A stretch of DNA of 64,000 nt from Daejeonella sp. JGW-45 (GTDB lineage Bacteria; Bacteroidota; Bacteroidia; Sphingobacteriales; Sphingobacteriaceae). Below are positions 1-64,000 of the stretch, piece by piece. The position numbers and the translations under genes were made by a program. The stretch's first letter is position 1; each line of letters opens with the position of its first letter. The notes beneath the pieces were generated by a model that saw nothing but the letters and a program-made list of their open reading frames with translations, was not told the origin of the DNA and made no database searches. The DNA lies in assembly GCF_029360805.1 (NCBI RefSeq), contig NZ_JARKNC010000002.1, positions 289,978 through 353,977 on the forward strand, given 5' to 3'.

Positions 1-1480
1 CCTGCAAAAGAGGCTTGAAAATGCCTGGGGAAATGAGAATCCATGGCGAACATCGGATGGGAAGGAGATACTTGATTTTCCGCAGAAAGCTGCCCAGAGA
101 CTTCCCTACTACCAGGCTTTAAAGAAAAAATATCCGGCAAACCAGGATTCGATTGACTTCTACCTGAATAAGCCTAAAAAAATGACTGTCTTTAACTGGG
201 GCGGCGAGAAAGATGTCGAATTTTCTACGATAGATTCTATAAAATACTATGCTAAGATCCTGAATACGGGGATGATGACCCTTGACCCCTTTAATGGCCA
301 CATCAAGGTCTGGATTGGCGGGATCGATCATAATTACTTCAATTACGACCATGTAAATCAGGCGAAAAGACAGGCTGGTTCAACATTTAAGCCTTTCGCC
401 TACCTGGCAGCCCTGGAGTCTGGAATGACTCCATGTGATAAATTTGTGGATAAAGCCGTAAGTATTCCGTATGGGAATAAGGGAAAAACCGAATACTGGG
501 AGCCAAAGAATGCTGACTGGAATTTCTCAGGCAGGGAAATGTCATTGCGATGGGCGATGGGTAAATCGGTGAATTCGATTACAGCTCAGATCACCGAAAA
601 AGTGGGTGCAGAAAACGTAGTAAAATACGCGCACCTGAGCGGTATTGAGAGCGACCTCAAAGCGGTGCCATCGGTCAGTCTGGGGCCAAATGATGTCAGT
701 GTATTTGAGATGGTGAGGGCCTATGGCACCTTTTTAAACAAAGGGGTCCGCTCAGACCCTATTTTGGTTGAGAAGATCACCGACCAGGATGGACGGCTGA
801 TCGAAGAATTTAGCGCGAAGCAGGAAAGAACTCTTAGCGAGGAAATAGCCTGGCTGATGCTCTACATGTTACGCGGAGGAATGGAAGAGCCAGGCGGAAC
901 ATCCCAGGCATTATGGGAATGGGATCTTTGGAAGAAAAACAATCAGATCGGTGGCAAAACCGGTACTTCATCCGATTATGTGGACGGCTGGTATATGGGT
1001 GTGACCAAAGACCTTGTAACCGGTGTCTGGGTTGGCTGTGACGAAAGAAGCGTACACTTTAAAACCTCGGAAACCGGCGAAGGTTCGCGGACAGCGCTGC
1101 CGATCTTCGCTAAATTTATGGAGAAGGTATACCGCGATCCCTCCCTGGGCATCACACTGGGGCCCTTCCCGAAATCGACAGTAAAAATATCAAGGGAATA
1201 TCAGTGCCCGACGCCACGGTATCAGGCAGATACTTTATCGGTCGACAGTATGTTCCTTGATTCTCTGAGTGTTCCTGATTTAAATACTGACAGCGCCGTA
1301 TTACCCCTGCCGGAACCAATTAATATCAATACCCCAAAAGACCAGGAAAACAAGGCGAATCAACAACCTGCCAACCGTCCGCCGGCTCCGGTAAAAACCG
1401 AACCAGTCATCGAAGAAAAGAAGACCAGGAAACAATTACGCGAGGAAAGAAGAGAAAATAAAGCCAAACAAAACAATTGA
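1..1480 (+). CDS. mrcA: Penicillin-binding protein 1A, C-terminal part (cut by window start)
   Basis: Class A penicillin-binding protein that polymerises and crosslinks peptidoglycan from the inner membrane. The frame is open from base 2, so the transmembrane anchor and glycosyltransferase domain lie outside the window; 492 residues are visible. The transpeptidase domain shows all three active-site motifs in order: the nucleophile motif in GSTFKPF, SVN in GKSVNSI, and KTG in GGKTGTSSD. The last ~100 residues are a Pro/Lys/Glu-rich tail, common in Bacteroidota homologues. An internal ATG at 182 is not the start because homologous sequence continues upstream of it. The next gene begins 92 bp downstream and no terminator is evident between them. 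Confidence 0.93.
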   Translation, partial: LQKRLENAWGNENPWRTSDGKEILDFPQKAAQRLPYYQALKKKYPANQDSIDFYLNKPKKMTVFNWGGEKDVEFSTIDSIKYYAKILNTGMMTLDPFNGHIKVWIGGIDHNYFNYDHVNQAKRQAGSTFKPFAYLAALESGMTPCDKFVDKAVSIPYGNKGKTEYWEPKNADWNFSGREMSLRWAMGKSVNSITAQITEKVGAENVVKYAHLSGIESDLKAVPSVSLGPNDVSVFEMVRAYGTFLNKGVRSDPILVEKITDQDGRLIEEFSAKQERTLSEEIAWLMLYMLRGGMEEPGGTSQALWEWDLWKKNNQIGGKTGTSSDYVDGWYMGVTKDLVTGVWVGCDERSVHFKTSETGEGSRTALPIFAKFMEKVYRDPSLGITLGPFPKSTVKISREYQCPTPRYQADTLSVDSMFLDSLSVPDLNTDSAVLPLPEPININTPKDQENKANQQPANRPPAPVKTEPVIEEKKTRKQLREERRENKAKQNN

Positions 1481-1572
1481 TCTCATTATTAACTTATAGT
1501 AGAAAAAACATTTGTGGTGAAAACTGAAATCATAAATTTTACGTAGTTTAGTTAATACATTCCGCACTTATA

Positions 1573-4500
1573 ATGAGAGAAAATACTAACGTCCCGAAGA
1601 AACCATTATTCTGGCTTGTTTCGTCTTTGTTTTTGGTTATTTTTTTCAGCCTGGCAAGCGATGCCCAGGCACAATACTTTGGACAAAATAAAGTAAGATA
1701 CAAGAACCTTAAGTTCAAGGTTTATGAAACACCTCACTTCGAGCTTTACTATTATCTGAAAAACGATAGCCTGGTAAAGAGGTTTGCGAAGGAAGCCGAG
1801 GTTTGGTATGACCTGCATCAGCAGGTTTTCCGGGATACATTCTCTAAAAAGAATCCATTTATTCTTTATTCCAATCATCCCGACTTTCAGCAAACGACTG
1901 CGCTCGATGGCGAGATAGGTGTGGGAACAGGAGGGGTTACTGAGGGGATGAAAAACCGGGTTATTATGCCAATCTCTCAGCTGAATCATCAAACAAGGCA
2001 TGTCTTAGGGCACGAGTTGGTGCACGCTTTTCAATACCATTCCCTGATAGAAGGAGATTCAACCAATCTTGAAAATATTGGCAACCTCCCCTTGTGGATG
2101 GTTGAAGGTATGGCCGAATATCTTTCTGTCGGCAAACAGGATGCCTATACAGCCATGTGGATGCGTGATGCCTTTTTGAACAACGACATTCCATCATTGA
2201 AAGACCTTACAGAGTCTAACAAATATTTCCCGTACCGCTACGGACAGGCTTTCTGGTCTTATATAGGTTCAACTTACGGTGATACGGTAATCGTACCCTT
2301 CTTCAAAGAAACCGCAAAGTATGGTTATGAAATGGCGATCAGACGTACTTTCGGTTATGATGAAAGAACATTGTCCAGCCTTTGGAAAACGAGTATTGAA
2401 AATTCCTACAAACCATATTTGAAAGATACTTCACAGGTTCCTGTGGGAAAACTTATCATTAATGAAAAGAATGGTGGTGAAAGCTATAACGTTGCCCCCG
2501 CCATTTCTCCGGATGGAAATTACGTAGCCTTCCTTTCCGAAAAAGATCTCCTGAGCATCGACCTGTTCCTTGCTGATGCGCGAACGGGAAAGATCGTACG
2601 TAAGCTTACAAGCAAAGCTAAAAACTCTCATATTGATGAGTTTAATTTTATTGAATCCGCTGGCGCCTGGTCGCCCGACAGCAGGAAATTTGCCTTTAGC
2701 GCATTCAGTGCCGGAGTAACCAAGCTGATCATTGTAGATACCTCCACGGGCAGAACACTATCGACCGAGAGTATGGGTGCCGTCGAGGAATTCAGTAATA
2801 TTACCTGGTCGCCGAATGGCACTGATGTAGCCTTCACAGGACTAAAGGAGGGTCAGAGCGATCTTTATCAATATAACCTTAGCTCGAAGATCCTTACTCA
2901 GCTTACTAATGATAAATACTCTGAGTATCAGCCAAGTTATTCAAAAGATGGCAAATCAATAGTTTTCAGCAGCGACCGCAGTACGCTCGACAGGTCATCG
3001 GTTAATGTAGACATCACCATGAACCTGGCTGTTATCGACATAGCCAGCAAAAAAGTAACCGATCTCCCGGTTTTTGACGGGGCTAATAATTTAAACCCGC
3101 AATATTCATCTGATAATAAAAGCATCTATTTCCTTTCAAACAGGGACGGATTCAGAAATATGTATCGCTATTCCCTTGCCGGCGGCGATATCCAGCAGCT
3201 AACCAACTATTTCACAGGTATAAGCGGTATAACCGAGTACTCTCCTGCTTTAAGTTTGTCAAATAATGATGACGTTGTTTATTCTTATTACAGGGCTCAG
3301 AAATATACCATCTATAACGCTAAGGCTTCACAGTTTACCCCGGTAAACGTAGATGCCACCGCATTGAATTTTGATGCTGCTTTATTACCTCCGGCGAAGT
3401 CGGTAGGTGTCAATATTATTAATGCAAACCTGAATAACTTTGAGCGCTTTGAGAGAATACCAAACGACTCCATCAGAACAATAGGCTATAAACCTAAATT
3501 TAAACTTGACTACCTTTCAAGCAACGGCGTGGGTGCATCTGTAGGTCGCTTTGGAACCGGTTTGTCCAGCGGTATCCAGGGTGTATTCAGCGATATTCTC
3601 GGCAGGAACCAGATCTATGCAACGGCTGCAGTTAACGGCGAGATCTATGATTTTGGAGGGCAGGTAGCCTATGTTAATCAGGAGAGCAGGATCAATTGGG
3701 GTGTCGTGGCTTCGCATATCCCTTATGTATCCGGACAGGTTTCTGCAGGACTGGAAACCCTTCCGGGTTACGGTACGGCTTATAATGAACGCTACGATAT
3801 CATACGGACTTTTGAAGACCAGTTTTCGGTTTTCGGCTCCTATCCTTTTTCCCGGAATCACCGTTTTGAAGCGGGAAGCGGCATCTCCAGATATAGCTAT
3901 CGCATAGATCGCTACAGCAATTATTACGATTACAACAATGGCTTTATAGGTTATGCGATCGGGTCTGATAAAGAAAAATTATCTAAGCAAGAAGCCGAAC
4001 AGACTTACGGGGTTCCTTTTGATCCCTTTACCACTGTCACCCTTAATGCGGCCTTCGTGGGAGACAATTCATTTTCGGGAGTAACCTCGCCCCTGGATGG
4101 TTTCCGCTACCGCCTCGGGATTGAGAACTATATGGGCGATTACAAACTAGGCGCCCTGACAGCCGATGGCAGAAAATACGTACGTCTCAAGCCCATTACT
4201 TTAGCAGCACGTCTGTATAGTTATTCCAGATTTGGCCGTGACGAGAACCGTCTTTACCAGATGTACGCCGGATATGGCTACCTGATCAGAGGCTATGAAG
4301 CCAATTCATTCTATAAAAACGGGTCAACGTCGACCAACGGCTTTGATATAAACCAGTTAGTCGGCTCGCGCATAGCCGTAGCAAATTTCGAGGTCCGTCT
4401 TCCATTTACTGGTCCGGCGAAACTTGCACAGATCGAATCTAAATTCTTATTCTCCGATCTTAACCTGTTCTTTGACATGGGCCTTGCCTACGACAGCGAT

Positions 4501-4707
4501 TCAAAAATCGCCTTTCGTAAAGAACCAAATATGATCGGCACAGGTGCGGGGGCCTATCCTGAGCGTGTTCCGGCAATGAGCGCCGGTGTATCACTTCGGG
4601 TAAACGTTTTCGGATACTTCGTACTTGAACCATACTACGCTATACCATTCCAGAGAAGCGACGTTAATACAGGCGTATTCGGGCTGGTATTTGCACCGGG
4701 TTGGTAA
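1573..4707 (+). CDS. Secreted metalloprotease / PD40 beta-propeller / outer-membrane barrel protein
   Basis: Large exported protein of 1044 residues with a signal peptide ending near AQAQYF. Residues ~45-280 resemble the peptidase MA family with a zinc motif HELVHAFQYH (HExxH) near residue 147. Residues ~295-590 hold TolB-like PD40 propeller blades, seen as repeated short motifs such as AISPDGNYVAF, SWSPNGTDVAF-like and SYSKDGKSIVF. The last ~400 residues are rich in alternating aromatic strands and end like a surface-antigen barrel, suggesting outer-membrane insertion. I infer a cell-surface or periplasmic protease; no substrate can be named. It is single and followed by a clear terminator. 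A wrong domain boundary is possible, the HExxH and propeller parts are firm. Confidence 0.8.
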   Translation: MRENTNVPKKPLFWLVSSLFLVIFFSLASDAQAQYFGQNKVRYKNLKFKVYETPHFELYYYLKNDSLVKRFAKEAEVWYDLHQQVFRDTFSKKNPFILYSNHPDFQQTTALDGEIGVGTGGVTEGMKNRVIMPISQLNHQTRHVLGHELVHAFQYHSLIEGDSTNLENIGNLPLWMVEGMAEYLSVGKQDAYTAMWMRDAFLNNDIPSLKDLTESNKYFPYRYGQAFWSYIGSTYGDTVIVPFFKETAKYGYEMAIRRTFGYDERTLSSLWKTSIENSYKPYLKDTSQVPVGKLIINEKNGGESYNVAPAISPDGNYVAFLSEKDLLSIDLFLADARTGKIVRKLTSKAKNSHIDEFNFIESAGAWSPDSRKFAFSAFSAGVTKLIIVDTSTGRTLSTESMGAVEEFSNITWSPNGTDVAFTGLKEGQSDLYQYNLSSKILTQLTNDKYSEYQPSYSKDGKSIVFSSDRSTLDRSSVNVDITMNLAVIDIASKKVTDLPVFDGANNLNPQYSSDNKSIYFLSNRDGFRNMYRYSLAGGDIQQLTNYFTGISGITEYSPALSLSNNDDVVYSYYRAQKYTIYNAKASQFTPVNVDATALNFDAALLPPAKSVGVNIINANLNNFERFERIPNDSIRTIGYKPKFKLDYLSSNGVGASVGRFGTGLSSGIQGVFSDILGRNQIYATAAVNGEIYDFGGQVAYVNQESRINWGVVASHIPYVSGQVSAGLETLPGYGTAYNERYDIIRTFEDQFSVFGSYPFSRNHRFEAGSGISRYSYRIDRYSNYYDYNNGFIGYAIGSDKEKLSKQEAEQTYGVPFDPFTTVTLNAAFVGDNSFSGVTSPLDGFRYRLGIENYMGDYKLGALTADGRKYVRLKPITLAARLYSYSRFGRDENRLYQMYAGYGYLIRGYEANSFYKNGSTSTNGFDINQLVGSRIAVANFEVRLPFTGPAKLAQIESKFLFSDLNLFFDMGLAYDSDSKIAFRKEPNMIGTGAGAYPERVPAMSAGVSLRVNVFGYFVLEPYYAIPFQRSDVNTGVFGLVFAPGW

Positions 4708-4725
4708 TCGAAAAGAACTTAACAG

Positions 4726-4754
4726 AAAAGCGGCCCCGGGGGTCGCTTTTTTTT
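4726..4754 (+). terminator. Rho-independent terminator
   Basis: A GC-rich hairpin (AGCGgCCCC paired with GGGGtCGCT) followed by eight T residues lies 20 bp after the stop of the metalloprotease/propeller gene. It is oriented to end that transcript. Confidence 0.85.
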
Positions 4755-5494
4755 ATGCAACCGAATCAATAAAATACACTAAGGCCTTCTGTTTACCTGT
4801 TCAAAAAAGATTAGACATGAACAGGATCACGGGCTTGTTTTAGTATCGGAAACACTTAAATGCTTCTCGCTTTCGAAAATCAACGGAATTACCAGTTAAA
4901 AGAATGCCCCTATTAGACGATTTATAACAAGACATGCAACAGATCCCCGACCGGTCCAAACTCGTCTTAGAGAGCCGGATTTTAACTCCTATGAACCAAA
5001 TGCTTCCCGCATAGTCCACCGAATTTCACATTTAATACGTTTTTAGCTAAACTGCAAAGCTCCGAAAACACCTCCAAACCCCTTTCTAGTGTTCTCCTTC
5101 GTATTTTCTTTGTCTATTACTGCCCTGGCATTAGCAAAAAAGGGGTTCGAGACGAAGAAAAGGCAAAGAAGTCACAAACAAAACCTATTTTTTGCACTGT
5201 TTTTCATTTTAGTATAAAAACCCGATTTATATAGATAAAAGACAATTCGGCTTTTTTAACCAAATGCTATTTCTGCGGCGCAGAATTTAGTTAAAACTCA
5301 AAATCAGAAGAACAGTAAAACAGCTCTATAAAGCAAACGAAAAAACACTAAGCGCTTCGCCTGCAACACGTCCCGACAACTGAATGGAGTGCATATCCAA
5401 ATCCGAAACTTTCTGCTCCGGCTGTCTGCACCTGCATCGCATAAAACCGGTTAGCTGTATATTTCGTAAATTCAATGAAGAAGGGTCAAAAATC
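4755..5494. other. 740-bp intergenic region without a recognised gene
   Basis: AT-rich DNA with no ORF of coding character on either strand. A weak imperfect stem (CCGA/TCGG flanked by A5 and T5, about 5213-5257) is the only structure seen. No convincing TAnnTTTG promoter could be placed for msrB. Confidence 0.5.
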
Positions 5495-5989
5495 ATGAAG
5501 ACTATCGCAACAATATTTACGGCAGCATTACTCTTAACCATGTCCATATATGCGCAAACCGGTAAGAAAATCCCAAACCCGAAAACAGGAAAGGTATATC
5601 CTGTTCAAAAATCAGAAGCCGAATGGAAGAAAATACTAAGTCCCCTAGCCTTTGAAGTCATGGTCAATAGAGGTACAGAGCACGCATTCAGGAATGCATA
5701 TCATAACAACCATGAAAAGGGCATTTATGTCAGCGCTGCTACAGGGGAACCACTATTCCGCTCAGAAGATAAGTTCGATTCAGGTACAGGCTGGCCAAGT
5801 TTCTCGAGGCCGATCAACGCCCGGGTTGTTGCGATCATAACTGATAAGTCTCATGGCATGGTCCGGGATGAAGTTATTGAAGCAAAGACCGGGCTTCATC
5901 TGGGCCATGTTTTCAATGACGGTCCCAGGGATAAAGGCGGAAAGAGATATTGTATGAACTCTGCCGCATTAAAGTTTATCCGAAAGTGA
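5495..5989 (+). CDS. msrB: Peptide-methionine (R)-S-oxide reductase MsrB, exported
   Basis: Reduces methionine-R-sulfoxide in proteins. The 164-residue product has an N-terminal signal peptide (MKTIATIFTAALLL...YAQ), so it probably repairs envelope proteins. Family motifs are KFDSGTGWPSF (residues ~93-103), GLHLGHVFNDGP (~133-144) and the catalytic RYCMNSAALKF with Cys153. The two CxxC zinc motifs of many MsrB proteins are absent, and Cys153 is the only cysteine in the protein, so no resolving cysteine is visible. The start at 5495 is chosen because it gives the signal peptide; the open frame continues upstream to 5384 without homology. Its stop codon touches the stop of the convergent GIY-YIG gene. 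Confidence 0.95.
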   Translation: MKTIATIFTAALLLTMSIYAQTGKKIPNPKTGKVYPVQKSEAEWKKILSPLAFEVMVNRGTEHAFRNAYHNNHEKGIYVSAATGEPLFRSEDKFDSGTGWPSFSRPINARVVAIITDKSHGMVRDEVIEAKTGLHLGHVFNDGPRDKGGKRYCMNSAALKFIRK

Positions 5990-6364
5990 TCAGGAAAAAT
6001 TCCGCATTAAAGGCTTCACGGGCTGGATACCCGATATAAGTATCTGCTCAAAATCAAGCCCTACAGTCAGATCGATCCAATCGGGGTTTACAGATCTGAT
6101 CATCCTATCCTTTTGGACACGGGTAAATTTGCTGATCAGGTTAAATCGCTGTACAGCGGTATTCTCTGAAGATAACTCCTCGAAATAAACCAGGCGGGTT
6201 AGTTGCTGCCCGGCATCAAAAAATAAATTCGGCATCTGGCGATAGAATGCCATAGTCTTCATAAGATCTGTACTCATTCCCACATGCAGACAGCTGCGAT
6301 TGCGGTCGGTTACTAAATAAACGTATTTCTTTGCTTTTGCTAATGGTTTTGTCAGGATCGGCAT
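5990..6364 (-). CDS. GIY-YIG-like nuclease-domain protein
   Basis: A 124-residue protein whose N-terminal half resembles the short GIY-YIG domains of the UvrC/Slx1-like superfamily: KYVYLVTD in place of the first motif, then CLHVGMSTDL, and a later region matching TRLVYFEE...A..RF..ISK. The canonical GIY and YIG triplets are degenerate, so nuclease activity is uncertain. It is divergent from the XRE-S24 regulator, sharing a 95-bp region that holds a perfect palindrome, and may be controlled by that regulator. It is convergent with msrB with zero spacing. Confidence 0.72.
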   Translation of the reverse strand: MPILTKPLAKAKKYVYLVTDRNRSCLHVGMSTDLMKTMAFYRQMPNLFFDAGQQLTRLVYFEELSSENTAVQRFNLISKFTRVQKDRMIRSVNPDWIDLTVGLDFEQILISGIQPVKPLMRNFS

Positions 6365-6421
6365 ATATTTAAAATTAAATTGTGTGTTTTGAAATTAATT
6401 GCTAATTTTATGAGCATAAAT

Positions 6422-6440
6422 TTACTAACAATATTAGTAA
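6422..6440. promoter_or_regulatory. Perfect 7-5-7 palindrome, candidate operator
   Basis: TTACTAA, five bases, TTAGTAA forms a perfect inverted repeat 19 bp upstream of the XRE-S24 start and 57 bp upstream of the divergent GIY-YIG start. Position, symmetry and neighbouring HTH repressor suggest an autoregulatory operator. No binding data are available; inference only. Confidence 0.55.
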
Positions 6441-6459
6441 TTCCAAATTTATTTTCGAA

Positions 6460-7236
6460 ATGGCAAATATTTCTTCCAACCTCAAGTACTTAAGAAAGAA
6501 AAAGGGGCTCACACAGCAGCAATTCGCAGATACCCTTGAAATCAAGCGTTCCCTTGTGGGAGCATACGAAGAAGACCGGGCGGAGCCTAAATACGAATTG
6601 CTAAAAAAATTCGCTGAATTTTATGAACTTTCCATGGATGAACTGATCAATGACAGGATCGACGATAAGTGGAAACCGAAACCTAAGGGTGATCCTGCAA
6701 ACATCCGGGTTCTGAGCATCTCTGTCGACAGCCAGGACAGGGAAAACATTGAACTTGTTCCGGTAAAGGCCAGTGCGGGTTACCTCAACGGTTATGGCGA
6801 TCCCGAATATATCAGCGAACTTCCCAAGTTCCACCTGCCAATGTTCCGCCAGGGCACATACCGGGCTTTTGAAATAAAAGGTGACTCTATGCTTCCCCTT
6901 CAGTCAGGCACAGTTGTAGTCGGCGAGTATTTAAACAATTGGAATGACCTCAAGCCCGGTGATACCTATATAGTTATAAGTAAAGACGATGGAATTGTTT
7001 ATAAGCGCGTAGGCAATAAGTTTAAGGAGAATAAAGCTCTTAAGCTTATTTCAGATAACCCCGTTTACGAGCCTTATTCAATACCGGGAGAAGATGTTCT
7101 CGAGATCTGGAAGGCCAAAGCATTTATAAGCACGCATTTCCCTGAGCCTGCCCCCGAACCCACCCTTGAAACATTAACTAGTATGGTTTCGCAGATGCAG
7201 AAATCAATCTCTAAGCTTGACAGGGACAACAATTAA
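6460..7236 (+). CDS. XRE-family regulator with S24 (LexA-like) peptidase domain
   Basis: A 258-residue transcription factor. Residues ~5-62 form an XRE helix-turn-helix (LRKKKGLTQQQFADTL... IKRSLVGAYEE). Residues ~95-225 are a LexA/UmuD-type S24 domain with the serine in GDSM (Ser143), the lysine in VYKRV (Lys182), and a likely Ala106-Gly107 self-cleavage site in KASAGYLNG. The last ~30 residues could form a coiled coil. Such proteins act as repressors relieved by RecA-stimulated or substrate-induced autocleavage. It faces the GIY-YIG gene across a palindrome, suggesting autoregulation. It is not LexA itself by architecture, since LexA uses a winged helix rather than an XRE domain. Confidence 0.9.
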   Translation: MANISSNLKYLRKKKGLTQQQFADTLEIKRSLVGAYEEDRAEPKYELLKKFAEFYELSMDELINDRIDDKWKPKPKGDPANIRVLSISVDSQDRENIELVPVKASAGYLNGYGDPEYISELPKFHLPMFRQGTYRAFEIKGDSMLPLQSGTVVVGEYLNNWNDLKPGDTYIVISKDDGIVYKRVGNKFKENKALKLISDNPVYEPYSIPGEDVLEIWKAKAFISTHFPEPAPEPTLETLTSMVSQMQKSISKLDRDNN

Positions 7237-7308
7237 CATATTTTAACATATTGCTATTAAACTTCCTGACGGAAATCTTATCTATCCATATAAATAACCA
7301 ATATAGAT

Positions 7309-7779
7309 ATGAAAAGATTAATGGTAACAGCGGCTTTAGTAGCCAGTTTGATCACAGTAGGATATTCGCAGGATAAGCCTGAAAGAACGCGTACAGAAGG
7401 ACAACGACCGGAAAGGCCGCATGTAGATGGACAAAGGCCGGAACGCACCAGGCTTGAGCGTCAGGAAAGAACCCCTGAGCAGCGTGCACAGATGGCGACA
7501 GATGCTTTAGAAAAGAAATTAAGCTTAACAGCAGATCAGAAAGCTAAAGTTTACGCTTTAAATCTGGAACGTGCTGAAAAGATGGAAAAGGCGATGAAGT
7601 CTGAGCGTGAATTCCGTAAAGCTCAAATGGAGAAACAACGGTCACTAATGGCTGAAAGCGATAAGAAGTTAGCTAAGATCCTGACTGAGGAACAGCAAAA
7701 GTCTTATGATGAGATGAAAAAACAATCACGTGAAAGAATGAAATCCCGCCATAGCGGTCCTCGAAGCAGGGTAAAATAA
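7309..7779 (+). CDS. Small secreted charged protein, DUF4890-like
   Basis: 156 residues with a signal peptide (MKRLMVTAALVAS...GYSQ). The mature part has short imperfect repeats around GQRPERP and GQRPERTR, followed by a helical region with TPEQRAQMATDAL, LSLTADQKAKVYAL and LTEEQQKSYDEM. This pattern resembles the Bacteroidota DUF4890 and CpxP/Spy-like periplasmic proteins, where LTxxQ motifs recur. A role in envelope stress or chaperoning would be a guess. A strong terminator follows 21 bp downstream. Confidence 0.75.
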   Translation: MKRLMVTAALVASLITVGYSQDKPERTRTEGQRPERPHVDGQRPERTRLERQERTPEQRAQMATDALEKKLSLTADQKAKVYALNLERAEKMEKAMKSEREFRKAQMEKQRSLMAESDKKLAKILTEEQQKSYDEMKKQSRERMKSRHSGPRSRVK

Positions 7780-7800
7780 TTTCCACCGAACTATTGATTA

Positions 7801-7829
7801 AAGCGGCCTCATTCAGGCCGCTTTTCTTA
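7801..7829 (+). terminator. Rho-independent terminator
   Basis: A perfect 9-bp stem (AAGCGGCCT paired with AGGCCGCTT, 5-base loop) is followed by a T-rich tract. It ends the DUF4890-like transcript and lies just before bioF, whose promoter must therefore sit in or very close to this segment. Confidence 0.88.
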
Positions 7830-7844
7830 TTTTTAGCAAAAAAT

Positions 7845-8966
7845 ATGAGGGTGGTTCATGATTTTATTGCAGAAAGTCTGAAGCGGCGTGAAATTGACAA
7901 CTCCTTACGTTCATTGAGAACCGAAAGCGGGTTGATAGATTTCTGCTCAAACGACTACCTGGGCTTTGCGAGATCGGCAGAGCTAAAAGAACTCTTTAAA
8001 CACGAATTAGAAAAATACCCCGGGTACCAGCTCGGTGCTTCAGGATCACGGCTTATCACCGGTAATAGCCAGTTTTCCGAAAGCCTCGAAGCCCGCATAT
8101 CCCAATACCACCACGCAGAAGCTTCCCTCCTTTTCAACTCTGGTTACGACGCCAATGTGGGATTTTTTTCCTGTATCCCTCAACGGGGTGACACCATCAT
8201 TTGCGATGAATATATTCACGCCTCTATCATTGACGGTGTCCGTCTGAGCCACGCCACACGCTTTGTCTTCCGGCACAATGACCTTACCAGTCTTGAAGAA
8301 AAATTAAGGGCATCCAGGGGCAGAATCTTTATCGCGGTTGAAAGCGTTTATTCGATGGATGGCGATGAGGCGCCCCTGAAGGGGATCTGTGACCTCGCTG
8401 AAAAATTTGGTGCTGCGGTTATTGTGGATGAAGCCCACGCAGTGGGAATGTTTGGAGACCGCGGACGGGGAATTACCGATCAACTCGGGTTAAATGACCG
8501 CGTGTTTGCAAGGGTGGTCACATTTGGAAAAGCCCTGGGCGTCCATGGCGCTGCCGTCCTGGGCAGCGCAGAACTCCGGACCTATCTAATTAATTTTTCA
8601 CGCTCCTTTATTTATACCACAGCGGCGCCATTCTTAAACCATTTAGGGGTAAAGGTCGCTTATGATTTCCTTAATGCACATGACCACCAGTCGGAACTTT
8701 ATAAACGGATAGATCTTTTCCATTCGCACATCAGAAAAGATCTCGGGCTTATACCCAGCAGGTCTGGTATACAAGCATTGCTGGTGCCTGGTAATTCACG
8801 GGTTAAGGATATGGCCCTACTGATACAAACTAGCGGCTTCGACGTACGGCCTATATTGACTCCTACTGTACCGGCCGGCTCGGAGCGCTTACGTATCTGC
8901 CTGCACAATCATAACGCTATGGCTGAAATCGCAAGCCTTTGTGAGATTATTAATAGCAACCTATGA
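7845..8966 (+). CDS. bioF: 8-amino-7-oxononanoate synthase BioF
   Basis: PLP enzyme that condenses pimeloyl-ACP/CoA with alanine in biotin synthesis. The 373-residue protein belongs to the alpha-oxoamine synthases: DFCSNDYLG near residue 35, GSGSR-like LGASGSRLITG, the PLP-binding DEAHAVGMFG, and the lysine in TFGKALGVHGA. ATG 7845 is preferred over a TTG at 7794 because the upstream codons run through the terminator stem. The stop overlaps the bioD start by 4 bp (ATGA), so the two are translationally coupled. The bioA gene is 31 kb away; bioB was not seen. Another member of the family (Kbl, serine palmitoyltransferase) is unlikely given bioD. Confidence 0.93.
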   Translation: MRVVHDFIAESLKRREIDNSLRSLRTESGLIDFCSNDYLGFARSAELKELFKHELEKYPGYQLGASGSRLITGNSQFSESLEARISQYHHAEASLLFNSGYDANVGFFSCIPQRGDTIICDEYIHASIIDGVRLSHATRFVFRHNDLTSLEEKLRASRGRIFIAVESVYSMDGDEAPLKGICDLAEKFGAAVIVDEAHAVGMFGDRGRGITDQLGLNDRVFARVVTFGKALGVHGAAVLGSAELRTYLINFSRSFIYTTAAPFLNHLGVKVAYDFLNAHDHQSELYKRIDLFHSHIRKDLGLIPSRSGIQALLVPGNSRVKDMALLIQTSGFDVRPILTPTVPAGSERLRICLHNHNAMAEIASLCEIINSNL

Positions 8967-9574
8967 AGCACAAACCAATCTTCGTCAGTGGAATCGGAAC
9001 TGGTATAGGAAAAACGGTAACTTCTGCCGTGTTAGTGGAAAGCTTACAGGCAGACTACTGGAAACCGGTGCAGTCCGGAGATCTCGACTTGACAGATACT
9101 GATCGGGTAAGGGCACTTGTTTCCAACGGCAAGTCGTTATTTCACGCGGAGGCATATCGCTTAACACAACCCTTTTCCCCTCATAAATCAGCTGCCTTAG
9201 ATAATATTTCAATCAGCATGGATGCGATAGTGTTGCCTCAAACCGACAACCGGCTTATTATTGAAGGTGCCGGGGGATTAATGGTTCCGCTAAATGAAAC
9301 GGATTTGATGGTAGACCTGATTCAGAAACTGGATGCAGAGGTTGTGCTGGTATCGCAAAATTATTTGGGCAGCATCAATCACACCCTTTTGTCGTTGGAG
9401 CTATTAAAATCGAGAAATATCTCATTAAGAGCTTTAGTGATCTGCGGTGAAGAGAATAAAGACTCGGAGAATATTATCAGGATAAAATCCGGCATAGAAA
9501 TACTGCATATCCCTTTCTTTGAACCGCTGAATAAACAAGTAATTAGCAGTTTCTCAAAAGAATTTGTTTTGTAG
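8963..9574 (+). CDS. bioD: Dethiobiotin synthetase BioD
   Basis: ATP-dependent enzyme closing the ureido ring of dethiobiotin from 7,8-diaminononanoate and CO2. 203 residues, close to the family length. It carries the P-loop GTGIGKT at residues 12-18, the YWKPVQSG substrate segment near residue 35, and IIEGAGGLMVPL around residue 95. It starts inside the end of bioF (4-bp overlap), and a terminator lies directly downstream, so bioFD is a two-gene operon here. Confidence 0.95.
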   Translation: MKHKPIFVSGIGTGIGKTVTSAVLVESLQADYWKPVQSGDLDLTDTDRVRALVSNGKSLFHAEAYRLTQPFSPHKSAALDNISISMDAIVLPQTDNRLIIEGAGGLMVPLNETDLMVDLIQKLDAEVVLVSQNYLGSINHTLLSLELLKSRNISLRALVICGEENKDSENIIRIKSGIEILHIPFFEPLNKQVISSFSKEFVL

Positions 9575-9590
9575 AAAAATTAAGGCAATA

Positions 9591-9621
9591 AAAAAGTCCC
9601 GCAAATTGCGGGACTTTTTTT
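9591..9621. terminator. Bidirectional terminator between bioD and susD
   Basis: A perfect stem (AAGTCCCGCA / TGCGGGACTT, 3-base loop) is flanked by A and T tracts on both sides. It can end both the bioFD transcript and the convergent SusCD transcript. Confidence 0.9.
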
Positions 9622-9639
9622 ATCAGTAGCATATCCGGA

Positions 9640-11031
9640 TTAAAATCCAGGATTAGGAACTAGATTTTTATTATTATCAGCCTCACGCTGTGGAATTGGA
9701 AGAATAGTCTTCTGACCACCAAAAGCCGCTAATGGATTTCCTGCTCTAAGGTTTTGCTTATAACGAAGCATATCCATTCTTCTGAAGCCTTCGAATGCCA
9801 GTTCTTTTCTTCTTTCAAGAAGAACCGCATCGATAGTTGCTTGTTTAGTTAACGGAGCAACAGGAAGCAGGCCAGCTCGGTTTCTAAAGTAATTTACTAT
9901 CCCAATTGCTTCTGCATTAGGCAACGCACTTGTTTGTGCCAGAGCCTCAGCCAGGATCAGATAAACCTCTGTAATTCTGATCGTAGGAGAATTATCAGAA
10001 TTGGTAACCGCATCAGGGAATTTGTTTGTGAAAACACGTGATAAACCATCTGCCGCAGTACCTGTTCTCTTAAGAGCAAAACGCTTGTCAGCTGGCTCAG
10101 CGTTGTAGGCTGCAGTCAAACTTGCAGAGAAAGGCGCATCGCCACGGCCGCTAACGTTAGTCGGGCTAAAGTATGAAGCCCAGCCGCCTGAACCTGTACG
10201 TCCATTGTCTACAGCAGAGTTTTGGATAGCTAATACATCTTCGCTGGTATTCTTATCGTAGAATGTATAGTCTGTTGCACGTGCATAAGGACCGGCTATT
10301 GCAGCACGCGCCGCCGTGATAGCATCTGCCCATTCTTCACGGTACAATGCGATTCTTGCTAACAAAGCGTTTGCTGCACCTTTAGTAGCGCGACCAACAC
10401 CATCAGGATGAGTTGGAGGCAATGCTGCCGCTGCTTCTGTCAGGTCTTTCTTGATCTGAGCATGTACCTCATTAACAGTAGCTCTTGAAGGATATGTAAT
10501 CTCTCCCGTGAAATCTTCCAGAACTAACGGAACACCTAAATTGGTTCCGCCGCTGACCTGGAATGGTTGAGCAAAGAGATTAGTTAATTGCAAATAAGCC
10601 AGGGCGCGCATAAACTTAGCTTCTCCCACGTACTGGTCTTTTTCAGCCTGAGTCAATCCCGGAACTGCTCCAATCTTTGCAATAATCTTATTTGAACGAG
10701 TAACAACACGGTAATGAACTAACCAAAGGTCGCGGATGCTGGAATTGGTAGAAACCGTAGTAAAATCCCTTAACTCCTGAAGAGTCGGGAATGATCCCAC
10801 AAATTCAACGTTGTCTCCCATGTACTCCTCGATAAGTTGAGGCATAGAGCCTTGAAATTCAAGAGTCTGAGCGGTGCTATACAGTCCTAAGACCGCACTT
10901 TTCGCTGTGGAAGCATTGTTAAAAATTACCTCCTCCGTCAAATCCTGTTCGGGAGTTAGCGCTAACTCATCTTCACATGAACTTAGTGAAAATGCGAACG
11001 CTGTAATTGCTATAATATATTTTAGTTTCAT
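9640..11031 (-). CDS. SusD/RagB-family outer-membrane nutrient-binding lipoprotein
   Basis: 463-residue SusD-type lipoprotein that caps a SusC channel and binds the substrate at the cell surface. An SPII signal ends at LSSC (Cys19). The N-terminal SusD-like helices include the typical RALAYLQLTNLFAQPF, and the C-terminal RagB/SusD part ends with ELAFEGFRRMDMLRY and ILPIPQREAD..., both highly typical. It follows its SusC partner by 11 bp. No catabolic genes are adjacent, so the substrate is unknown. Its 3' end reads into the bidirectional terminator. Confidence 0.95.
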   Translation of the reverse strand: MKLKYIIAITAFAFSLSSCEDELALTPEQDLTEEVIFNNASTAKSAVLGLYSTAQTLEFQGSMPQLIEEYMGDNVEFVGSFPTLQELRDFTTVSTNSSIRDLWLVHYRVVTRSNKIIAKIGAVPGLTQAEKDQYVGEAKFMRALAYLQLTNLFAQPFQVSGGTNLGVPLVLEDFTGEITYPSRATVNEVHAQIKKDLTEAAAALPPTHPDGVGRATKGAANALLARIALYREEWADAITAARAAIAGPYARATDYTFYDKNTSEDVLAIQNSAVDNGRTGSGGWASYFSPTNVSGRGDAPFSASLTAAYNAEPADKRFALKRTGTAADGLSRVFTNKFPDAVTNSDNSPTIRITEVYLILAEALAQTSALPNAEAIGIVNYFRNRAGLLPVAPLTKQATIDAVLLERRKELAFEGFRRMDMLRYKQNLRAGNPLAAFGGQKTILPIPQREADNNKNLVPNPGF

Positions 11032-11042
11032 TATTTCTTTAT

Positions 11043-14030
11043 TTAAAACCCTAAGTTAATACCAAACGTCCAAGACTTAGCTTGAGGAAGTGCAAAGAAG
11101 CTTTCGCCCATTACAAGGTTATTTGCACCATTTGCTGATACCTCAGGATCTGGTCCGCGGAAATCTTTGTTTTGGATAGTTAATAGATTTTGTCCCAGTG
11201 CATAGATTCTGGCAGAACGGATCACTTTTGACTTAGCCAATACAGACTCAGGAAGGTTGTAACCTAAAGTGACAGTCTTAAGTCTCGCATATGAACCATC
11301 CTGTACCTGATTGCTTGATAATTGGTGATAGGTTAAACGTGTTGGGCTGTTCAGGCGTGGTGCAAACGCATTGTCGCCAGCTGCTTTCCAGTAATTTAAC
11401 AGATCAGTGCTTTTGTTATACGATCCTGTTCCAAAGTTTTCTGTAAAACGAAGTCCGTCAATAAGAACTTTATTTCCATAAGCGAAGTTAAAAAACGCGC
11501 TAAGGTCGAATGACTTATAACGGAAGGTATTTGTAAAACCACCGGTGAAATCAGGATCAGCCTTACCAACGATCACACGGTCGGCCTGAACCGGAGTTGT
11601 AGTTACACTTCCGTCCTTTTTAAACCATTCAGCATCTCCGGTTGCAGGGTTGATACCTTTGTATTTAATTACATAGAAAGTATTTCTTGACTCACCTACA
11701 ATAGCTCTTTGAGCGGTTGAACCTATTTGAAGGAAGTTTCTGCCGTTTTCATCCTTGTTCTCAGGCAATGATAATACAGTGTTCTTGTTAAACCCAATAT
11801 TGAAACTTGTGTTCCAGCTAAAGTTTGTGGTTTTAAAATTCTGGCTGCCAATTGTGAATTCCCAGCCCCTGTTCCTCATCTCACCTACGTTCTGGGTTGC
11901 AGAAGCAAAACCAGTAGTGTAAGGGTAAGGAACACTAGCCAATAGACCTGAGGTTTCTTTGTTATAGAAATTAACCTGAAGATCTACAGCATTGAATAGT
12001 CTTGTTGTTAAACCGATGTCAAACTGTGCAGTTTCTTCCCAGCTTAAGTTAGGGTTAGCAACACGGCTAGGGATAGACGCAGAAGCATCATTATAAGCCT
12101 CGCCGGCAGCAAATGTACCCAGGTAATCGTAGTAACCGATCTGATCATTTCCTGAAGTACCATAACTTGCTGTTAACTTAAGGAATTGAGCAAATTTGCT
12201 ATCCTTGTTAAAGAAGCTCTCGTTTGACAAAATCCAGCCTCCTGATAAAGCGTAGAATGTACCGTACTTGTTATTCTGTCCGAAACGTGAAGATCCATCT
12301 CTTCTTACCGTTCCTTCGAAAAGGTACTTGTCATCATAAGTATATCCTAAACGTGCGAACTGAGATTCAAGAGCCCATTCCTGAGCAGTCTCTGATGCGG
12401 TCAGCGGAGTCGAAGCAGAACCAATATTTGGAAGATCATCACTGGCAAAACCTTGTCCTTCAAATAAGCCGCTTGTATATCTGGCTTTTTCAAAAGAATA
12501 ACCTAACAATCCGCTGAATGAATGTTTTTGTCCGAAGATCTTATTGTAGCTCAGGGTATTCTGAGTTAACCATTTATTATCACCTCTTCTTGAGATATAA
12601 CCATAACCACCCGGTGTGAACACATCAACCTCACGGTATTTTTCATCGAACAGAACGTTATCAATACCCCAGTCAGTTTTGAATGTTAAGCCGCTTGTAA
12701 TATCAAATTCACCGTAGGCATTACCTGTATTACGAACAGAGTTAAGTTTATTAAAACCAGTTTCTTCAAGACCAATTACGTTTTGTACGAAACCTGTGTT
12801 TACAAAATTACCAGCAGCATCGTAGGGAACAACGTACGGTAATTGAAGATAAGCAGCAGTCAATGGTGCATAAGTACTGTTCTCAGCACCTATACGGTCA
12901 GAATTAACACGCGCAAGATTGTAGTTAACGCCAAATCTTAATTTATCGCTGATATTGTGGTTAAAGTTGAAACGTCCTGACAAACGCTCAAGGTCGTTAC
13001 CCAGGGTATAGCCTGATTCATCAGAGAAAGTACCACCAACAAAGTATCTTGTTTTCTCATCACCACCTGAAGCGTTAGCGTTGAAATTATTAACAATACC
13101 AGTTCTAATAACTGCGTCAGCCCAGTCAAAACTTGTTGTAGGGTAAGCAGGGACAGCCGTTCCGTTGGCTGTAAGGTATTCCCTGCGGAAGTTACGCCAC
13201 TGATCTGCAGTCATGTACTTTAAGATATCTGTTGGCTTAGAAGTACCAGTGTAATAATCGACGTTGATCTTCGTAGCAGAGTTATTTGCTCCCGATTTAG
13301 TTTTGATCAATACTACACCATTTGACCCCCTTGAGCCATAGATAGATACAGCCGCTGCATCTTTAAGAACAGTCATACTCTCAATGTCATTCGCATTGAT
13401 ATTCAATAATGGGTTAAGACCGGCACCGGTTGGAGCTCCCTGCTCTTGAGTATAGTTACCTGTGTTCAATGGCACACCGTCGATAACGTATAAAGGCTGT
13501 CCACCTGCACTTAATGACGAACCTCCACGAATAGTAATAAATGAAGACGCACCAAGGATACCTGATGAATTTACCATGTTAACACCGGCAGCCTGTCCCT
13601 GAAGAACTTGCTGAGGACTTACTACTACCTGGTTCTTAAAGGATTCAGAGTTTACCGTAGAAACAGATTGCGTACTTAAAGCCCGGCTCTGAGCACCGTA
13701 ACCAACTACAACAACCTCTGAAAGCTGCTTAGCATCAGTTACCAGGCGAACATCTACCCTGTTGTTAGCCCCGATAGTTACTTCCTGAGCTACGAAACCT
13801 ATATAGGTAAACGATAACACTGAAGCATTCCCAGGAGCATTGAGCGAGAAATTCCCGTCTGCCCCCGTGGTAGTGCCGGCAGTTCCGCCCTTAACGCGCA
13901 CGGACACACCGGGTAGAGGCAAACCGTCATCAGCTCCTACTACTCTACCAGTGATAGTCTTATTCTGAGCCATTGCACTTGTAATTGCGAATAGCCCTAG
14001 CAATAAGAAAGCTAGTAATTTTCTTTTCAT
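11043..14030 (-). CDS. SusC/RagA-family TonB-linked outer-membrane transporter
   Basis: 995-residue TonB-dependent receptor forming the import channel with the SusD partner downstream. Order: signal peptide (to AMAQNK), CarboxypepD_reg-like domain (~23-100; GRVVGADDGLPLPGVSV), plug domain with TonB-box-like VVVGYGAQ (~107) and the family motif SIYGSRGSNGVVLI (~229), then a 22-strand barrel ending in ...FGINLGF. No FecR/anti-sigma or hybrid sensor gene lies next to it, so its regulation is not local. The pair is isolated from enzymes. Confidence 0.96.
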   Translation of the reverse strand: MKRKLLAFLLLGLFAITSAMAQNKTITGRVVGADDGLPLPGVSVRVKGGTAGTTTGADGNFSLNAPGNASVLSFTYIGFVAQEVTIGANNRVDVRLVTDAKQLSEVVVVGYGAQSRALSTQSVSTVNSESFKNQVVVSPQQVLQGQAAGVNMVNSSGILGASSFITIRGGSSLSAGGQPLYVIDGVPLNTGNYTQEQGAPTGAGLNPLLNINANDIESMTVLKDAAAVSIYGSRGSNGVVLIKTKSGANNSATKINVDYYTGTSKPTDILKYMTADQWRNFRREYLTANGTAVPAYPTTSFDWADAVIRTGIVNNFNANASGGDEKTRYFVGGTFSDESGYTLGNDLERLSGRFNFNHNISDKLRFGVNYNLARVNSDRIGAENSTYAPLTAAYLQLPYVVPYDAAGNFVNTGFVQNVIGLEETGFNKLNSVRNTGNAYGEFDITSGLTFKTDWGIDNVLFDEKYREVDVFTPGGYGYISRRGDNKWLTQNTLSYNKIFGQKHSFSGLLGYSFEKARYTSGLFEGQGFASDDLPNIGSASTPLTASETAQEWALESQFARLGYTYDDKYLFEGTVRRDGSSRFGQNNKYGTFYALSGGWILSNESFFNKDSKFAQFLKLTASYGTSGNDQIGYYDYLGTFAAGEAYNDASASIPSRVANPNLSWEETAQFDIGLTTRLFNAVDLQVNFYNKETSGLLASVPYPYTTGFASATQNVGEMRNRGWEFTIGSQNFKTTNFSWNTSFNIGFNKNTVLSLPENKDENGRNFLQIGSTAQRAIVGESRNTFYVIKYKGINPATGDAEWFKKDGSVTTTPVQADRVIVGKADPDFTGGFTNTFRYKSFDLSAFFNFAYGNKVLIDGLRFTENFGTGSYNKSTDLLNYWKAAGDNAFAPRLNSPTRLTYHQLSSNQVQDGSYARLKTVTLGYNLPESVLAKSKVIRSARIYALGQNLLTIQNKDFRGPDPEVSANGANNLVMGESFFALPQAKSWTFGINLGF

Positions 14031-14437
14031 TTGAATATGTTTTAATTAATTAATTGGTTATCTACCCGCATAGGCTGGGGTATTAATGCGCAAGATTACC
14101 TGTTTTTGCCCGAAATGCATGTATTTGATATGTAACAATAATGTAACAAAAGTGTTGCAAATGCGATTGTATTCAAATAATATACAACTTGTTTGTATCT
14201 TTTTTGATTTTTCAAACTAGTGAACTTTAACTAGTTAGGAATACCCTAAAAAAATCCTTTGCCTTTTAATTAATTTGCGAAACAAGTTTGTTGCAGAGGT
14301 GTTTTTACTTCACAAGAGCTTCTGCTTGAAAAACCAGCAATGCAAAGAGTTCCTGAGAAAGAGGATGTTTTTTTACCGTTGCCGCGCAGTAACAAACTAA
14401 ATTCTGCCGATATTGTCCGCTCACTTATAATATCATT
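14031..14437. other. Divergent intergenic region upstream of susC and hbd
   Basis: About 400 bp of AT-rich DNA that must contain the promoters of both neighbours. I looked for TTTG-N19-TAnnTTTG on both strands and found only partial matches. Poly-T/A tracts and TTAATTAATTAA occur near the susC start. No gene is seen. Confidence 0.5.
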
Positions 14438-15328
14438 ATGAATCTTATTTCGGTTATCGGGTCTGGTACGATGGGGAATGGAATAGCTCACACCTTCGCT
14501 TTGGCTGGTTTGCGGGTGAACTTAATTGATATTTCCCAGGAGAAACTCGAACAGGCGTTAGATACCATAACGCTTAATCTCGGGCGACAGGTTAGCAAGG
14601 GGGCAATCAGCGAAGCCGAAAAAAACACCAGCCTGGGTAACATCGAGGTTTTTACAGAGATGGAAAAGGGGGTGGCAGATGCGGACCTGGTAATTGAGGC
14701 GGCTACGGAAAATTTGTCGGTAAAACTGAATATTTTTAAAGAACTTGACAGACTCTGTAAGCCCGAAGCAATTTTGGCGTCAAACACATCCTCTATTTCT
14801 ATCACAAGGATCGCAGCAGAAACAAATCGTGCTGACAAAGTGATTGGTATGCATTTCATGAACCCGGTACCTGTTATGAAACTGGTTGAGGTGATCCGGG
14901 GATTTAAGAGTTCTGATGATACCACGAAAGCCATTATGGATATGGCAATCAGGATAGGCAAAATACCTGTCGAAGCACATGACTATCCCGGATTTGTAGC
15001 TAACCGCATCCTGATGCCAATGATCAATGAAGCCATATTTACGCTTCACGAAGGTGTTGCAGGTGTTACAGAAATTGACACCGTAATGAAGCTCGGGATG
15101 GCTCATCCCATGGGACCGCTGCAACTTGCTGATTTTATTGGTCTCGATGTATGCCTGGCTATTATGAATGTATTGCAGGAAGGTTTTGGAAACCCCAAAT
15201 ACGCCGCGTGCCCTCTTCTTGTAAACATGGTTACTTCGGGGCAGCTAGGAGTTAAGTCAGGGTCGGGGTTCTATGACTATAGTGGAGAGAATAACGAGCT
15301 GGTTGTTTCAAAGAGATGGACGACGTGA
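14438..15328 (+). CDS. hbd: 3-hydroxyacyl-CoA (3-hydroxybutyryl-CoA) dehydrogenase
   Basis: NAD-dependent oxidation of 3-hydroxyacyl-CoA in fatty-acid or butanoate metabolism. 296 residues, the usual length of the single-function enzyme. The Rossmann motif GSGTMGNGIA is at residues 8-17, VIEAATENL near 88, the ASNTSSISIT segment near 117, the catalytic histidine in GMHFMNPVPVM near 140, and the C-terminal dimerisation domain with GPLQLADFIGLD. It is monocistronic as far as seen, with heptamer repeats starting just after the stop codon. Confidence 0.94.
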   Translation: MNLISVIGSGTMGNGIAHTFALAGLRVNLIDISQEKLEQALDTITLNLGRQVSKGAISEAEKNTSLGNIEVFTEMEKGVADADLVIEAATENLSVKLNIFKELDRLCKPEAILASNTSSISITRIAAETNRADKVIGMHFMNPVPVMKLVEVIRGFKSSDDTTKAIMDMAIRIGKIPVEAHDYPGFVANRILMPMINEAIFTLHEGVAGVTEIDTVMKLGMAHPMGPLQLADFIGLDVCLAIMNVLQEGFGNPKYAACPLLVNMVTSGQLGVKSGSGFYDYSGENNELVVSKRWTT

Positions 15329-15333
15329 TCAGC

Positions 15334-15473
15334 GGTCAGTGACCAGTGACCAGTATTCGGTAACACCTTATCGACATAGGTACGCTTGCAACTGATTACT
15401 GATTACTGATTACTGATTACTGATTACTGATTACTGATTACTGATTACTGATTACTGATTACTGATTACTGAT
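15334..15473. repeat. Heptamer repeat arrays between convergent hbd and argS
   Basis: Three 7-bp units of the type GACCAGT lie at 15334-15354, directly after hbd. A second array of ACTGATT repeats 11.9 times at 15391-15473, directly after the argS stop on the opposite strand, where it reads AATCAGT. Both arrays share the CAGT core when each is read away from its gene. See also similar arrays at 24586, 27341, 39371, 40692, 46046, 46624 and 47907. Confidence 0.9.
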
Positions 15474-15479
15474 CCCCCC

Positions 15480-17258
15480 TCACATCCTGTCCGGAACCAA
15501 AATCCCAAGCAATCCCATACTCTTACTAATGACCGAGGCCGTTGCTGATGCCAGGTCCAGCCTGAAATTCCTGACCGCAGCATCATCTGCCTTCAGAATG
15601 CTTTCTTCGTGATAGAATTTGTTAAACAGCTTAGCTAACTCGAATACATAGTTCGCAATTTGCGCCGGACTGTATTCCTTTGCTGCCGCAGCTATTACCT
15701 CAGGGTATTTTGCAAGATCAACGATCAGTTCCTTCTCCAGAGCCGTAAGCTTTTGAGGATAGTCTTGCGTAAGCCTGCCCTGGTACAAGGCTTTTGAAAG
15801 TACCGACCGGATTCTAGCGTGGGTATATTGAATAAATGGCCCGGTATGCCCCTGGAAGTCTATAGATTCATTCGGATCAAACAGCAAACGTTTTTTCGGC
15901 TCAACTTTAAGCAGGAAGAACTTAAGCGCTCCCAGTCCGATCATCTCGTAAAGCCTGGCTTTTTCTTCTTCAGTAAAACCCTCTACCTTCCCTAACTCCT
16001 CAGTCCGGTCTTTCGCAGTCTGGATCATCTCATCCATCAGATCGTCAGCATCGACAACTGTACCTTCCCTCGACTTCATCTTTCCCGAGGGCAGATCAAC
16101 CATTCCATAAGAAAGATGGAACAGCCCCTTCGCCCACGACTTACCTAGTTTATCAAGGATCAGGAAAAGCACTTTAAAGTGATAGTCCTGCTCATTCCCC
16201 ACCACGTAAATAGACTCATCCATTTTAAAGTCGTCATATTTAAGCTGTGCGGTCCCAAGGTCCTGGGTTATGTACACCGAAGTACCGTCGGCACGAAGAA
16301 CCAGTTTCTGATCCAGTCCGTCGGCGGTAAGGTCTATCCACACCGAACCATCCTCCTTCCGGAAGAAGACACCGCTTGCAAGGCCTTCGTCAATTATGTC
16401 TTTACCGAGAAGGTAAGTATCAGATTCATAATAATATTTCTTAAAGTCAACACCCAATCTTTTATATGTTTCTCCGAAACCTTCGTATACCCAGCCGTTC
16501 ATCCTGGCCCAAAGCTCTTTTACTTCCGGGTCATTTGCCTCCCATTTCAAAAGCATTTCCTGCGCCTGCTTAATGACCGGGGCATTCTTTTTTGCCTCTT
16601 CCTCGGTCGCTCCGGATGCAAGGAGTTCCGCTATCTGCTTCTTATACTCCCTATCGAAAACCACATAATACTTTCCAACCAGGTGGTCGCCCTTTAGCCC
16701 GCTTGTCTCTGGCGTTTCCTTATTTCCGAACTGCTGCCACGCAAGCATCGACTTGCAGATGTGAATACCACGGTCGTTCACGAGGTTAGCTTTGATAACC
16801 TCGTAGCCATTGGCCGACAATATTTGGGCTACTGAATATCCAAGCAGGTTATTCCTGACATGGCCCAGGTGGAGCGGCTTATTAGTATTAGGTGAGGAAT
16901 ACTCGACCATTATCCTTTTTCCGCTGGGCTCAGATTGGCCGTAGTTGCTGTTAATAATGGTGTTTAACAAGCGGTCAGTCCAGTATGCGTCGGCAATGGA
17001 GAAATTCAGAAAACCTTTAATTACGTTAAAATCAGTTACTTCATCGATATGGTCCTTGACGTATTCACCGATCTCAGCACCTGTTTGCTCCGGGGTTTTC
17101 CGGGAAAATTTTGTAAATGGAAACGTTACAGCCGTTATTTGCCCTTCGAATTCTCTCCTGGTTTCCTGTATAACGATCTTATCGGCTTCAATTTTCGTAC
17201 TGTAAAGTGAGCCTACCGCGTCTATAATATTACTGATTATCTTCTGTTCTATGGCCAT
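15480..17258 (-). CDS. argS: Arginyl-tRNA synthetase
   Basis: Charges tRNA-Arg in the cytosol. 592 residues. The N-terminal Arg-specific domain covers ~1-105; the HIGH motif is HLGH at 130-133 within NTNKPLHLGHVRNN; a KMSKS-equivalent appears as GKMKSREG, as is common in this family; the DALR anticodon-binding domain ends the protein. It lies 28 bp downstream of the arginase gene, so the two are probably cotranscribed. Its stop is followed by a heptamer array rather than a classical terminator. Confidence 0.97.
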   Translation of the reverse strand: MAIEQKIISNIIDAVGSLYSTKIEADKIVIQETRREFEGQITAVTFPFTKFSRKTPEQTGAEIGEYVKDHIDEVTDFNVIKGFLNFSIADAYWTDRLLNTIINSNYGQSEPSGKRIMVEYSSPNTNKPLHLGHVRNNLLGYSVAQILSANGYEVIKANLVNDRGIHICKSMLAWQQFGNKETPETSGLKGDHLVGKYYVVFDREYKKQIAELLASGATEEEAKKNAPVIKQAQEMLLKWEANDPEVKELWARMNGWVYEGFGETYKRLGVDFKKYYYESDTYLLGKDIIDEGLASGVFFRKEDGSVWIDLTADGLDQKLVLRADGTSVYITQDLGTAQLKYDDFKMDESIYVVGNEQDYHFKVLFLILDKLGKSWAKGLFHLSYGMVDLPSGKMKSREGTVVDADDLMDEMIQTAKDRTEELGKVEGFTEEEKARLYEMIGLGALKFFLLKVEPKKRLLFDPNESIDFQGHTGPFIQYTHARIRSVLSKALYQGRLTQDYPQKLTALEKELIVDLAKYPEVIAAAAKEYSPAQIANYVFELAKLFNKFYHEESILKADDAAVRNFRLDLASATASVISKSMGLLGILVPDRM

Positions 17259-17286
17259 ATCATCCGGGCGCCTGCCCTATCGTATT

Positions 17287-18234
17287 CTAAGCATTAACTA
17301 TAGCATCGCTTGCGCGCTGCAGAATTTCGAAAGCATTTTCAGACATCAGGTTATCTTTATCCAGCGTGGGGTTCACTTCCGAGATCTCGAAACAACAAAC
17401 TTTTTTATTAGTCACCAGCCTGCTCACCAAATCACCAGCCTCTCTGATCGTCATGCCGCCGGGAACAGGGGTACCTGTCCCTTTTAAATGGGACGGATCG
17501 AGGGAGTCTACATCAAAAGAAATATAAATAAGGTCGCAATGAGAGAGATATTTCAATGCGTCATCCGCAATCTTGCCTGCACCCTCCTCCCGGATATCTG
17601 CAACCCGGAATATCATAACCTTATTCTTTTCCAGGAGGTATTTTTCCTCCTTTTCATAATCACGCAGGGCGATATAAACGAGGTCCGCATAACCGATCTT
17701 AGGCGCAATATTTCCGATATTCTTTAACTGGTACCAGTAATTCAGCGTTTCCTGATCAGGCTTATTAACACGGCAATCCAGGTTATCTTCATCCAGCAAT
17801 ACCGCAATTGGCATCCCATGCATATTACCCGATGGAGTGGTGTATGGTGAATGGATATCGGAATGAGCATCTACCCAAATTACCCCGACCTTCAATTTAG
17901 GAAAGGCCTTCCGGATACCTGATACGGTGCCTGCCGAACAGCTGTGATCTCCGGAAAGAAGAACGGGGAACTCTTTATTCTGAAGTGTCCTGCAAACCTC
18001 GTCTGCGATACGCTCCGTCATTGTAAGCACACCCGAAATCCGCTTTGCATGGGCGCTTCCGGACGACTCCAGGAGCAGGTGGTTTTCATTCGGAACCTCG
18101 GTGATCTTGTGCTGCTTAAAATACCTGCTGCCGACATCCAGCGCAGCGATCTTAATTGCATCACTGCCCAAACTGGATCCCCTCGTTCCTGCCCCTAATT
18201 CAGATTTAACCTCTAAAATTCTTATTTCACGCAT
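17287..18234 (-). CDS. rocF: Arginase
   Basis: Manganese enzyme that hydrolyses arginine to ornithine and urea. 315 residues of the ureohydrolase family with the metal-binding motifs GDHS, DAHSDIH and SFDVDSLDP, and ...EISEVNPTLD near the end. The segment SGNMHGMPIAVLL is typical of arginase rather than agmatinase, which supports the call; agmatinase remains possible since a decarboxylase for arginine sits opposite. It is divergent from the arginine decarboxylase and upstream of argS. An 18-bp palindrome lies 32 bp before its start. Confidence 0.87.
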   Translation of the reverse strand: MREIRILEVKSELGAGTRGSSLGSDAIKIAALDVGSRYFKQHKITEVPNENHLLLESSGSAHAKRISGVLTMTERIADEVCRTLQNKEFPVLLSGDHSCSAGTVSGIRKAFPKLKVGVIWVDAHSDIHSPYTTPSGNMHGMPIAVLLDEDNLDCRVNKPDQETLNYWYQLKNIGNIAPKIGYADLVYIALRDYEKEEKYLLEKNKVMIFRVADIREEGAGKIADDALKYLSHCDLIYISFDVDSLDPSHLKGTGTPVPGGMTIREAGDLVSRLVTNKKVCCFEISEVNPTLDKDNLMSENAFEILQRASDAIVNA

Positions 18235-18265
18235 GATCCTGCCTTGCCCAAGCTTTGCACGGGCA

Positions 18266-18283
18266 GGCGTAAAATTTTACGCC
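18266..18283. promoter_or_regulatory. Perfect 18-bp palindrome between arginase and arginine decarboxylase
   Basis: GGCGTAAAATTTTACGCC is perfectly self-complementary and sits in the 104-bp divergent region. Its length equals an ARG-box half-operator, so an arginine-responsive regulator is conceivable. A rival reading is a dispersed REP-like palindrome, since a second small hairpin (TGCCC...GGGCA) adjoins it at about 18243-18265. Confidence 0.45.
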
Positions 18284-18314
18284 ACCCTATGTGTTCTATG
18301 CTATATGCTTTTTA

Positions 18315-18322
18315 TATCTTTG
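18315..18322 (+). promoter_or_regulatory. Bacteroidota -7 element for the arginine decarboxylase gene
   Basis: TATCTTTG matches the TAnnTTTG consensus and lies 17 bp before the ATG at 18339. The -33 region is poor (no TTTG at 19 bp). Placement also argues for the start at 18339. Confidence 0.5.
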
Positions 18323-18338
18323 CCAAAATTATAAAAAA

Positions 18339-19721
18339 ATGCAGAGTTACGCGGAGTTTCTTGATTTAAGCGTTGGTTTCCCTCAGGATGGTTTTGATAT
18401 CATCGATGACGAACTATATTTCCACGATCTTAACCTCATGGAAATGATAGAAACCTATGGTTCGCCCCTTAGGTTTACCTACCTTCCCATCATAAGCAAG
18501 AAAATACAACAGGCTAAGCTTCTGTTTCAGACTGCTATTGTAAAAAACAATTACCGCGGAAGTTATAAGTATTGCTACTGTACAAAAAGCTCGCATTTCA
18601 GACATATTGTAGAGGAAGCACTGAAGAACGACATTCACCTCGAAACGTCCTCCGCCTTCGATATGCCCATGATCGATGCGCTTGAGAAAAAGGGAGTACT
18701 GAACAAGGATATCACAGTTATCTGTAACGGATTCAAAACCTTTCAATACAAACAATACATCATTGACATGCTTCATGATGGATTTAAGAATATCGTTCCC
18801 GTACTGGATAATAAAGAAGAGTTCAATATATATGATGACGAGCTGGACATTCCCTGCAATCTTGGGATGCGTATCGCTGCTGAAGAGCAGCCGGATTCAC
18901 AGTTCTATACATCCAGACTTGGCATCAGGCTTGAGGATATAATCGATTTCTACAATCATAAAATAGCCCAGAACCCTAACTTCAAAGTTAAGCTTCTGCA
19001 CTTCTTTATTAATTCTGGAATTTCAGATACTCCCTACTACTGGAATGAGCTCGAGAAGTATGTGACCCTTTACTGCAAGTTTAAAAAAATAAATCCTGAC
19101 CTGGATACGCTTGATATCGGGGGCGGGATGCCGTTTAAGGATTCGCTGGTTTTCGACTTCGATTATGAGTACATGGTAAATGAGATCGTGAAGCGTATTA
19201 AAGAGATCTGCGCAGAGCATGATGTTATTGAGCCGGATATTATCACTGAGTTCGGGAAATATACTGTTGCTGAGGCTTCGGGAATATTATATAAAGTACT
19301 GGGCCGTAAACAACAGAACGACCGGGAAAAATGGCTGATGCTTGACGGTTCTTTTATTACAAACCTGCCTGATGTCTGGGCATTGAACCAGAAATACATC
19401 CTTGCCCCGGTTAATAACTGGGATTCTGAATACGAACGCGTTAACCTGGGCGGCATTACCTGCGATGGTCAGGATTATTACAGCCAGGAGGCCCATATGA
19501 ACAACGTTTTCATGCCAAAGACACGGAAAGTCCAATATCTGGGATTTTTCCATACCGGGGCTTACCAGGAAGTACTTAGTGGTTATGGTGGGATACATCA
19601 TTGCTTGCTGCCTTCACCTAAACATGTGATCATTCGCCGCAACCGCGATGAGACTTTTAACTTTGAAGTATTTGGTGAGGAGCAGAATAGTAAGCAGGTG
19701 TTGAAGATATTGGGATACTAA
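18339..19721 (+). CDS. speA: Arginine decarboxylase, short fold-III PLP type
   Basis: Decarboxylates arginine to agmatine for polyamine synthesis. 460 residues, alanine-racemase fold. The PLP lysine lies in YKYCYCTKSSHF near residue 83, the phosphate-binding glycines in LDIGGGMPF near 265, and the active-site Cys-Asp in GGITCDGQDYY near 385. It is much shorter than enterobacterial SpeA (~630 residues) and matches the Bacteroidota form. ATG 18339 is chosen because a promoter element ends 16 bp upstream; an in-frame ATG at 18291 lies ahead of that element. Diaminopimelate or ornithine decarboxylase are the alternatives, less likely next to arginase. Confidence 0.85.
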   Translation: MQSYAEFLDLSVGFPQDGFDIIDDELYFHDLNLMEMIETYGSPLRFTYLPIISKKIQQAKLLFQTAIVKNNYRGSYKYCYCTKSSHFRHIVEEALKNDIHLETSSAFDMPMIDALEKKGVLNKDITVICNGFKTFQYKQYIIDMLHDGFKNIVPVLDNKEEFNIYDDELDIPCNLGMRIAAEEQPDSQFYTSRLGIRLEDIIDFYNHKIAQNPNFKVKLLHFFINSGISDTPYYWNELEKYVTLYCKFKKINPDLDTLDIGGGMPFKDSLVFDFDYEYMVNEIVKRIKEICAEHDVIEPDIITEFGKYTVAEASGILYKVLGRKQQNDREKWLMLDGSFITNLPDVWALNQKYILAPVNNWDSEYERVNLGGITCDGQDYYSQEAHMNNVFMPKTRKVQYLGFFHTGAYQEVLSGYGGIHHCLLPSPKHVIIRRNRDETFNFEVFGEEQNSKQVLKILGY

Positions 19722-19739
19722 CCGGTTGTAGAATTTTTA

Positions 19740-19890
19740 ACGCCCGCCCGGATGAATACCGTTCGGACGGGCAGAGGGCGCAAAGGTTTTCGCAAAGGTC
19801 GTAGAGTACCAGCTTGACCCTTATAAGGCGTTATAAAAACTTTGCACTCTTTGCGTGTACTCTGCGTCCTCTGCGTTTAAATAAACGCGT
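19740..19890. repeat. REP-like inverted repeats downstream of arginine decarboxylase
   Basis: A hairpin (GCCCG.CCG ... CGG.CGGGC) at ~19743-19774 is followed by an imperfect inverted pair of CTTTGCG-type words: GCGCAAAGG..CGCAAAGG on the left and ACTTTGC..CTTTGCG..CTCTGCG on the right (~19840-19880). The first hairpin recurs nearly identically at 39006-39039. These look like dispersed intergenic palindromes; the hairpin could also end the upstream transcript. Confidence 0.65.
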
Positions 19891-19908
19891 AGTATAATCT
19901 TATCATTC

Positions 19909-20442
19909 ATGAAAAATATTTGTCTTTTAATGTTATGCGCCTTACCATTCACATCCTGCTCGCAAAGCAATCAAAAAGAAACGGTTAGTCCGCCAATAAC
20001 CCAGACAAGCCTTCCTGACACTTTCACTACGCTCAAATTTGAGTTAGACGGCAAACCCTGCATGGCGGTGATCAACAACAAGTTCAAAGATTTCAAAGGA
20101 AAAGCAGAATATTCGCTTTCGCTGTTCTTAACGGTAAAAACCATTGAGAAAGATGCTAACGGACATCCCACTGAAAAGGAATCCGTGTTATTCCATGAAC
20201 TTCAGGCCAGGATTATGAAGGACCTGGGCCTGATATTACCCTATTGCCATACAGGAACTACAACCATGAATGGCTACAGAGACATCCTGTTATACATCAG
20301 TCCGTCAGACCAGGACAAAGCAATAGCTGTCCTAAACAAGATAAAGCAGGAAAATCCGCGATTCGAATCGTACACTTTCGAACCGGATCCGGAGTGGGAA
20401 GCAGTCGCTTCCTTCTATGAAGCAATTCCGGCGAAGAATTAG
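19909..20442 (+). CDS. Putative lipoprotein, DUF695-like
   Basis: 177 residues with an SPII signal ending at FTSC (Cys17). The mature part contains FELDGKPCMAVIN near residue 42, a middle ELQARIMKDLGL region, MNGYRDILLYIS near 123 and DPEWEAVASFY at the end. This order resembles DUF695-type proteins, which have a G-x-R-x-x-x-Y segment and a terminal W-x-x-x-x-x-F/Y motif. The function is unknown. It converges on the pseudouridine synthase gene with a 4-bp overlap of the two ends. Confidence 0.65.
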   Translation: MKNICLLMLCALPFTSCSQSNQKETVSPPITQTSLPDTFTTLKFELDGKPCMAVINNKFKDFKGKAEYSLSLFLTVKTIEKDANGHPTEKESVLFHELQARIMKDLGLILPYCHTGTTTMNGYRDILLYISPSDQDKAIAVLNKIKQENPRFESYTFEPDPEWEAVASFYEAIPAKN

Positions 20443-21224
20443 GAATCAAACTTATCAAGCAATTTGACAAGTGTCGCAAAATCTTTGGGGTACGGCGCCT
20501 CGAAGGTCATTTCTGTGTTCTCGTCAATTTTGAAGCTCACCTGCCTGGCATGTAAAGCAAAACGTTTCATAACCGGCAGTTCCTCCTGATCTTTCCCGAT
20601 CCGGTAGCTGCGCTTTATCTGCGACAATAGAACAGGCTGCCCGCCATACATCTCGTCTCCCGCGATATTAGCTCTTTGCGAGGCCAGGTGGATCCTGATC
20701 TGGTGCATACGCCCGGTTATGGGCCTGCACTCTACAAGTGTATAATGTTTATAGTATTTGAGCGTGTTGAAGATCGTCACCGCCGGCTTTCCTTCCTGCC
20801 GGCTTATAGCCACATTTTTTCCGCCAAGATTTAAGATCGGCAGGTCAACATGAAGGTCTTCGAAAACGTGGGTGCCGTTAATAATCGCATGATAAACCTT
20901 ATTTACCTTTCGATGCTCAAACTGCATTGACACCAGACGATAGGTCTCAGGATTCTTGGCGATTATCAGAGCTCCCGAGGTTTCCCTGTCCAGACGGTGG
21001 CATATCTGTGCATCAGCAGAATATTGCTTCGCTAAACGCAGCAAATTTATCTCCCCGCCTTCCCGGTCATCGAGCGAGCTTAAAAAGGCAGGCTTATTGA
21101 CAACGATCAGATTGTCATTCTCAAAAATAATCAGGTCTTCGAACTTTGGAAACTTCACGGGAACGGGTTTTGCCGTAAAGGTAGGAAATTGCAGTGAGCT
21201 ACTTCGCCTCAAACTTATACCCAA
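20439..21224 (-). CDS. RluA-family pseudouridine synthase
   Basis: Isomerises uridine in rRNA or tRNA. 261 residues with the catalytic motif HRLDRETSG (Asp is the nucleophile) near residue 80 and the family motifs VNKPAFLSS, KVYHAIING and GRMHQIRIHLA. There is no S4 domain, so it is a short RluA/RluC-like form. The ATG at 21224 overlaps the end of the response regulator gene by 26 bp; a GTG at 21158 is a possible shorter start. It is likely cotranscribed with the regulator. Confidence 0.9.
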   Translation of the reverse strand: MGISLRRSSSLQFPTFTAKPVPVKFPKFEDLIIFENDNLIVVNKPAFLSSLDDREGGEINLLRLAKQYSADAQICHRLDRETSGALIIAKNPETYRLVSMQFEHRKVNKVYHAIINGTHVFEDLHVDLPILNLGGKNVAISRQEGKPAVTIFNTLKYYKHYTLVECRPITGRMHQIRIHLASQRANIAGDEMYGGQPVLLSQIKRSYRIGKDQEELPVMKRFALHARQVSFKIDENTEMTFEAPYPKDFATLVKLLDKFDS

Positions 21225-21888
21225 CCCCTTTAACAGTGGTCACATACGTATCTCCAAGCTTCTCCCTGAGTTTCCGTATATGTACGTCGATTGTACGGTT
21301 GGTTACAACCACAGATTCTTCCCAAATATTCTTCAGGATCACATCACGGGTATAAACTTTTCCCGGCTTAGACGCCAGAAGGTATAATAATTCAAATTCC
21401 TTTTTTGCCAGCGTGATCCGTTCTCCTTTACGGAAGACAAGAAACGCCTCGCGGTCAATGATGAGGTCAGCTATCTCCAACTTATTATCTTCCTCAGCTT
21501 CCGTCTGAACGTTCCGTCTCAATATTGCATTAACGCGGCTGGTCAATGCTCTTGGCTTAATCGGCTTGGCTATGTAATCGTCGGCTCCTACGTTAAAACC
21601 GGCTATTTCGGAGTATTCTTCACTTCTGGCTGTCAGGAATACCATAAATGTGTTCTTGAATTCATTCATGGTTCTCAGTATGCGGCAGGCTTCGATACCA
21701 TCCATTTTAGGCATCATGATGTCGAGTATTATAAGATCCGGAAGTATGCGTTTTGCTTCCGTAACCGCCTCCTGGCCATTAGTAGCTGTATAAACCTGGT
21801 ACCCTTCTTTCTTGAGATTATACTCTATAAGCTCCCGGATATCCGGTTCATCATCAACAATCAGAATCTTATGCTTAGCTGTACTCAT
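21199..21888 (-). CDS. OmpR/PhoB-family response regulator
   Basis: 229 residues. The receiver domain has acidic DDEPD near residue 12, the phospho-acceptor in LIILDIMMPKMDG near 55, and the lysine in DYIAKPIKP near 107. The winged-helix DNA-binding domain carries RTIDVHIRKLREKLG and TVKGVGYKF, typical of the family. The start at 21888 is chosen since the receiver fold begins at once; an ATG at 21927 gives an unneeded extension. No histidine kinase is adjacent, so its partner lies elsewhere. Confidence 0.94.
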   Translation of the reverse strand: MSTAKHKILIVDDEPDIRELIEYNLKKEGYQVYTATNGQEAVTEAKRILPDLIILDIMMPKMDGIEACRILRTMNEFKNTFMVFLTARSEEYSEIAGFNVGADDYIAKPIKPRALTSRVNAILRRNVQTEAEEDNKLEIADLIIDREAFLVFRKGERITLAKKEFELLYLLASKPGKVYTRDVILKNIWEESVVVTNRTIDVHIRKLREKLGDTYVTTVKGVGYKFEAK

Positions 21889-21990
21889 ACATGAAATATT
21901 TTTACAATAGTACGCGGTTAATGGCACTAAATGGTTAACCCAGCATTAAGAAATTGTAAACAAGGCTGATAGCTTAACAATTTATTAAGT

Positions 21991-23088
21991 TTATTTCAAT
22001 GTTTCAGACAGGAATTTTTCAAGATCGGCGCCTCTCAAATTTTTAGCTACGATCTTACCCTCACGGTCTATCATAAACGATGCAGGTATGGCGTCAACCT
22101 TATACAGGGCAGCAACTTTACTATCCCATCTTTTCAGGTCAGAAACATGGTTCCATCTCAGGTTGTCGGAATTAATTGCCCTTACCCAATCGCCCTTATC
22201 ATCATCCAGTGACACACCGAACACATCAAATCCTTTGGCAGCAAAAGCTTTATGCTGTTTCACAATATTAGGATTTTCCTCGCGGCAAGGCGCACACCAG
22301 GATGCCCAAAAATCAAGCAGCACGTACTTCCCTTTATATTCTGACAACTTCACGGGAACACCATCAGGATTGTTTAATACAAAATCCGGTGCCGGCTGCC
22401 CAACTGATACCAGCTTGAGTCCTGCCATTTTCTCCACGAACGTCTGTACAGCCTTATTGTTAGGGAACTTTGATCTTATTTCTTCAGCGTATTTGATCAG
22501 CTCCAACTCGTATTTATTCTGATCTATTGTGCCCGCAGCATAAAAGGCCGCCAGGTTGTCCTTATTTTCCTGGACAAACTTAAACACTGTTTCCGAATAC
22601 TTATCCAGGTTAGCTTGGAACTCTGGCATAATAGCATTGAATATAGAGTCCTTTTTTGCAGGATCTGCGTCTACCTTTTCAGCATATTCTGATTGAAGCC
22701 GCTGATAGATTTTTCCGAAATCAGTTTGAATATTGTTTATATCCTGAACTTTCTTCGACTCTTCCGATCCCGAAATAGTATAGGCATTTGTGGTATCTGC
22801 GTAATTGGTATTAAGCTCTATCTCCTCCCCGTTCTTTCCTATTACTAAAAAGTTCTTCTCACCTACAACCAGCGTGTAGAAATTAGATTCAGGCGCAACC
22901 CGTCTGAATTTAAATTTACTATCCTCGTTCAGGAAAGCCGAATCTACAAGCGAGTCTGCCTCATAAAGAAGGATCTTTTTTAGTTCGCCGGGGTTATCTA
23001 CTTTCCCGGAAATGCTAAGCTCATTATTATTCTTGCAGGAAGCCGCAAATAATATAGCCATAAAGGCTGCTACAACTAGTTTCTTCAT
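21991..23088 (-). CDS. TlpA-like thioredoxin lipoprotein with DUF4369-like N-terminus
   Basis: 365-residue periplasm-facing thiol-disulfide oxidoreductase. The lipoprotein signal ends at FAASC (Cys18). Residues ~25-120 resemble the DUF4369 beta domain common in Bacteroidota TlpA proteins; a helical linker follows; the thioredoxin domain starts near residue 230 and has the redox motif WASWCAPCREENP. It starts 4 bp inside the end of gatB, so it is coupled to that gene, although no functional link is known. Confidence 0.92.
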   Translation of the reverse strand: MKKLVVAAFMAILFAASCKNNNELSISGKVDNPGELKKILLYEADSLVDSAFLNEDSKFKFRRVAPESNFYTLVVGEKNFLVIGKNGEEIELNTNYADTTNAYTISGSEESKKVQDINNIQTDFGKIYQRLQSEYAEKVDADPAKKDSIFNAIMPEFQANLDKYSETVFKFVQENKDNLAAFYAAGTIDQNKYELELIKYAEEIRSKFPNNKAVQTFVEKMAGLKLVSVGQPAPDFVLNNPDGVPVKLSEYKGKYVLLDFWASWCAPCREENPNIVKQHKAFAAKGFDVFGVSLDDDKGDWVRAINSDNLRWNHVSDLKRWDSKVAALYKVDAIPASFMIDREGKIVAKNLRGADLEKFLSETLK

Positions 23089-24554
23089 TTACTTTCTAAT
23101 TTTTTAACTACTAATTTACTCGCGGTCTGTGGGTTGATCTTTCCTTTAGACCGTTTCATTATATCGCCCATGAACAAGCCCAAAACACCTTTTTTACCAT
23201 TGCGATATTCTTTTACCTTGTCCGGATAGTTTCCAAGCACCTCATCAATGATCAGGCCTAACTCATCATCGGCAGTGTCGATCAGAACCTCCAAAGCTGT
23301 TGCAACATCCTCTGCCGATAAATCCGGCTTCCGGATCATTTCCGGAAATACCTTCTGAGCAGCTACGGAATAGTTTAATTTCTCCGAATCCACCAGGTTT
23401 AACAGTCCTGCCAGTTTTACTGGGCTCAGGCTGAATTCAGAAATAGATTTACCCTGATCGTTCAAATACGACCTTACAGGTCCGATCAGCCAGTTAGCTG
23501 CCGCCTTATAATTACTGGCATGGGATATCAATTCTTCGAAAAATAAAGCCGTTTCCTTTTCGGACGACAGTAAGTGAGCATCATAATCTGATAAGCCCAG
23601 CTCAGCGGTATAGCGTTCTATCTTTTCTGCCGGAAGTTCGGGAATACTTGCTGCTATCTTCTGAATGTATTCTTCTTTCAAAATCAGGGGCGGCAGATCA
23701 GGTTCAGGAAAGTAGCGATAATCATTAGCCATTTCCTTACTCCTCAAAGGACTGGTGCTTCCCGATTCGGCATCAAAATTCAGGGTGTTCTGGTCAATGT
23801 AGCCACCATCCTCGAGAATACCAACCTGGCGTATAAATTCATGCTCGATAGCACGCTGCAAATTACGGATCGAGTTGAGATTCTTCACTTCACACCTGTT
23901 GCCGTATCCTTGTGAATCCTTCAGACGAACGGAGATATTCGCGTCACACCGGATGCTTCCTTCTTCCATATTAGCATCGCTGATATCGAGGTATTTAACC
24001 AGCTTCCTGATCTCATTTAAATAGGCCGCAGCCTCCGCTGCAGACCGGATATCGGGTTCCGAAACGATTTCTATAAGCGGTACGCCAGCCCGGTTAAGGT
24101 CAATTAAAGAATCAGCTGGGTCCTGGTCGTGCATGCTTTTACCGGCATCATCTTCCATATGTATCCGGTGTATCCTGATCCTCCTTTTGGACTGGTCAGC
24201 AGATTCTACATCGATATAGCCCGATGTGCATATCGGCTCGCTATCCTGGGTAGTCTGGAAACCTTTGGGCAGATCCGCATAGAAATAATTCTTTCGATCG
24301 AAGTGTGTATAGGTATTTATATTGCAGTGAGTTGCCAGTCCCATTTTGATGGCATATTCGACAACCTTTCCATTCAGCTTCGGAAGGGTCCCGGGCAGAC
24401 CAAGGCTGACGGGGCTGATATGCTCGTTCGGGCCTGCACCAAAACCTGCAGAATCAGTCGAAAATATCTTGCTTTCGGTCGACAGCTGCACATGCACCTC
24501 AAGCCCGACAACTAACTCGTATTTATCTTTAACGCTCTCTGGAATAACCTTCAT
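23085..24554 (-). CDS. gatB: Aspartyl/glutamyl-tRNA amidotransferase subunit B
   Basis: Subunit of the GatCAB complex that converts Glu-tRNA(Gln) or Asp-tRNA(Asn) to the amidated form. 489 residues. Signature segments include VGLEVHVQL at the start, GLPGTLPKLN, DLPKGFQTTQ-like near residue 90, MEEGSIRCDANIS near 195, and the C-terminal YqeY-like domain (KPDLSAEDVATAL... GLFMGDIMKRSKGK). A TATCTTTG element lies 17 bp upstream of the start. gatA and gatC are not in the window. Confidence 0.96.
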   Translation of the reverse strand: MKVIPESVKDKYELVVGLEVHVQLSTESKIFSTDSAGFGAGPNEHISPVSLGLPGTLPKLNGKVVEYAIKMGLATHCNINTYTHFDRKNYFYADLPKGFQTTQDSEPICTSGYIDVESADQSKRRIRIHRIHMEDDAGKSMHDQDPADSLIDLNRAGVPLIEIVSEPDIRSAAEAAAYLNEIRKLVKYLDISDANMEEGSIRCDANISVRLKDSQGYGNRCEVKNLNSIRNLQRAIEHEFIRQVGILEDGGYIDQNTLNFDAESGSTSPLRSKEMANDYRYFPEPDLPPLILKEEYIQKIAASIPELPAEKIERYTAELGLSDYDAHLLSSEKETALFFEELISHASNYKAAANWLIGPVRSYLNDQGKSISEFSLSPVKLAGLLNLVDSEKLNYSVAAQKVFPEMIRKPDLSAEDVATALEVLIDTADDELGLIIDEVLGNYPDKVKEYRNGKKGVLGLFMGDIMKRSKGKINPQTASKLVVKKLESK

Positions 24555-24571
24555 TAAAATTAAAATCTATG

Positions 24572-24579
24572 CAAAGATA
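24572..24579 (-). promoter_or_regulatory. Bacteroidota -7 element upstream of gatB
   Basis: On the minus strand the sequence is TATCTTTG, fitting TAnnTTTG, 17 bp before the gatB ATG. A TTTC tetramer sits 16 bp further up, inside the heptamer array, and may act as a weak -33 element. Confidence 0.55.
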
Positions 24580-24585
24580 GTATAA

Positions 24586-24696
24586 GTTGAGAGTTGAAAG
24601 GTGAAAACTGAAAGCTGAAAGTGGAAGATTGGCTATTACCGTGCTCATTCGGTCGTTACAGCTGCTTCAGTTTTCCCTTTTCAGTTTTCAGTTTAT
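24586..24696. repeat. Inverted pair of heptamer arrays between alaS end and gatB promoter
   Basis: Plus-strand units at 24586-24627 read GTTGAGA, GTTGAAA, GGTGAAA, ACTGAAA, GCTGAAA, GTGGAAG. At ~24668-24696 the opposite strand reads AACTGAA, AACTGAA, AAGGGAA, AACTGAA. The second array begins in the alaS stop codon. The two can pair over roughly 20 bases, so they could fold into a stem that ends alaS transcription. Confidence 0.85.
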
Positions 24697-27303
24697 AAAA
24701 GCCCTCGCCTTAATTAAAGCCCTGTCTATCCCCGAAGCATCCTTCCCTCCCGCCGTAGCAAAGAAAGGTTGTCCGCCGCCGCCGCCTTGAATCTCTTTAG
24801 CCAGTTCGCGTACAATAACTCCCGCATTAAGGCCCTTTTCTTTTACCAGGTTTTCTGAGATCATCACCGTGAGACTTGGTTTGCCTTCAATGTCTGATGC
24901 AAGTACCAGGAAAAGATTATCTAATATATCTTTCAGGGAATAAGCCAGGTTTTTGATGGCATCGGCATTGGGCAGATCTACCTTCTGAGCCAGGAAGTTT
25001 ATACCGTTTATATTCTCAGCCAGCTTAGCAAGCTCATGCTTCATACCGGCAGATCTCTCCAGGATATTTTTATCAATTTCCTTTTTTAGACGGACATTTT
25101 CCTCCATCAATGCTTCAACAGCCTTATGCAGGTCTTTCGGGCTTTTAAGAAGATCCTTAAGCGCAGCGACCTGGCCGATCTGATCGTTTAGATACTGTTC
25201 AGATCTTTCGCCGCTAATTGCTTCGATCCGTCGTACCCCCGCAGCAACAGCACTCTCTGAAATTATCTTAAAGAATCCTATCTGGCCGGTTGCTTTCACA
25301 TGGGTCCCGCCGCAAAGCTCTTTTGAAAATTGATCGTCGAAGGTTATTACCCTCACATAATCACCATACTTTTCACCAAAAAGCGCAGTTACACCTGATT
25401 TGATAGCTTCCTGGTAAGGTACTGAACGCTCCTCTTTCAGGGATATGTTCTCGCGGATCCTGGCGTTCACTATCTGCTCTATTTTTGTGATCTCTTCCGC
25501 TGTTACTTTAGAAAAATGTGAAAAATCAAACCTTAAATAGTCTGCGTTCACTAAAGAGCCCTTCTGGTTTACGTGATCTCCCAGCACCTGCTTTAAGGCC
25601 GCATGCAGCAAGTGCGTGGCGGAGTGGTTATTCTCTGTTGGTATGCGCTTCGAGGGGTCGACCATGGCCCAGAAAGGACCCGAAAGCTCATCAGGCAATG
25701 TATCCACATAATGGATGATAAGCCCGTTTTCTTTTTTTGTATCCGTTACCGGATATTCAAACAAACGCGAAGCATCCTCCAGCTTACCTGTATCTCCCGC
25801 CTGTCCGCCGCTTTCCGCATAGAACGGCGTACGGCTCAGCACAAGCTGGAACTGGTCCTTGCCTTTCGCGGTGACCTTGCGGTACTTAAGTATCTTGCAT
25901 TCTGATTCCAGCTCATCGTAACCTACAAATTCAACATCGTCGCCCTCATTTACAATCACCCAGTCGCTGGTGTCAATAGCTGTAGCTGCGCGGGAACGGT
26001 TCTTTTGCTGCTGGAGCTCTGTCTCAAAACCAGTCATATCCACTGTCCAGCCCTTTTCGCGTGCCATAAGCTCTGTGAGATCTATGGGAAATCCGAAAGT
26101 ATCGTACAGTTCGAAAGCAAAGTCACCTTTGATGCGCTTATCATTTGTTTCAAAACGCTCGAAGCGCTGAATTCCGGTAGCCAAAGTTCTCAGGAAAGAG
26201 TTCTCTTCTTCCAGCACCACCTTCTGCACAAAATCCTGCTGTTTCTTCAATTCAGGAAAAACGCCGTCAAATTGCTCCGCGAGAATTGGCACAAGCTGGT
26301 TCAAGAATGGCTCTTTAAAATCCAGGAATGTATATGAATACCTCACCGCCCGGCGCAATATCCTGCGAATTACGTATCCTGCCTTATTATTGGCCGGCAA
26401 TGTTCCATCAGCGATACAAAAACAGATCGCCCGGATATGATCGGCCATCACACGCATAGCAATATCCGTCTTCTCGTCTTTACCATATATAATCCCGGAA
26501 CGGCCGGCAATAAACTGGATCAAAGGCTGGAAAACATCCGTATCATAATTAGATTCTTTCTTCTGGATCACCCGCACAAGGCGTTCAAGTCCCATTCCGG
26601 TATCAACGTGCTGGTTCGGTAACTTCTCCAGTGCCCCGTTTTTCAGGCGGTTAAACTGCATAAACACATTGTTCCAGATTTCGATCACCTGGGGATCATC
26701 CTGGTTTACCAGCGTCTTACCATTAACCTTTAAACGTTCGGCTTCAGGTCTCATATCCACGTGGATCTCCGAGCAGGGGCCGCAGGGGCCGGTCTCGCCC
26801 ATCTCCCAGAAATTATCCTTCTTATTTCCTAAGATGATCCGGTCTTCGGCGATGTATTGTTTCCAGATATCGAATGCTTCCTGATCCATGGGAAGCCCTT
26901 CCTTTTCGTCACCCTCGAAGACAGAAACATATAACTGGTCTTTAGGAATTTTATAAACTTCGGTGAGCAGTTCCCAACTCCAGGCAATAGCCTCCCTTTT
27001 GAAATAATCTCCAAAGCTCCAGTTGCCCAGCATCTCGAACATCGTATGGTGATAAGTATCAATTCCCACCTCTTCGAGGTCGTTATGTTTGCCCGAAACA
27101 CGAAGGCAACGCTGTGTGTCGGCCACCCTTGGATATTTAACAGGCGCTTCTCCTAAAAACAGGTCTTTAAATTGGTTCATCCCCGCATTCGTAAACATCA
27201 GTGTCGGATCGTTCTTAACAACTATCGGCGCTGATGGCACGATCTGGTGCCCTTTACTCTTGAAAAAGTCTAAAAATCCCTGTCGTATCTCTTTGGTAGT
27301 CAT
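24688..27303 (-). CDS. alaS: Alanyl-tRNA synthetase
   Basis: Charges tRNA-Ala. 871 residues, full length. The class II catalytic domain begins at residue 1 (RQGFLDFFKSKGH; MFTNAGMNQFKD); the editing domain has HSATHLLHAAL and CGGTHVKATG with the zinc-binding His and Cys residues; the C-terminal DHHA1 domain has GGGGGQPFFATAGGK. The stop codon is part of a heptamer repeat. A TATATTTG element lies 17 bp upstream of the start. Confidence 0.98.
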   Translation of the reverse strand: MTTKEIRQGFLDFFKSKGHQIVPSAPIVVKNDPTLMFTNAGMNQFKDLFLGEAPVKYPRVADTQRCLRVSGKHNDLEEVGIDTYHHTMFEMLGNWSFGDYFKREAIAWSWELLTEVYKIPKDQLYVSVFEGDEKEGLPMDQEAFDIWKQYIAEDRIILGNKKDNFWEMGETGPCGPCSEIHVDMRPEAERLKVNGKTLVNQDDPQVIEIWNNVFMQFNRLKNGALEKLPNQHVDTGMGLERLVRVIQKKESNYDTDVFQPLIQFIAGRSGIIYGKDEKTDIAMRVMADHIRAICFCIADGTLPANNKAGYVIRRILRRAVRYSYTFLDFKEPFLNQLVPILAEQFDGVFPELKKQQDFVQKVVLEEENSFLRTLATGIQRFERFETNDKRIKGDFAFELYDTFGFPIDLTELMAREKGWTVDMTGFETELQQQKNRSRAATAIDTSDWVIVNEGDDVEFVGYDELESECKILKYRKVTAKGKDQFQLVLSRTPFYAESGGQAGDTGKLEDASRLFEYPVTDTKKENGLIIHYVDTLPDELSGPFWAMVDPSKRIPTENNHSATHLLHAALKQVLGDHVNQKGSLVNADYLRFDFSHFSKVTAEEITKIEQIVNARIRENISLKEERSVPYQEAIKSGVTALFGEKYGDYVRVITFDDQFSKELCGGTHVKATGQIGFFKIISESAVAAGVRRIEAISGERSEQYLNDQIGQVAALKDLLKSPKDLHKAVEALMEENVRLKKEIDKNILERSAGMKHELAKLAENINGINFLAQKVDLPNADAIKNLAYSLKDILDNLFLVLASDIEGKPSLTVMISENLVKEKGLNAGVIVRELAKEIQGGGGGQPFFATAGGKDASGIDRALIKARAFIN

Positions 27304-27320
27304 GCTTTATATGAAAGGTG

Positions 27321-27328
27321 CAAATATA
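27321..27328 (-). promoter_or_regulatory. Bacteroidota -7 element upstream of alaS
   Basis: Minus-strand TATATTTG, a full match to TAnnTTTG, 17 bp before the alaS start. The -33 box would fall in the heptamer array and is not clear. Confidence 0.6.
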
Positions 27329-27340
27329 AGGAGATGGAGC

Positions 27341-27375
27341 GAGAAACGAGTTATGAGAAGCGAGAAACGAGGAAC
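27341..27375. repeat. Heptamer array between alaS and merR-like gene
   Basis: Five exact-period units: GAGAAAC, GAGTTAT, GAGAAGC, GAGAAAC, GAGGAAC. It occupies the promoter region of both divergent genes. Confidence 0.85.
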
Positions 27376-27445
27376 GCCAATGAATTTAAACTCATGCTTT
27401 CGATTCTCAAATTTATCTTACTTTTATACCATCAATTTCCCTGGC

Positions 27446-27781
27446 ATGCCTTACAAAGAACGCGACATAAACAAACTCTACTACACCATGGGTGAAGTAA
27501 CCGATATGTTTGACGTAAACGCTTCCCAGATCCGCTTCTATGAGCGTGAATTTGAGATCCTGCAGCCCAAGAAAAACAAAAAAGGCAACAGGCTCTTCAC
27601 CCCTGATGACGTGGAAAACCTGAAGATCATCTTTAACCTGGTCAAAGAAAGAGGATATACATTACAAGGCGCCAAAGATTATCTAAGGAATAATAAAAGT
27701 GAGGTAAAGGAAAACCAAAAAGTCATTGATTCGTTAGAGCGTTTAAAGCAGTTTCTTCTTGAAGTTAAAGAACAGCTTTAA
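27446..27781 (+). CDS. MerR-family transcriptional regulator
   Basis: 111 residues. A MerR-type winged helix covers ~12-80: YYTMGEVTDMFDVNASQIRFYEREF followed by NRLFTPDDVENLKIIF. The rest is a short coiled coil (KVIDSLERLKQFLLEVKEQL, given in part). No effector-binding domain or metal cysteines are present, so it belongs to the short MerR type common in Bacteroidota. The start at 27446 begins the conserved part; the open frame runs upstream to 27089 antisense to alaS without homology. The lipid kinase gene starts 3 bp after its stop. Confidence 0.88.
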   Translation: MPYKERDINKLYYTMGEVTDMFDVNASQIRFYEREFEILQPKKNKKGNRLFTPDDVENLKIIFNLVKERGYTLQGAKDYLRNNKSEVKENQKVIDSLERLKQFLLEVKEQL

Positions 27782-27784
27782 TGT

Positions 27785-28690
27785 ATGACGCAAGCTCAAA
27801 AACCTCCCGGGAAGCCAGTTAAGATCTTATTCGTTATAAACCATAAATCCGGCAGGGGAAATGATGATTCGCTTAAAGACTTGATAGCCGAACAAGCGAA
27901 ATCACAGGATTTTGACCCGCAGATCTATAGCATGAGCGGTAATGATGAAGCACGCATCCGTGCCGAGATCAAACGTTTTTCACCGGCTATCGTAGCTGCT
28001 GCGGGCGGCGATGGCACGATAAAAATGATGGCCGAAATTCTGGCAGGCACTAAGACTGTGTTAGCAATAATTCCCTACGGATCTGCCAATGGCATGGCCA
28101 AAGAACTTGCGATCAATGATATAAATATTGCTCTTCAACTACTGTCAAAGGGTGAGAAGAAAGCTATCGACCTGATAAATATCAATAACGAGGTCTGTAT
28201 CCATCTCGCTGATGTGGGATTAAATGCCCGCGTTGTCAAGCGCTTCGAAAAAGACCCAAGGCGCGGGAAGCTAACCTATGCCAAGCATCTCTTTGGAGAG
28301 ATGTTCTTCCTGAAGAACTATCGCTTTCAGATTGCTTATGACGATAAGGAGATACGGCGGAAAGGCGTGTCCATTACCTTCGCCAATGCATCTAAATATG
28401 GTACAGGCGCTGTCATAAATCCTAAGGGAGTTATAGATGATGGCAGGTTTGAACTGGTCATCGTTAAACCATTCCCGCGGGTACAATTACTTAGCATAGC
28501 CTGGAAAATGTTCCGGGGGCAGCTCCACACTTCTGACTACGTGGAGATCATTCCCTGTACAAACGCAAGTGTTGTCAGCAACAGGAAGACCACCCTTCAG
28601 ATCGATGGTGAAGTGATCGGCAAGGTTAAAGAAATAAACCTTTTTGTTATGCCCAAAGCCTTAACGGTACTGGTTCCACCTACTCCTTAA
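27785..28690 (+). CDS. Diacylglycerol kinase-like lipid kinase (YegS/BmrU type)
   Basis: 301-residue cytosolic kinase that phosphorylates a lipid such as diacylglycerol. The N-terminal DAGK catalytic domain has INHKSGRG near residue 19, the nucleotide motif AAGGDGTIK near 76 and PYGSANGMAKEL near 98 (the family usually shows GTxNxxA). The C-terminal YegS-like beta domain ends with LQIDGEVIG. It lies 3 bp after the MerR gene, probably one operon, and its end overlaps the convergent phosphoesterase gene by 4 bp. Confidence 0.9.
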   Translation: MTQAQKPPGKPVKILFVINHKSGRGNDDSLKDLIAEQAKSQDFDPQIYSMSGNDEARIRAEIKRFSPAIVAAAGGDGTIKMMAEILAGTKTVLAIIPYGSANGMAKELAINDINIALQLLSKGEKKAIDLININNEVCIHLADVGLNARVVKRFEKDPRRGKLTYAKHLFGEMFFLKNYRFQIAYDDKEIRRKGVSITFANASKYGTGAVINPKGVIDDGRFELVIVKPFPRVQLLSIAWKMFRGQLHTSDYVEIIPCTNASVVSNRKTTLQIDGEVIGKVKEINLFVMPKALTVLVPPTP

Positions 28691-29742
28691 GAAAGTTTAT
28701 TCTCATAAACCATTACTCCATTTTGTGATACAGGGTCAACAACCCAGGCAGAAAGAACGGGAGGCATGCTATCCTCAAACCTGATCTTAAAAAAACCTTT
28801 AGCTTTCATTCCAAACCGGAGATTTTTACCTTCCTGTAATACATACTTAAGCTTTGACCCGGCGCCGCTAACAACATAATGATTGTTGTCTTTGATAATA
28901 TGCTGCAGGTTATGTTCATGACCGGCGACATAGATAAGACCTTTATGGGCTTTAAATATTTCGATCAGCCGCTTGCGCAGATAGCGGTACCTGGGATGAG
29001 CGATATCTTCCCTGGCACCGAAATATTTACGATACATAGGCAATAGTGAACCCAGGAATGGCAAAGGGACATAGGCCTTCTTATGATAGATAGTGAAGGG
29101 AAAAAGGTGATGACGGAGCTTGTATCTTCCCCCGTGGATGGCATAGCTGTAAACAGGCGCATGACCAGCAATAATTACCTGCTTTCCCTTATTGCTATCA
29201 AGTATTTTTTCCAGGTGCTCAAAAAATTCCTTTTCTGATCCGACCCTGCAACCGCATGCCTGTCCGATCGGCCGGAAACCGGGCTGCAGCCACCACTGGG
29301 TATTGATCAGTACCAGCGTGAGTGCAGAATTTATGTTAATTTCCGTGGGTCCGGGACAACCCTGTGAGGGAAACATTACCGGCTGATCAAACAATTTTTC
29401 GAGGTATTTCTCCTGCCTGAGAATATATTCATAGCCGTCTTTGCGGCCCTTGTTCCAGTCGTGATTCCCGGAGATAAACAGCACCTTGCCATGGTAATCT
29501 TTCATGGCTTCGTGATGCGCTTTTAGCGCATCCTCAGCGTCCTTATAGAGAATATTGGTTTTGGGAGGCAAACCCCGGGGATAAATGTTATCGCCGAGAA
29601 ACATCACGGCCGAGTGCTGGTCCTTATCGAAATGGCATTTAAGAGTTTCGAGGACCGGGTCGGGCTTATGGCGGTTGACATTTCCTGTATCTCCTATCAG
29701 GAATACTTCATAAGGCTTATTTTCAATATTCCTGGCTTGCAT
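28687..29742 (-). CDS. Calcineurin-like metallophosphoesterase
   Basis: 351 residues with the full set of metal-binding motifs: LIGDTGN near residue 16, FLGDNIYP near 49, ISGNHDW near 95, AGHAPVYS near 197 and AGHEHNLQ near 275. No signal peptide is seen, although such proteins in Bacteroidota are often envelope-bound. The substrate is unknown; purple-acid-phosphatase-like fold members act on phosphomonoesters or nucleotides. It is convergent with the lipid kinase gene and separated by 47 bp from the enoyl-CoA hydratase gene upstream. Confidence 0.9.
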   Translation of the reverse strand: MQARNIENKPYEVFLIGDTGNVNRHKPDPVLETLKCHFDKDQHSAVMFLGDNIYPRGLPPKTNILYKDAEDALKAHHEAMKDYHGKVLFISGNHDWNKGRKDGYEYILRQEKYLEKLFDQPVMFPSQGCPGPTEININSALTLVLINTQWWLQPGFRPIGQACGCRVGSEKEFFEHLEKILDSNKGKQVIIAGHAPVYSYAIHGGRYKLRHHLFPFTIYHKKAYVPLPFLGSLLPMYRKYFGAREDIAHPRYRYLRKRLIEIFKAHKGLIYVAGHEHNLQHIIKDNNHYVVSGAGSKLKYVLQEGKNLRFGMKAKGFFKIRFEDSMPPVLSAWVVDPVSQNGVMVYENKLS

Positions 29743-29789
29743 CTGCTAAGTATACTATTACAAACCGGATAAGAGTGATCCTGTTTTAG

Positions 29790-30566
29790 CTACCATTCCA
29801 TTTTTTCCTTATTCAGGAAAGCGGCGATGCCCTTTTTACAATCGGCCGATGATCGTGTGCGGACGTTTAATTTGATGGCTTCCTCCAGACTATCTTCAAG
29901 CGGAAGGTTATGCGCGGTGTTAAGAAGTTGCTTGGTCAGGGAAACTGATTGTCCGGAAACATTTACGGATAGTCTCTCGGCATACTCTGTGACAGCAACG
30001 GCGATCCCGTCTTTACTTACTACAAAATTGATAAGCCCATAATCAGATGCCGTAGCCGCATCAACAAGGTCGCCTGTCAGCAACATTTCCTTGGCACGCC
30101 CTTCGCCAAGCTTCCTTACCAGGAAGCAGGTAACAAGTGCAGGAACAAATCCAATTTTTACTTCTGTATAACCGAATTTGGCTTCCGGAACGGCGAAAAC
30201 AATATCACATACAGCAGCGAGTCCGCAGCCCCCTGCTATTGCGTGGCCCTCAACCTGAGCTATAACAAGCTTGGGGAGCGTATAAATACTGTACAAAAGT
30301 TCTTTTATTGCGATCGTATCTTCGAGATCGTCCTGCGAAGAATTATTTTGAAGCGCCTGAAGATATTCGAGGTCGGCGCCCGCACTGAAAACCTCGCCCC
30401 TGGCTTTAAGCACAATAATTTTCACGTTCTCATCATGTCCGGCCCGAAGTAAAAGGTCGGTCAAAGCCTCTACCAGCTCCGGGTTTAGGGCATTTCTTTT
30501 CTCAGGCCGGTTGAGAGTAATGTAGGCAACGCGGTTTTGGGTCTTATAGTCTGCTAGCTCGTTCAA
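29790..30566 (-). CDS. Enoyl-CoA hydratase/isomerase family protein
   Basis: 258-residue crotonase-fold enzyme. The oxyanion-hole segments are VFSAGADLEYL near residue 60 and GHAIAGGCGLAAVCDI near 108, and the acid residue region has KFGYTEVKIGFVPA. Members of this type in Bacteroidota act in leucine (methylglutaconyl-CoA) or fatty-acid breakdown; the sequence alone does not fix the substrate. It may form an operon with the phosphoesterase. Confidence 0.92.
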   Translation of the reverse strand: MNELADYKTQNRVAYITLNRPEKRNALNPELVEALTDLLLRAGHDENVKIIVLKARGEVFSAGADLEYLQALQNNSSQDDLEDTIAIKELLYSIYTLPKLVIAQVEGHAIAGGCGLAAVCDIVFAVPEAKFGYTEVKIGFVPALVTCFLVRKLGEGRAKEMLLTGDLVDAATASDYGLINFVVSKDGIAVAVTEYAERLSVNVSGQSVSLTKQLLNTAHNLPLEDSLEEAIKLNVRTRSSADCKKGIAAFLNKEKMEW

Positions 30567-30661
30567 GGCTCATCGTTTTGGTACCTAACCAAAAATAGCT
30601 CAAATTCTAAAACTTGTCTGTTTTTTGTTTTTGGATTAAGCATTTTTTTCCACGCCATGTC

Positions 30662-32758
30662 TTAAAGATCAATAACGAGTGCCCCCGTTCGTTTTAACAC
30701 ATCGCAGCGAAGGTTTAGCAGCTTAGCTTCCGAAACCCATTTCTTAACTTTATAATCCGGATTGTTTGCTTCTATAATAAGCCTGTTAAATCTGAGGCTA
30801 GCTCTGATGTTCCCCACCGTTGTGTTTGGACTGCCGCTGATTAGGACTGCATCAATTTTCAGGATAGTTGAGAAGCGCAGTTTATCAAGGTCTTTGTTCC
30901 ATCTCAGGATCCTATAGTCAGCGAACTGGTAAAAGTTGGGGGCAATGGCGTAGGAATCGTCCTCGAAAGTATCTCCTGAGTGGTGAAATCTTTCGTATTC
31001 TGACCCTCTGCTTTTCACTGCCGGCATAACAGAAAAACCCATCGCCTTGTCAGATTTATCCAGGTCGCTTATTATAACGCTTCTATGATCAGAAATATAA
31101 GCTATTGCGGTATTCTTCCTGAGGACATAAATTATAATCTGATTCAGTTTAGAATTCGCAAGCCAGCGTACATTAAAACTTATACAAAGAATGATGATTA
31201 AGAATATTGCGGGAAATATGAGCTTGCCGTACTTCTTTGAGATTAGCAAGCTTATGAAAATCAAAGTCAACCCTATCAATATGCACTCAAGCGCACTGAT
31301 CCAAATCCCATCCCAGCTTGACAAAGGTAAGTTCTCGATGTAGTAAAGGATGCTATTTGTAAAGTTGATCAGCCAGGACAGGGCTGTACCCAGGTAAAAT
31401 AACAACATCGATCCCGGAAGAAACATAAATATGATGCCCGCATACATGATCACAGCAACAGGCACTACAATAAACAGGTTACTTAAAAGAAAATACAGGG
31501 GGAATTGATGAAAATAATAGATACTGACCGGGAATGTAGCAAGCTGAGCGGCGACAGAAAGTGCATTGTAGCTCCAGATATGATCAAGCAGCCGGTTTCT
31601 GACATAAAGGGCCCGATAGATCCTTGGATGAAAGTACACGAGGCCGGTTACCGCAAGATAGGATAACTGGAAGCCCGCGTCTACCAGGTAAAAAGGATTG
31701 TACAGCAACAGGAAAAATGCAGATATTGCTATTAAATTATACGTATTCTGATGCCTGTTTAACGCTTTGCCCAATACGATGAAACTGAGCATCACCGCTG
31801 CGCGTGACGCTGGTGCCGAGAAACCGCTTATCATGGCATAAAACCATATGGCTAAGATGATAAGTATTGCCCGGATCAGCCTTGTGCGGCTGGTCCTGTC
31901 CATAAATTTCAGCAGCGCTGAAAGAACCATGAACACAATTCCGACATGCATTCCCGAAACCGACAGCACGTGCATCGTTCCGGTCTTAGAATATGCTTCG
32001 ACAAGCTCCCGGCTTAGCTCTGCACGATAACCCAGGATCAGAGTTGACGCAAATGCTGCTGCGTCCTTATCGCGCAGATATTCAGTGAATTTGTTCACTA
32101 GCTGCTTCCGAAGACATAATGCAAATGAAATCAGTTTGTTTCCTTCGTTGCGTTCTACAATAAATACCTGGTTCTGCTTTAAAAATGCCTGATAATAAAT
32201 TTGCCGCTTAGCAAGATAGGAGCGGTAATCAAACTCTCGGGGGTTATAGGGAGGCTCAACCGGGTTATATGAAGCCGGCATAAGGATAACATCACCATAA
32301 CGGAGATCAAAATTCCCGGTGCTGTCTGCCTGAACAGAAATCATGATCTTTCCCGTTGCGGAACTTTTTTTGCCCAGGTCATAACTCCCCCTTACTTCAG
32401 ATTCAAACCTTAAAATATGCCGGGAGGATCTGGGTTCACTTTTAACTGCCACAAGCAGTGCCTCTGCTTTCTGGCGACTGTAATGTGTATCATCAAACTT
32501 CTCCGAAAAACTAACAGTAAGCCAGTAACCTCCCAGAAAAATAAAAACATGCAGCAAAGAGCCCACCAGCCACCTGCATCGATAAAGGGAAAGCCGTTTA
32601 TAGCTAACTATGAGAAACGAAAACGCCAGCAAACTCACTAGAGCAAGGACAAAAGCTGCATCACAGGCTGCATCCTGCATGAAGATATATCCCAGGAAGA
32701 TCCCGGTAATTAACGGAATTACCAGTCTTACAAATGGTATTTCACCCTGATAAAACAT
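30662..32758 (-). CDS. comEC: ComEC/Rec2-family DNA-uptake channel protein
   Basis: 698-residue inner-membrane protein that carries single-stranded DNA into the cytosol during transformation. After two or three N-terminal membrane helices comes a periplasmic DUF4131-like domain (~110-210), then the competence domain with HVLSVSGMHVGIVF and many transmembrane segments (~240-520). The C-terminal ~150 residues take the place of the beta-lactamase domain, but no HxHxDH motif is seen, as in many short Bacteroidota ComEC proteins. ATG 32758 follows the upstream stop codon by 1 bp. It is the last gene of a three-gene operon with an HhH-barrel and a PorV-like protein. Confidence 0.9.
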   Translation of the reverse strand: MFYQGEIPFVRLVIPLITGIFLGYIFMQDAACDAAFVLALVSLLAFSFLIVSYKRLSLYRCRWLVGSLLHVFIFLGGYWLTVSFSEKFDDTHYSRQKAEALLVAVKSEPRSSRHILRFESEVRGSYDLGKKSSATGKIMISVQADSTGNFDLRYGDVILMPASYNPVEPPYNPREFDYRSYLAKRQIYYQAFLKQNQVFIVERNEGNKLISFALCLRKQLVNKFTEYLRDKDAAAFASTLILGYRAELSRELVEAYSKTGTMHVLSVSGMHVGIVFMVLSALLKFMDRTSRTRLIRAILIILAIWFYAMISGFSAPASRAAVMLSFIVLGKALNRHQNTYNLIAISAFFLLLYNPFYLVDAGFQLSYLAVTGLVYFHPRIYRALYVRNRLLDHIWSYNALSVAAQLATFPVSIYYFHQFPLYFLLSNLFIVVPVAVIMYAGIIFMFLPGSMLLFYLGTALSWLINFTNSILYYIENLPLSSWDGIWISALECILIGLTLIFISLLISKKYGKLIFPAIFLIIILCISFNVRWLANSKLNQIIIYVLRKNTAIAYISDHRSVIISDLDKSDKAMGFSVMPAVKSRGSEYERFHHSGDTFEDDSYAIAPNFYQFADYRILRWNKDLDKLRFSTILKIDAVLISGSPNTTVGNIRASLRFNRLIIEANNPDYKVKKWVSEAKLLNLRCDVLKRTGALVIDL

Positions 32759-32759
32759 T

Positions 32760-34784
32760 TCAGATCTGAAGGCGAACCTGCAGCTTGACATCAGATCTTC
32801 GATTGCCGTTGATCATATCGTAGCCGGAACCTACTGTCTCCTGCCCGCTAAAGCTTTGTACTGCATATCGTAACCAGACATCTATTCCTTTCCCCATCTT
32901 ATAACGGCCATTTATGTAACATCGCAAACCTCTCCCCTGATAAGCAGGAACCGAGTACCCATAGAGCACGTCATTTTCGTACGCATAGATCCGGGAATTA
33001 AAGCCGGAGGTATCGAATATCGCAAAGCGTATATTACCGGAGAACCTCGAATTTAACGGATTATAAATTACATCCTGGTAGCTTACAAAACCATATTCAT
33101 TGGCTAACCAGCCTTTTTTATATATTGATACCTCTGCCCTGTTCCTTAGTGAAAAGGAACTGTTTAGTTTGTAATTTAGTTCTAAACGATAAGTCTGCTT
33201 ATCGACATGGTCAAGCCCGCCGGCAGGACTCTCCACGTCTGAATTCTCTTCCCTGATCTGTTTCCTGAACCTTGCGGAAATCCTGAAGCGTTTATCGAAA
33301 TTATAAGCCAACTGGGCGTACAGCTCGTATCCGCGTGAAGGCGCGTCGACCCTGAACTTAAGCCAGGGGAAGCTGAAATAGTCAAAGTAGCCTGCCAGTT
33401 CGAGTTTATTGCTGAACTTTATCGTGAGCCCCGAGTAAAGGCCTTTCTCATTAGCTGCAATAGTTGACTCGGAAAGTGCCTGATTAAAGAAAGAGTGGTA
33501 ATCCCTTGCATAATTGCGATATAGAACGGCTATGGAAACCTGGTCGGAAATACTAGAAAGCAGGCCATTTAAAAAAGCGGATCCCGATAAAATACTGTGG
33601 GCAGCTTCTCCAAAGAAATAAGTATTTCTAAATGTGTAACTATAATGCAGACCAATATTCGTCAGAGATGTTCCTTCAAAGTTATACTTTTCATAAAGTG
33701 AACTTCCTTCAGCATGCGGCCTGTTCATCTTCGTTCTGTAGGCAGTAAATCCCAGGCTTAACCCCGAGCTCGAATACTTTGAATTCATGCCATACACCAG
33801 CTGGGAAACGTTGTTCTTATTTTCCATTTCCGTATCCGACCTGTGAAGGCCGCTTACTATTAAAGAGTTAATCTCCTGCCGGTCATCACTTAAGGACGCG
33901 TCCATCCTTTTATAAGAGATGAATGGGCTAACCGAAAACTTCTTATACCCTATTGTAGCTGCGATTCCTCTTAATAGGGACGACTCATTGACGGAGCTAT
34001 ACGGTCGTAAGCCCATATCCTGCTTCGCAACCGAGGTTAAAGCCGCGCCCTTTCCAAAACCGAGTCCCGACCACATCGTCAGACCCTGGCCAAACTGCAG
34101 GGAATAGTCACCAGCGACAAACTTTCTTATTAACCTCCCGCCCTTTATAAAAACACTGGCAGAATAAAAGTCAAATCCCTTTCCAGACTTGGCCAGAAAT
34201 GACTCACCCGCGTCCTTTTCCATATTCAGGGACAGCAAGAGCTTATCAGCGTAATTATACCGGTATCTTGTAAAAACCCGAACGGCCGATCCCGAATAAA
34301 CCGGGTCTTCAGCCCCTGATGTGCGGAAGCCTTCCTGTCTTTCCAGGACGCGCCCCAACCTGATGATCAGATCATGTTCGCTTTTACGCAGCAGACCATT
34401 GAAGGAAATGCCCCTTAATAGCTCTGGCGGATCGATCACTACAAAATTGCTTAGCCAGCGCACTGTTTCCTCATCAAACGCATCAATACCCTGCAGCTCC
34501 AATACATGTTGAAACAAACCACTTTCCGCCCGGTGGGCGATCAGGTTATCAACCTGAACAGGTGAAAGAAAGAAAAGACCCTGAAGCTCCTCTTTATCTG
34601 CCTTATTGATATTGATGGGATGTGCTTTGTAAAAATTTAGTCGCTCGGTAATTTCCGAATAGTCCGTATCCTCCGCAGCATTTTCAGCGATGTATTCCAG
34701 AATACGAGCCATAAGTGTTTCTGTATCAAACTGCCCCAGGCAGACAGAAGGCACCAGCAACAGCACCACTACGAGTTTCTTCAT
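32760..34784 (-). CDS. ComEA-like helix-hairpin-helix domain fused to outer-membrane barrel
   Basis: 674-residue exported protein with a signal peptide ending near CLGQF. Residues ~60-125 carry a helix-hairpin-helix pair typical of ComEA (NINKADKEELQGLFFLSP; HVLELQGIDAFDEETV). The remaining ~500 residues are a strand-rich barrel ending in ...VKLQVRLQI. The ATG at 34784 gives the signal peptide and a 1-bp gap to the upstream gene. ComEA in other bacteria binds incoming DNA and acts with ComEC; the direct linkage to comEC here supports a role in DNA uptake across the outer membrane. That last step is inference. Confidence 0.78.
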   Translation of the reverse strand: MKKLVVVLLLVPSVCLGQFDTETLMARILEYIAENAAEDTDYSEITERLNFYKAHPININKADKEELQGLFFLSPVQVDNLIAHRAESGLFQHVLELQGIDAFDEETVRWLSNFVVIDPPELLRGISFNGLLRKSEHDLIIRLGRVLERQEGFRTSGAEDPVYSGSAVRVFTRYRYNYADKLLLSLNMEKDAGESFLAKSGKGFDFYSASVFIKGGRLIRKFVAGDYSLQFGQGLTMWSGLGFGKGAALTSVAKQDMGLRPYSSVNESSLLRGIAATIGYKKFSVSPFISYKRMDASLSDDRQEINSLIVSGLHRSDTEMENKNNVSQLVYGMNSKYSSSGLSLGFTAYRTKMNRPHAEGSSLYEKYNFEGTSLTNIGLHYSYTFRNTYFFGEAAHSILSGSAFLNGLLSSISDQVSIAVLYRNYARDYHSFFNQALSESTIAANEKGLYSGLTIKFSNKLELAGYFDYFSFPWLKFRVDAPSRGYELYAQLAYNFDKRFRISARFRKQIREENSDVESPAGGLDHVDKQTYRLELNYKLNSSFSLRNRAEVSIYKKGWLANEYGFVSYQDVIYNPLNSRFSGNIRFAIFDTSGFNSRIYAYENDVLYGYSVPAYQGRGLRCYINGRYKMGKGIDVWLRYAVQSFSGQETVGSGYDMINGNRRSDVKLQVRLQI

Positions 34785-34785
34785 T

Positions 34786-35565
34786 TTAAAACTCATAACC
34801 CAGCGAAATTTGCGGAGTGTATCCCAGCGTGATGTGAGATGACACAGCGCCCTCAATAGAAACCTTCCTGTACTCCAACCCAAAACCGGCATATTGTTTA
34901 AAAGGATTCGCAGAAACTCCGCCACGGAGCGAAAACCAGTCAACAATCTTATATTCAAGCCCCGTCATTACATCCAGGGCGTAATCGAACGATTTTCTCA
35001 CATCGGTGATCATCACCAGCCTGTCGGTAAAAGTATATAAGACACCAAATGACAATCGCACCGGCGTACCTGCACCGCTGCGCATACCACCGGGATTTGC
35101 CAGGTGGCTGGCTACTGTGAACTTTTCAGTTATCCGGAACTGAAAGCCGGCCTCCACATCAAACGAATTAGATGACCCATATTGAACAATGCTTAGCTGA
35201 CTGTATCTGACGCCAATGGCAAGCCTTAATGAATGGCCAAATCCCATAGCATAGCTGATCCCTGCTTGCTGCTCTTTATAGGCATCAAACCCATATCTTT
35301 CCAGGCTGAGGCCAAATGCAGATCGCCTGTGCGGGATTACGAACACAGCCGATTGGGTACTAAGGTCGGGATCCAGCAAATGTCGCTGAAAAGCCAGGGC
35401 AAGAACGGGCCTCTTCATACCAGTAATACCAGCCGGATTCTGCTGCACTGCCCATACATCCTGCATCGCAATTCCCCCGGAGCCCATCGATACAAACCTG
35501 GGGCCAGGGTTCTTTTGACCGTAAATCTTAAAACTCAGGATAAAAAGAATAAGAAAGTACTTCAT
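34786..35565 (-). CDS. PorV/PorQ-like (FadL-fold) outer-membrane protein
   Basis: 259-residue exported barrel protein. A signal peptide (MKYFLILFILSFKIYGQ) is followed by the motif WAVQQNPAGITG near residue 43, typical of PorV, PorQ and OmpP1/FadL relatives. Strand-rich sequence ends with ...LGYEF. PorV-type proteins assist type IX secretion or surface anchoring; the neighbours are DNA-uptake-like, so its true partner is unknown. The start at 35565 is chosen for the signal peptide over the 35613 ATG. It is the first gene of the three-gene operon with 1-bp spacings. Confidence 0.75.
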   Translation of the reverse strand: MKYFLILFILSFKIYGQKNPGPRFVSMGSGGIAMQDVWAVQQNPAGITGMKRPVLALAFQRHLLDPDLSTQSAVFVIPHRRSAFGLSLERYGFDAYKEQQAGISYAMGFGHSLRLAIGVRYSQLSIVQYGSSNSFDVEAGFQFRITEKFTVASHLANPGGMRSGAGTPVRLSFGVLYTFTDRLVMITDVRKSFDYALDVMTGLEYKIVDWFSLRGGVSANPFKQYAGFGLEYRKVSIEGAVSSHITLGYTPQISLGYEF

Positions 35566-35655
35566 ACCTGAATGTATAAAGGAGCAGCACGAGGTAGAAA
35601 TGAAATTATTCAACGGTAGGTAACAGGTATTGGACGGTTTTCATAACTTGCGCTG

Positions 35656-37518
35656 ATGTTAAAAAGCTTTGTCGTTTTTTTTCGGTTCTACGTGTTTTGG
35701 ATCCTTTTCTTCGCCATTGAAAGATTAGTTTTCCTGCTATACTTTTCAGATAAATTGAAAGCGGTCAGTTTTGGCGAAAAGGCTGCCTCCTTCTGGTATG
35801 CCCTGCGACTCGATTCATCAATGGTTGCCTATATCTCGGCGCTGCCGCTAATCATTTACATCCTTTTCCTGTTTTTAAAACGCAGCTACCTCTCACGATC
35901 AGTACCCCGGGTCTTTGTTATAGTTCTTATTTGCGCGTTTTCAATTATCACCGCCTTTAATTTCAACCTGTACCGGGAATGGGGATCAAAGATCAACTAC
36001 CGTGCTCTTGATATGGCATTTAACTCAACCAATGAAGCAATTGCGTCGGGCTCCTCATCTCCAATTCTTTTATCGGCACTGATACTTTTAGGACTAATTG
36101 CTGTTGGAATATTTTTATCGGAGAAATTAATTGACTACCGGCTGCAGGATACCGGGGCTTCCTTATTAAAAAAGATCTCGGGAAGCTTTCTCGTAGTCGC
36201 CATTTGTGCGCTGGTTATCCGGGGCGGATGGCAGCTTTCGCCGATAAACCAGAGTATGGCCTATTTCTCGAGCGAAACGATCTTGAACCACGCCGCTGTA
36301 AATACAGAATGGAACCTTTTGCAGGATGTGTTGAGTAATAAATACGGAAACGATAACCCTTATAAATACTATAGTCCCGGGGAAGCCAAAAAGATCGTTG
36401 ACAGCTTATTCGAAAAACCGACCGACGAGAGCACAAACATCCTTACCACCACTAAGCCCAATGTCGTCCTGATTGTTATTGAAAGCTTTACAGCCGAACT
36501 GATCGAGAGCCTTGGCGGTGAGAAAGGAGTCGCTCCTAATATGACACAATTAAGCCGCGATGGACTGCTTTTTACTGATATCTATGCTGCAGCGGGCCGT
36601 ACAGATAAGGGTATGATTGCGACCCTCAGTGCGTTCCCCGGTCAGGCTATCCGGAGTATCATGAAACAGAACGACAAACAGGAAAAGCTGCCGGGGATTG
36701 CCCGGGATTTCAAGTCCATCGGGTATAACACCTCGTTCTATTACGGCGGTGAGAGTGAGTTCTTTAACATGAAGTCGTATATATTAGGTCACGGTTATGA
36801 TAAGCTCATAGACCAGCATTCTTTCGAGAAGAAAGATATGAACTCGAAGTGGGGAACTTATGACCATATGGTTTTCAGAAAAAATCTTAACGACCTCGGA
36901 AAAGAAGGACAGCCTTTCTTTTCTACCATTTTAACCCTAACGAACCACGAGCCCTTCGAACTGCCGGGAAAACCACATTTTCCGGGAGAAAACGTTGAAA
37001 ATAAATTCAGGAGCACGTTCTTTTATACCGATTCATGCCTTGGTGCCTACATCCGGGAGGCCAGAAAAACCCACTGGTATAAAAATACATTATTTGTTAT
37101 CCTTGCAGATCACAGTCACAGGCTGCCGGGCAATCTTGCCGAATATGATCCCAAACGCTACCGCATCCCGCTCTTATTCTATGGAGATGTAGTCAAACCT
37201 GAATTCCGTGGGCAAACGGTCAACAAGACCGGAAATCAAACTGATCTGGCTGCCACTCTGCTTACCCAGCTAAGCATCGACCCCTCGCGATACCAATGGA
37301 GCAGGGACTTACTCAACCCCGGCAACAAAGGCTTTGCTTTTTTTAATTGGGATAATGGTTTTGCTTTTGGGACGGAAGAGCAGATAGTGTCGTTTGACAA
37401 TGTTGGGAAGAACATTATCTTACGAAAGAAGCCTGCTGATGCCCGGACTGACAAGGAGTTAACCTATTATGGGAAAGCCTATATGCAGAGGGTGTTTCAG
37501 GAGTATCTTGAGTATTAA
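35656..37518 (+). CDS. LTA synthase-like sulfatase-family membrane protein
   Basis: 620 residues. Five hydrophobic helices fill residues ~5-190, then an extracytoplasmic sulfatase/alkaline-phosphatase-fold domain begins at PNVVLIVIESF near residue 270. The nucleophile region is GRTDKGM (Thr), and metal motifs appear as NHEPFELPG and VILADHSHRLPGN. The layout matches the lipoteichoic acid synthase and OpgB/EptA-like phosphoglycerol or phosphoethanolamine transferases. In a Gram-negative Bacteroidota it probably decorates glycans or lipids with a phosphoalcohol. It is divergent from the PorV-like gene. Heptamers GTATCAG and GAATCAG follow its stop codon. Confidence 0.9.
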   Translation: MLKSFVVFFRFYVFWILFFAIERLVFLLYFSDKLKAVSFGEKAASFWYALRLDSSMVAYISALPLIIYILFLFLKRSYLSRSVPRVFVIVLICAFSIITAFNFNLYREWGSKINYRALDMAFNSTNEAIASGSSSPILLSALILLGLIAVGIFLSEKLIDYRLQDTGASLLKKISGSFLVVAICALVIRGGWQLSPINQSMAYFSSETILNHAAVNTEWNLLQDVLSNKYGNDNPYKYYSPGEAKKIVDSLFEKPTDESTNILTTTKPNVVLIVIESFTAELIESLGGEKGVAPNMTQLSRDGLLFTDIYAAAGRTDKGMIATLSAFPGQAIRSIMKQNDKQEKLPGIARDFKSIGYNTSFYYGGESEFFNMKSYILGHGYDKLIDQHSFEKKDMNSKWGTYDHMVFRKNLNDLGKEGQPFFSTILTLTNHEPFELPGKPHFPGENVENKFRSTFFYTDSCLGAYIREARKTHWYKNTLFVILADHSHRLPGNLAEYDPKRYRIPLLFYGDVVKPEFRGQTVNKTGNQTDLAATLLTQLSIDPSRYQWSRDLLNPGNKGFAFFNWDNGFAFGTEEQIVSFDNVGKNIILRKKPADARTDKELTYYGKAYMQRVFQEYLEY

Positions 37519-37535
37519 TGGTATCAGGAATCAGT

Positions 37536-37624
37536 AGTGTCCAGTTAAAATTAAACTACTACTCAAATGCGCTAACTATAACTTTAAAACAGGGGCTTTT
37601 ATTAATGTTTTTAAAGCAAGCCCC
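37536..37624. repeat. Insertion-element-like end
   Basis: Begins with AGTGTCCAGTTAAAA and ends ~86 bp later at GCAAGCCCC, with an internal 7-bp stem GGGGCTT/AAGCCCC. The same two boundary words occur at 38890 and 38973, 83 bp apart. It sits right after heptamers following the sulfatase stop codon. A solo or decayed transposon end is the simplest reading. Confidence 0.6.
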
Positions 37625-38145
37625 CTATTATCAAAATTATAGGATAAGCACAATGAGGTTCCAGCTTTCCCCGGATGCTACTGAATCAAGATTCGGGGGT
37701 AGGTGGTATTGAGAAATGACTTATTTCGGAAGTTAAAAAACGAATTAAACCCGCAAGAAAACCGCAAGATCTCATCGGCTTTTCATGGTACATGCTAAGC
37801 ACTGCTTAAGTACTGTCTAAGTACTGAGATAACACTAAGATAACACTGGGATAAAGCCCGCGTCTTTGTGCAGGTTTGAAAGCTTGGATTGGGGGTGTTT
37901 GCAGGAATATGCTTTCTGTTGAGAAGGTCGGATGAAACCTGAAACCAGAGTCGGAAGCCGGAGGTCTGAATTGGCAGGCCAAATGTCGAAGGCTGCGCTT
38001 GGACTAGCGGTTTAGACGCTGCAATTGGAGTGTGTCGTCTAAAGTCAGAAGCTGAATTATGATATCCGCAAATTATTTCGGTTAAAACTGAATATCACGC
38101 AGAATTTCTCCTTATTTATCTAAAATATTCATAATTAAGAGAATT

Positions 38146-38257
38146 CTTCATTACGAATTTCACAATTCGTTATTCACCGTCGTTGCGAATTTCATAATTG
38201 CGAGTTAACCGGCATTGCGAAATACGTAATTACGGGTTAACCGGCATTGAAAATATG
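38146..38257. repeat. 32-bp imperfect tandem repeat, about 3.4 copies
   Basis: Three units of exactly 32 bp (38146-38177, 38178-38209, 38210-38241) and a partial fourth. Units two and three end in GTTAAC and begin with CG-CG/TTGCGAA words; the first unit contains the inverted repeat ACGAATT/AATTCGT. The units adjoin without spacers, so this is not a CRISPR. Confidence 0.75.
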
Positions 38258-38883
38258 GTAAAAGTGCATTTTCATTGGAAATGAGGGCTTTTTTGAGTAT
38301 ATTATAATAGGAAATAAAGCACAAAATTGAAACTGAAAACTGAAGAATCATGGTGATCAAGGACCAGATTACTGAGATAGGATACGAGAGTATTTCTGGG
38401 AGTGAATGGAGAGTGAATGGAGAGTGAATAGATAGTGAATGAAATAGATTCGTCTCGAATGGGCGTTTTGAACGGTTTAGGTATAGGGCTTATATGCAGC
38501 CAGGCTCTGCTAAACCACGCCGGGGAGTATACATTCGATTTAGGCTGCCGTGATTTATTAAGGCCGTACTGGCGTATGGGTGTATTTTTTAACCATTAAA
38601 ATTTAAGTATAGAGAAAGGAAAGAATAATGAGAGATGAGCAGGAATTAGATTTCGGGCTCGTTTGGATGAAGGAGTAACCAGGCAAAGAAAGACCTGCCA
38701 CATGGTCAATAGCTTACTGTTGCTTTAAACACAAATACTGGTGCATTACAGTTATTGGGTTCGATTCCCCAATGGTGCCGTTAGTATGGTGAGTCCGCCC
38801 GGGCGGAAGTACACCGAACGCGAAACAGGCGGTAAGTATGAAGACTCTGCTAAAAGTTTTTTTAAGAGCTAAATATCAGGAAC

Positions 38884-39215
38884 CACTGTTGTCCGGTTAA
38901 ATTGGAATCTCTATAAAATATGTTTTTACGCCTTGCATCAGATGTTTTTTGCCGATTTTTAAAAGCAAGCCCCTCTATAAATACAAGTAGGCTTGACCCC
39001 GAAGGCGCCCGCCCGGATGAACACCGTTCGGACGGGGTCACATGTTTAATAGAAGAAATCATTCTAGCCCTTTCCGACCCCGGAGGTGGTCGTATGTGTT
39101 TGAAACTTCACATGCGACCACCTTCGGGGTCGATTTGTCGGAAATATCGATTACTATAAACATCCGACCGCCTTCGGGGGTCGAAAAGTAAAAATCTTTT
39201 AACCGGACACTAGTG
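38884..39215. mobile_element. 332-bp MITE-like element with terminal inverted repeats
   Basis: The left end CACTGTTGTCCGGTTAAA and the right end TTTAACCGGACACTAGTG are inverted repeats matching at 16 of 18 positions. No transposase is encoded inside. The interior carries a copy of the CCCGCCCGGATGAA hairpin (39006-39039) and a long hairpin at 39076-39131. It is probably non-autonomous, mobilised by a transposase elsewhere in the genome. Confidence 0.65.
39076..39131. repeat. Long hairpin of the GGTCG/GACCCC type
   Basis: A 23-base arm starting GACCCCGGAGGTGG pairs with its complement after a 10-base loop, 21 of 23 positions matching. A related half-copy (CCGACCGCCTTCGGGGGTCG) lies at ~39164-39183. 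Such palindromes are dispersed in intergenic DNA of many Bacteroidota. Confidence 0.75.
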
Positions 39216-39370
39216 TATCAAGAACCAAGAATCAAGACTTGAGGGTTGATGGCATTGATGATTGTCTTAAATATTCCGGCTGAGTCATTTGGAAGGGGCA
39301 CCAGCAAGGATTAGTATAACGCCAGGACCGCTCGGTGGAAGATAATACCCGGTTTTACCCGCGTATCTTA

Positions 39371-39409
39371 ATACCTGATACCTGATACCTGATACCTGAC
39401 CCCTGATAC
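39371..39409 (-). repeat. GTATCAG heptamer array after the ferritin-like gene
   Basis: On the minus strand, directly after the stop codon, the sequence reads GTATCAG, GGGTCAG, then GTATCAG repeated, in strict 7-bp steps. The same GTATCAG word follows the stop of the convergent sulfatase gene at 37520, on the other side of the island. Confidence 0.85.
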
Positions 39410-40018
39410 TTATACGACTTCCTTCTCCAAACCTACTAACCATTTCCTGAACAAGTCCGCCTCAAACTGGACTGCTCTCTCAGCATGTCTTTCCCACTCC
39501 GGCGAAAAGTTTTTGAGCTGGACCAGCATTTCCTCCAGATGTCCCTCTTCTTCCAGAATAATCGATTTTACATTGACCTTGCTGCCGGTTGAATCAAGAA
39601 CATCCTGGTAAACCGGGTAAAGTTCGTCGGCGCGGACCTCGATGGCGTAAGTCACTAAGAGGTATGCCGCGAACTTCAGCTCGTTACCGCTTAAGCTGAG
39701 TTCTGATTTAAGATATTTGCAGACCTGAACATCCAGCATATTCAGGTAGTACCGGCTATCGTGTGTTGCCAGCAGGTATTCGTCCCTGTAATCAGCGCAT
39801 AGGCCTGCACCTAATTTCGATATCTGCTTTTTTAAGTAAAAGGCGTGCCGGTGTTCTTCGGCTGCATGCTTAAGTATGATCAGCGTTACGTCTGTTTTGT
39901 GTTCGCTGGCTGATATCTTACGCGCACCTGTATTCTCCATTAAGGATAACGTATTAAGCCATTTTGCGTGCTTGCTTGTATCGGCTACGATCGCCGTAAG
40001 TATTTGCTTGAAATCCAT
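39410..40018 (-). CDS. Ferritin-like di-iron protein coupled to bioA
   Basis: 202-residue all-helical protein of unknown function. It shows the carboxylate-bridged di-iron spacing of the ferritin-like superfamily: Glu28, Glu55xxHis58, Glu127 and Glu157xxHis160, with 27- and 30-residue gaps inside each pair. No signal peptide is seen. It starts 1 bp after the bioA stop, so the two are very likely coupled. Possible roles include an oxidation step linked to biotin precursor supply or an unrelated oxygenase; neither is proven. The stop codon is directly followed by GTATCAG heptamers. Confidence 0.75.
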   Translation of the reverse strand: MDFKQILTAIVADTSKHAKWLNTLSLMENTGARKISASEHKTDVTLIILKHAAEEHRHAFYLKKQISKLGAGLCADYRDEYLLATHDSRYYLNMLDVQVCKYLKSELSLSGNELKFAAYLLVTYAIEVRADELYPVYQDVLDSTGSKVNVKSIILEEEGHLEEMLVQLKNFSPEWERHAERAVQFEADLFRKWLVGLEKEVV

Positions 40019-40019
40019 C

Positions 40020-41294
40020 TTAAAATTGCTCCAGGGCTTTTTCTATTTTTTGGTAAATATAATCCAGTTGCTCATTACTGATGCAATATGGAGGCATTAT
40101 ATAAATGATGTTACCCAGAGGACGTAAAATGACACCTTCCTGTAAAAAGAAATTATACAGGGTATCGCGCAGGCTGTTAAAATACGACGTACTATTCCCG
40201 GTTTCCCACTCAAGCGCCAGAACGGTCCCGGTCTGACGTACCGTTTTAAGCTTTGGGTTACCTTTGATTCTTGCTGCAAACGATTTGTGCCGGTGGACGA
40301 TCCGGTTAATATCATCCCAGGTTTCATCCTTTAAGAGTATATCCAGACTTGCCAGCGCGGCAGAACATGCAACGGGGTTTGCCGTGAAGGAGTGCCCGTG
40401 AAATAAGGTTTTAAGCTTGTCCTCCGAAAGAAATGCATCATAGATCTTCTGGCTGGATGTAGTTAACCCGAGCGCCATTGTCCCACCCGTTATCCCTTTC
40501 GAAAAGCACATGATATCGGGCTGTGAACTTAACCAGGCAGAAGCAAACAATTTACCGGTTCGGCCAAACCCCGTCATCACTTCATCGGCTATGGTTAATA
40601 TTCCCAGTTCCCCGCAATGAGCCATTAATTCGTCCAGGTAAAGCGCCTCGTACATGTTCATCCCGCCGGCACCCTGAATCAGGGGCTCGAAGATGAAAGC
40701 TGAAAGCTGAGAGCTGAGAGCTGAAAGCTGCGCTTTAAGGCGGTCAATGTTCTCTGCGCAGGGGAGGTCTATAAATTCTACGTCAAACAGCAATTGCTCA
40801 AATGGCCTGGTGAATGCGCTTCGTGAACTTACCGACATCGCGCCAAACGTATCCCCATGATAGGAATCTCTGAAGGCAAGCACTTTCGTTCTGGCCTGAC
40901 CGGTATTGGCCCAGTACTGAAAACACATCTTAAGTGCCACTTCCACGGCCGTAGATCCATTATCTGAATAGAAGGCCTTTTTCTGATTATCGGGCAGGAT
41001 AGCAAGCAGCCTTTCGGCAAGGTCTACTGCCGCAGGATGGGTAAAGCCCGCGAAAATCACGTGCTCAAGTGTCAGGAGTTGTTCGGCAACCCTTGCGGCT
41101 ATATAGGGGTGCGCGTGGCCATGAATATTCACCCACCATGATGAAACTGCATCAATATACTTCTTGCCATCTTCTGCGATCAGATACACACCCTCTCCCT
41201 TCACTATCGGAACGGGTAGTGCAGCATTCTGCATTTGGGTGTACGGGTGCCATATTACTGCCTGATCGCGTTCTGCTAAAGATCTTTCTGCCAT
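40020..41294 (-). CDS. bioA: Adenosylmethionine-8-amino-7-oxononanoate aminotransferase BioA
   Basis: PLP enzyme making 7,8-diaminononanoate in biotin synthesis, with SAM as amino donor. 424 residues. Motifs are WHPYTQMQN at the start (typical of BioA), YHGDTFGAMSVSS near residue 140, ADEVMTGFGRTGK near 240, and the PLP lysine in MCFSKGITGGTMALGL near 270. A 42-bp heptamer array is translated in frame at residues ~188-201 (QLSALSSQLS region), just before FIFEPLIQGAGG, and is extra relative to the usual family sequence as I know it. Start overlaps the Nudix gene end by 19 bp. Confidence 0.95.
   Translation of the reverse strand: MAERSLAERDQAVIWHPYTQMQNAALPVPIVKGEGVYLIAEDGKKYIDAVSSWWVNIHGHAHPYIAARVAEQLLTLEHVIFAGFTHPAAVDLAERLLAILPDNQKKAFYSDNGSTAVEVALKMCFQYWANTGQARTKVLAFRDSYHGDTFGAMSVSSRSAFTRPFEQLLFDVEFIDLPCAENIDRLKAQLSALSSQLSAFIFEPLIQGAGGMNMYEALYLDELMAHCGELGILTIADEVMTGFGRTGKLFASAWLSSQPDIMCFSKGITGGTMALGLTTSSQKIYDAFLSEDKLKTLFHGHSFTANPVACSAALASLDILLKDETWDDINRIVHRHKSFAARIKGNPKLKTVRQTGTVLALEWETGNSTSYFNSLRDTLYNFFLQEGVILRPLGNIIYIMPPYCISNEQLDYIYQKIEKALEQF
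40692..40733. repeat. In-frame heptamer array inside bioA
   Basis: Six 7-bp units on the plus strand: GATGAAA, GCTGAAA, GCTGAGA, GCTGAGA, GCTGAAA, GCTGCGC. The 42 bp equal 14 codons and keep the bioA frame. The same GCTGAAA word occurs in the arrays at 24614 and 46139. Confidence 0.88.
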
Positions 41295-41728
41295 TTCTCT
41301 TTCAATAACTCTATAACCCGCTGATCGGTGGGAAAGGTAACATCCTCAACAGTCAGGTCCTCTATATTCTTCCATCTGAAAGCCTGCAGAAGGTTCCCTT
41401 CCGTATCGAAATCAAAGGCCTTATCCTTGAAATTCAATACAAGTTCTTTCTGTGGCTTAACTAAATAATAAACACTTATGATCTGGCTGTCGTTAAACAC
41501 TGATTTAATATAGAAATCGGTTGTATAGAAGTGCTCGACAACCTCCACTTCGGCATCACACTCCTCAATGAATTCTCTTTTTAGTGCATCGATCAGCCCC
41601 TCGCCATACTCCAGTCCGCCGCCGGGGAATTTGCTGAAGCGGAAACCGTACTCCTCCTCATCACTCAGCAATATCTCGCCCAGGGGATTGATCAGCAAAC
41701 CGTAAACACGTACATTGAATTTATACAT
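41276..41728 (-). CDS. Nudix hydrolase
   Basis: 150-residue hydrolase of nucleoside-diphosphate-linked compounds. The Nudix box reads GGLEYGE...LKREFIEECDAEV, matching G-x5-E-x7-R-E-U-x-E-E, with Asp in place of the late Gly. The substrate cannot be told. It overlaps the CDF transporter gene by 8 bp upstream and bioA by 19 bp downstream, so the four minus-strand genes from 42704 to 39410 look like one operon. Confidence 0.9.
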   Translation of the reverse strand: MYKFNVRVYGLLINPLGEILLSDEEEYGFRFSKFPGGGLEYGEGLIDALKREFIEECDAEVEVVEHFYTTDFYIKSVFNDSQIISVYYLVKPQKELVLNFKDKAFDFDTEGNLLQAFRWKNIEDLTVEDVTFPTDQRVIELLKEKWQKDL

Positions 41729-42704
41729 CAGAAGAAAAGTGCTTTTTATTGCGGGTTACGTTTTCAATAGTCCAAACGATATCTGCCGTTCTTGGCTCTG
41801 ACCTCACCGGGCAGGCTTGCATCCTGCAATAGTGACAACATTCGGGAATACACGGATCGGCATGAATAAAAAACTCGACAGATGAGTTAGCTTTGCTATT
41901 CATCATAGCATCTACTTCTGAAACCTCCTCGTGAACCTTGTTAAGATCAAAATAATAAGGTAGTGTCAGGTGACAATCGATATGAATATCAGGCCCATAG
42001 CGTTGAGTTCTAAGATTATGCATATCGATCCAGCTATCTTTCCGGTATGAGTTCAAAATCGAGATGACTTCATCGGCTGTTTCCAGATCCGATTCATCCA
42101 TCAGGCCTGAAACCGACCTTCTCACCAGTTTATAACCACTGAAAATAATAAAGAAGCCGATGGCTATGGAAAAAACACTGTCCAGATAGTTCAGTCCGGT
42201 CAGATAGATCAGTATTAAGCCGGCTACGAGTCCGGCACTTGTATATGCATCGGCTTGAAGATGTTTCCCATCCGCAAACAAGGTCAGGGAATTCAGTTTT
42301 TTACTCTGACTAACCAGGTAGTAGCCCAGTACAAAATTGACAAACCCTGTTGCAGCTATGATTATCGTACCGTCTATCAGGTCATTGATTTCATGAGGGT
42401 AAACCAGGTTATAGGCTGACTTAAAGATAATGAGGATGCCGGCGATCACGATCAGGCTGCCTTCAATGAAAACCGAGAAGAACTCCACCTTACCATGCCC
42501 ATAAGGATGGTTGTTATCCCGGGGTTGCGCGGCCACGTAAATGCTGTAAAAAGCGAACGCACTTGCCAGTACATTAACTATGCTCTCTGCCGCATCGGTG
42601 AGGATAGAATTAGACGAAGTGATAAAGTAGGCCGTAAACTTTGCCAGCATCAGCAGGATACCGATACCAAGCGAAATAAGAATTACTTTTTTTTGACTTT
42701 GCAA
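41721..42704 (-). CDS. Cation diffusion facilitator (CDF) metal transporter
   Basis: 327-residue inner-membrane exporter of divalent metal ions. Six hydrophobic segments lie in ~1-215; helix II has LTDAAESIVN and helix V has the partner metal site near FADGKHLQADAYTSAG (given in part). The cytoplasmic domain is followed by an unusual cysteine-rich tail, C-x3-C-C-x2-C-x3-C, within CIPECCHYCRMQAC, that could bind metal. It begins an operon with Nudix, bioA and the ferritin-like gene and is divergent from the aminotransferase. Confidence 0.92.
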   Translation of the reverse strand: MQSQKKVILISLGIGILLMLAKFTAYFITSSNSILTDAAESIVNVLASAFAFYSIYVAAQPRDNNHPYGHGKVEFFSVFIEGSLIVIAGILIIFKSAYNLVYPHEINDLIDGTIIIAATGFVNFVLGYYLVSQSKKLNSLTLFADGKHLQADAYTSAGLVAGLILIYLTGLNYLDSVFSIAIGFFIIFSGYKLVRRSVSGLMDESDLETADEVISILNSYRKDSWIDMHNLRTQRYGPDIHIDCHLTLPYYFDLNKVHEEVSEVDAMMNSKANSSVEFFIHADPCIPECCHYCRMQACPVRSEPRTADIVWTIENVTRNKKHFSSDV

Positions 42705-42724
42705 ATCAGAAGCTTAGTTCAAAC

Positions 42725-42732
42725 AAATTTAG
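42725..42732 (-). promoter_or_regulatory. Possible -7 element for the CDF-Nudix-bioA operon
   Basis: Minus-strand TAAATTTG matches TAnnTTTG, 20 bp before the CDF start. A TTG lies 15 bp further up; no TTTG at the best distance. Confidence 0.45.
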
Positions 42733-42791
42733 ACAATACATTAAAGCAATTTTTAAAATATTCGAAATTCCAGGGTCTTTTCTCTATAATT

Positions 42792-42822
42792 TTTGCATTC
42801 GCTAAGCAGGTTCCTATATTTG
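42792..42822 (+). promoter_or_regulatory. Full Bacteroidota promoter for the aminotransferase gene
   Basis: TTTG at 42792-42795, a 19-bp spacer, and TATATTTG at 42815-42822 match the primary sigma consensus completely. It ends 8 bp before the ATG at 42831, which favours that start over upstream in-frame codons. Confidence 0.82.
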
Positions 42823-42830
42823 CCTTAATT

Positions 42831-44027
42831 ATGAGCACATTATCAAACAGAATAAACTATTTATCCGAATCTGCCACGATAAAGATGGCAAAAATGGGCA
42901 GAGAACTGGCCGCTAAAGGCATAGACGTTATCAGTCTTAGTTTGGGAGAAACAGACTTTTACACTCCTGATTTCGTCAAGGCGGCGGCGAAAGACGCAAT
43001 TGACAAGAATTTCTCCTACTATACACCGGTTCCCGGGTACCCTGAACTGCGAAAGGCTATAGCCGCCAAATTAAAGCGTGAAAATAATCTGGATTACGAT
43101 TTCGATCAGATCGTTGTATCAACCGGGGCTAAACAATCGCTTGCTAATGCAATTCTTTGTGTAGTAAATCCTGGCGACGAGGTGATCATCCCTACTCCAT
43201 ACTGGGTATCCTATTCTGAACTGGTCAAGCTGGCCGAGGGTGAATCTGTTTTTATCAATACCACACTTGAAAGTGATTTCAAGATCACTCCTGAGGAGCT
43301 TGAGGCTGCGATAACCCCTAAAACTAAGCTTTTCATGTTCTCATCTCCAAACAATCCTACGGGAAGCGTTTATACCAAAGAGGAGCTTGCAGGTTTGGCG
43401 AAGGTATTTGAGAAATATCCTGAGATCTATATCATCTCTGATGAGATCTACGAACATATCAATTTTCTGAACGATCATGAGTCGATCGCACAGTTTGACA
43501 GCATCAAAGACCGCGTGATCATTATCAATGGCCTTTCTAAAGCCTATGCTATGACTGGCTGGAGAATTGGTTATTCAGCAACTAACAAAGCTCTCGCTGC
43601 TGCCTGCGATAAACTTCAAAGCCAGATCACCTCCGGTACCTGCTCCATCACTCAGAAAGCGGGTATTGCCGCGTACGAAGGCGGACTGGATACTATCCGG
43701 GAGATGAAAGCGGTATTTAAGGAACGCCGCGACCTTGTATATGGTTTATTGAAAGATATTCCCGGGTTGAAAGTCAATTTACCAGGCGGAGCGTTTTACT
43801 TCTTTCCGGATGTGAGTTCCTTTTTTGGTAAAACCACTCCTGATGGCTCAACTATAAAAAATGCAGAAGACGTTTCATTATATCTGCTTAATACCGGCCA
43901 CGTAGCTACTGTAAGCGGGGATTCATTCGGCGATCCGAATTCTATCCGTCTTTCCTACGCTGCGGCAAATGAGAAACTGGTAGAAGCTATGAAACGTATC
44001 AAAGAAGCATTAGGCGCCTTGAAATAA
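42831..44027 (+). CDS. aspC: Aspartate aminotransferase (class I/II)
   Basis: PLP enzyme interconverting aspartate/oxaloacetate and glutamate/oxoglutarate; 398 residues. Motifs include GETDFYTPDFVKAAA near residue 40, SSPNNPTGSVY near 170, the ISDEIYEHI segment, and the PLP lysine in NGLSKAYAMTGWRIGY near 240. The open frame extends upstream to 42495, but the extension lies across the divergent promoter region and the CDF gene, so the true start is 42831. The heptose kinase gene follows after 46 bp. Confidence 0.93.
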   Translation: MSTLSNRINYLSESATIKMAKMGRELAAKGIDVISLSLGETDFYTPDFVKAAAKDAIDKNFSYYTPVPGYPELRKAIAAKLKRENNLDYDFDQIVVSTGAKQSLANAILCVVNPGDEVIIPTPYWVSYSELVKLAEGESVFINTTLESDFKITPEELEAAITPKTKLFMFSSPNNPTGSVYTKEELAGLAKVFEKYPEIYIISDEIYEHINFLNDHESIAQFDSIKDRVIIINGLSKAYAMTGWRIGYSATNKALAAACDKLQSQITSGTCSITQKAGIAAYEGGLDTIREMKAVFKERRDLVYGLLKDIPGLKVNLPGGAFYFFPDVSSFFGKTTPDGSTIKNAEDVSLYLLNTGHVATVSGDSFGDPNSIRLSYAAANEKLVEAMKRIKEALGALK

Positions 44028-44073
44028 AAACATTCTTACTGGTTTCGTATCACAGAACCTATAAAATCATCAC

Positions 44074-45048
44074 ATGACTGGTATCTTCAATAAATTCAAC
44101 TCATTGAATATCCTGATTATCGGTGATGTGATGATTGATAGCTATGTATGGGGGAAAATAGATAGAGTGTCGCCGGAAGCACCAGTACCCGTTGTACAGG
44201 TCACAAAAAAAGAGAACCGGCTGGGTGGTGCTGCTAATGTTGCCCTGAATGTCCAGTCACTGGGCGCGAATCCTATTATCTGTGCCATTATCGGAAACGA
44301 TGCTGAAGGCGGAGATCTTTTGTCCCTTCTGGAACGTGCGCAGCTAAGCAGTGAAGGTATTATATCGACTGAGGGTCGCCTCACCACGGTTAAAACCCGT
44401 ATAATAGCCCACAATCATCATGTTGTCCGGGTCGATGCTGAAACAGACACGAATATTTCTGAAGACCTGAGCCGCCTGGTTCAGGCTAAGATTGCCGGGA
44501 TCATTACCGAAAAAAACATTGACGCAATCATTTTTGAGGATTATGACAAGGGCTTGATCTCTGAGGAACTGATAACGTTTACCGTCACCCTTGCCAATCA
44601 AAAAGGCATCGTTACAGCCGTAGATCCTAAAAAGAGAAATTTCCATTTTTACAAAGACGTCAGCCTTTTCAAGCCAAATCTCAAGGAACTGAAGGAAGGC
44701 CTGAAAACAAACATTGACCCGGTTAGCATGACCCAAATTGAAGCAGCGGTTGACGAGATCAAGGCAAAGTTAAATGCTAAAAACGTCATGCTTACCCTCT
44801 CAGAACATGGTGTATTCATTAGTACGGGAAAAGGTCAAAAACTAATACCAGCGCATGTGAGGAGTATTGCTGATGTCTCAGGTGCCGGTGATACCGTCAT
44901 TGCAACAGCTGCCTTATGTCTTGCATCCGGCCTCGACGAATTCCGAACTGCTGCCGTTGCAAACCTTGCCGGCGGGCTGGTTTGCGAACATGTGGGGGTA
45001 GTTCCAATAGATAAAGAGCAATTACTGAAAGAGACTGCGTTGCTTTGA
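44074..45048 (+). CDS. rfaE1: D-glycero-beta-D-manno-heptose-7-phosphate kinase
   Basis: PfkB-family kinase of the ADP-heptose pathway for lipopolysaccharide core or other heptose glycans. 324 residues, equal to the N-terminal half of HldE; the cytidylyltransferase half is absent and must be a separate gene. Motifs: GDVMIDSYVWG near residue 17, RVSPEAPVPVV near 30, LGGAANVALN near 51, and the catalytic VSGAGDTVIA near 267. It probably shares a transcript with the aminotransferase. Confidence 0.9.
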   Translation: MTGIFNKFNSLNILIIGDVMIDSYVWGKIDRVSPEAPVPVVQVTKKENRLGGAANVALNVQSLGANPIICAIIGNDAEGGDLLSLLERAQLSSEGIISTEGRLTTVKTRIIAHNHHVVRVDAETDTNISEDLSRLVQAKIAGIITEKNIDAIIFEDYDKGLISEELITFTVTLANQKGIVTAVDPKKRNFHFYKDVSLFKPNLKELKEGLKTNIDPVSMTQIEAAVDEIKAKLNAKNVMLTLSEHGVFISTGKGQKLIPAHVRSIADVSGAGDTVIATAALCLASGLDEFRTAAVANLAGGLVCEHVGVVPIDKEQLLKETALL

Positions 45049-45115
45049 CGCATCATACGGGACTTCGCCGAAGTTGCGTTTGTAGCTGAGCACCTGAAAT
45101 CCTACATTAACCCTT

Positions 45116-46471
45116 ATGTCGCAGATCATACCTCTTCTCCACTCCTATCACACCTTCCATCAGGAGGCAATCAAAAACCGTTTCTTTAAACATTCTGATC
45201 TGCTTGCAGTACTGGATAATATGCGGGGCAACGCGAAATTCGAGATCCGCGAGGTCGGAAAGTCATTTCAGGGCCGTTCACTTAACCTGGTTAAATGTGG
45301 CAGTGGCCCGGTTAAGGTATTCTTATGGAGCCAGATGCACGGCAATGAGGCTACGGCTACTATGGCCCTAGTAGACCTGTTCAATTTCCTGGGAGATGAT
45401 TATGATGATGAGGTGAAAGACATCATCCTGAAGAATTGTACGCTTTACATCCTGCCCATTGTGAACCCTGACGGAGCCGAGGTATTTAACCGGCGTAATG
45501 CACAGGAAATTGACATCAACCGTGATTTTCATGCGCAGCAGACGCCTGAGGGACGAGTCTTACGACAGTTAAGAGACGAAATCAATCCCCAGTTCGGCTT
45601 TAACCTGCACGATCAAACCACCATGTGGTCGGCCGGCGACACCGGCAACCCGGCTACCATTTCATTACTGGCACCTGCTTATGACGCAGGCTTGAGTGTG
45701 AATACCGTTCGTGAAATGGCTATGCTTGTTATTGCGGAGATGAACAGCACATTACAGGAAGTTATTCCTGGTCATGTAGGCCGCTTCGATGATGAATATG
45801 AGCCCCGCGCATTTGGCGACAATTTTCAGGCAGCCGGGACAAGCACAATACTTATTGAAGCCGGCGGCTATGCCGATGATCCTGAAAAGCAGCACATCCG
45901 GAAGCTTGTGTTTATCTCAATGATATCGGGGCTGATGTCTATTTCAGAGCGCTCCTTTCTCATGAGGAAAACAGTGGATTATTTTGATATTCCTGAAAAT
46001 AAGCTTCACCATTTTCAGATACTGCTGAGGAACTGCGCTATTGAAGTTGAAAGTGGAGAGTGGAAAGTTGATAGCTATCGGGTGGAGAGTGGAAACCCGA
46101 TAGCTATCGGGTTGGAAGTGGAGAGTGGAGAGTGGAAAGCTGAAAGCGGAAAACTGAAAACTGGAAGCGACTCGTCCGAAACTCGTTTATCGTCTCTAGC
46201 TTCCCGAAACCTCTATAAAGTAGATATAGGCCTGATCGCCAAGGAAATTGTAAATGATGATCTCCGTTCGATGCGCTATGAGTATACCGTGGGAGATATC
46301 GGGGACTTGTCGAACCGGCATGGCTATAAAGAATTAGATTGCGCCGGGTTTAGTCTCATTCAGACGCAGAAACTGCAGGTTGAAGAATTAGCAGACATTG
46401 TGCTGCTGGATGGCTTGGAGGTACTGCTGGCGATTGAAAAGGGAGTGGTGACGAATTTGAGTTTTACGTGA
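45116..46471 (+). CDS. M14-family zinc carboxypeptidase with repeat-derived insert
   Basis: 451-residue protein of the M14 metallocarboxypeptidase family, without a signal peptide. Zinc ligands are His75 and Glu78 in QMHGNEAT and a later His in NLHDQTT; the catalytic Glu lies in ILIEAGGY near residue 250. NPDGAEVFNRRN and DINRDFH are also typical. Codons 46046-46166 are a heptamer array encoding a low-complexity segment around VESGEW, repeated three times, between two conserved stretches. It is in frame, so the gene is probably intact, but activity could be changed. Confidence 0.88.
   Translation: MSQIIPLLHSYHTFHQEAIKNRFFKHSDLLAVLDNMRGNAKFEIREVGKSFQGRSLNLVKCGSGPVKVFLWSQMHGNEATATMALVDLFNFLGDDYDDEVKDIILKNCTLYILPIVNPDGAEVFNRRNAQEIDINRDFHAQQTPEGRVLRQLRDEINPQFGFNLHDQTTMWSAGDTGNPATISLLAPAYDAGLSVNTVREMAMLVIAEMNSTLQEVIPGHVGRFDDEYEPRAFGDNFQAAGTSTILIEAGGYADDPEKQHIRKLVFISMISGLMSISERSFLMRKTVDYFDIPENKLHHFQILLRNCAIEVESGEWKVDSYRVESGNPIAIGLEVESGEWKAESGKLKTGSDSSETRLSSLASRNLYKVDIGLIAKEIVNDDLRSMRYEYTVGDIGDLSNRHGYKELDCAGFSLIQTQKLQVEELADIVLLDGLEVLLAIEKGVVTNLSFT
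46046..46166. repeat. Heptamer array inside the M14 peptidase gene
   Basis: About seventeen 7-bp steps of the words GTTGAAA, GTGGAGA, GTGGAAA, GCTGAAA and ACTGAAA, interrupted twice by the palindromic word GATAGCTATCGGG. The second copy is part of the perfect 16-bp palindrome CCCGATAGCTATCGGG at ~46096-46111. Confidence 0.88.
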
Positions 46472-46558
46472 CACATTGTGCGTCAAAGACGGTGTGATTA
46501 CTCGCTGCTCGTAATAGGGGATTTTACTTTTACCTTTACTCCCAGCTTTATCATAATT

Positions 46559-46574
46559 ATTCTAAATTTAGAAT
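46559..46574. promoter_or_regulatory. Perfect 16-bp palindrome upstream of the SpmAB-like gene
   Basis: ATTCTAAATTTAGAAT lies 86 bp upstream of the ATG at 46661 and contains a TAAATTTA word close to the -7 consensus. It may be an operator or merely an AT-rich chance palindrome. Confidence 0.35.
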
Positions 46575-46623
46575 TGGAAATTAACAGGCAAGCCTGAAGC
46601 GGCTTAGTTAAACGGATTTCCCT

Positions 46624-46661
46624 AACTTATAACGTACAACGTATAACTTACAACTCCCCTA
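46624..46661 (+). repeat. Heptamer array and left 17-bp inverted repeat at the SpmAB-like gene
   Basis: Units AACTTAT, AACGTAC, AACGTAT, AACTTAC, AACTCCC run up to the start codon. The last part, AACTTACAACTCCCCTA at 46645-46661, includes the A of the ATG and is an exact inverted copy of 47900-47916. Confidence 0.9.
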
Positions 46662-47902
46662 TGGCTCTAAACTACGTCTGGATCGCATTCTTCGTCATAG
46701 CTTTTATTGTTGCGCTGGTGAAGCTTGTCGTGCTTGGTGATACCGCGGTTTTCAATAACGTAGTGAACGGAATGTTTGACGGCGCGAAGACAGGTGCAGA
46801 AATTTCGCTGGGCCTGATCGGGGTGATGACCTTCTGGCTCGGGATCATGAAGATCGGCGAGCGCGCGGGAATGATCTCCCTTTTTGCCAGGGGCGTAAGC
46901 CCATTCTTTAGCCGTTTATTTCCTGAGGTGCCGAAAAGCCATCCGGCAAACGGCTCTATTATTATGAATTTCTCTGCGAATGCACTGGGGCTCGATAACG
47001 CGGCAACACCCGTCGGCTTGAAAGCCATGCAAGAGCTTCAGGAGCTGAATACTCAGAAAGACACAGCCAGCAATGCCATGATCATGTTCCTGGTGCTTAA
47101 CACCGCAGGGATCACCCTGATCCCGACATCCGTGATAGCTATGCGGATGGCAAGCGGGGCAGCAAACCCGGCTGACATATTTATTCCCTGCCTGATCGGT
47201 ACGTTTATCTCCTTTCTTTCCGGCATGATCTCAGTTGCTGTCTACCAAAAGATCAATCTCTTTCAGGGACCGATACTGGCCTTTTTCGGCGGCTTTATTG
47301 CTTTGATGGCCGGACTATATTTCTGGCTCGGCAGCCTCCCGCCCGACAAGATCCAACTGTATGCCAGCCTGCTGGGCGGCGTGATCATTTTCGCAGTGAT
47401 CGTATTATTTATCGTCTACGGCGCAGCACGGAAGATTAATGTTTATGAAGCCTTTATAGATGGAGCCAAAGAGGGTTTTACCACTGCTGTGATGATCATA
47501 CCGTTCCTAATTGCCATTTTGGTTGCCATTGCTGCGTTTCGCGTGACAGGCTGCATGGATTATGTAGTGAATGGTATCGGGTCGTTTGTTGCGATGTTTG
47601 GAGCCGACACCTCCTTCGTTCCCGCCCTGCCGGTCGGATTAATGAAAACCCTGAGTGGCGGCGGGGCCCGCGGCTTGATGGTTGACGTAATGAACACCTA
47701 TGGCGCGGATTCTTTCGAAGGCAGGCTGGCCTGCATCATGCAGGGCTCTACAGAAACTACCTTTTATATCCTGGCAGTGTATTTTGGATCCGTGGGGATT
47801 AAGAAATCCAAGTACGCACTGGTATGTGGATTGATCGCTGATTTTGTGGGAGTTGTAGCTGCAATATTGCTTGCGTATTGGTTTTTCGGATCAACGATTT
47901 AG
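46661..47902 (+). CDS. SpmA-SpmB-like nucleoside-recognition (gate) domain membrane protein
   Basis: 413-residue polytopic inner-membrane protein made of two gate domains, equal to a fusion of the spore maturation proteins SpmA and SpmB. The first half has ISLGLIGVMTFWLGIMKIGE and SANALGLDNAATPVGLKAM; the second has GAKEGFTTAVMIIPFLIA and KTLSGGGARGLM (all given in part). Bacteroidota do not sporulate; a transport role is likely but the substrate is unknown. The gene is bounded exactly by a 17-bp inverted repeat that touches its start and stop codons. Confidence 0.9.
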   Translation: MALNYVWIAFFVIAFIVALVKLVVLGDTAVFNNVVNGMFDGAKTGAEISLGLIGVMTFWLGIMKIGERAGMISLFARGVSPFFSRLFPEVPKSHPANGSIIMNFSANALGLDNAATPVGLKAMQELQELNTQKDTASNAMIMFLVLNTAGITLIPTSVIAMRMASGAANPADIFIPCLIGTFISFLSGMISVAVYQKINLFQGPILAFFGGFIALMAGLYFWLGSLPPDKIQLYASLLGGVIIFAVIVLFIVYGAARKINVYEAFIDGAKEGFTTAVMIIPFLIAILVAIAAFRVTGCMDYVVNGIGSFVAMFGADTSFVPALPVGLMKTLSGGGARGLMVDVMNTYGADSFEGRLACIMQGSTETTFYILAVYFGSVGIKKSKYALVCGLIADFVGVVAAILLAYWFFGSTI

Positions 47903-47934
47903 GGGAGTTGTAAGTTTTACGTGATACGTTTTAC
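47900..47934 (-). repeat. Right 17-bp inverted repeat and heptamer array after the SpmAB-like gene
   Basis: TAGGGGAGTTGTAAGTT at 47900-47916 includes the stop codon and is the inverse complement of 46645-46661. It continues as GTTGTAA, GTTTTAC, GTGATAC, GTTTTAC in 7-bp steps. GTTTTAC and GTGACAC also bracket the M14 peptidase stop codon at 46459-46477. Confidence 0.9.
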
Positions 47935-48406
47935 GTGCTGGGCTGGGTAGTTTGACATTTCGCGGTTTAATGGAGGTTGCTTCTTCCCTGCGGTAGGCAG
48001 GATCGCGTAATGACGCGCGGCCGCCGCAAGTGTCAGCCTGGACATTCAGCAGTGCAAATTAAATCCAGCTGCGTTCGAGGTTTAAAATCCACTACATTCA
48101 AATGCGTTGCAAGGCATATGCTTCGCATGCTGATGAGGGGACCCCTGATCGAGTCAGGGGGAGGATCCAACTACGTCCCCGACTTGATCCCGGATCTAAG
48201 TCCCGGGACGGATCAAATGCTTTATCCGACCAACACATACTATGTAAACGTACATCATAAAACTGGTTTCCTTTTCCGAAATAATATAAACCATTACTCT
48301 CACAAAATTCCTTAAACAACTTTTTTGTCAAAAAGCATTGTTTACTTCCCGGTCTTTCAAACAAGTGCGTACTTCCTGTCGTTAATAGGAGACTAAAGTT
48401 AAAACG
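47935..48406. repeat. 470-bp intergenic region with REP-like palindromes
   Basis: No gene is seen. Inverted repeats include CCCCTGA.CGAGTCAGGGG near 48131-48150 and CCCGA..TGATCCCGGATCTA..TCCCGGGAC near 48177-48208. A stretch near 47965-48015 (GGTTGCTTCTTCCC...CGCGTAATGACGCG) resembles the widespread TTGCTTC...CGCAATGACG repeat word. Confidence 0.55.
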
Positions 48407-48949
48407 ATGGAAATCCACGCTGAAACCTTGAACCGCTTTTGCAATCAGTATAAGATTATTAAGCATTATATAGAAGACCTGCCGTCACAGGCAATTCATA
48501 CGCGCTTTGTACCAGACAAATGGTCTATTCACGAAACCATAGCGTATCTCTGCAGGTACCAGTATGTATTTATGGAACGGTTAAAATGCATCAGCAATGA
48601 AGTAAACCCGTTTTTCATGGCCTACAAACCGGAAAATGACCCTGAATATCAGTTTACCGCTGCACGGACGACGGGAGCGTTGCTTCATGAGATCTACCGG
48701 CTGCGGGACGATATGAAATATATGCTTGCTAACTTAAGCGCTGCCGAGTGCTCCAGGGTGGGCACGCATTCTGTGCTCGGGCGAATGAATATATGCCAAT
48801 GGCTGGAGTTTTTCCTCCTTCATGAGTCCAACCAGTTCTATAAGATCTTCAAGCTTGCAGGTAACTTCTGGAGCAATAACAGCCTGCATCATGGCAACGT
48901 GATCAGTATGCCGATGCAAAATGTCAAGGTTGATGAGATGGTGGGGTAA
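48407..48949 (+). CDS. DinB-family (DinB_2-like) protein
   Basis: 180 residues in the four-helix DinB/YfiT metal-binding superfamily. The typical pattern is seen: KWSIHETIAYLCRYQ near residue 40 (first histidine), the middle helix ending THSVLGRMNICQWLEFFLLHE, where the last histidine pair sits near residues 125-145. Many members act as thiol-dependent transferases; this one has no assigned reaction. It is convergent with the sulfite dehydrogenase operon, sharing a bidirectional terminator. Confidence 0.82.
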   Translation: MEIHAETLNRFCNQYKIIKHYIEDLPSQAIHTRFVPDKWSIHETIAYLCRYQYVFMERLKCISNEVNPFFMAYKPENDPEYQFTAARTTGALLHEIYRLRDDMKYMLANLSAAECSRVGTHSVLGRMNICQWLEFFLLHESNQFYKIFKLAGNFWSNNSLHHGNVISMPMQNVKVDEMVG

Positions 48950-49013
48950 CGTCCCGTGGCACAGTTCTTGCCACATACCTGTACCGAACCCTACTCACCT
49001 ACCTATAAACAAG

Positions 49014-49048
49014 AAGGCCTTTTGATTCAAGCTCAAAAGGCCTTTTTT
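49014..49048. terminator. Bidirectional terminator at the end of the sulfur operon
   Basis: A perfect 12-bp stem AAGGCCTTTTGA / TCAAAAGGCCTT with a 7-base loop is followed by T on the plus strand and by A-derived T on the minus strand. It ends both the DinB gene and the 13-kb minus-strand operon, whose last stop codon is 1 bp away. Confidence 0.9.
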
Positions 49049-49049
49049 A

Positions 49050-50603
49050 TTAGGCGCGATCTGGATTGAGCAGAACCTGCCCATCGCGTTTGACGATCCA
49101 GGCGGTGATCGGGTTGTAATGATAGCCCCCTCCGGCGCCCCTGGCTTGCTGCAATTGCTTATAGGTCGGCTGAGTATAGCCTGTTTCGTCAATAGCACGG
49201 CTCACGATCAGGGTCTCCTCGCCATTCCATTGCCATAAGTAACGGAAACCGGTATGCGCCTTGTCGAGCACCGGTCCGCTGATATCGGCAAGCTTCCAGC
49301 TTTTGCCGGCGTCGGTACTGACCTCTACCGCCCTTATCTTGCCGCGCCCGCTCCAGGCAATTCCCCGGATCTCGATCCAGCCCTTTTCTACTTTAGCGGG
49401 ATATGCCGGGAAGGTTATGATCGAACGGGCGTCCATCGTAAAACTGAACTGGCGGTATTTGCCGTTAACAGGTTCGGTATACTTGGAGGTTTCCTCCCTG
49501 GTCATAAATGGCTGATCGCTGAGCTCTATCCTCCTTATCCATTTTACGGAGGTGTTCCCCTCCCATCCCGGGAGCAGCAGCCTCGCCGGATATCCTTGTT
49601 CCGGCCGTACTGCTTCACCATTCTGGGCATACACGATCATGGCATCGTCAAGGCCCTTGCTTAAAGGGATGCTCCGGGTCATTACTGCTGCGTCTGAACC
49701 TTCGGCAAGAAACCAGCTTGCTTTTTCTTTTACGCCCACCTCCCGGAGCAGCGTGGATAGCATGACCCCTGTCCATTCCGTCTGGCTGGTCAGACCGCAG
49801 ATCTCCTGCGGACTAAGAGTCTCCCGTCCTGTCCTGAAATTTCCTGAGCACTCCAGGAAACAGATCCGCGTTACTGAAGGAAAACGCTTGAGGTCGGCGA
49901 GCTTAAATATCATCGGCTTTTCCACCATCCCATGGATCAGCAGCTCATACTTATCCGGATCGATAGCAGGCACACCGGCGTGGTTACGCTCAAAGTGAAG
50001 GTCTGAAGGGGTGATGGTACCGTAAAGATCTTGCAGCGGAGTTCGCGAAGATGTGCCAGACGGCAGCTTAAATAACTTTTCGTGCGGTGAGCGGGTTCCC
50101 AACTTACCGGGCGGCGGGCCAAGCTTCTTAGTCGGGTCGTCGTATAACTCGCGTTCGGGCACAGCTGCCTGGAAGGCTTTTCCGGCAGATGTTTGTACAA
50201 GGACGACCACTGCTGTCGCCATACCGGCGAGAAGGGTTCTGCGTGATATTTTAGAGCCATTGGGTGCGGGAAGCGAGATACCCGATTCCTGCGGGGTATC
50301 AAATTCAAACAGCGGGATCTGAGTTTTCTTTAGTCGGGTTCCACTTTTTTGCTGTGATGTTGCAGCTATTTCCCCGCCTGCACCTTTTTGCTGCAATGTT
50401 GTAACTATTTGCTGCACGCTTGCATCTTTTTGCTGCAACGTTGTAGCTATTTGCTCCGCACTTGCATCTTTTTGCTGCAACGTTGTAACTATTTGCTCCG
50501 CTTTTGCATCTTTCTGCTGCAACGTTGTAGTTATTTGCTCCGCGCTTGCACCTTTTTGCTGCAACGCTCTGGCCTTTTGCTTCTCCTCGCTTTTAAATTT
50601 CAT
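49050..50603 (-). CDS. soxC: SoxC/SorA-type molybdenum sulfite dehydrogenase with N-terminal repeats
   Basis: Oxidises sulfite to sulfate in the periplasm, passing electrons to a cytochrome c. 517 residues. The molybdopterin domain has CFLECSGNFRTG with the probable Mo ligand Cys252, then LLPGWEGNTSVKWIRRIEL and the dimerisation domain with IRGIAWSGRGKIRAVEVSTD. The Tat signal SRRTLLAG lies at ~120-127, far inside the protein, preceded by five 13-14-residue repeats around QQKDASAEQI. A later start cannot be excluded but no ATG follows the repeats before the Tat motif. The cytochrome gene lies 18 bp upstream, as in SorAB/SoxCD pairs. SoxC versus SorA naming is uncertain. Confidence 0.86.
   Translation of the reverse strand: MKFKSEEKQKARALQQKGASAEQITTTLQQKDAKAEQIVTTLQQKDASAEQIATTLQQKDASVQQIVTTLQQKGAGGEIAATSQQKSGTRLKKTQIPLFEFDTPQESGISLPAPNGSKISRRTLLAGMATAVVVLVQTSAGKAFQAAVPERELYDDPTKKLGPPPGKLGTRSPHEKLFKLPSGTSSRTPLQDLYGTITPSDLHFERNHAGVPAIDPDKYELLIHGMVEKPMIFKLADLKRFPSVTRICFLECSGNFRTGRETLSPQEICGLTSQTEWTGVMLSTLLREVGVKEKASWFLAEGSDAAVMTRSIPLSKGLDDAMIVYAQNGEAVRPEQGYPARLLLPGWEGNTSVKWIRRIELSDQPFMTREETSKYTEPVNGKYRQFSFTMDARSIITFPAYPAKVEKGWIEIRGIAWSGRGKIRAVEVSTDAGKSWKLADISGPVLDKAHTGFRYLWQWNGEETLIVSRAIDETGYTQPTYKQLQQARGAGGGYHYNPITAWIVKRDGQVLLNPDRA
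50355..50561 (-). repeat. 42-bp coding tandem repeat in the sulfite dehydrogenase gene
   Basis: Five units, the last one codon shorter, encode QQKxAxxEQIxTTL-like 14-mers at residues ~15-83. The DNA copies are near identical in steps of 42 bp. The peptide has the look of a helical, Gln/Lys-rich stalk. Confidence 0.9.
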
Positions 50604-50621
50604 GATACTACAGCTTAATAT

Positions 50622-51266
50622 TTACCGGATAACTGCTCCGCCAGTCCGGTCATCAGGTACAAACATTTTCTCTGCCGGCATCTTCACCCTGGGCAGTGTT
50701 TTGGCGTTCATTACCGCATCGGCGGGAATGATCTTATTCGCATATAAAAGATAAGCTGTGAGACTGTAGACTTCGTCGGGGCTTAATGATCCGGGCGCAT
50801 TGTAAGGCATCGCACGGTTAATATAATCGTACACAGTTGATGCATAAGGCCAGTAATTGCCTATTGTTTTTACCCGGGCACCGGAAAGCGAATCGGTAAT
50901 AAGTGCCGGCCCCGGGCTCTCAGCAGCGGAGGCCCGCCCGCGGGACGACTTCCCGGTATGGCATACCAGGCATTTAGCAAGATAGATCGCCTGCCCCTGC
51001 TTTACTGTTCCGGCTCCGGGGGGTAAACCCTGGCCATCCGGACGCACATCAATATCGAGGCTGTCGATATATTTCTGGCCGGCACTGCGGCCCAGGCCGA
51101 AGCTGCCGGGCCAGCGGACCTTCTTTTTAATGGTATCCTGTGGGCTTAAACTATTAAATATATTCCTGGAAAACTGCTGGTCTTTCCCTGAAAACCCCTG
51201 CAAAATGAACACAGCGGTGATAATAGCCGGGAATATCCCGTACTTCAATCTGGATCTGTATGACAT
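50622..51266 (-). CDS. Monohaem c-type cytochrome, sulfite dehydrogenase partner
   Basis: 214-residue exported electron carrier. A signal-like hydrophobic stretch at ~10-25 precedes the mature part. The single haem motif is CLVCH (Cys99, Cys102, His103), and Met153 in RAMPYNAPGSLSPDEVYSL is the likely distal ligand; this last segment is typical of SoxD-like cytochromes. It lies 18 bp upstream of the sulfite dehydrogenase gene and 5 bp downstream of the YeiH-like gene. Confidence 0.9.
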   Translation of the reverse strand: MSYRSRLKYGIFPAIITAVFILQGFSGKDQQFSRNIFNSLSPQDTIKKKVRWPGSFGLGRSAGQKYIDSLDIDVRPDGQGLPPGAGTVKQGQAIYLAKCLVCHTGKSSRGRASAAESPGPALITDSLSGARVKTIGNYWPYASTVYDYINRAMPYNAPGSLSPDEVYSLTAYLLYANKIIPADAVMNAKTLPRVKMPAEKMFVPDDRTGGAVIR

Positions 51267-51271
51267 ATGAG

Positions 51272-52528
51272 CTAGTTAAATAATAAAAGTGCAACTATCA
51301 GGGTAACTACCACGTTAAAGCCTTGCGCGACAAGAAAAGCATAAAAAGGCTTTTTGCTCTGCTTATTAAAGAGGTCGGCAAAATTGGTTTCCAGACCGAT
51401 GCTCGTAAAAGCCAGTGCGAACCATAGTCCCTGCAGATTCTTCAGACTACCCTTAACTGCACCAGTAGTCTCAGAATCCAAGACAAAGGAAAACAGCAGC
51501 GACGCTCCAACGAAACCGAGAACGAATTTTGGGAACCTGTCCCATATTACACCGAGCGTAGGCTTGGTGTCCGGGTCTTTGGCATTATCATGTTTGGTAT
51601 AGGTCCAGAACACTGAGATCGCGAAAGCTGCAAGTCCCAGAAGCACGTTCTGCGAGAATTTAACGATCGTACTGATCTTAAGAGCCTCCTCCCCAACCAG
51701 AGAACCGGAAGCTACGACCGCACCGGTAGTGTCAATACTTCCCCCAAGCCAGGCGCCGGTCACTTCCTGCGACAGCCCGAGGGCATTGGCGATCATCGGC
51801 ATGAAGACCATCATCGGGATCGCCGTGATCAGCACCATAGATATCACATAAGAGAGCTTTTTTGAATCGCCTTTTATTGCACCGGAAGTGGCTATCGCCG
51901 CCGAAACGCCGCAAATGGAAACGGCACTGGAGATCATCATCGTCAGCTCATCGTCGATCTTTAGCTTTTTACACAGCCAGTAGGCAAAATACCAGACGGA
52001 AACTACTACAACAAGTGCCTGGATAAGACCCAGGGAGCCAGCTTTCAGAATATCCGTGAATATCACGCCGGTACCCAGGAGCACCAGCCCGATCTTCACA
52101 AAGAGTTCCGTTGAAAGAGACGATTTCAGCCATTCAGGCAGCTTAAAGAAATTACTGATGATCAGTCCGAGACCGAGACTGAAAATTACCGCTTCAAGGT
52201 TTATAGCCTTTACCTGGTCATTACCGGCCAATACCAGGGCAAACATTGTAATGATGTAAACAATGGGAAATCCAAGCAGGTAATTCTTAAGCGGCTTGCC
52301 GGTGAGCAGCGCGCCAATCAACGCGATCACCAGGACAAAGAGGAACTGCGTCGCGATAATGCCCAGGTTCGCGGGTTCCAAAACTGTCTGGCTAAGTTCG
52401 GAAGCGTTGCTCCAACTGAACGCCGGCACCGGTAGTATTAGTCCGCCGATAGAGACCGCAATGATCAGGGCTCCGAGAATGACGACCACCCAATCTTCGT
52501 GGAGGGCAAATTTGTTATTTTCTGACAT
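51272..52528 (-). CDS. YeiH-family (UPF0324) putative sulfate exporter
   Basis: 418-residue inner-membrane protein with about eleven hydrophobic segments. Family motifs are SLGLGLIISN near residue 115, GLVLLGTGVIFTD near 145, SAVSICGVSAAIATSGAIKG near 205 and GGSIDTTGAVVASG near 255 (given in part). Members are annotated as putative sulfate exporters, often near sulfur-oxidising or taurine-degrading genes. Here it sits 2 bp after the flavoprotein gene and 5 bp before the cytochrome, which fits removal of sulfate produced by the pathway. Confidence 0.85.
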   Translation of the reverse strand: MSENNKFALHEDWVVVILGALIIAVSIGGLILPVPAFSWSNASELSQTVLEPANLGIIATQFLFVLVIALIGALLTGKPLKNYLLGFPIVYIITMFALVLAGNDQVKAINLEAVIFSLGLGLIISNFFKLPEWLKSSLSTELFVKIGLVLLGTGVIFTDILKAGSLGLIQALVVVVSVWYFAYWLCKKLKIDDELTMMISSAVSICGVSAAIATSGAIKGDSKKLSYVISMVLITAIPMMVFMPMIANALGLSQEVTGAWLGGSIDTTGAVVASGSLVGEEALKISTIVKFSQNVLLGLAAFAISVFWTYTKHDNAKDPDTKPTLGVIWDRFPKFVLGFVGASLLFSFVLDSETTGAVKGSLKNLQGLWFALAFTSIGLETNFADLFNKQSKKPFYAFLVAQGFNVVVTLIVALLLFN

Positions 52529-52530
52529 AG

Positions 52531-53967
52531 TTATAGGGAAATATTAATATTAAAAACGTCTTTAAGTGTTTGTCTGGCTGCGTAGTATCCGCACATGCCA
52601 TGCACGCCCCCACCCGGCGGGGTCGATGCCGAGCAGATGTAAATGCCTTTTGCAGAAGTACGGTAAGGTGAGCTTCTTAACACCGGCCGTGTAAATAGCT
52701 GGCCGATGTCAATGATGCCTCCATTAATATCCCCGCCGATATAGTTGGGGTTATAAGCCTGGACCTCCCGGGTGTTCATGGTATGCTTTGCCAGGATAAG
52801 ATCTTTGAAGCCCGGCGCGAAACGCTCTACCTGCGACTCTATCGCTGCGGTCATATCCGTTTCCGAGCCGTTCGGCACATGGCAGTAAGCCCAAGCCGTT
52901 TGTTTTCCTTCGGGTACACGGCTGCTGTCAAACAGGCTTTGCTGTGCGAGGAGTACGAACGGCCTTCCCGGATGCCCGCCGCCCGCAGCGAGCTTTTCGC
53001 CGGCGGCAATCTCTTCGAAGGTATTGCCCAGATGTATCGTCCCGGCTTTCCGCGCTTCTGCGGAGGTGAACGGAATCGGACCGGATAAGGCCCAGTCGAT
53101 CTTGAATACGCCCATGCCATAACGGTAACGGCTGAGCTGCCATTTATAAACCGGTGAAAAATGGTCGCCTGCTATCTCCAGGATCTGTTTCGGACTAAGA
53201 TCGAAGAGAACTGCTTTCGCGGATGGGATATCTCTCATCACGCGGATATGAACGCCGGTTTGGATCTTCCCGCCAAGGCTGAGGAAATATGAAGCAAGGG
53301 CATTGGCGATCTCCTTGGAGCCGCCCCTTGGCAAGGGCCAGCCGTGAAGGTGGCCCGCAGCCATTAACACGAGACCGATAGCCGAGGTAGCGAGGTTCGT
53401 AAGCGGCTGAATCGAATGCGCTGTCATACCCGCCCACAGCCCCCGGGCTTCCCTGGTAGCGAACTTACCGGCCAGCGACGACGCCGGCCTTAAAGCATTG
53501 AGGCCGAAAGCAGCCAGGTCCAGTGGGTGCTTCGGGTAATGCAGCGGACCGAGTACATCTGCCGCCAACCCGGGCCAGCTCTTCACCAGCGGCGCCAGAA
53601 GGTCTTTATAAGCTCTGGCGTCTGCACCCAGGCCTTCTGCTGTTTCGTCGAGCGACTTCCTGAGCACCGCGGCAGATCCATCGTCGAAAGGGTGAGCAGC
53701 CAGTACTTCCGGGTAAATATATTCCAGTCCGTGCTGGGCGAGAGGCAGGGTGTTGAAGAAAGGAGATCCTGCGGCCAGGGGATGAATAGCGGAGCATACA
53801 TCATGAATATAACCCGGCAGAGTAAGTTCGGCCGAACGCAAACCGCCCCCAATAGTATCTTTAGCTTCGATAAGCAGGACCGACAAGCCGGCCTGCCGCA
53901 AAGCAATTGCCGCCGACAAGCCGTTGGGGCCGGCCCCTATTACTACCGCATCACATTCTGTATTCAC
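52531..53967 (-). CDS. FAD-dependent phytoene-desaturase-like oxidoreductase
   Basis: 478 residues. The N-terminal dinucleotide-binding motif VVIGAGPNGLSAA is followed by EAKDTIGGGLRSAEL; the C-terminal FAD segment is GIYICSASTPPGGGVHGMCG. It belongs to the CrtI/PYROXD2-like amine-oxidase superfamily; the substrate is unknown and need not be a carotenoid, since no carotenoid genes are near. The start is a GTG at 53967, supported by a Shine-Dalgarno AAAGGAG six bases upstream, rare in this organism group. It is in the middle of the sulfur operon. Confidence 0.85.
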   Translation of the reverse strand: MNTECDAVVIGAGPNGLSAAIALRQAGLSVLLIEAKDTIGGGLRSAELTLPGYIHDVCSAIHPLAAGSPFFNTLPLAQHGLEYIYPEVLAAHPFDDGSAAVLRKSLDETAEGLGADARAYKDLLAPLVKSWPGLAADVLGPLHYPKHPLDLAAFGLNALRPASSLAGKFATREARGLWAGMTAHSIQPLTNLATSAIGLVLMAAGHLHGWPLPRGGSKEIANALASYFLSLGGKIQTGVHIRVMRDIPSAKAVLFDLSPKQILEIAGDHFSPVYKWQLSRYRYGMGVFKIDWALSGPIPFTSAEARKAGTIHLGNTFEEIAAGEKLAAGGGHPGRPFVLLAQQSLFDSSRVPEGKQTAWAYCHVPNGSETDMTAAIESQVERFAPGFKDLILAKHTMNTREVQAYNPNYIGGDINGGIIDIGQLFTRPVLRSSPYRTSAKGIYICSASTPPGGGVHGMCGYYAARQTLKDVFNINISL

Positions 53968-54027
53968 GTGGTTCTCCTTTAAGCTTGAATATCATAAAAT
54001 CTATTTAATTAAACATAAATATTCTGG

Positions 54028-55950
54028 TTAATTATACTTACCGGCGCTCAATGTACTCTCCGACAGGTTGTATCTCTTGTTGATCCTGTCCAATACTACA
54101 TAGATGGAATCGCGGTTCTCGTCGAGCCCCTTCAGTATCACTCTTGAGCCGTCTTTAGTACTGTAGTTCAATATCATCTTGCTTCGTCCTATATCCCGTG
54201 CAGGCCTTGCGAATTCACGGTCGCGGCGGGTGGAATACGCCCGCGGGTCGATCATCCGGTTCTCGTCACCGATGTTCTTCCAGGCTGCAGGACTTATCCA
54301 GCTTTCCGGATATCTGCGGGGGTCGCTTTTCGCTGTTGCCGCACCGGCCGTTTCCCGGCCGCGGCCTCTTCTCATAGCCGCTACAGCATTCTTATCCTGC
54401 AGGTAAAGCACGTTTTCAATCGTATCCGCGTAGTAATGAAAAGCCCGTTGTCCGCCGGCAGTACCCGCTATTTCGAAGGTCCGCTGAATATCGCGCATTG
54501 GGCTGCCTCCCCCGTTTGAAGGGTCTATCGTTACCGGCTTGTTGACCTTAAAGGTCAGGGTGGTCCAGTTTTCGAAGGTAGCCTGCTGCCAGCGGATGCT
54601 GTCGACGGGAGAGTAAGGAATGATCGAGTCGTTAAGCCTGAACTCCGTGACTGCATAGTTGCCGCGCAATTGCTTTACACCGGCGGTAGACGGCTGCTTA
54701 TATGGATCGTATTTAAAATTGATCACTTCGGTATAGGTGAGTATCCCAAAGAAAATGATGAATACGAGCAATTTAAGCCCGATGCGCGTGTATCCCAGCC
54801 AATTGCGGGTAAAATAAGGGTAGTAGCTATTGGGTACCGTATATTGCTGCCGGATAAGGAGATTGTAAAGTCTTGGTACATCATCTACGAGCAGGAATGC
54901 TCCTAACAGAACGAAATAGAAGGCATAGACATGTACCCCGCCGTCATAGGCATAATTTACGAAAGTAATGTCTCCCAAAGCTCCGATCAGCAGGATCGCC
55001 CCGTAAGTAGTCGTTTTACGGAACAGCAGCAAGCCTCCTGCGAGAAGCTCAACCACTCCGCCGAAGACCTGGTACCAGGGAACAATACCTACGGACAGCC
55101 AGTAGATCTTCTGAGCGGTGAAGTCGCCAAAGTCTGTGTTCAGCAGGCCCAATGAGGGGTATGGCATCTGAGTTGGGAATAGCTTGGTGTATCCAAAACC
55201 GATTATTCCTATTGCCGCGCGGTATCGCACGATAACTTTAAGCCAGTAATACAGCACGTTATACTCTTGTCTCTTCCGGTCAAAGGCTGTCCATATCAGG
55301 CCGGCGATTGTTGCTATGAGGAGAGCAAGGCCCCAATCGGCATAATCGGCGAGGAAGCTCCTTTTTGGAGGGGTTTGAACTGCGGGCTGCGAGTTCCGGT
55401 TTTTTTGCACCGGCTCAGAAGAACTGGCAGGATTGAGTCGCGATGCAGAAACCTGTTGAGTTTCGTTACCAGAATGGTCTCTTGCGGAAACCACTCCGTC
55501 TTCCGGTGAGGATAACTTGGTTCTATGCCCCCTGCCGCTGTCGGGCAAATTACTTTCGTTTTTCAACTGCGCTCCGTCAACTTTCTTTCTCCTTTCGCTT
55601 GCGTCTTTAACTCCTTCGCCCCTCACAGGTGTTCTTTCTCCCCGTGCACCCTCCGGTGCAATTCCTTCATCACCTCCTCCGCCTCTCGACAAGCCCATGA
55701 AACTCCTCACACTCGGGCTGAACCGCGCGATGTCGTAGATATCCCTGTAATGTGGATTGAGCCAGTCTATGCTGGCCAGATTTCGGTACCATCCGCCGCT
55801 GAGCGGGATCGACATAAGTATAAAGAATCCAAATGCTATGCGGAAAAGAACCTTTTGATAGCCCTTCCAGGATGCAGGCGGTACGACCCTTTTCTTATCA
55901 GCGATACTAAGCGTATGCCCGGGAGCTGATGTATGTTTTTTATCTGACAT
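54028..55950 (-). CDS. DoxX-like membrane protein, long paralogue with low-complexity insert
   Basis: 640-residue membrane protein. A first helix (~35-55) is followed by a hydrophilic linker at ~88-198 and then a DoxX-like four-helix core (~205-370), with VIVRYRAAIGIIGFGYTKLFP and GGVVELLAGGLLLFRKTTT in part. The C-terminal ~200 residues are a soluble domain with strands, ending in LNYSTKDGSRVILKGLDENRDSIYVVL (in part). The paralogue next door has the same order without the linker. DoxX relatives include the small subunit of thiosulfate:quinone oxidoreductase, so an electron-transfer or sulfur role is plausible in this operon, but it is inference. Confidence 0.78.
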   Translation of the reverse strand: MSDKKHTSAPGHTLSIADKKRVVPPASWKGYQKVLFRIAFGFFILMSIPLSGGWYRNLASIDWLNPHYRDIYDIARFSPSVRSFMGLSRGGGGDEGIAPEGARGERTPVRGEGVKDASERRKKVDGAQLKNESNLPDSGRGHRTKLSSPEDGVVSARDHSGNETQQVSASRLNPASSSEPVQKNRNSQPAVQTPPKRSFLADYADWGLALLIATIAGLIWTAFDRKRQEYNVLYYWLKVIVRYRAAIGIIGFGYTKLFPTQMPYPSLGLLNTDFGDFTAQKIYWLSVGIVPWYQVFGGVVELLAGGLLLFRKTTTYGAILLIGALGDITFVNYAYDGGVHVYAFYFVLLGAFLLVDDVPRLYNLLIRQQYTVPNSYYPYFTRNWLGYTRIGLKLLVFIIFFGILTYTEVINFKYDPYKQPSTAGVKQLRGNYAVTEFRLNDSIIPYSPVDSIRWQQATFENWTTLTFKVNKPVTIDPSNGGGSPMRDIQRTFEIAGTAGGQRAFHYYADTIENVLYLQDKNAVAAMRRGRGRETAGAATAKSDPRRYPESWISPAAWKNIGDENRMIDPRAYSTRRDREFARPARDIGRSKMILNYSTKDGSRVILKGLDENRDSIYVVLDRINKRYNLSESTLSAGKYN

Positions 55951-55976
55951 GATATTAGATTTGGTTTCCTTATGAT

Positions 55977-57311
55977 CTAGAGTTTCAAGCTGCCGAGCCG
56001 GCCCAGCTTGACGGGATATTTCTTATGGATCTTATTGAGCACAGCGTATACGGAGTCTTTATTCTCATTAAGTCCGCGGAGAATAATAGTAGAGCTGTCA
56101 GGCTTGGTATATTGCAGGGTCAAAGTTTCATCCGGGTAGTTCTTGTTTTTATTTTCAAGTCGCAGGACATTACCCGGGGTGTCTGCCTTATACGAGTAAT
56201 AATGCCTGCCGCCCGAACCGGCAAGCTCGTAGTTGCGGTCCTTATCGTTCCGGGAGATCTTTTCTGCATTAGTCGAATCGAGTATTACGAGACGGTTGGA
56301 CCGGATGCTGATGGTCGCCCATTTCTCAAAAACCACATCCTTCCACCGGGTAGGATCTGTGAGAGAATAAGGGATAACCTTATTATTGATCCTGAACTCG
56401 GAAACATTATAGATGCCGCTGGCTCCGGGTATTCCTTTGCTTACGGGAAACTGGTAGGGATCGGTTTTATAATCTGAATAGGTCGCATATCCGTATAGGA
56501 AAACAAAGAAGAAAATGACAAAGCCCTTAAGAGCCAGGCGGACGTTCTTCAGTTTACCGGGAAATTCCGGTTTGAACGTATCGGGAGATGTAGGGCGTTC
56601 GAGAGAGACGAGGTTATAGATCCGCTGAGCATCATGGGCCAGTACAAATAAAGCGAGTACGATGAGGTAAAAACTGTAAACATACTCACCGCCTTCATAG
56701 GCCAGGTTCGACATGAACACATTCCCGGTGAATACAAGGATGAGCAATGCTCCCACGCTGGCTGTCTTCCTGAAGAATAATAGCAGCCCGGCGAGGATTT
56801 CCACTCCTCCAAGGAAGGACTCATACCCAGGGACGATCCCCAGGCTAAGTGAGAATATTTTCCATGCGTGGAAGTCGCCGTAGTTTGTGTTCAGGTTACT
56901 GATCGAAGGGAATGGCGCTTGTGCCGGGAAGAATTTGATCATCCCGTAGCCTATGATCCCGATAGCGAGCCGGTAACGCACGATCACGCGCAGCCAGTAA
57001 TATAAGGTATTGTAGTCTGTGTTTTGAGGATCTCTTTTTGTCCATACAAACGCCCCGACGGCGGCAATAATGACGAGCAGGAACCAGTCAGCAAAGGTTT
57101 CTGCGCCGGAGAAGAATCGCGGGAAATAGCGGCTAATAGTGAAAATATCTCCGTAATAGAGATCTGCCCAATTTATAGAGAACAGATCGCGATAGAATTT
57201 CCAGTCGAGCGGAACAGCCTGCAGCACCAGGTAAATAAAGATGAACCTGAAGAAAGCCTTCTGTGTGTCTGTCCATGGACCAGGGTTCGGATTAGTAAAA
57301 GTCGTAGCCAT
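55977..57311 (-). CDS. DoxX-like membrane protein, short paralogue
   Basis: 444 residues and clearly homologous to the downstream 640-residue protein: VIVRYRLAIGIIGYGMIKFFP and GGVEILAGLLLFFRKTASV (in part) align with its core, and the C-terminal domain matches around LRGLNENKDSVYAVL. It has a helix near residue 20, a helix near 80 and the four-helix DoxX-like core, then a soluble domain of ~180 residues that I do not recognise. It starts 51 bp after the susD stop and precedes the long paralogue by 26 bp. Function unknown. Confidence 0.78.
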   Translation of the reverse strand: MATTFTNPNPGPWTDTQKAFFRFIFIYLVLQAVPLDWKFYRDLFSINWADLYYGDIFTISRYFPRFFSGAETFADWFLLVIIAAVGAFVWTKRDPQNTDYNTLYYWLRVIVRYRLAIGIIGYGMIKFFPAQAPFPSISNLNTNYGDFHAWKIFSLSLGIVPGYESFLGGVEILAGLLLFFRKTASVGALLILVFTGNVFMSNLAYEGGEYVYSFYLIVLALFVLAHDAQRIYNLVSLERPTSPDTFKPEFPGKLKNVRLALKGFVIFFFVFLYGYATYSDYKTDPYQFPVSKGIPGASGIYNVSEFRINNKVIPYSLTDPTRWKDVVFEKWATISIRSNRLVILDSTNAEKISRNDKDRNYELAGSGGRHYYSYKADTPGNVLRLENKNKNYPDETLTLQYTKPDSSTIILRGLNENKDSVYAVLNKIHKKYPVKLGRLGSLKL

Positions 57312-57362
57312 AACGATAGGTTTTTAACAGGGCCGGCTTATACCGGCCCTGGTGTAAATAGA

Positions 57363-58706
57363 TTAGTATCCGGGATTTTGAACCAAAGCTTTATCCGCCT
57401 GGATCTGATCGATCGGGATTGGCATCAGCAGGCGGTTGGGATCAGTTACATTTAATACTGCTGCCGCCCTTCCTGTGCGCACCAGGTCGAACCAGCGGTG
57501 GGCCTCAAATGCAAACTCAAACCGGCGCTCATTCTCAATGGCCAGCAGGATATCTGCTTGCGTAAGTGCTGGTGTGGCCTCCAATGCGGAGCGGTTCCTT
57601 ACGGCATCAAGGTCTGCCCGCGCAGCTGCAAGCTTAGCTCCGCCCTGCTGTGCCCGTGCTTCTGCCCTGATGAGATATAGCTCGGCGATGCGGATTACGT
57701 AGGTGGGATCGGTTGCCGGGCTTCTGTAGTAAAGGTTACCGAACCAGCGATTCTGGTTGTCTTTTGCTACGAGGGCGCTGCGTGTTCCGCCAATTGCCGG
57801 GTTGTTAACAAGGGCAACGAAGGCATCATTTGGAGCCCATTGCCGGGTGCCGCCGTTAGACTGGGGCTGCCACTGCCCGCGGTGCCCGTTCGTTTCATTG
57901 CTGCTGTAGTAGAATTCGAAAACGGATTCTTTTGTTCCTCTTTTACTTTCAGGGAAGAAAAAGGAGTTGTAAGGCGCAAGCAACTCGTAGTTGGCAACAT
58001 CCGCGATCACCTTGTCGGCGAACTCCTCAGCTTTCGCCCAATCTTTCTGGTACAGGTAGAACCTTGATTTTAAAGCCCAAACGGTTTTCCGCGTTGCGCG
58101 ATATCTGTCCGTGCTAAGCGGAAGTAAGGGCTCAGCCAGGTCAAGATCGGCCAAAGCTTGAGCATATACCTGTGCCTGGGTACTTTTAGCAACACCCCGG
58201 TTATCTGTTGCGGCAAGCGTGGGTTTAGTGATTATCGGTGCGCCGCCCCAGGTCCTGGCGAGGTCGAAATAGGCAAGGGCCCGGATAAAATAGGCTTCCC
58301 CGGTGATCTGGTTCTTCAGGGCCCCTGTAAGAAGGGGATCTGTAAGGGCCGGAACTTTGGCTATTATGTGGTTTGCACGGTTTACAGCACTGTATATCCC
58401 ATTCCACACCCCGCCAATGGTAGAGTTCTCCGGGTTTACCTTGTGGTTTATAAATTCCTGAACCTGCGATTGAGAGCCTGTCCATTGCACGTTGTCGCCC
58501 GAAAGGTAGGCGATCGACTGGAAGCTTGTTCCGTAATAGCCACGTGAGGCTTCGTATACCGCCCTGATTGCAGTTTCGGCAGAGCCCTTGTCTACAATGG
58601 TCTGCTGGTCTGAGATCGATGATCGCGGCTCTACCTCTAATATCCCTTCGCAGGAAGCAAACACGACGAGGATCAGGAATGCGCTTATATATTTTAATGT
58701 CTTCAT
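57363..58706 (-). CDS. SusD/RagB-family lipoprotein of the sulfur operon
   Basis: 447-residue surface lipoprotein, SPII signal ending at FASC (Cys19). Typical segments: GEAYFIRALAYFDLARTWGG near residue 130 (in part), RIAELYLIRAEARAQ near 345, and RRFEFAFEAHRWFDLVRTG near 400 (in part), ending in PIPIDQIQADKALVQNPGY. It follows SusC by 26 bp and precedes the DoxX-like gene by 51 bp with no terminator, so import and oxidation genes appear to be one transcript. Confidence 0.95.
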   Translation of the reverse strand: MKTLKYISAFLILVVFASCEGILEVEPRSSISDQQTIVDKGSAETAIRAVYEASRGYYGTSFQSIAYLSGDNVQWTGSQSQVQEFINHKVNPENSTIGGVWNGIYSAVNRANHIIAKVPALTDPLLTGALKNQITGEAYFIRALAYFDLARTWGGAPIITKPTLAATDNRGVAKSTQAQVYAQALADLDLAEPLLPLSTDRYRATRKTVWALKSRFYLYQKDWAKAEEFADKVIADVANYELLAPYNSFFFPESKRGTKESVFEFYYSSNETNGHRGQWQPQSNGGTRQWAPNDAFVALVNNPAIGGTRSALVAKDNQNRWFGNLYYRSPATDPTYVIRIAELYLIRAEARAQQGGAKLAAARADLDAVRNRSALEATPALTQADILLAIENERRFEFAFEAHRWFDLVRTGRAAAVLNVTDPNRLLMPIPIDQIQADKALVQNPGY

Positions 58707-58732
58707 GTCTTTATTTTTTTTATTGCCGTATA

Positions 58733-61700
58733 TCAGAGAACTACATTTACCCCGAACTGTATGCCCCGAGGCTGCGGAGGCGTACCCAAGTCAATTCCCT
58801 GCTCATTCTGCGAGCTGCTGGCTGCAGATTCGGGATCCAGGCCGGTGTAATTGGTAATAGTGAACAGGTTGGTCCCCACCACGAACAGGCGGACATTTTC
58901 GATCCTTACCTTATGGGTCAACGACTTCGGCAGCGTATAGCCAATGTTGAGCGATCTCAATTTCAGGAAGGACCCATCCTCCAGCCAGCGGCTTCCTCCA
59001 TCCCGGTAGTTATTGATATTGATCCCGTCAGGTTTCGGTATATTGGTGATGTCGCCTGGCTTTTGCCACCTGGCGTTGTTGCTCGCAAAGATTATGCGCG
59101 CCGCATCACGGGCTCCCCCGCCCTCACCAAAAAAGCGATTGTGATTATATATTTTATTGCCCGACTGGAACGCCAGGAAGACCGATACATCGAAGCCCTT
59201 GTAGGTAAGATTATTGGTTAAGCCCCCGAAGAATTTAGGCCATATACTCCCATTGATCCGCCTGTCGTCCACAGTGATCCTCCCGTCATTATTATAGTCC
59301 TGGTATACAGAATTCCCGGTCTGCGGATCGACATACAGTTCATTATATACCCAAAATGAATAAAGCGGACTACCCTGCTGCTGCAGGATCAGGTCGCGGC
59401 TGCCATATTTTAGTGGCGTTTCGAGCTTGTCTATATTGTTTACGTTCCTCGAAATGTTCAGGCTTGTGCTCCATGTAAAGTGGCTCTTCCTGATGTTGAC
59501 GGAGTTGATATTGAACTCAAAGCCTTTGTTGCTGATCTCAGCAGCGTTGCTCATATAACTCGCAAAGCCCGTGGTTGCCGGTAAGGTTAAGCGCAGCAAT
59601 CCGTTCACGGTCTGCTTGTGATAAGCGTTAAATTCAAGGTTGAGGCGCTCGTTGAAGAGGGAAATATCGACCCCGGCATTATACTGGTTGGTCCGCTCCC
59701 ATTTCAGGTCGGGATTTGCCAGCTGCTGCGGAGCGATTCCGGGACTGTCCTGGTAAGAACTGCCGCCGCTCCATAGGCCCAATGAAGCGAAGCTGCCGAT
59801 ACCATTCTGGTTACCGGTAACTCCATAGCTTCCTTTAAGCTTCAGATCGCTGATAAAAGCCACGTCCTTTAGGAAGTTCTCACCCTTTATCCTCCAGGCC
59901 CCGCCGACAGACGGGAAATATCCCCAGCGGTTATTTGATCCGAAGCGCGAGGATGCATCCGCTCTCAGGCTAGCCTCCAGCAGGTATTTGCCGGAAAAGT
60001 TATAATCGATCCTGGAAAAGAAGGATACTAAGGTAGCTTTGTTCCAGCTTTGTGACCCCGTTGTAACGGCTGCTGAGGAGATCTGCTTAAATGAGTTATT
60101 GGCAAAACCACGGCCTGTGCTCGAGGTACCTTCTGAGATATCGGCCTGGAGTGTGTTCCCCACCAGCACACCGAAACCATGGCGGCCCAGAGTTTTGCGG
60201 TAGTTAAGAGTCTGCTCATTCAGCAAAGAGGTAGATTGGCCCACGGAGGACGTTGCGAGGCCATTAGGGCTTCCGGAGATGAGAAAGGTATTCCAGTACT
60301 CTGATTCGTCGTAATTATTGTAGTCGACGCCCACTGTACTTCGGAAAACCAGGTTCGGCAGCAGGTTGGCCTGTGCGTATAGACTCCCTATATAGCGCAG
60401 GCTTGTTGAATGCACATCATAGTATTTCAAAAGCAGGTCAACATTGTCGAATCCGGCGCGGCCAACAGGTATACCCAGTTCATTGACCGGCGACAAATAG
60501 GTCGGCGTATGCAACGCAGCCTGAAGCAGTCCCCCTGCAGGCCCATCACCCGCCCGGGCTTGGTTGCGGCCTGTCCGGGCAAAAGTATTGCTTACGCCGA
60601 CCTGGATCTTTTCATTGATCTTTTGATCCAGATTTACTTTAAAGCTCCCGCGGTTAAATGTAATCGGCTTTAGGATGGATTCCTGATCGTTATAACCGGC
60701 AGCGATGTAGTACTTGGTCGTTGCCGTACCGCCGCTTAAGGACAGATCGTAATTCTGCATACCTGCAGTCTGGAATACCTGACCCAGGCGGTCGTACGTC
60801 TGCTGCTCGGAAGGGCGGCCGCGGCCGCCGGCAGAAACCGGACGAAATGGGACTGTCGATGCAGGGTTCCCCGTATTCACCCACCATTCGTTTACCAATG
60901 TTGCGTGCTCCGGACCTGTAGTTAATTCCCATAGCTTTTCAGCTTTAGACCATCCCTGGGACGCGTTGAAGCTTATCTTGGATTTCTGGTTGTAATTTCC
61001 CCGCTTGGTAGTGATCAGGATCACGCCATTCGCACCGCGCGATCCGTAAAGGGCGGTTGCATTTGCGTCTTTAAGCACTTCAACGCTTTCTATATCCGCA
61101 GGATTGATATCTGCTATCGGGGAAGATGCCTTACCTCCTGTGCTGATAGTTTGAAGGCTGTTGGTATTTATAAAAACACCATCTACAACATACAGGGGAT
61201 CGTTATCTGCGTTGATGGACGTCGCTCCCCTAACGCGGATGTTCACAGTTTCGCCCGGCACACCCGTATTAGATGATATCTGTACTCCCGGAACCTTACC
61301 CTGCAGCTGTGAATCGAAACTACCTGTCGGGATATCTTTGGTTTCTGCCGGGTTTACTTTAGTGATTGATCCTACCAGGTTTTTACGTTCCTGGGTACCA
61401 TAGCCCACCACGATGATCTCGCCCAGCTGGTTGATAGATTCCTCTAGTGAAACTTCTACCGGGCTTCCGTCGACAACCACTTCCTTTGTCTTATAGCCGA
61501 TATAGCTAACTATGATGGTATACGGGAACTTCTGCCCCGTAACGAAATTGAATTCTCCTTCACTGTCGGTGAACGCCTTATGGGTAGTGCCCTGCAGTTG
61601 GACGATAGCTCCCGGAAGTGTGGTTTTGGTCCTGCCGTCTATGACCGTGCCACGGAGAGTGGAATTGATCAAAGGTACTGTTGGTGTCTGCGCAGAAACA

Positions 61701-61801
61701 AATGAAGGAATAAATAATATTAATAGCCCCAGACCTAATGGAATCAGGTATCCGGAGAAAACCAGGTTGTGTAAAGACCTGATCTTTGCATTTTTTTGCA
61801 T
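58733..61801 (-). CDS. SusC/RagA-family TonB-linked transporter of the sulfur operon
   Basis: 1022-residue outer-membrane transporter. The signal peptide ends near FVSAQTP; a CarboxypepD_reg-like domain follows (~45-125; GTVIDGRTKTTLPGAIV), then plug with IIVVGYGTQERKN near 135 and LYGSRGANGVILITTK near 250, then the barrel ending ...FGVNVVL. The ATG at 61801 begins just before the signal peptide; one at 61843 would add 14 polar residues. A strong promoter lies ~344 bp upstream, so the mRNA has a long leader. Confidence 0.95.
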   Translation of the reverse strand: MQKNAKIRSLHNLVFSGYLIPLGLGLLILFIPSFVSAQTPTVPLINSTLRGTVIDGRTKTTLPGAIVQLQGTTHKAFTDSEGEFNFVTGQKFPYTIIVSYIGYKTKEVVVDGSPVEVSLEESINQLGEIIVVGYGTQERKNLVGSITKVNPAETKDIPTGSFDSQLQGKVPGVQISSNTGVPGETVNIRVRGATSINADNDPLYVVDGVFINTNSLQTISTGGKASSPIADINPADIESVEVLKDANATALYGSRGANGVILITTKRGNYNQKSKISFNASQGWSKAEKLWELTTGPEHATLVNEWWVNTGNPASTVPFRPVSAGGRGRPSEQQTYDRLGQVFQTAGMQNYDLSLSGGTATTKYYIAAGYNDQESILKPITFNRGSFKVNLDQKINEKIQVGVSNTFARTGRNQARAGDGPAGGLLQAALHTPTYLSPVNELGIPVGRAGFDNVDLLLKYYDVHSTSLRYIGSLYAQANLLPNLVFRSTVGVDYNNYDESEYWNTFLISGSPNGLATSSVGQSTSLLNEQTLNYRKTLGRHGFGVLVGNTLQADISEGTSSTGRGFANNSFKQISSAAVTTGSQSWNKATLVSFFSRIDYNFSGKYLLEASLRADASSRFGSNNRWGYFPSVGGAWRIKGENFLKDVAFISDLKLKGSYGVTGNQNGIGSFASLGLWSGGSSYQDSPGIAPQQLANPDLKWERTNQYNAGVDISLFNERLNLEFNAYHKQTVNGLLRLTLPATTGFASYMSNAAEISNKGFEFNINSVNIRKSHFTWSTSLNISRNVNNIDKLETPLKYGSRDLILQQQGSPLYSFWVYNELYVDPQTGNSVYQDYNNDGRITVDDRRINGSIWPKFFGGLTNNLTYKGFDVSVFLAFQSGNKIYNHNRFFGEGGGARDAARIIFASNNARWQKPGDITNIPKPDGININNYRDGGSRWLEDGSFLKLRSLNIGYTLPKSLTHKVRIENVRLFVVGTNLFTITNYTGLDPESAASSSQNEQGIDLGTPPQPRGIQFGVNVVL

Positions 61802-62151
61802 ACTTTTACTATAAGGTTTATGATAGATCGAAGCAGGTGGCAAGTCGCATTGAGGCCTGTTTCTTTTGATTTAAATCCCGGGGAAATGCTCTTAGCATTT
61901 CCCTTTTTTATTTAGTGCTGGCGTAGAATTATCTTTGATCCCCCTCCTTTCGAATAATATATGCTTATTAATGGTTTGTCTTTCGCCCAGGGCTTACTTC
62001 CTGCGCAACTGCAGAATGCTGCAATGAATAGTTAACAGCAATACATGCAACAATAGCTGGTAAAGTTTTTTACCGTTCTGGTTTGGATAAACGTACTTGC
62101 GTTCTTTTGTAAAGCCATTGTTTTAAACAGGTAACCTTAACGATTACGACA
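61802..62151 (-). other. Long untranslated leader of the susC operon with hairpin
   Basis: About 344 bases lie between the predicted transcription start (~62145) and the susC ATG. The only clear structure is a perfect 10-bp stem, GGGAAATGCT / AGCATTTCCC with a 3-base loop at 61881-61903, followed on the plus strand by TTTTTTA, which looks like a plus-strand terminator. In the minus-strand leader the same stem is preceded by an A tract. Confidence 0.55.
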
Positions 62152-62182
62152 CAAATATAGAAGGAAGATTTAATAATACAAA
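62152..62182 (-). promoter_or_regulatory. Strong Bacteroidota promoter of the sulfur operon
   Basis: On the minus strand TTTG (62182-62179), a 19-bp spacer and TATATTTG (62159-62152) match the primary-sigma consensus exactly. It is the only full match in the region and drives susC and the genes behind it. Confidence 0.85.
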
Positions 62183-62280
62183 TAAAGTCTATAGATTTAG
62201 TAGTCTTTTAGTCAAATTAGATTCATCCGGTAAACTGACATGAGTAAAAAATGCGATAAGAGGCTTTCGACGGTATCTCG

Positions 62281-62709
62281 TCAGTACTTCTTTAAATACT
62301 CTTCCGATTCGCCCAACGCATCTTTTATAAGACTATCTAATTGCTTCAACTTCAGTTTTTCATTTTTAAAGTATGCTACAGCCTCGTCGTTAGATTTCTT
62401 ACCCAGCTCAGCATCAAATTCTTTCATCCAGGTTTCCATCTGCTGATCCGCCTCATCAAGCTTTGCAACGAGCTTGCTTATTTCTACTTTTTCTTTGAGC
62501 GTATCGACCACTGGGTGAGCGCTTTTCAGGCTGTCCATATTCAGCAGCAAATTTTCAAGACGCGTTCTGTCCTCAATTGCCCGCTCGCTGTCGATCATTA
62601 CTTTATCATGCTCTTCTACTATTTCCTTACGGATTATTTTATAATCCTCTGCTGGCTGGCAGGCCAGCAGGGATGCAATACAAATTATTAAGACAATCTG
62701 TGCTTTCAT
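62281..62709 (-). CDS. Putative coiled-coil lipoprotein
   Basis: 142 residues with an SPII signal ending at LLAC (Cys17). The rest is charged, helical and likely coiled coil (EEHDKVMIDSERAIEDRTR... LDSLIKDALGESEEYLKKY in part). No family is recognised. It starts 2 bp after the CDICGC-motif outer-membrane protein and is probably the last gene of that operon. Confidence 0.75.
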   Translation of the reverse strand: MKAQIVLIICIASLLACQPAEDYKIIRKEIVEEHDKVMIDSERAIEDRTRLENLLLNMDSLKSAHPVVDTLKEKVEISKLVAKLDEADQQMETWMKEFDAELGKKSNDEAVAYFKNEKLKLKQLDSLIKDALGESEEYLKKY

Positions 62710-62711
62710 TA

Positions 62712-63725
62712 TTAATTCAAAAGATAATAGAGCTGGTTAAAATTATAGGTTACACCCAGAACAACTCTGCCTGCTGGCATCGGATGGTCATCTTTAACTG
62801 TCCATGCTTTGCTTTGTAAAGCCATGTTTAAGGTGATATTATTAATGAACAGGTCAGCGCCTATACCCGTCATTAAATTATTCATTCTGTGCTCCCCTGT
62901 CTTTACCCCATTGTACTTTTCGCCTGCCGAATATTCGTAGGCAATTTGAACAGAAGGAACCAGCTGCAGCTTTTTGCTTAAAGTTACGTTATGGAAGAAA
63001 TTTAAGAATGTAGTATTGCTATTGGCAATACTTTCTTTTTCAGCGTTTTCACCATTCATTTTATAGGTGCTGCTCAAACTGGCTCCTGACCTCTTGTACC
63101 CTACCAGGTAATTAAAGTAAATAAACCCGTCGGTACTGCCCGTACCTGTTTGAGAAAGGGTACTCAGCCGCAAGCCCTGAAAATTTGTAGCATCGTTACT
63201 TCCGGTAGGCAGTTTAAAGCCCGCTCCTACTATAAGACGTTGATTTACCTTCTTCTGGTCTAATTTTCGCAGGAGGTGATACCCCGAGTATATATTGACA
63301 TCCCCGATACCCGCTACGGTATTGAGGTTGCCATTATATCTTTCTGAATTTGAGTTATAGGGTACGATCGCATTCAGCTCTATCCGCTTACTAAGAAAGT
63401 ACCTGGCTCTTACTTCCAGGGCGCGGTAAACTTCCAGGTCGGATGGGTCGCCATTATGATTGGTGAGGGGTGCATCCAGCTTATTTCCCGCAGGCAGGAA
63501 ATTCGCGCCGGAAGGAAATAAAGACTGGTTCTGCCCATGGTATCCGTTAAAGGACCGGTACCGGTATAATAAGGAAATACTGCTTTGATTATCGTAGGGA
63601 GTAATTCCCATAAAACAGCCACATATGTCGCAAGCTGAAGCAGAGGTAAATGCAGCCAGCAATATCAGGAACGAGATTCCAAACTTCTTAAAGCTCGGCA
63701 AACCTCTTATCACGAATAAATTCAT
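62712..63725 (-). CDS. Outer-membrane beta-barrel protein with CDICGC motif
   Basis: 337-residue exported protein. After a signal peptide (cleaved near SASA) the mature N-terminus is CDICGCFMG, a three-cysteine motif found in Bacteroidota proteins linked to cytochrome and copper clusters. The remainder is strand-rich with many aromatic residues, ending LGVTYNFNQLYYLLN. The ATG at 63725 overlaps the peroxidase gene by 38 bp; a downstream start such as the TTG at 63701 is possible. A role in metal or small-molecule passage is inferred only from context. Confidence 0.75.
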   Translation of the reverse strand: MNLFVIRGLPSFKKFGISFLILLAAFTSASACDICGCFMGITPYDNQSSISLLYRYRSFNGYHGQNQSLFPSGANFLPAGNKLDAPLTNHNGDPSDLEVYRALEVRARYFLSKRIELNAIVPYNSNSERYNGNLNTVAGIGDVNIYSGYHLLRKLDQKKVNQRLIVGAGFKLPTGSNDATNFQGLRLSTLSQTGTGSTDGFIYFNYLVGYKRSGASLSSTYKMNGENAEKESIANSNTTFLNFFHNVTLSKKLQLVPSVQIAYEYSAGEKYNGVKTGEHRMNNLMTGIGADLFINNITLNMALQSKAWTVKDDHPMPAGRVVLGVTYNFNQLYYLLN

Positions 63726-64000
63726 TATCGGTTAAAGTTTTTAAAAATGAAATAATTTGTTGCTGCTCGGTTTTTGAGAGCGCAATGCCTCGTACCGGGT
63801 CCTTTTTTAGCTCAGGATCCAGGTTTATATGATCCATGACTCCTGAATTATAATGCTCAAGCACATCCTCAAGCGAGAAAAAGCGACCATCATGCATATA
63901 TGGCCGGGTCAGCTCTACGTTCCGTAATGAAGGAACTTTAAACTTACCCTGGTCGGAGGCCTGGCGACTTATTTTTTCCCGGCCATTTTCCTTTGGATCC
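63688..64000 (-). CDS. Di-haem cytochrome c peroxidase/MauG-like, C-terminal end (cut by window end)
   Basis: About 103 C-terminal residues are visible, in frame from base 63999. They contain GKFKVPSLRNVELTRPYMHDGRFFSL (in part), the conserved end of the second domain of CcpA/MauG-type di-haem peroxidases, followed by LSKTEQQQIISFLKTLT. The haem CxxCH motifs lie outside the window. The protein would act in the periplasm on hydrogen peroxide or protein substrates. It leads the operon with the CDICGC and coiled-coil genes. Confidence 0.85.
   Translation of the reverse strand, partial: DPKENGREKISRQASDQGKFKVPSLRNVELTRPYMHDGRFFSLEDVLEHYNSGVMDHINLDPELKKDPVRGIALSKTEQQQIISFLKTLTDNEFIRDKRFAEL

Follow-up and report, generated by a model that had tools for sequence, protein, structure and literature searches.

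An eight-gene operon on the minus strand of the Daejeonella sp. JGW-45 genome joins a SusC-SusD outer-membrane importer to a set of sulfur and redox genes, and its gene make-up is conserved in related genomes. We propose, at roughly even chances, that it is one version of a locus for using sulfur compounds that is conserved in Bacteroidota, in which SusCD would import the compound, YeiH would export sulfite and SoxC would oxidise it in the periplasm. The operon lies in a 64-kb stretch of DNA, analysed whole and called the window here, and comprises the following features, listed in the direction of transcription.

62152-62182, minus strand: promoter-like TTTG-N19-TATATTTG upstream of susC, an exact pattern match, well placed and with weak statistics
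61880-61904, no strand: inverted repeat with perfect 10-bp arms in the susC leader
58733-61801, minus strand: susC, TonB-dependent outer-membrane transporter of the cassette clade (TIGR04056, 809.9 bits, cut-off 368.25)
57363-58706, minus strand: susD, surface lipoprotein partner of SusC (PF14322, PF07980)
55977-57311, minus strand: DoxA, membrane helices and a predicted C-terminal lipocalin-like beta barrel (model pLDDT 92.6)
54028-55950, minus strand: DoxB, DoxA paralogue with a low-complexity insert (sequence alignment)
52531-53967, minus strand: FAD-dependent oxidoreductase, CrtO/CrtI-like (PF13450, PF01266; CrtO 109 of 1000 bits)
51272-52528, minus strand: yeiH-type (PF03601) inner-membrane transporter (179 bits, cut-off 24.5)
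50622-51266, minus strand: mono-haem cytochrome c, SoxD-like (one CxxCH)
49050-50603, minus strand: soxC, molybdenum sulfite dehydrogenase with a Tat-type signal (TIGR04555, 479.1 bits, cut-off 420)
50346-50566, minus strand: 42-bp tandem repeat, 5.3 copies (TRF), encoding an N-terminal extension of SoxC
49014-49044, minus strand: terminator-like hairpin just 3′ of the soxC stop (hairpin scan)

All eight minus-strand open reading frames that a preliminary description had placed at 49050-62182 were found, and the gaps, described as 2-60 bp, measure 26, 51, 26, 60, 2, 5 and 18 bp. The promoter claimed at 62152-62182 matches exactly what we take to be the Bacteroidetes promoter consensus, but as evidence the match is weak alone, because the 64-kb window holds three such matches against 1.16 expected (at least three in 9 of 100 shuffles), one of them inside susC (61702-61670). 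Likewise, the terminator claimed at 49014-49048 corresponds to the terminator-like hairpin at 49044-49014 directly past the soxC stop, in a scan that over the whole window did no better than chance (19 found, mean 16.2). The site scan placed no promoter- or terminator-like minus-strand site in the intergenic gaps; within genes it marked promoter-like sites at 60450, 59707 and 51248 and terminator-like sites at 56535, 56226 and 52034. Short gaps free of such sites are no more than compatible with a single transcription unit. SusC likely starts at the ATG at 61801 rather than the TTG at 61843. The susC leader (61799-61912) is 80.7% identical across 114 bp to that of a soxC-less sister locus, L181; no Rfam family reached its cut-off in the window, nor did the leader match any at E = 1 or below. 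We rejected the leader hairpin as a mark of the cassette because it is not clearly commoner there than at other SusCs: arms of at least 9 bp occur in 23 of 109 cassette leaders versus 6 of 39 ‘other’ and control leaders, and best hairpins at or below -10 kcal/mol in 34/108 versus 11/34.

The SusC and SusD assignments hold, SusC scoring above the TIGR04056 cut-off and SusD above its Pfam cut-offs, with 6gcz_A as the closest solved chain of the latter (121 bits). A TIGR04056 SusC with an adjoining SusD (PF14322, PF07980) makes the pair a SusCD uptake system. SusCD systems are usually interpreted as importers of glycans or peptides. Pfam and NCBIfam comparison of the eight proteins revealed no carbohydrate-active enzyme, so the operon does not qualify as a polysaccharide-type utilisation locus (PUL).

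The sulfite dehydrogenase call is borne out by the NCBIfam equivalog TIGR04555 (SoxC sulfite/sulfane dehydrogenase), which the protein passes, and by chain A of Paracoccus SoxCD (2xts) as its top PDB match. The cytochrome c call is likewise supported by a Pfam cut-off, and in a profile search 2xts chain B came first by a wide span of scores (151.6 bits, runner-up 39.1). SoxC falls below the cut-offs of the SorA (127.0 bits, cut-off 600) and SorT (127.5 bits, cut-off 570) models. Its molybdenum-ligand cysteine aligns, as do the equivalents of Arg55 and His57 of SorA; C252, R206 and H208 of the window SoxC are invariant in 15 sequences. The catalytic Tyr236 of SorA lies within an unaligned segment and has no aligned counterpart in SoxC. 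The N-terminal repeat extension was not seen in the remaining 14 rows of the 15-sequence SoxC alignment. At the position of Tyr325 in the window SoxC, the stand-alone SoxCs L250, L251 and L254 carry Tyr, and the sox-cluster SoxC of L253 and 2xts carry Phe, a difference that separates these few sequences; Tyr325 was rejected as the sulfite-oxidase tyrosine, since the mutant chain 2c9x departs from 2blf at another place, within a segment that cannot be aligned with SoxC.

Several results set the SoxC-cytochrome pair apart from the Sox system. The window cytochrome has a single CxxCH and lacks the second domain of the sox-cluster protein, so it is not a di-haem SoxD. SoxY was detected in none of 31 genomes, one of which is just 68% complete, by a search that does recover it from a sox-cluster plasmid (1.3e-31). 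The single haem and the missing SoxY mark this as a stand-alone pair and not a Sox system. No SoxB exceeded the TIGR04486 cut-off in the 31 genomes, the best in the window’s own genome reaching 316 of 550 bits, and the window SoxC shares 46.3% identity with a sox-cluster SoxC and more with two stand-alone SoxCs (58.3% and 52.1%). Two other stand-alone pairs have neighbours of organosulfur type: on a Spirosoma plasmid, another SusCD and a luciferase-like monooxygenase; on a Methylobacterium plasmid, flavin monooxygenases and sulfonate transport. Two stand-alone Paracoccus pairs have no sulfur genes within 7 kb on either side.

A twin-arginine signal on SoxC and a signal sequence on the cytochrome, both read by eye, suggest that oxidation is periplasmic. 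Of the earlier proposal that sulfur is oxidised to sulfate and pumped out, we therefore keep the oxidation to sulfate and drop export after oxidation: with a periplasmic enzyme, YeiH in the inner membrane is more likely to export sulfite ahead of oxidation than sulfate afterwards. The family call for this exporter stands at the level of PF03601, the narrower TIGR00698 falling short (89.6 of 232.6 bits). In Salmonella, yeiH is required for sulfite resistance, by a mechanism left open in the available text (PMC12880088). The FAD oxidoreductase has no solved structural relative at 1e-10.

The two proteins described as DoxX-like are membrane paralogues, but Pfam membership in DoxX or DoxX_2 did not survive: no Pfam cut-off was reached by any of 24 family members, the sub-threshold bests being MauE (0.0075, 11/24 members), DoxX (0.061, 6/24) and DoxX_2 (1.9, 1/24), with DoxD absent from the list. 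PF07680, the DoxA subunit of thiosulfate:quinone oxidoreductase, had no match in the window’s own genome in a search positive for Bacteroides ihuae. With DoxX below its cut-off, DoxD unlisted and PF07680 missing, the suggested link to that enzyme is unsupported by Pfam, and we rejected DoxAB as a thiosulfate:quinone oxidoreductase. One study cautions that DoxX proteins are misannotated as DoxD and that it took trees to tell them apart, as it did to separate SoxB from 5′-nucleotidases (PMC6704655). In the DoxA model, the barrel gave structure matches with Z up to 8.8; the helical part best matched NACHO/TMEM35A, presumably DoxX-like, at the tool’s noise level (Z 7.6, 111 residues, rmsd 2.9), and Foldseek, run with whole DoxA and with its helical part, matched nothing at 0.001 or better. 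Vitamin K-dependent carboxylase was a weak recurring structure match to DoxA.

The linkage of SusCD to the sulfite dehydrogenase, on which the preliminary description depended, is conserved. In the window’s family, susC, susD, DoxA, DoxB, cytC and soxC lie within 20 kb at 24 of 28 other soxC loci; the exceptions are L035, whose genome carries SusCD-type genes and DoxAB on a separate contig (L199), L048, L051 and L059. Among named DoxAB loci (the best 80 of 251), SusCD shares the run in 71 and is joined there by soxC in 55; nine of the 28 soxC loci, and three of 19 soxC-less loci hand-picked among the Dox-relative matches listed, are the same records as in this set. L058 and L073 come from two different genomes with identical stretches and are not one record. 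Where a Dox pair was called (79 loci of the best 80; at L092 tblastn detects Dox but no ORF was called), soxC is missing from 22 runs, and relatives of DoxAB, counting distant ones, occur at 1e-20 in 90 of 201 family genomes versus 29 of 201 for SoxC, so sulfite oxidation is an add-on rather than the core. A peptidase S51 gene occurs in 22 runs of the best 80 of 251 and follows susD in many loci. The carriers are Bacteroidota, many of them from soil and plants, and include Pedobacter jeongneungensis and Mucilaginibacter roseus.

The soxC-less loci place other sulfur genes on the same SusCD-DoxAB core, identified by Pfam on one member per type and by identity in the others: a cysteine dioxygenase-like (CDO, thiol-dioxygenase-like) protein with a four-domain rhodanese in L181 and L184, an MBL-rhodanese in L193, L194 and L196, TauE in L191 and L192, and a sulfatase with FGE in L189 and L190. 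At 23.2 bits the CDO match barely clears its cut-off of 23, and a search of the window’s own genome, run without a positive control, turned up no relative of the L181 CDO-like protein. L182 and L198 have neither yeiH nor any other queried sulfur gene, and the L198 and L199 genomes carry soxC elsewhere. In L034 the operon interior holds MoaA, MoeA, MoaE, MoaC, ThiF/MoeB-type and molybdate-type binding genes. The window’s own genome encodes, unlinked to the operon, an MBL-rhodanese of the same cluster as those in the sister loci. A second sulfur island in this genome carries SoxB-like, SoxA/TsdA-like, DsrE, Sulf_transp (YeeE-type), MBL-rhodanese, rhodanese and TauE genes.

The SusCs of these loci group together: the smallest clade to include every one of the 109 cassette leaves, which represent 99 distinct sequences, has 116 leaves and none of 20 control SusCs. 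The controls were hand-picked from the strongest SusC matches in nine cassette-bearing genomes (about 36 scored per genome) and so are not a random sample. Relatives of DoxA, DoxB, soxC, cytC, FAD, yeiH and S51 occur at 0/20 control loci, as do TauE and rhodanese relatives, with sulfatase relatives at 2/20 and FGE relatives at 1/20. This contrast is not circular for soxC, Dox, FAD and yeiH; for sulfur genes absent from the window it is partly so, as those queries came from case loci.

We infer, with the preliminary description, that SusCD is devoted to a sulfur compound, a reading in keeping with the conserved linkage, the separate clade of its SusCs and the way sulfur genes are exchanged on the core. 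SusCD would bind the compound at the surface for TonB-driven import, and processing at or inside the inner membrane, in which DoxA, DoxB and the FAD protein may take part, would yield sulfur as sulfite; in sister loci the thiol-dioxygenase-like, rhodanese or MBL-rhodanese proteins may act at this step. YeiH would move toxic sulfite out to the periplasm; there the SoxC-type molybdoenzyme would convert it to sulfate, and its electrons would reach the respiratory chain by way of the mono-haem cytochrome c. In favour of this proposal count the SusCD-soxC linkage, the SusC clade, the varied sulfur genes on one core, the molybdenum-cofactor genes of L034, the plasmid neighbourhoods in Spirosoma and Methylobacterium, the own-genome MBL-rhodanese and the sulfite resistance that YeiH gives Salmonella. 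Against it count the lack of any recognised desulfurising or sulfite-releasing enzyme among the window genes, the missing relative of the L181 CDO-like protein in the window’s own genome, the soxC-less runs and the wider spread of DoxAB than SoxC, the Paracoccus pairs, the marginal CDO match, the partly circular contrast and the two loci lacking yeiH and the other queried sulfur genes; peptidase S51 could also point to a peptide substrate. More tentatively, the distinct clade may mark ‘organosulfur utilisation loci’, a sulfur counterpart of PULs with a SusCD and DoxX-lipocalin core and exchangeable sulfur-releasing or sulfite-oxidising modules, the DoxX-lipocalin pair being a new membrane protein for sulfur redox or transfer.

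The optional place of SoxCD and YeiH on the core (best 80 of 251 loci), the S51 gene after susD and the sulfatase with FGE in two sister loci would also suit a system in which SusCD takes up an ordinary nutrient, a peptide or sulfated glycan, and YeiH and SoxCD only clear by-product sulfite. We consider this unlikely, as several unrelated sulfur genes share the core, soxC, yeiH, TauE and rhodanese relatives are missing from all 20 other SusC loci (sulfatase in two, FGE in one), and sulfatases release sulfate rather than sulfite. Oxidation of thiosulfate or a persulfide, with DoxAB resembling thiosulfate:quinone oxidoreductase and SoxCD acting on sulfane sulfur, would agree with the second sulfur island and the sister-locus rhodaneses. 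It seems distinctly improbable given the missing PF07680, the sub-threshold DoxX, the absence of SoxY in 31 genomes under a working control and SoxB-like matches of 316 and 275 bits against a cut-off of 550; thiosulfate is also small and should not need SusCD. That the molybdoenzyme acts on something other than sulfite, in a locus unrelated to sulfur, finds some encouragement in the unaligned Tyr236 and is very improbable beside the equivalog match, the conserved cysteine and Arg55 and His57 equivalents, and the further sulfur genes on the core.

No SusCD locus with SoxC or DoxX appeared in the open-licence PMC literature searched, mostly at abstract level. The cluster hints at an undescribed kind of feeding on sulfur-containing compounds, through an importer tied to sulfur genes. 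If so, many loci in Pedobacter, Mucilaginibacter, Chitinophaga, Dyadobacter and others would be reannotated, a route for organic sulfur back to sulfate would be suggested, and SusCD, DoxAB, SoxCD and YeiH would form a defined gene set in culturable strains for tests of substrate and function.

SusCD-led PULs, which include RagAB and NanOU, likewise have a TonB-linked SusC and a lipoprotein SusD at the operon head, whereas the partners here are sulfur and redox genes, and none of the eight proteins matches a carbohydrate-active enzyme. Paracoccus SoxCD (2xts) supplies the best matches to both SoxC and the cytochrome, but sox-cluster SoxD has a second haem domain, the window SoxC is closer to two stand-alone SoxCs, and SoxY turned up in none of the 31 genomes searched. 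SorAB and SorT pair molybdenum sulfite oxidation with a cytochrome c, as proposed here, yet belong to another subfamily (the window SoxC scores about 127 bits where 600 and 570 are required). A DoxX-type helical core is possibly common to the window proteins and DoxDA, unlike which they fall below Pfam cut-offs, DoxA adds a lipocalin-like barrel and the genome lacks PF07680. Mercaptosuccinate and DTDP catabolism in Variovorax and Advenella is proteobacterial, with SusCD unnamed and the exporter and sulfite oxidation apart from the dioxygenase genes in the available text; it resembles the operon and its sister loci in combining a thiol dioxygenase adjoining a rhodanese gene, sulfite oxidation, a PSE-family exporter and, in the DTDP cluster, a DoxX-family gene (PMC5373536).

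Eight ORFs separated by gaps of 2-60 bp (26, 51, 26, 60, 2, 5 and 18 bp from susC to soxC), with a promoter and a hairpin at the two ends, bear out the eight-gene minus-strand operon of the preliminary description. The features of this SusCD-DoxAB cassette are as follows.

61801 to 49050, minus strand: eight ORFs, in order susC, susD, DoxA, DoxB, FAD oxidoreductase, YeiH-type transporter, cytochrome c (cytC) and soxC
62182-62152, minus strand: promoter, TTTG-N19-TATATTTG, a pattern match
directly after soxC: hairpin, terminator-like
61799-61912: susC leader, with an inverted repeat at 61880-61904
50346-50566: 42-bp tandem repeat in soxC, 5.3 copies

The promoter and the hairpin are well positioned, yet they are no more than consensus matches. 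Curated cut-offs were reached by SusC, SoxC and PF03601. Both genes described as encoding DoxX-like proteins are present, but no family cut-off was reached by DoxA/DoxB, with MauE at 0.0075 (11 of 24 members) and DoxX at 0.061 (6 of 24). Over 114 bp, the susC leader shares 80.7% identity with its counterpart in another compared locus, L181, while the SusC proteins are just 56% alike. A 1.9-kb stretch of the window (37519-39409) contains no ORF of 100 residues and no tRNA or Rfam family above cut-off.

The model of DoxA (pLDDT 92.6) combines a helical part with a C-terminal lipocalin-type beta barrel (Z up to 8.8). Modelled separately (pLDDT 87.4), the helical part gave NACHO/TMEM35A as top match (Z 7.6, 111 residues), which is the tool's noise level. 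No cysteine stands among the invariant or near-invariant columns of the two alignments used for the Dox proteins (A1 and A4), which argues against a thiol-disulfide mechanism for DoxA/DoxB. The window's DoxB (54028-55950) also carries a low-complexity insert, about 100 residues long, which the other DoxBs of A1 lack or have in shorter form.

SoxC is patchily distributed, occurring in 29 of 201 Sphingobacteriaceae genomes (E up to 1e-40) and in 3 of 395 genomes of a phylum sample (1e-60), this genome included in both counts. Gene-order comparison across the family showed that the linkage of SusCD with soxC is kept: susC, susD, DoxA, DoxB, cytC and soxC all lie within 20 kb in 24 of the 28 other family soxC loci, and FAD and yeiH genes accompany 23 and 20 of the 28, respectively. 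The four misses are a soxC-cytC pair (L035) whose DoxAB, susD, peptidase S51, FAD and yeiH genes lie on a separate contig (L199), two loci with just a DoxB fragment upstream (L048, L051), and a cut soxC without Dox (L059). At L034 (G037:C27), molybdenum-cofactor synthesis genes and a molybdate-type binding/uptake gene are inserted between DoxB and cytC.

The comparison was extended by searching named records with the DoxA/DoxB alignment. The best 80 of 251 loci, 9 of which are the same records as family-set loci, fall in Sphingobacteriia, Chitinophagia and Cytophagia, with hosts including Pedobacter, Mucilaginibacter, Chitinophaga, Niastella, Dyadobacter, Larkinella, Spirosoma, Hymenobacter and Runella. 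Among these best 80, the co-directional run holding DoxAB (gaps of at most 300 bp) also held SusCD in 71, soxC in 57, both in 55, FAD in 48, yeiH in 32 and peptidase S51 in 22; contig ends cut some of the loci lacking SusCD in the run. In L060, L062 and L065, cytC-soxC and susC point in divergent directions.

SusCs are common, since each cassette-bearing control genome has at least 36 or 37 SusC matches. We took 20 other SusC loci (18-20 kb each) from 9 such genomes, this one included, as controls; relatives of DoxA, DoxB, soxC, cytC, FAD, yeiH and S51 were each found in 0 of 20, with sulfatase in 2, FGE in 1 and MFS in 1. In a FastTree phylogeny of 152 SusC leaves, 109 of them from cassettes (99 distinct sequences), the smallest clade holding all 109 has 116 leaves (local support 0.999) and leaves outside all 20 controls and 15 of 19 'other' SusCs. 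The seven extra leaves are three cassettes whose gene order is unusual or in which ORFs were missed (L036, L092, L108) and four SusCs adjoining a cassette (L088, L099, L106, L107). Each of these four is a second same-clade SusC just upstream of the main cassette, followed in L088, L099 and L106 by a peptidase S51 ORF. S51-associated SusCs form no clade of their own in this tree, and the S51 protein of L121 scored 119.5 bits against a cyanophycinase cut-off of 126.6. A further SusD-SusC pair in the window (9640-14030, minus strand) has an 'other' SusC outside the cassette clade.

At 1e-20, 90 of the 201 family genomes have DoxAB relatives, many of which are distant single proteins. Among 19 hand-chosen sister loci, stretches with DoxAB and without soxC, we found FAD in 16, yeiH in 12, SDR epimerase in 7, S51 in 4, an MBL-rhodanese fusion in 3, a TauE-type exporter in 2, a sulfatase with FGE in 2, and a cysteine-dioxygenase-like protein with a four-domain rhodanese in 2 (in L181 the former scores 23.2 bits against a cut-off of 23). 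Two sister loci, L182 and L198, have no yeiH, dioxygenase-like, rhodanese, MBL-rhodanese, TauE or sulfatase/FGE gene. The contrast with controls is partly circular for genes not in the window, because the queries were taken from case loci; despite this, the pattern shows that varied sulfur genes occur on one SusCD-DoxAB core.

The best PDB matches of SoxC and the cytochrome are the two chains of one entry, 2xts chain A (profile 357.7 bits, next 127.8) and chain B (151.6 bits, next 39.1). The pair is not a Sox system: none of 31 genomes yielded SoxY in a search that does detect it on a sox-cluster plasmid of Paracoccus. The window cytochrome carries a single haem motif and lacks the second cytochrome domain present in the sox-cluster protein. 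Compared with the Paracoccus sox-cluster SoxC (46.3% identity), the window SoxC is closer to those of stand-alone pairs (58.3% for Paracoccus pPAN2, 52.1% for Methylobacterium), of which we examined four, all plasmid-borne. Neighbours of the Methylobacterium pair are of organosulfur type (flavin monooxygenases, sulfonate transport), and no such genes lie beside the two Paracoccus plasmid pairs. The fourth pair also has organosulfur-type neighbours: on a Spirosoma oryzicola plasmid (L250, NZ_CP089541.1), cytC and soxC share a gene row with an amidohydrolase, a luciferase-like monooxygenase and an amino acid permease, headed by a SusCD of a different type from the cassette clade, whose SusC shares 28.7% identity with that of the window. 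SoxC retains the Mo-ligand cysteine and the counterparts of SorA Arg55 and His57; SorA Tyr236 could not be aligned. Two of the 15 SoxCs aligned (L054, L056) lack the twin arginine and start with a hydrophobic stretch instead. The 42-bp repeat encodes a long extension ahead of the window SoxC's Tat signal, absent from the other 14. Elsewhere in this genome, L002 holds a stretch weakly similar to the repeat region, with stop codons, and a second sulfur island (L180, G000:C2:512000-531900) carries MBL-rhodanese, DsrE, Sulf_transp, TauE and rhodanese-like genes, a SoxA/TsdA-type cytochrome and two SoxB-like proteins (316 and 275 bits, below the cut-off of 550).

By eye, a Tat motif is visible in SoxC and a signal sequence in the cytochrome; oxidation by SoxC should therefore be periplasmic. 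YeiH is an inner-membrane transporter (PF03601). The earlier proposal that sulfate is pumped out was accordingly changed to sulfite export before oxidation. In the simplest order, SusCD would import a sulfur compound, sulfite would be set free inside the cell, YeiH would export it, and SoxC would oxidise it in the periplasm. The core of the original idea, a SusCD devoted to a sulfur compound, is supported, short of proof, with its details altered.

In Salmonella, yeiH is the chief determinant of sulfite resistance, by a mechanism still open (PMC12880088). SusCD-led loci are a known kind, and the open-licence literature searched, mostly at listing level, revealed no sulfur variant of such make-up. 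The closest physiological parallel is the breakdown of organic thiols by Advenella and Variovorax, where a thiol dioxygenase adjoins a rhodanese, a PSE-family exporter is present, sulfite is handled by a molybdopterin oxidoreductase or Sox proteins, and the DTDP cluster contains a DoxX-family gene (PMC5373536).
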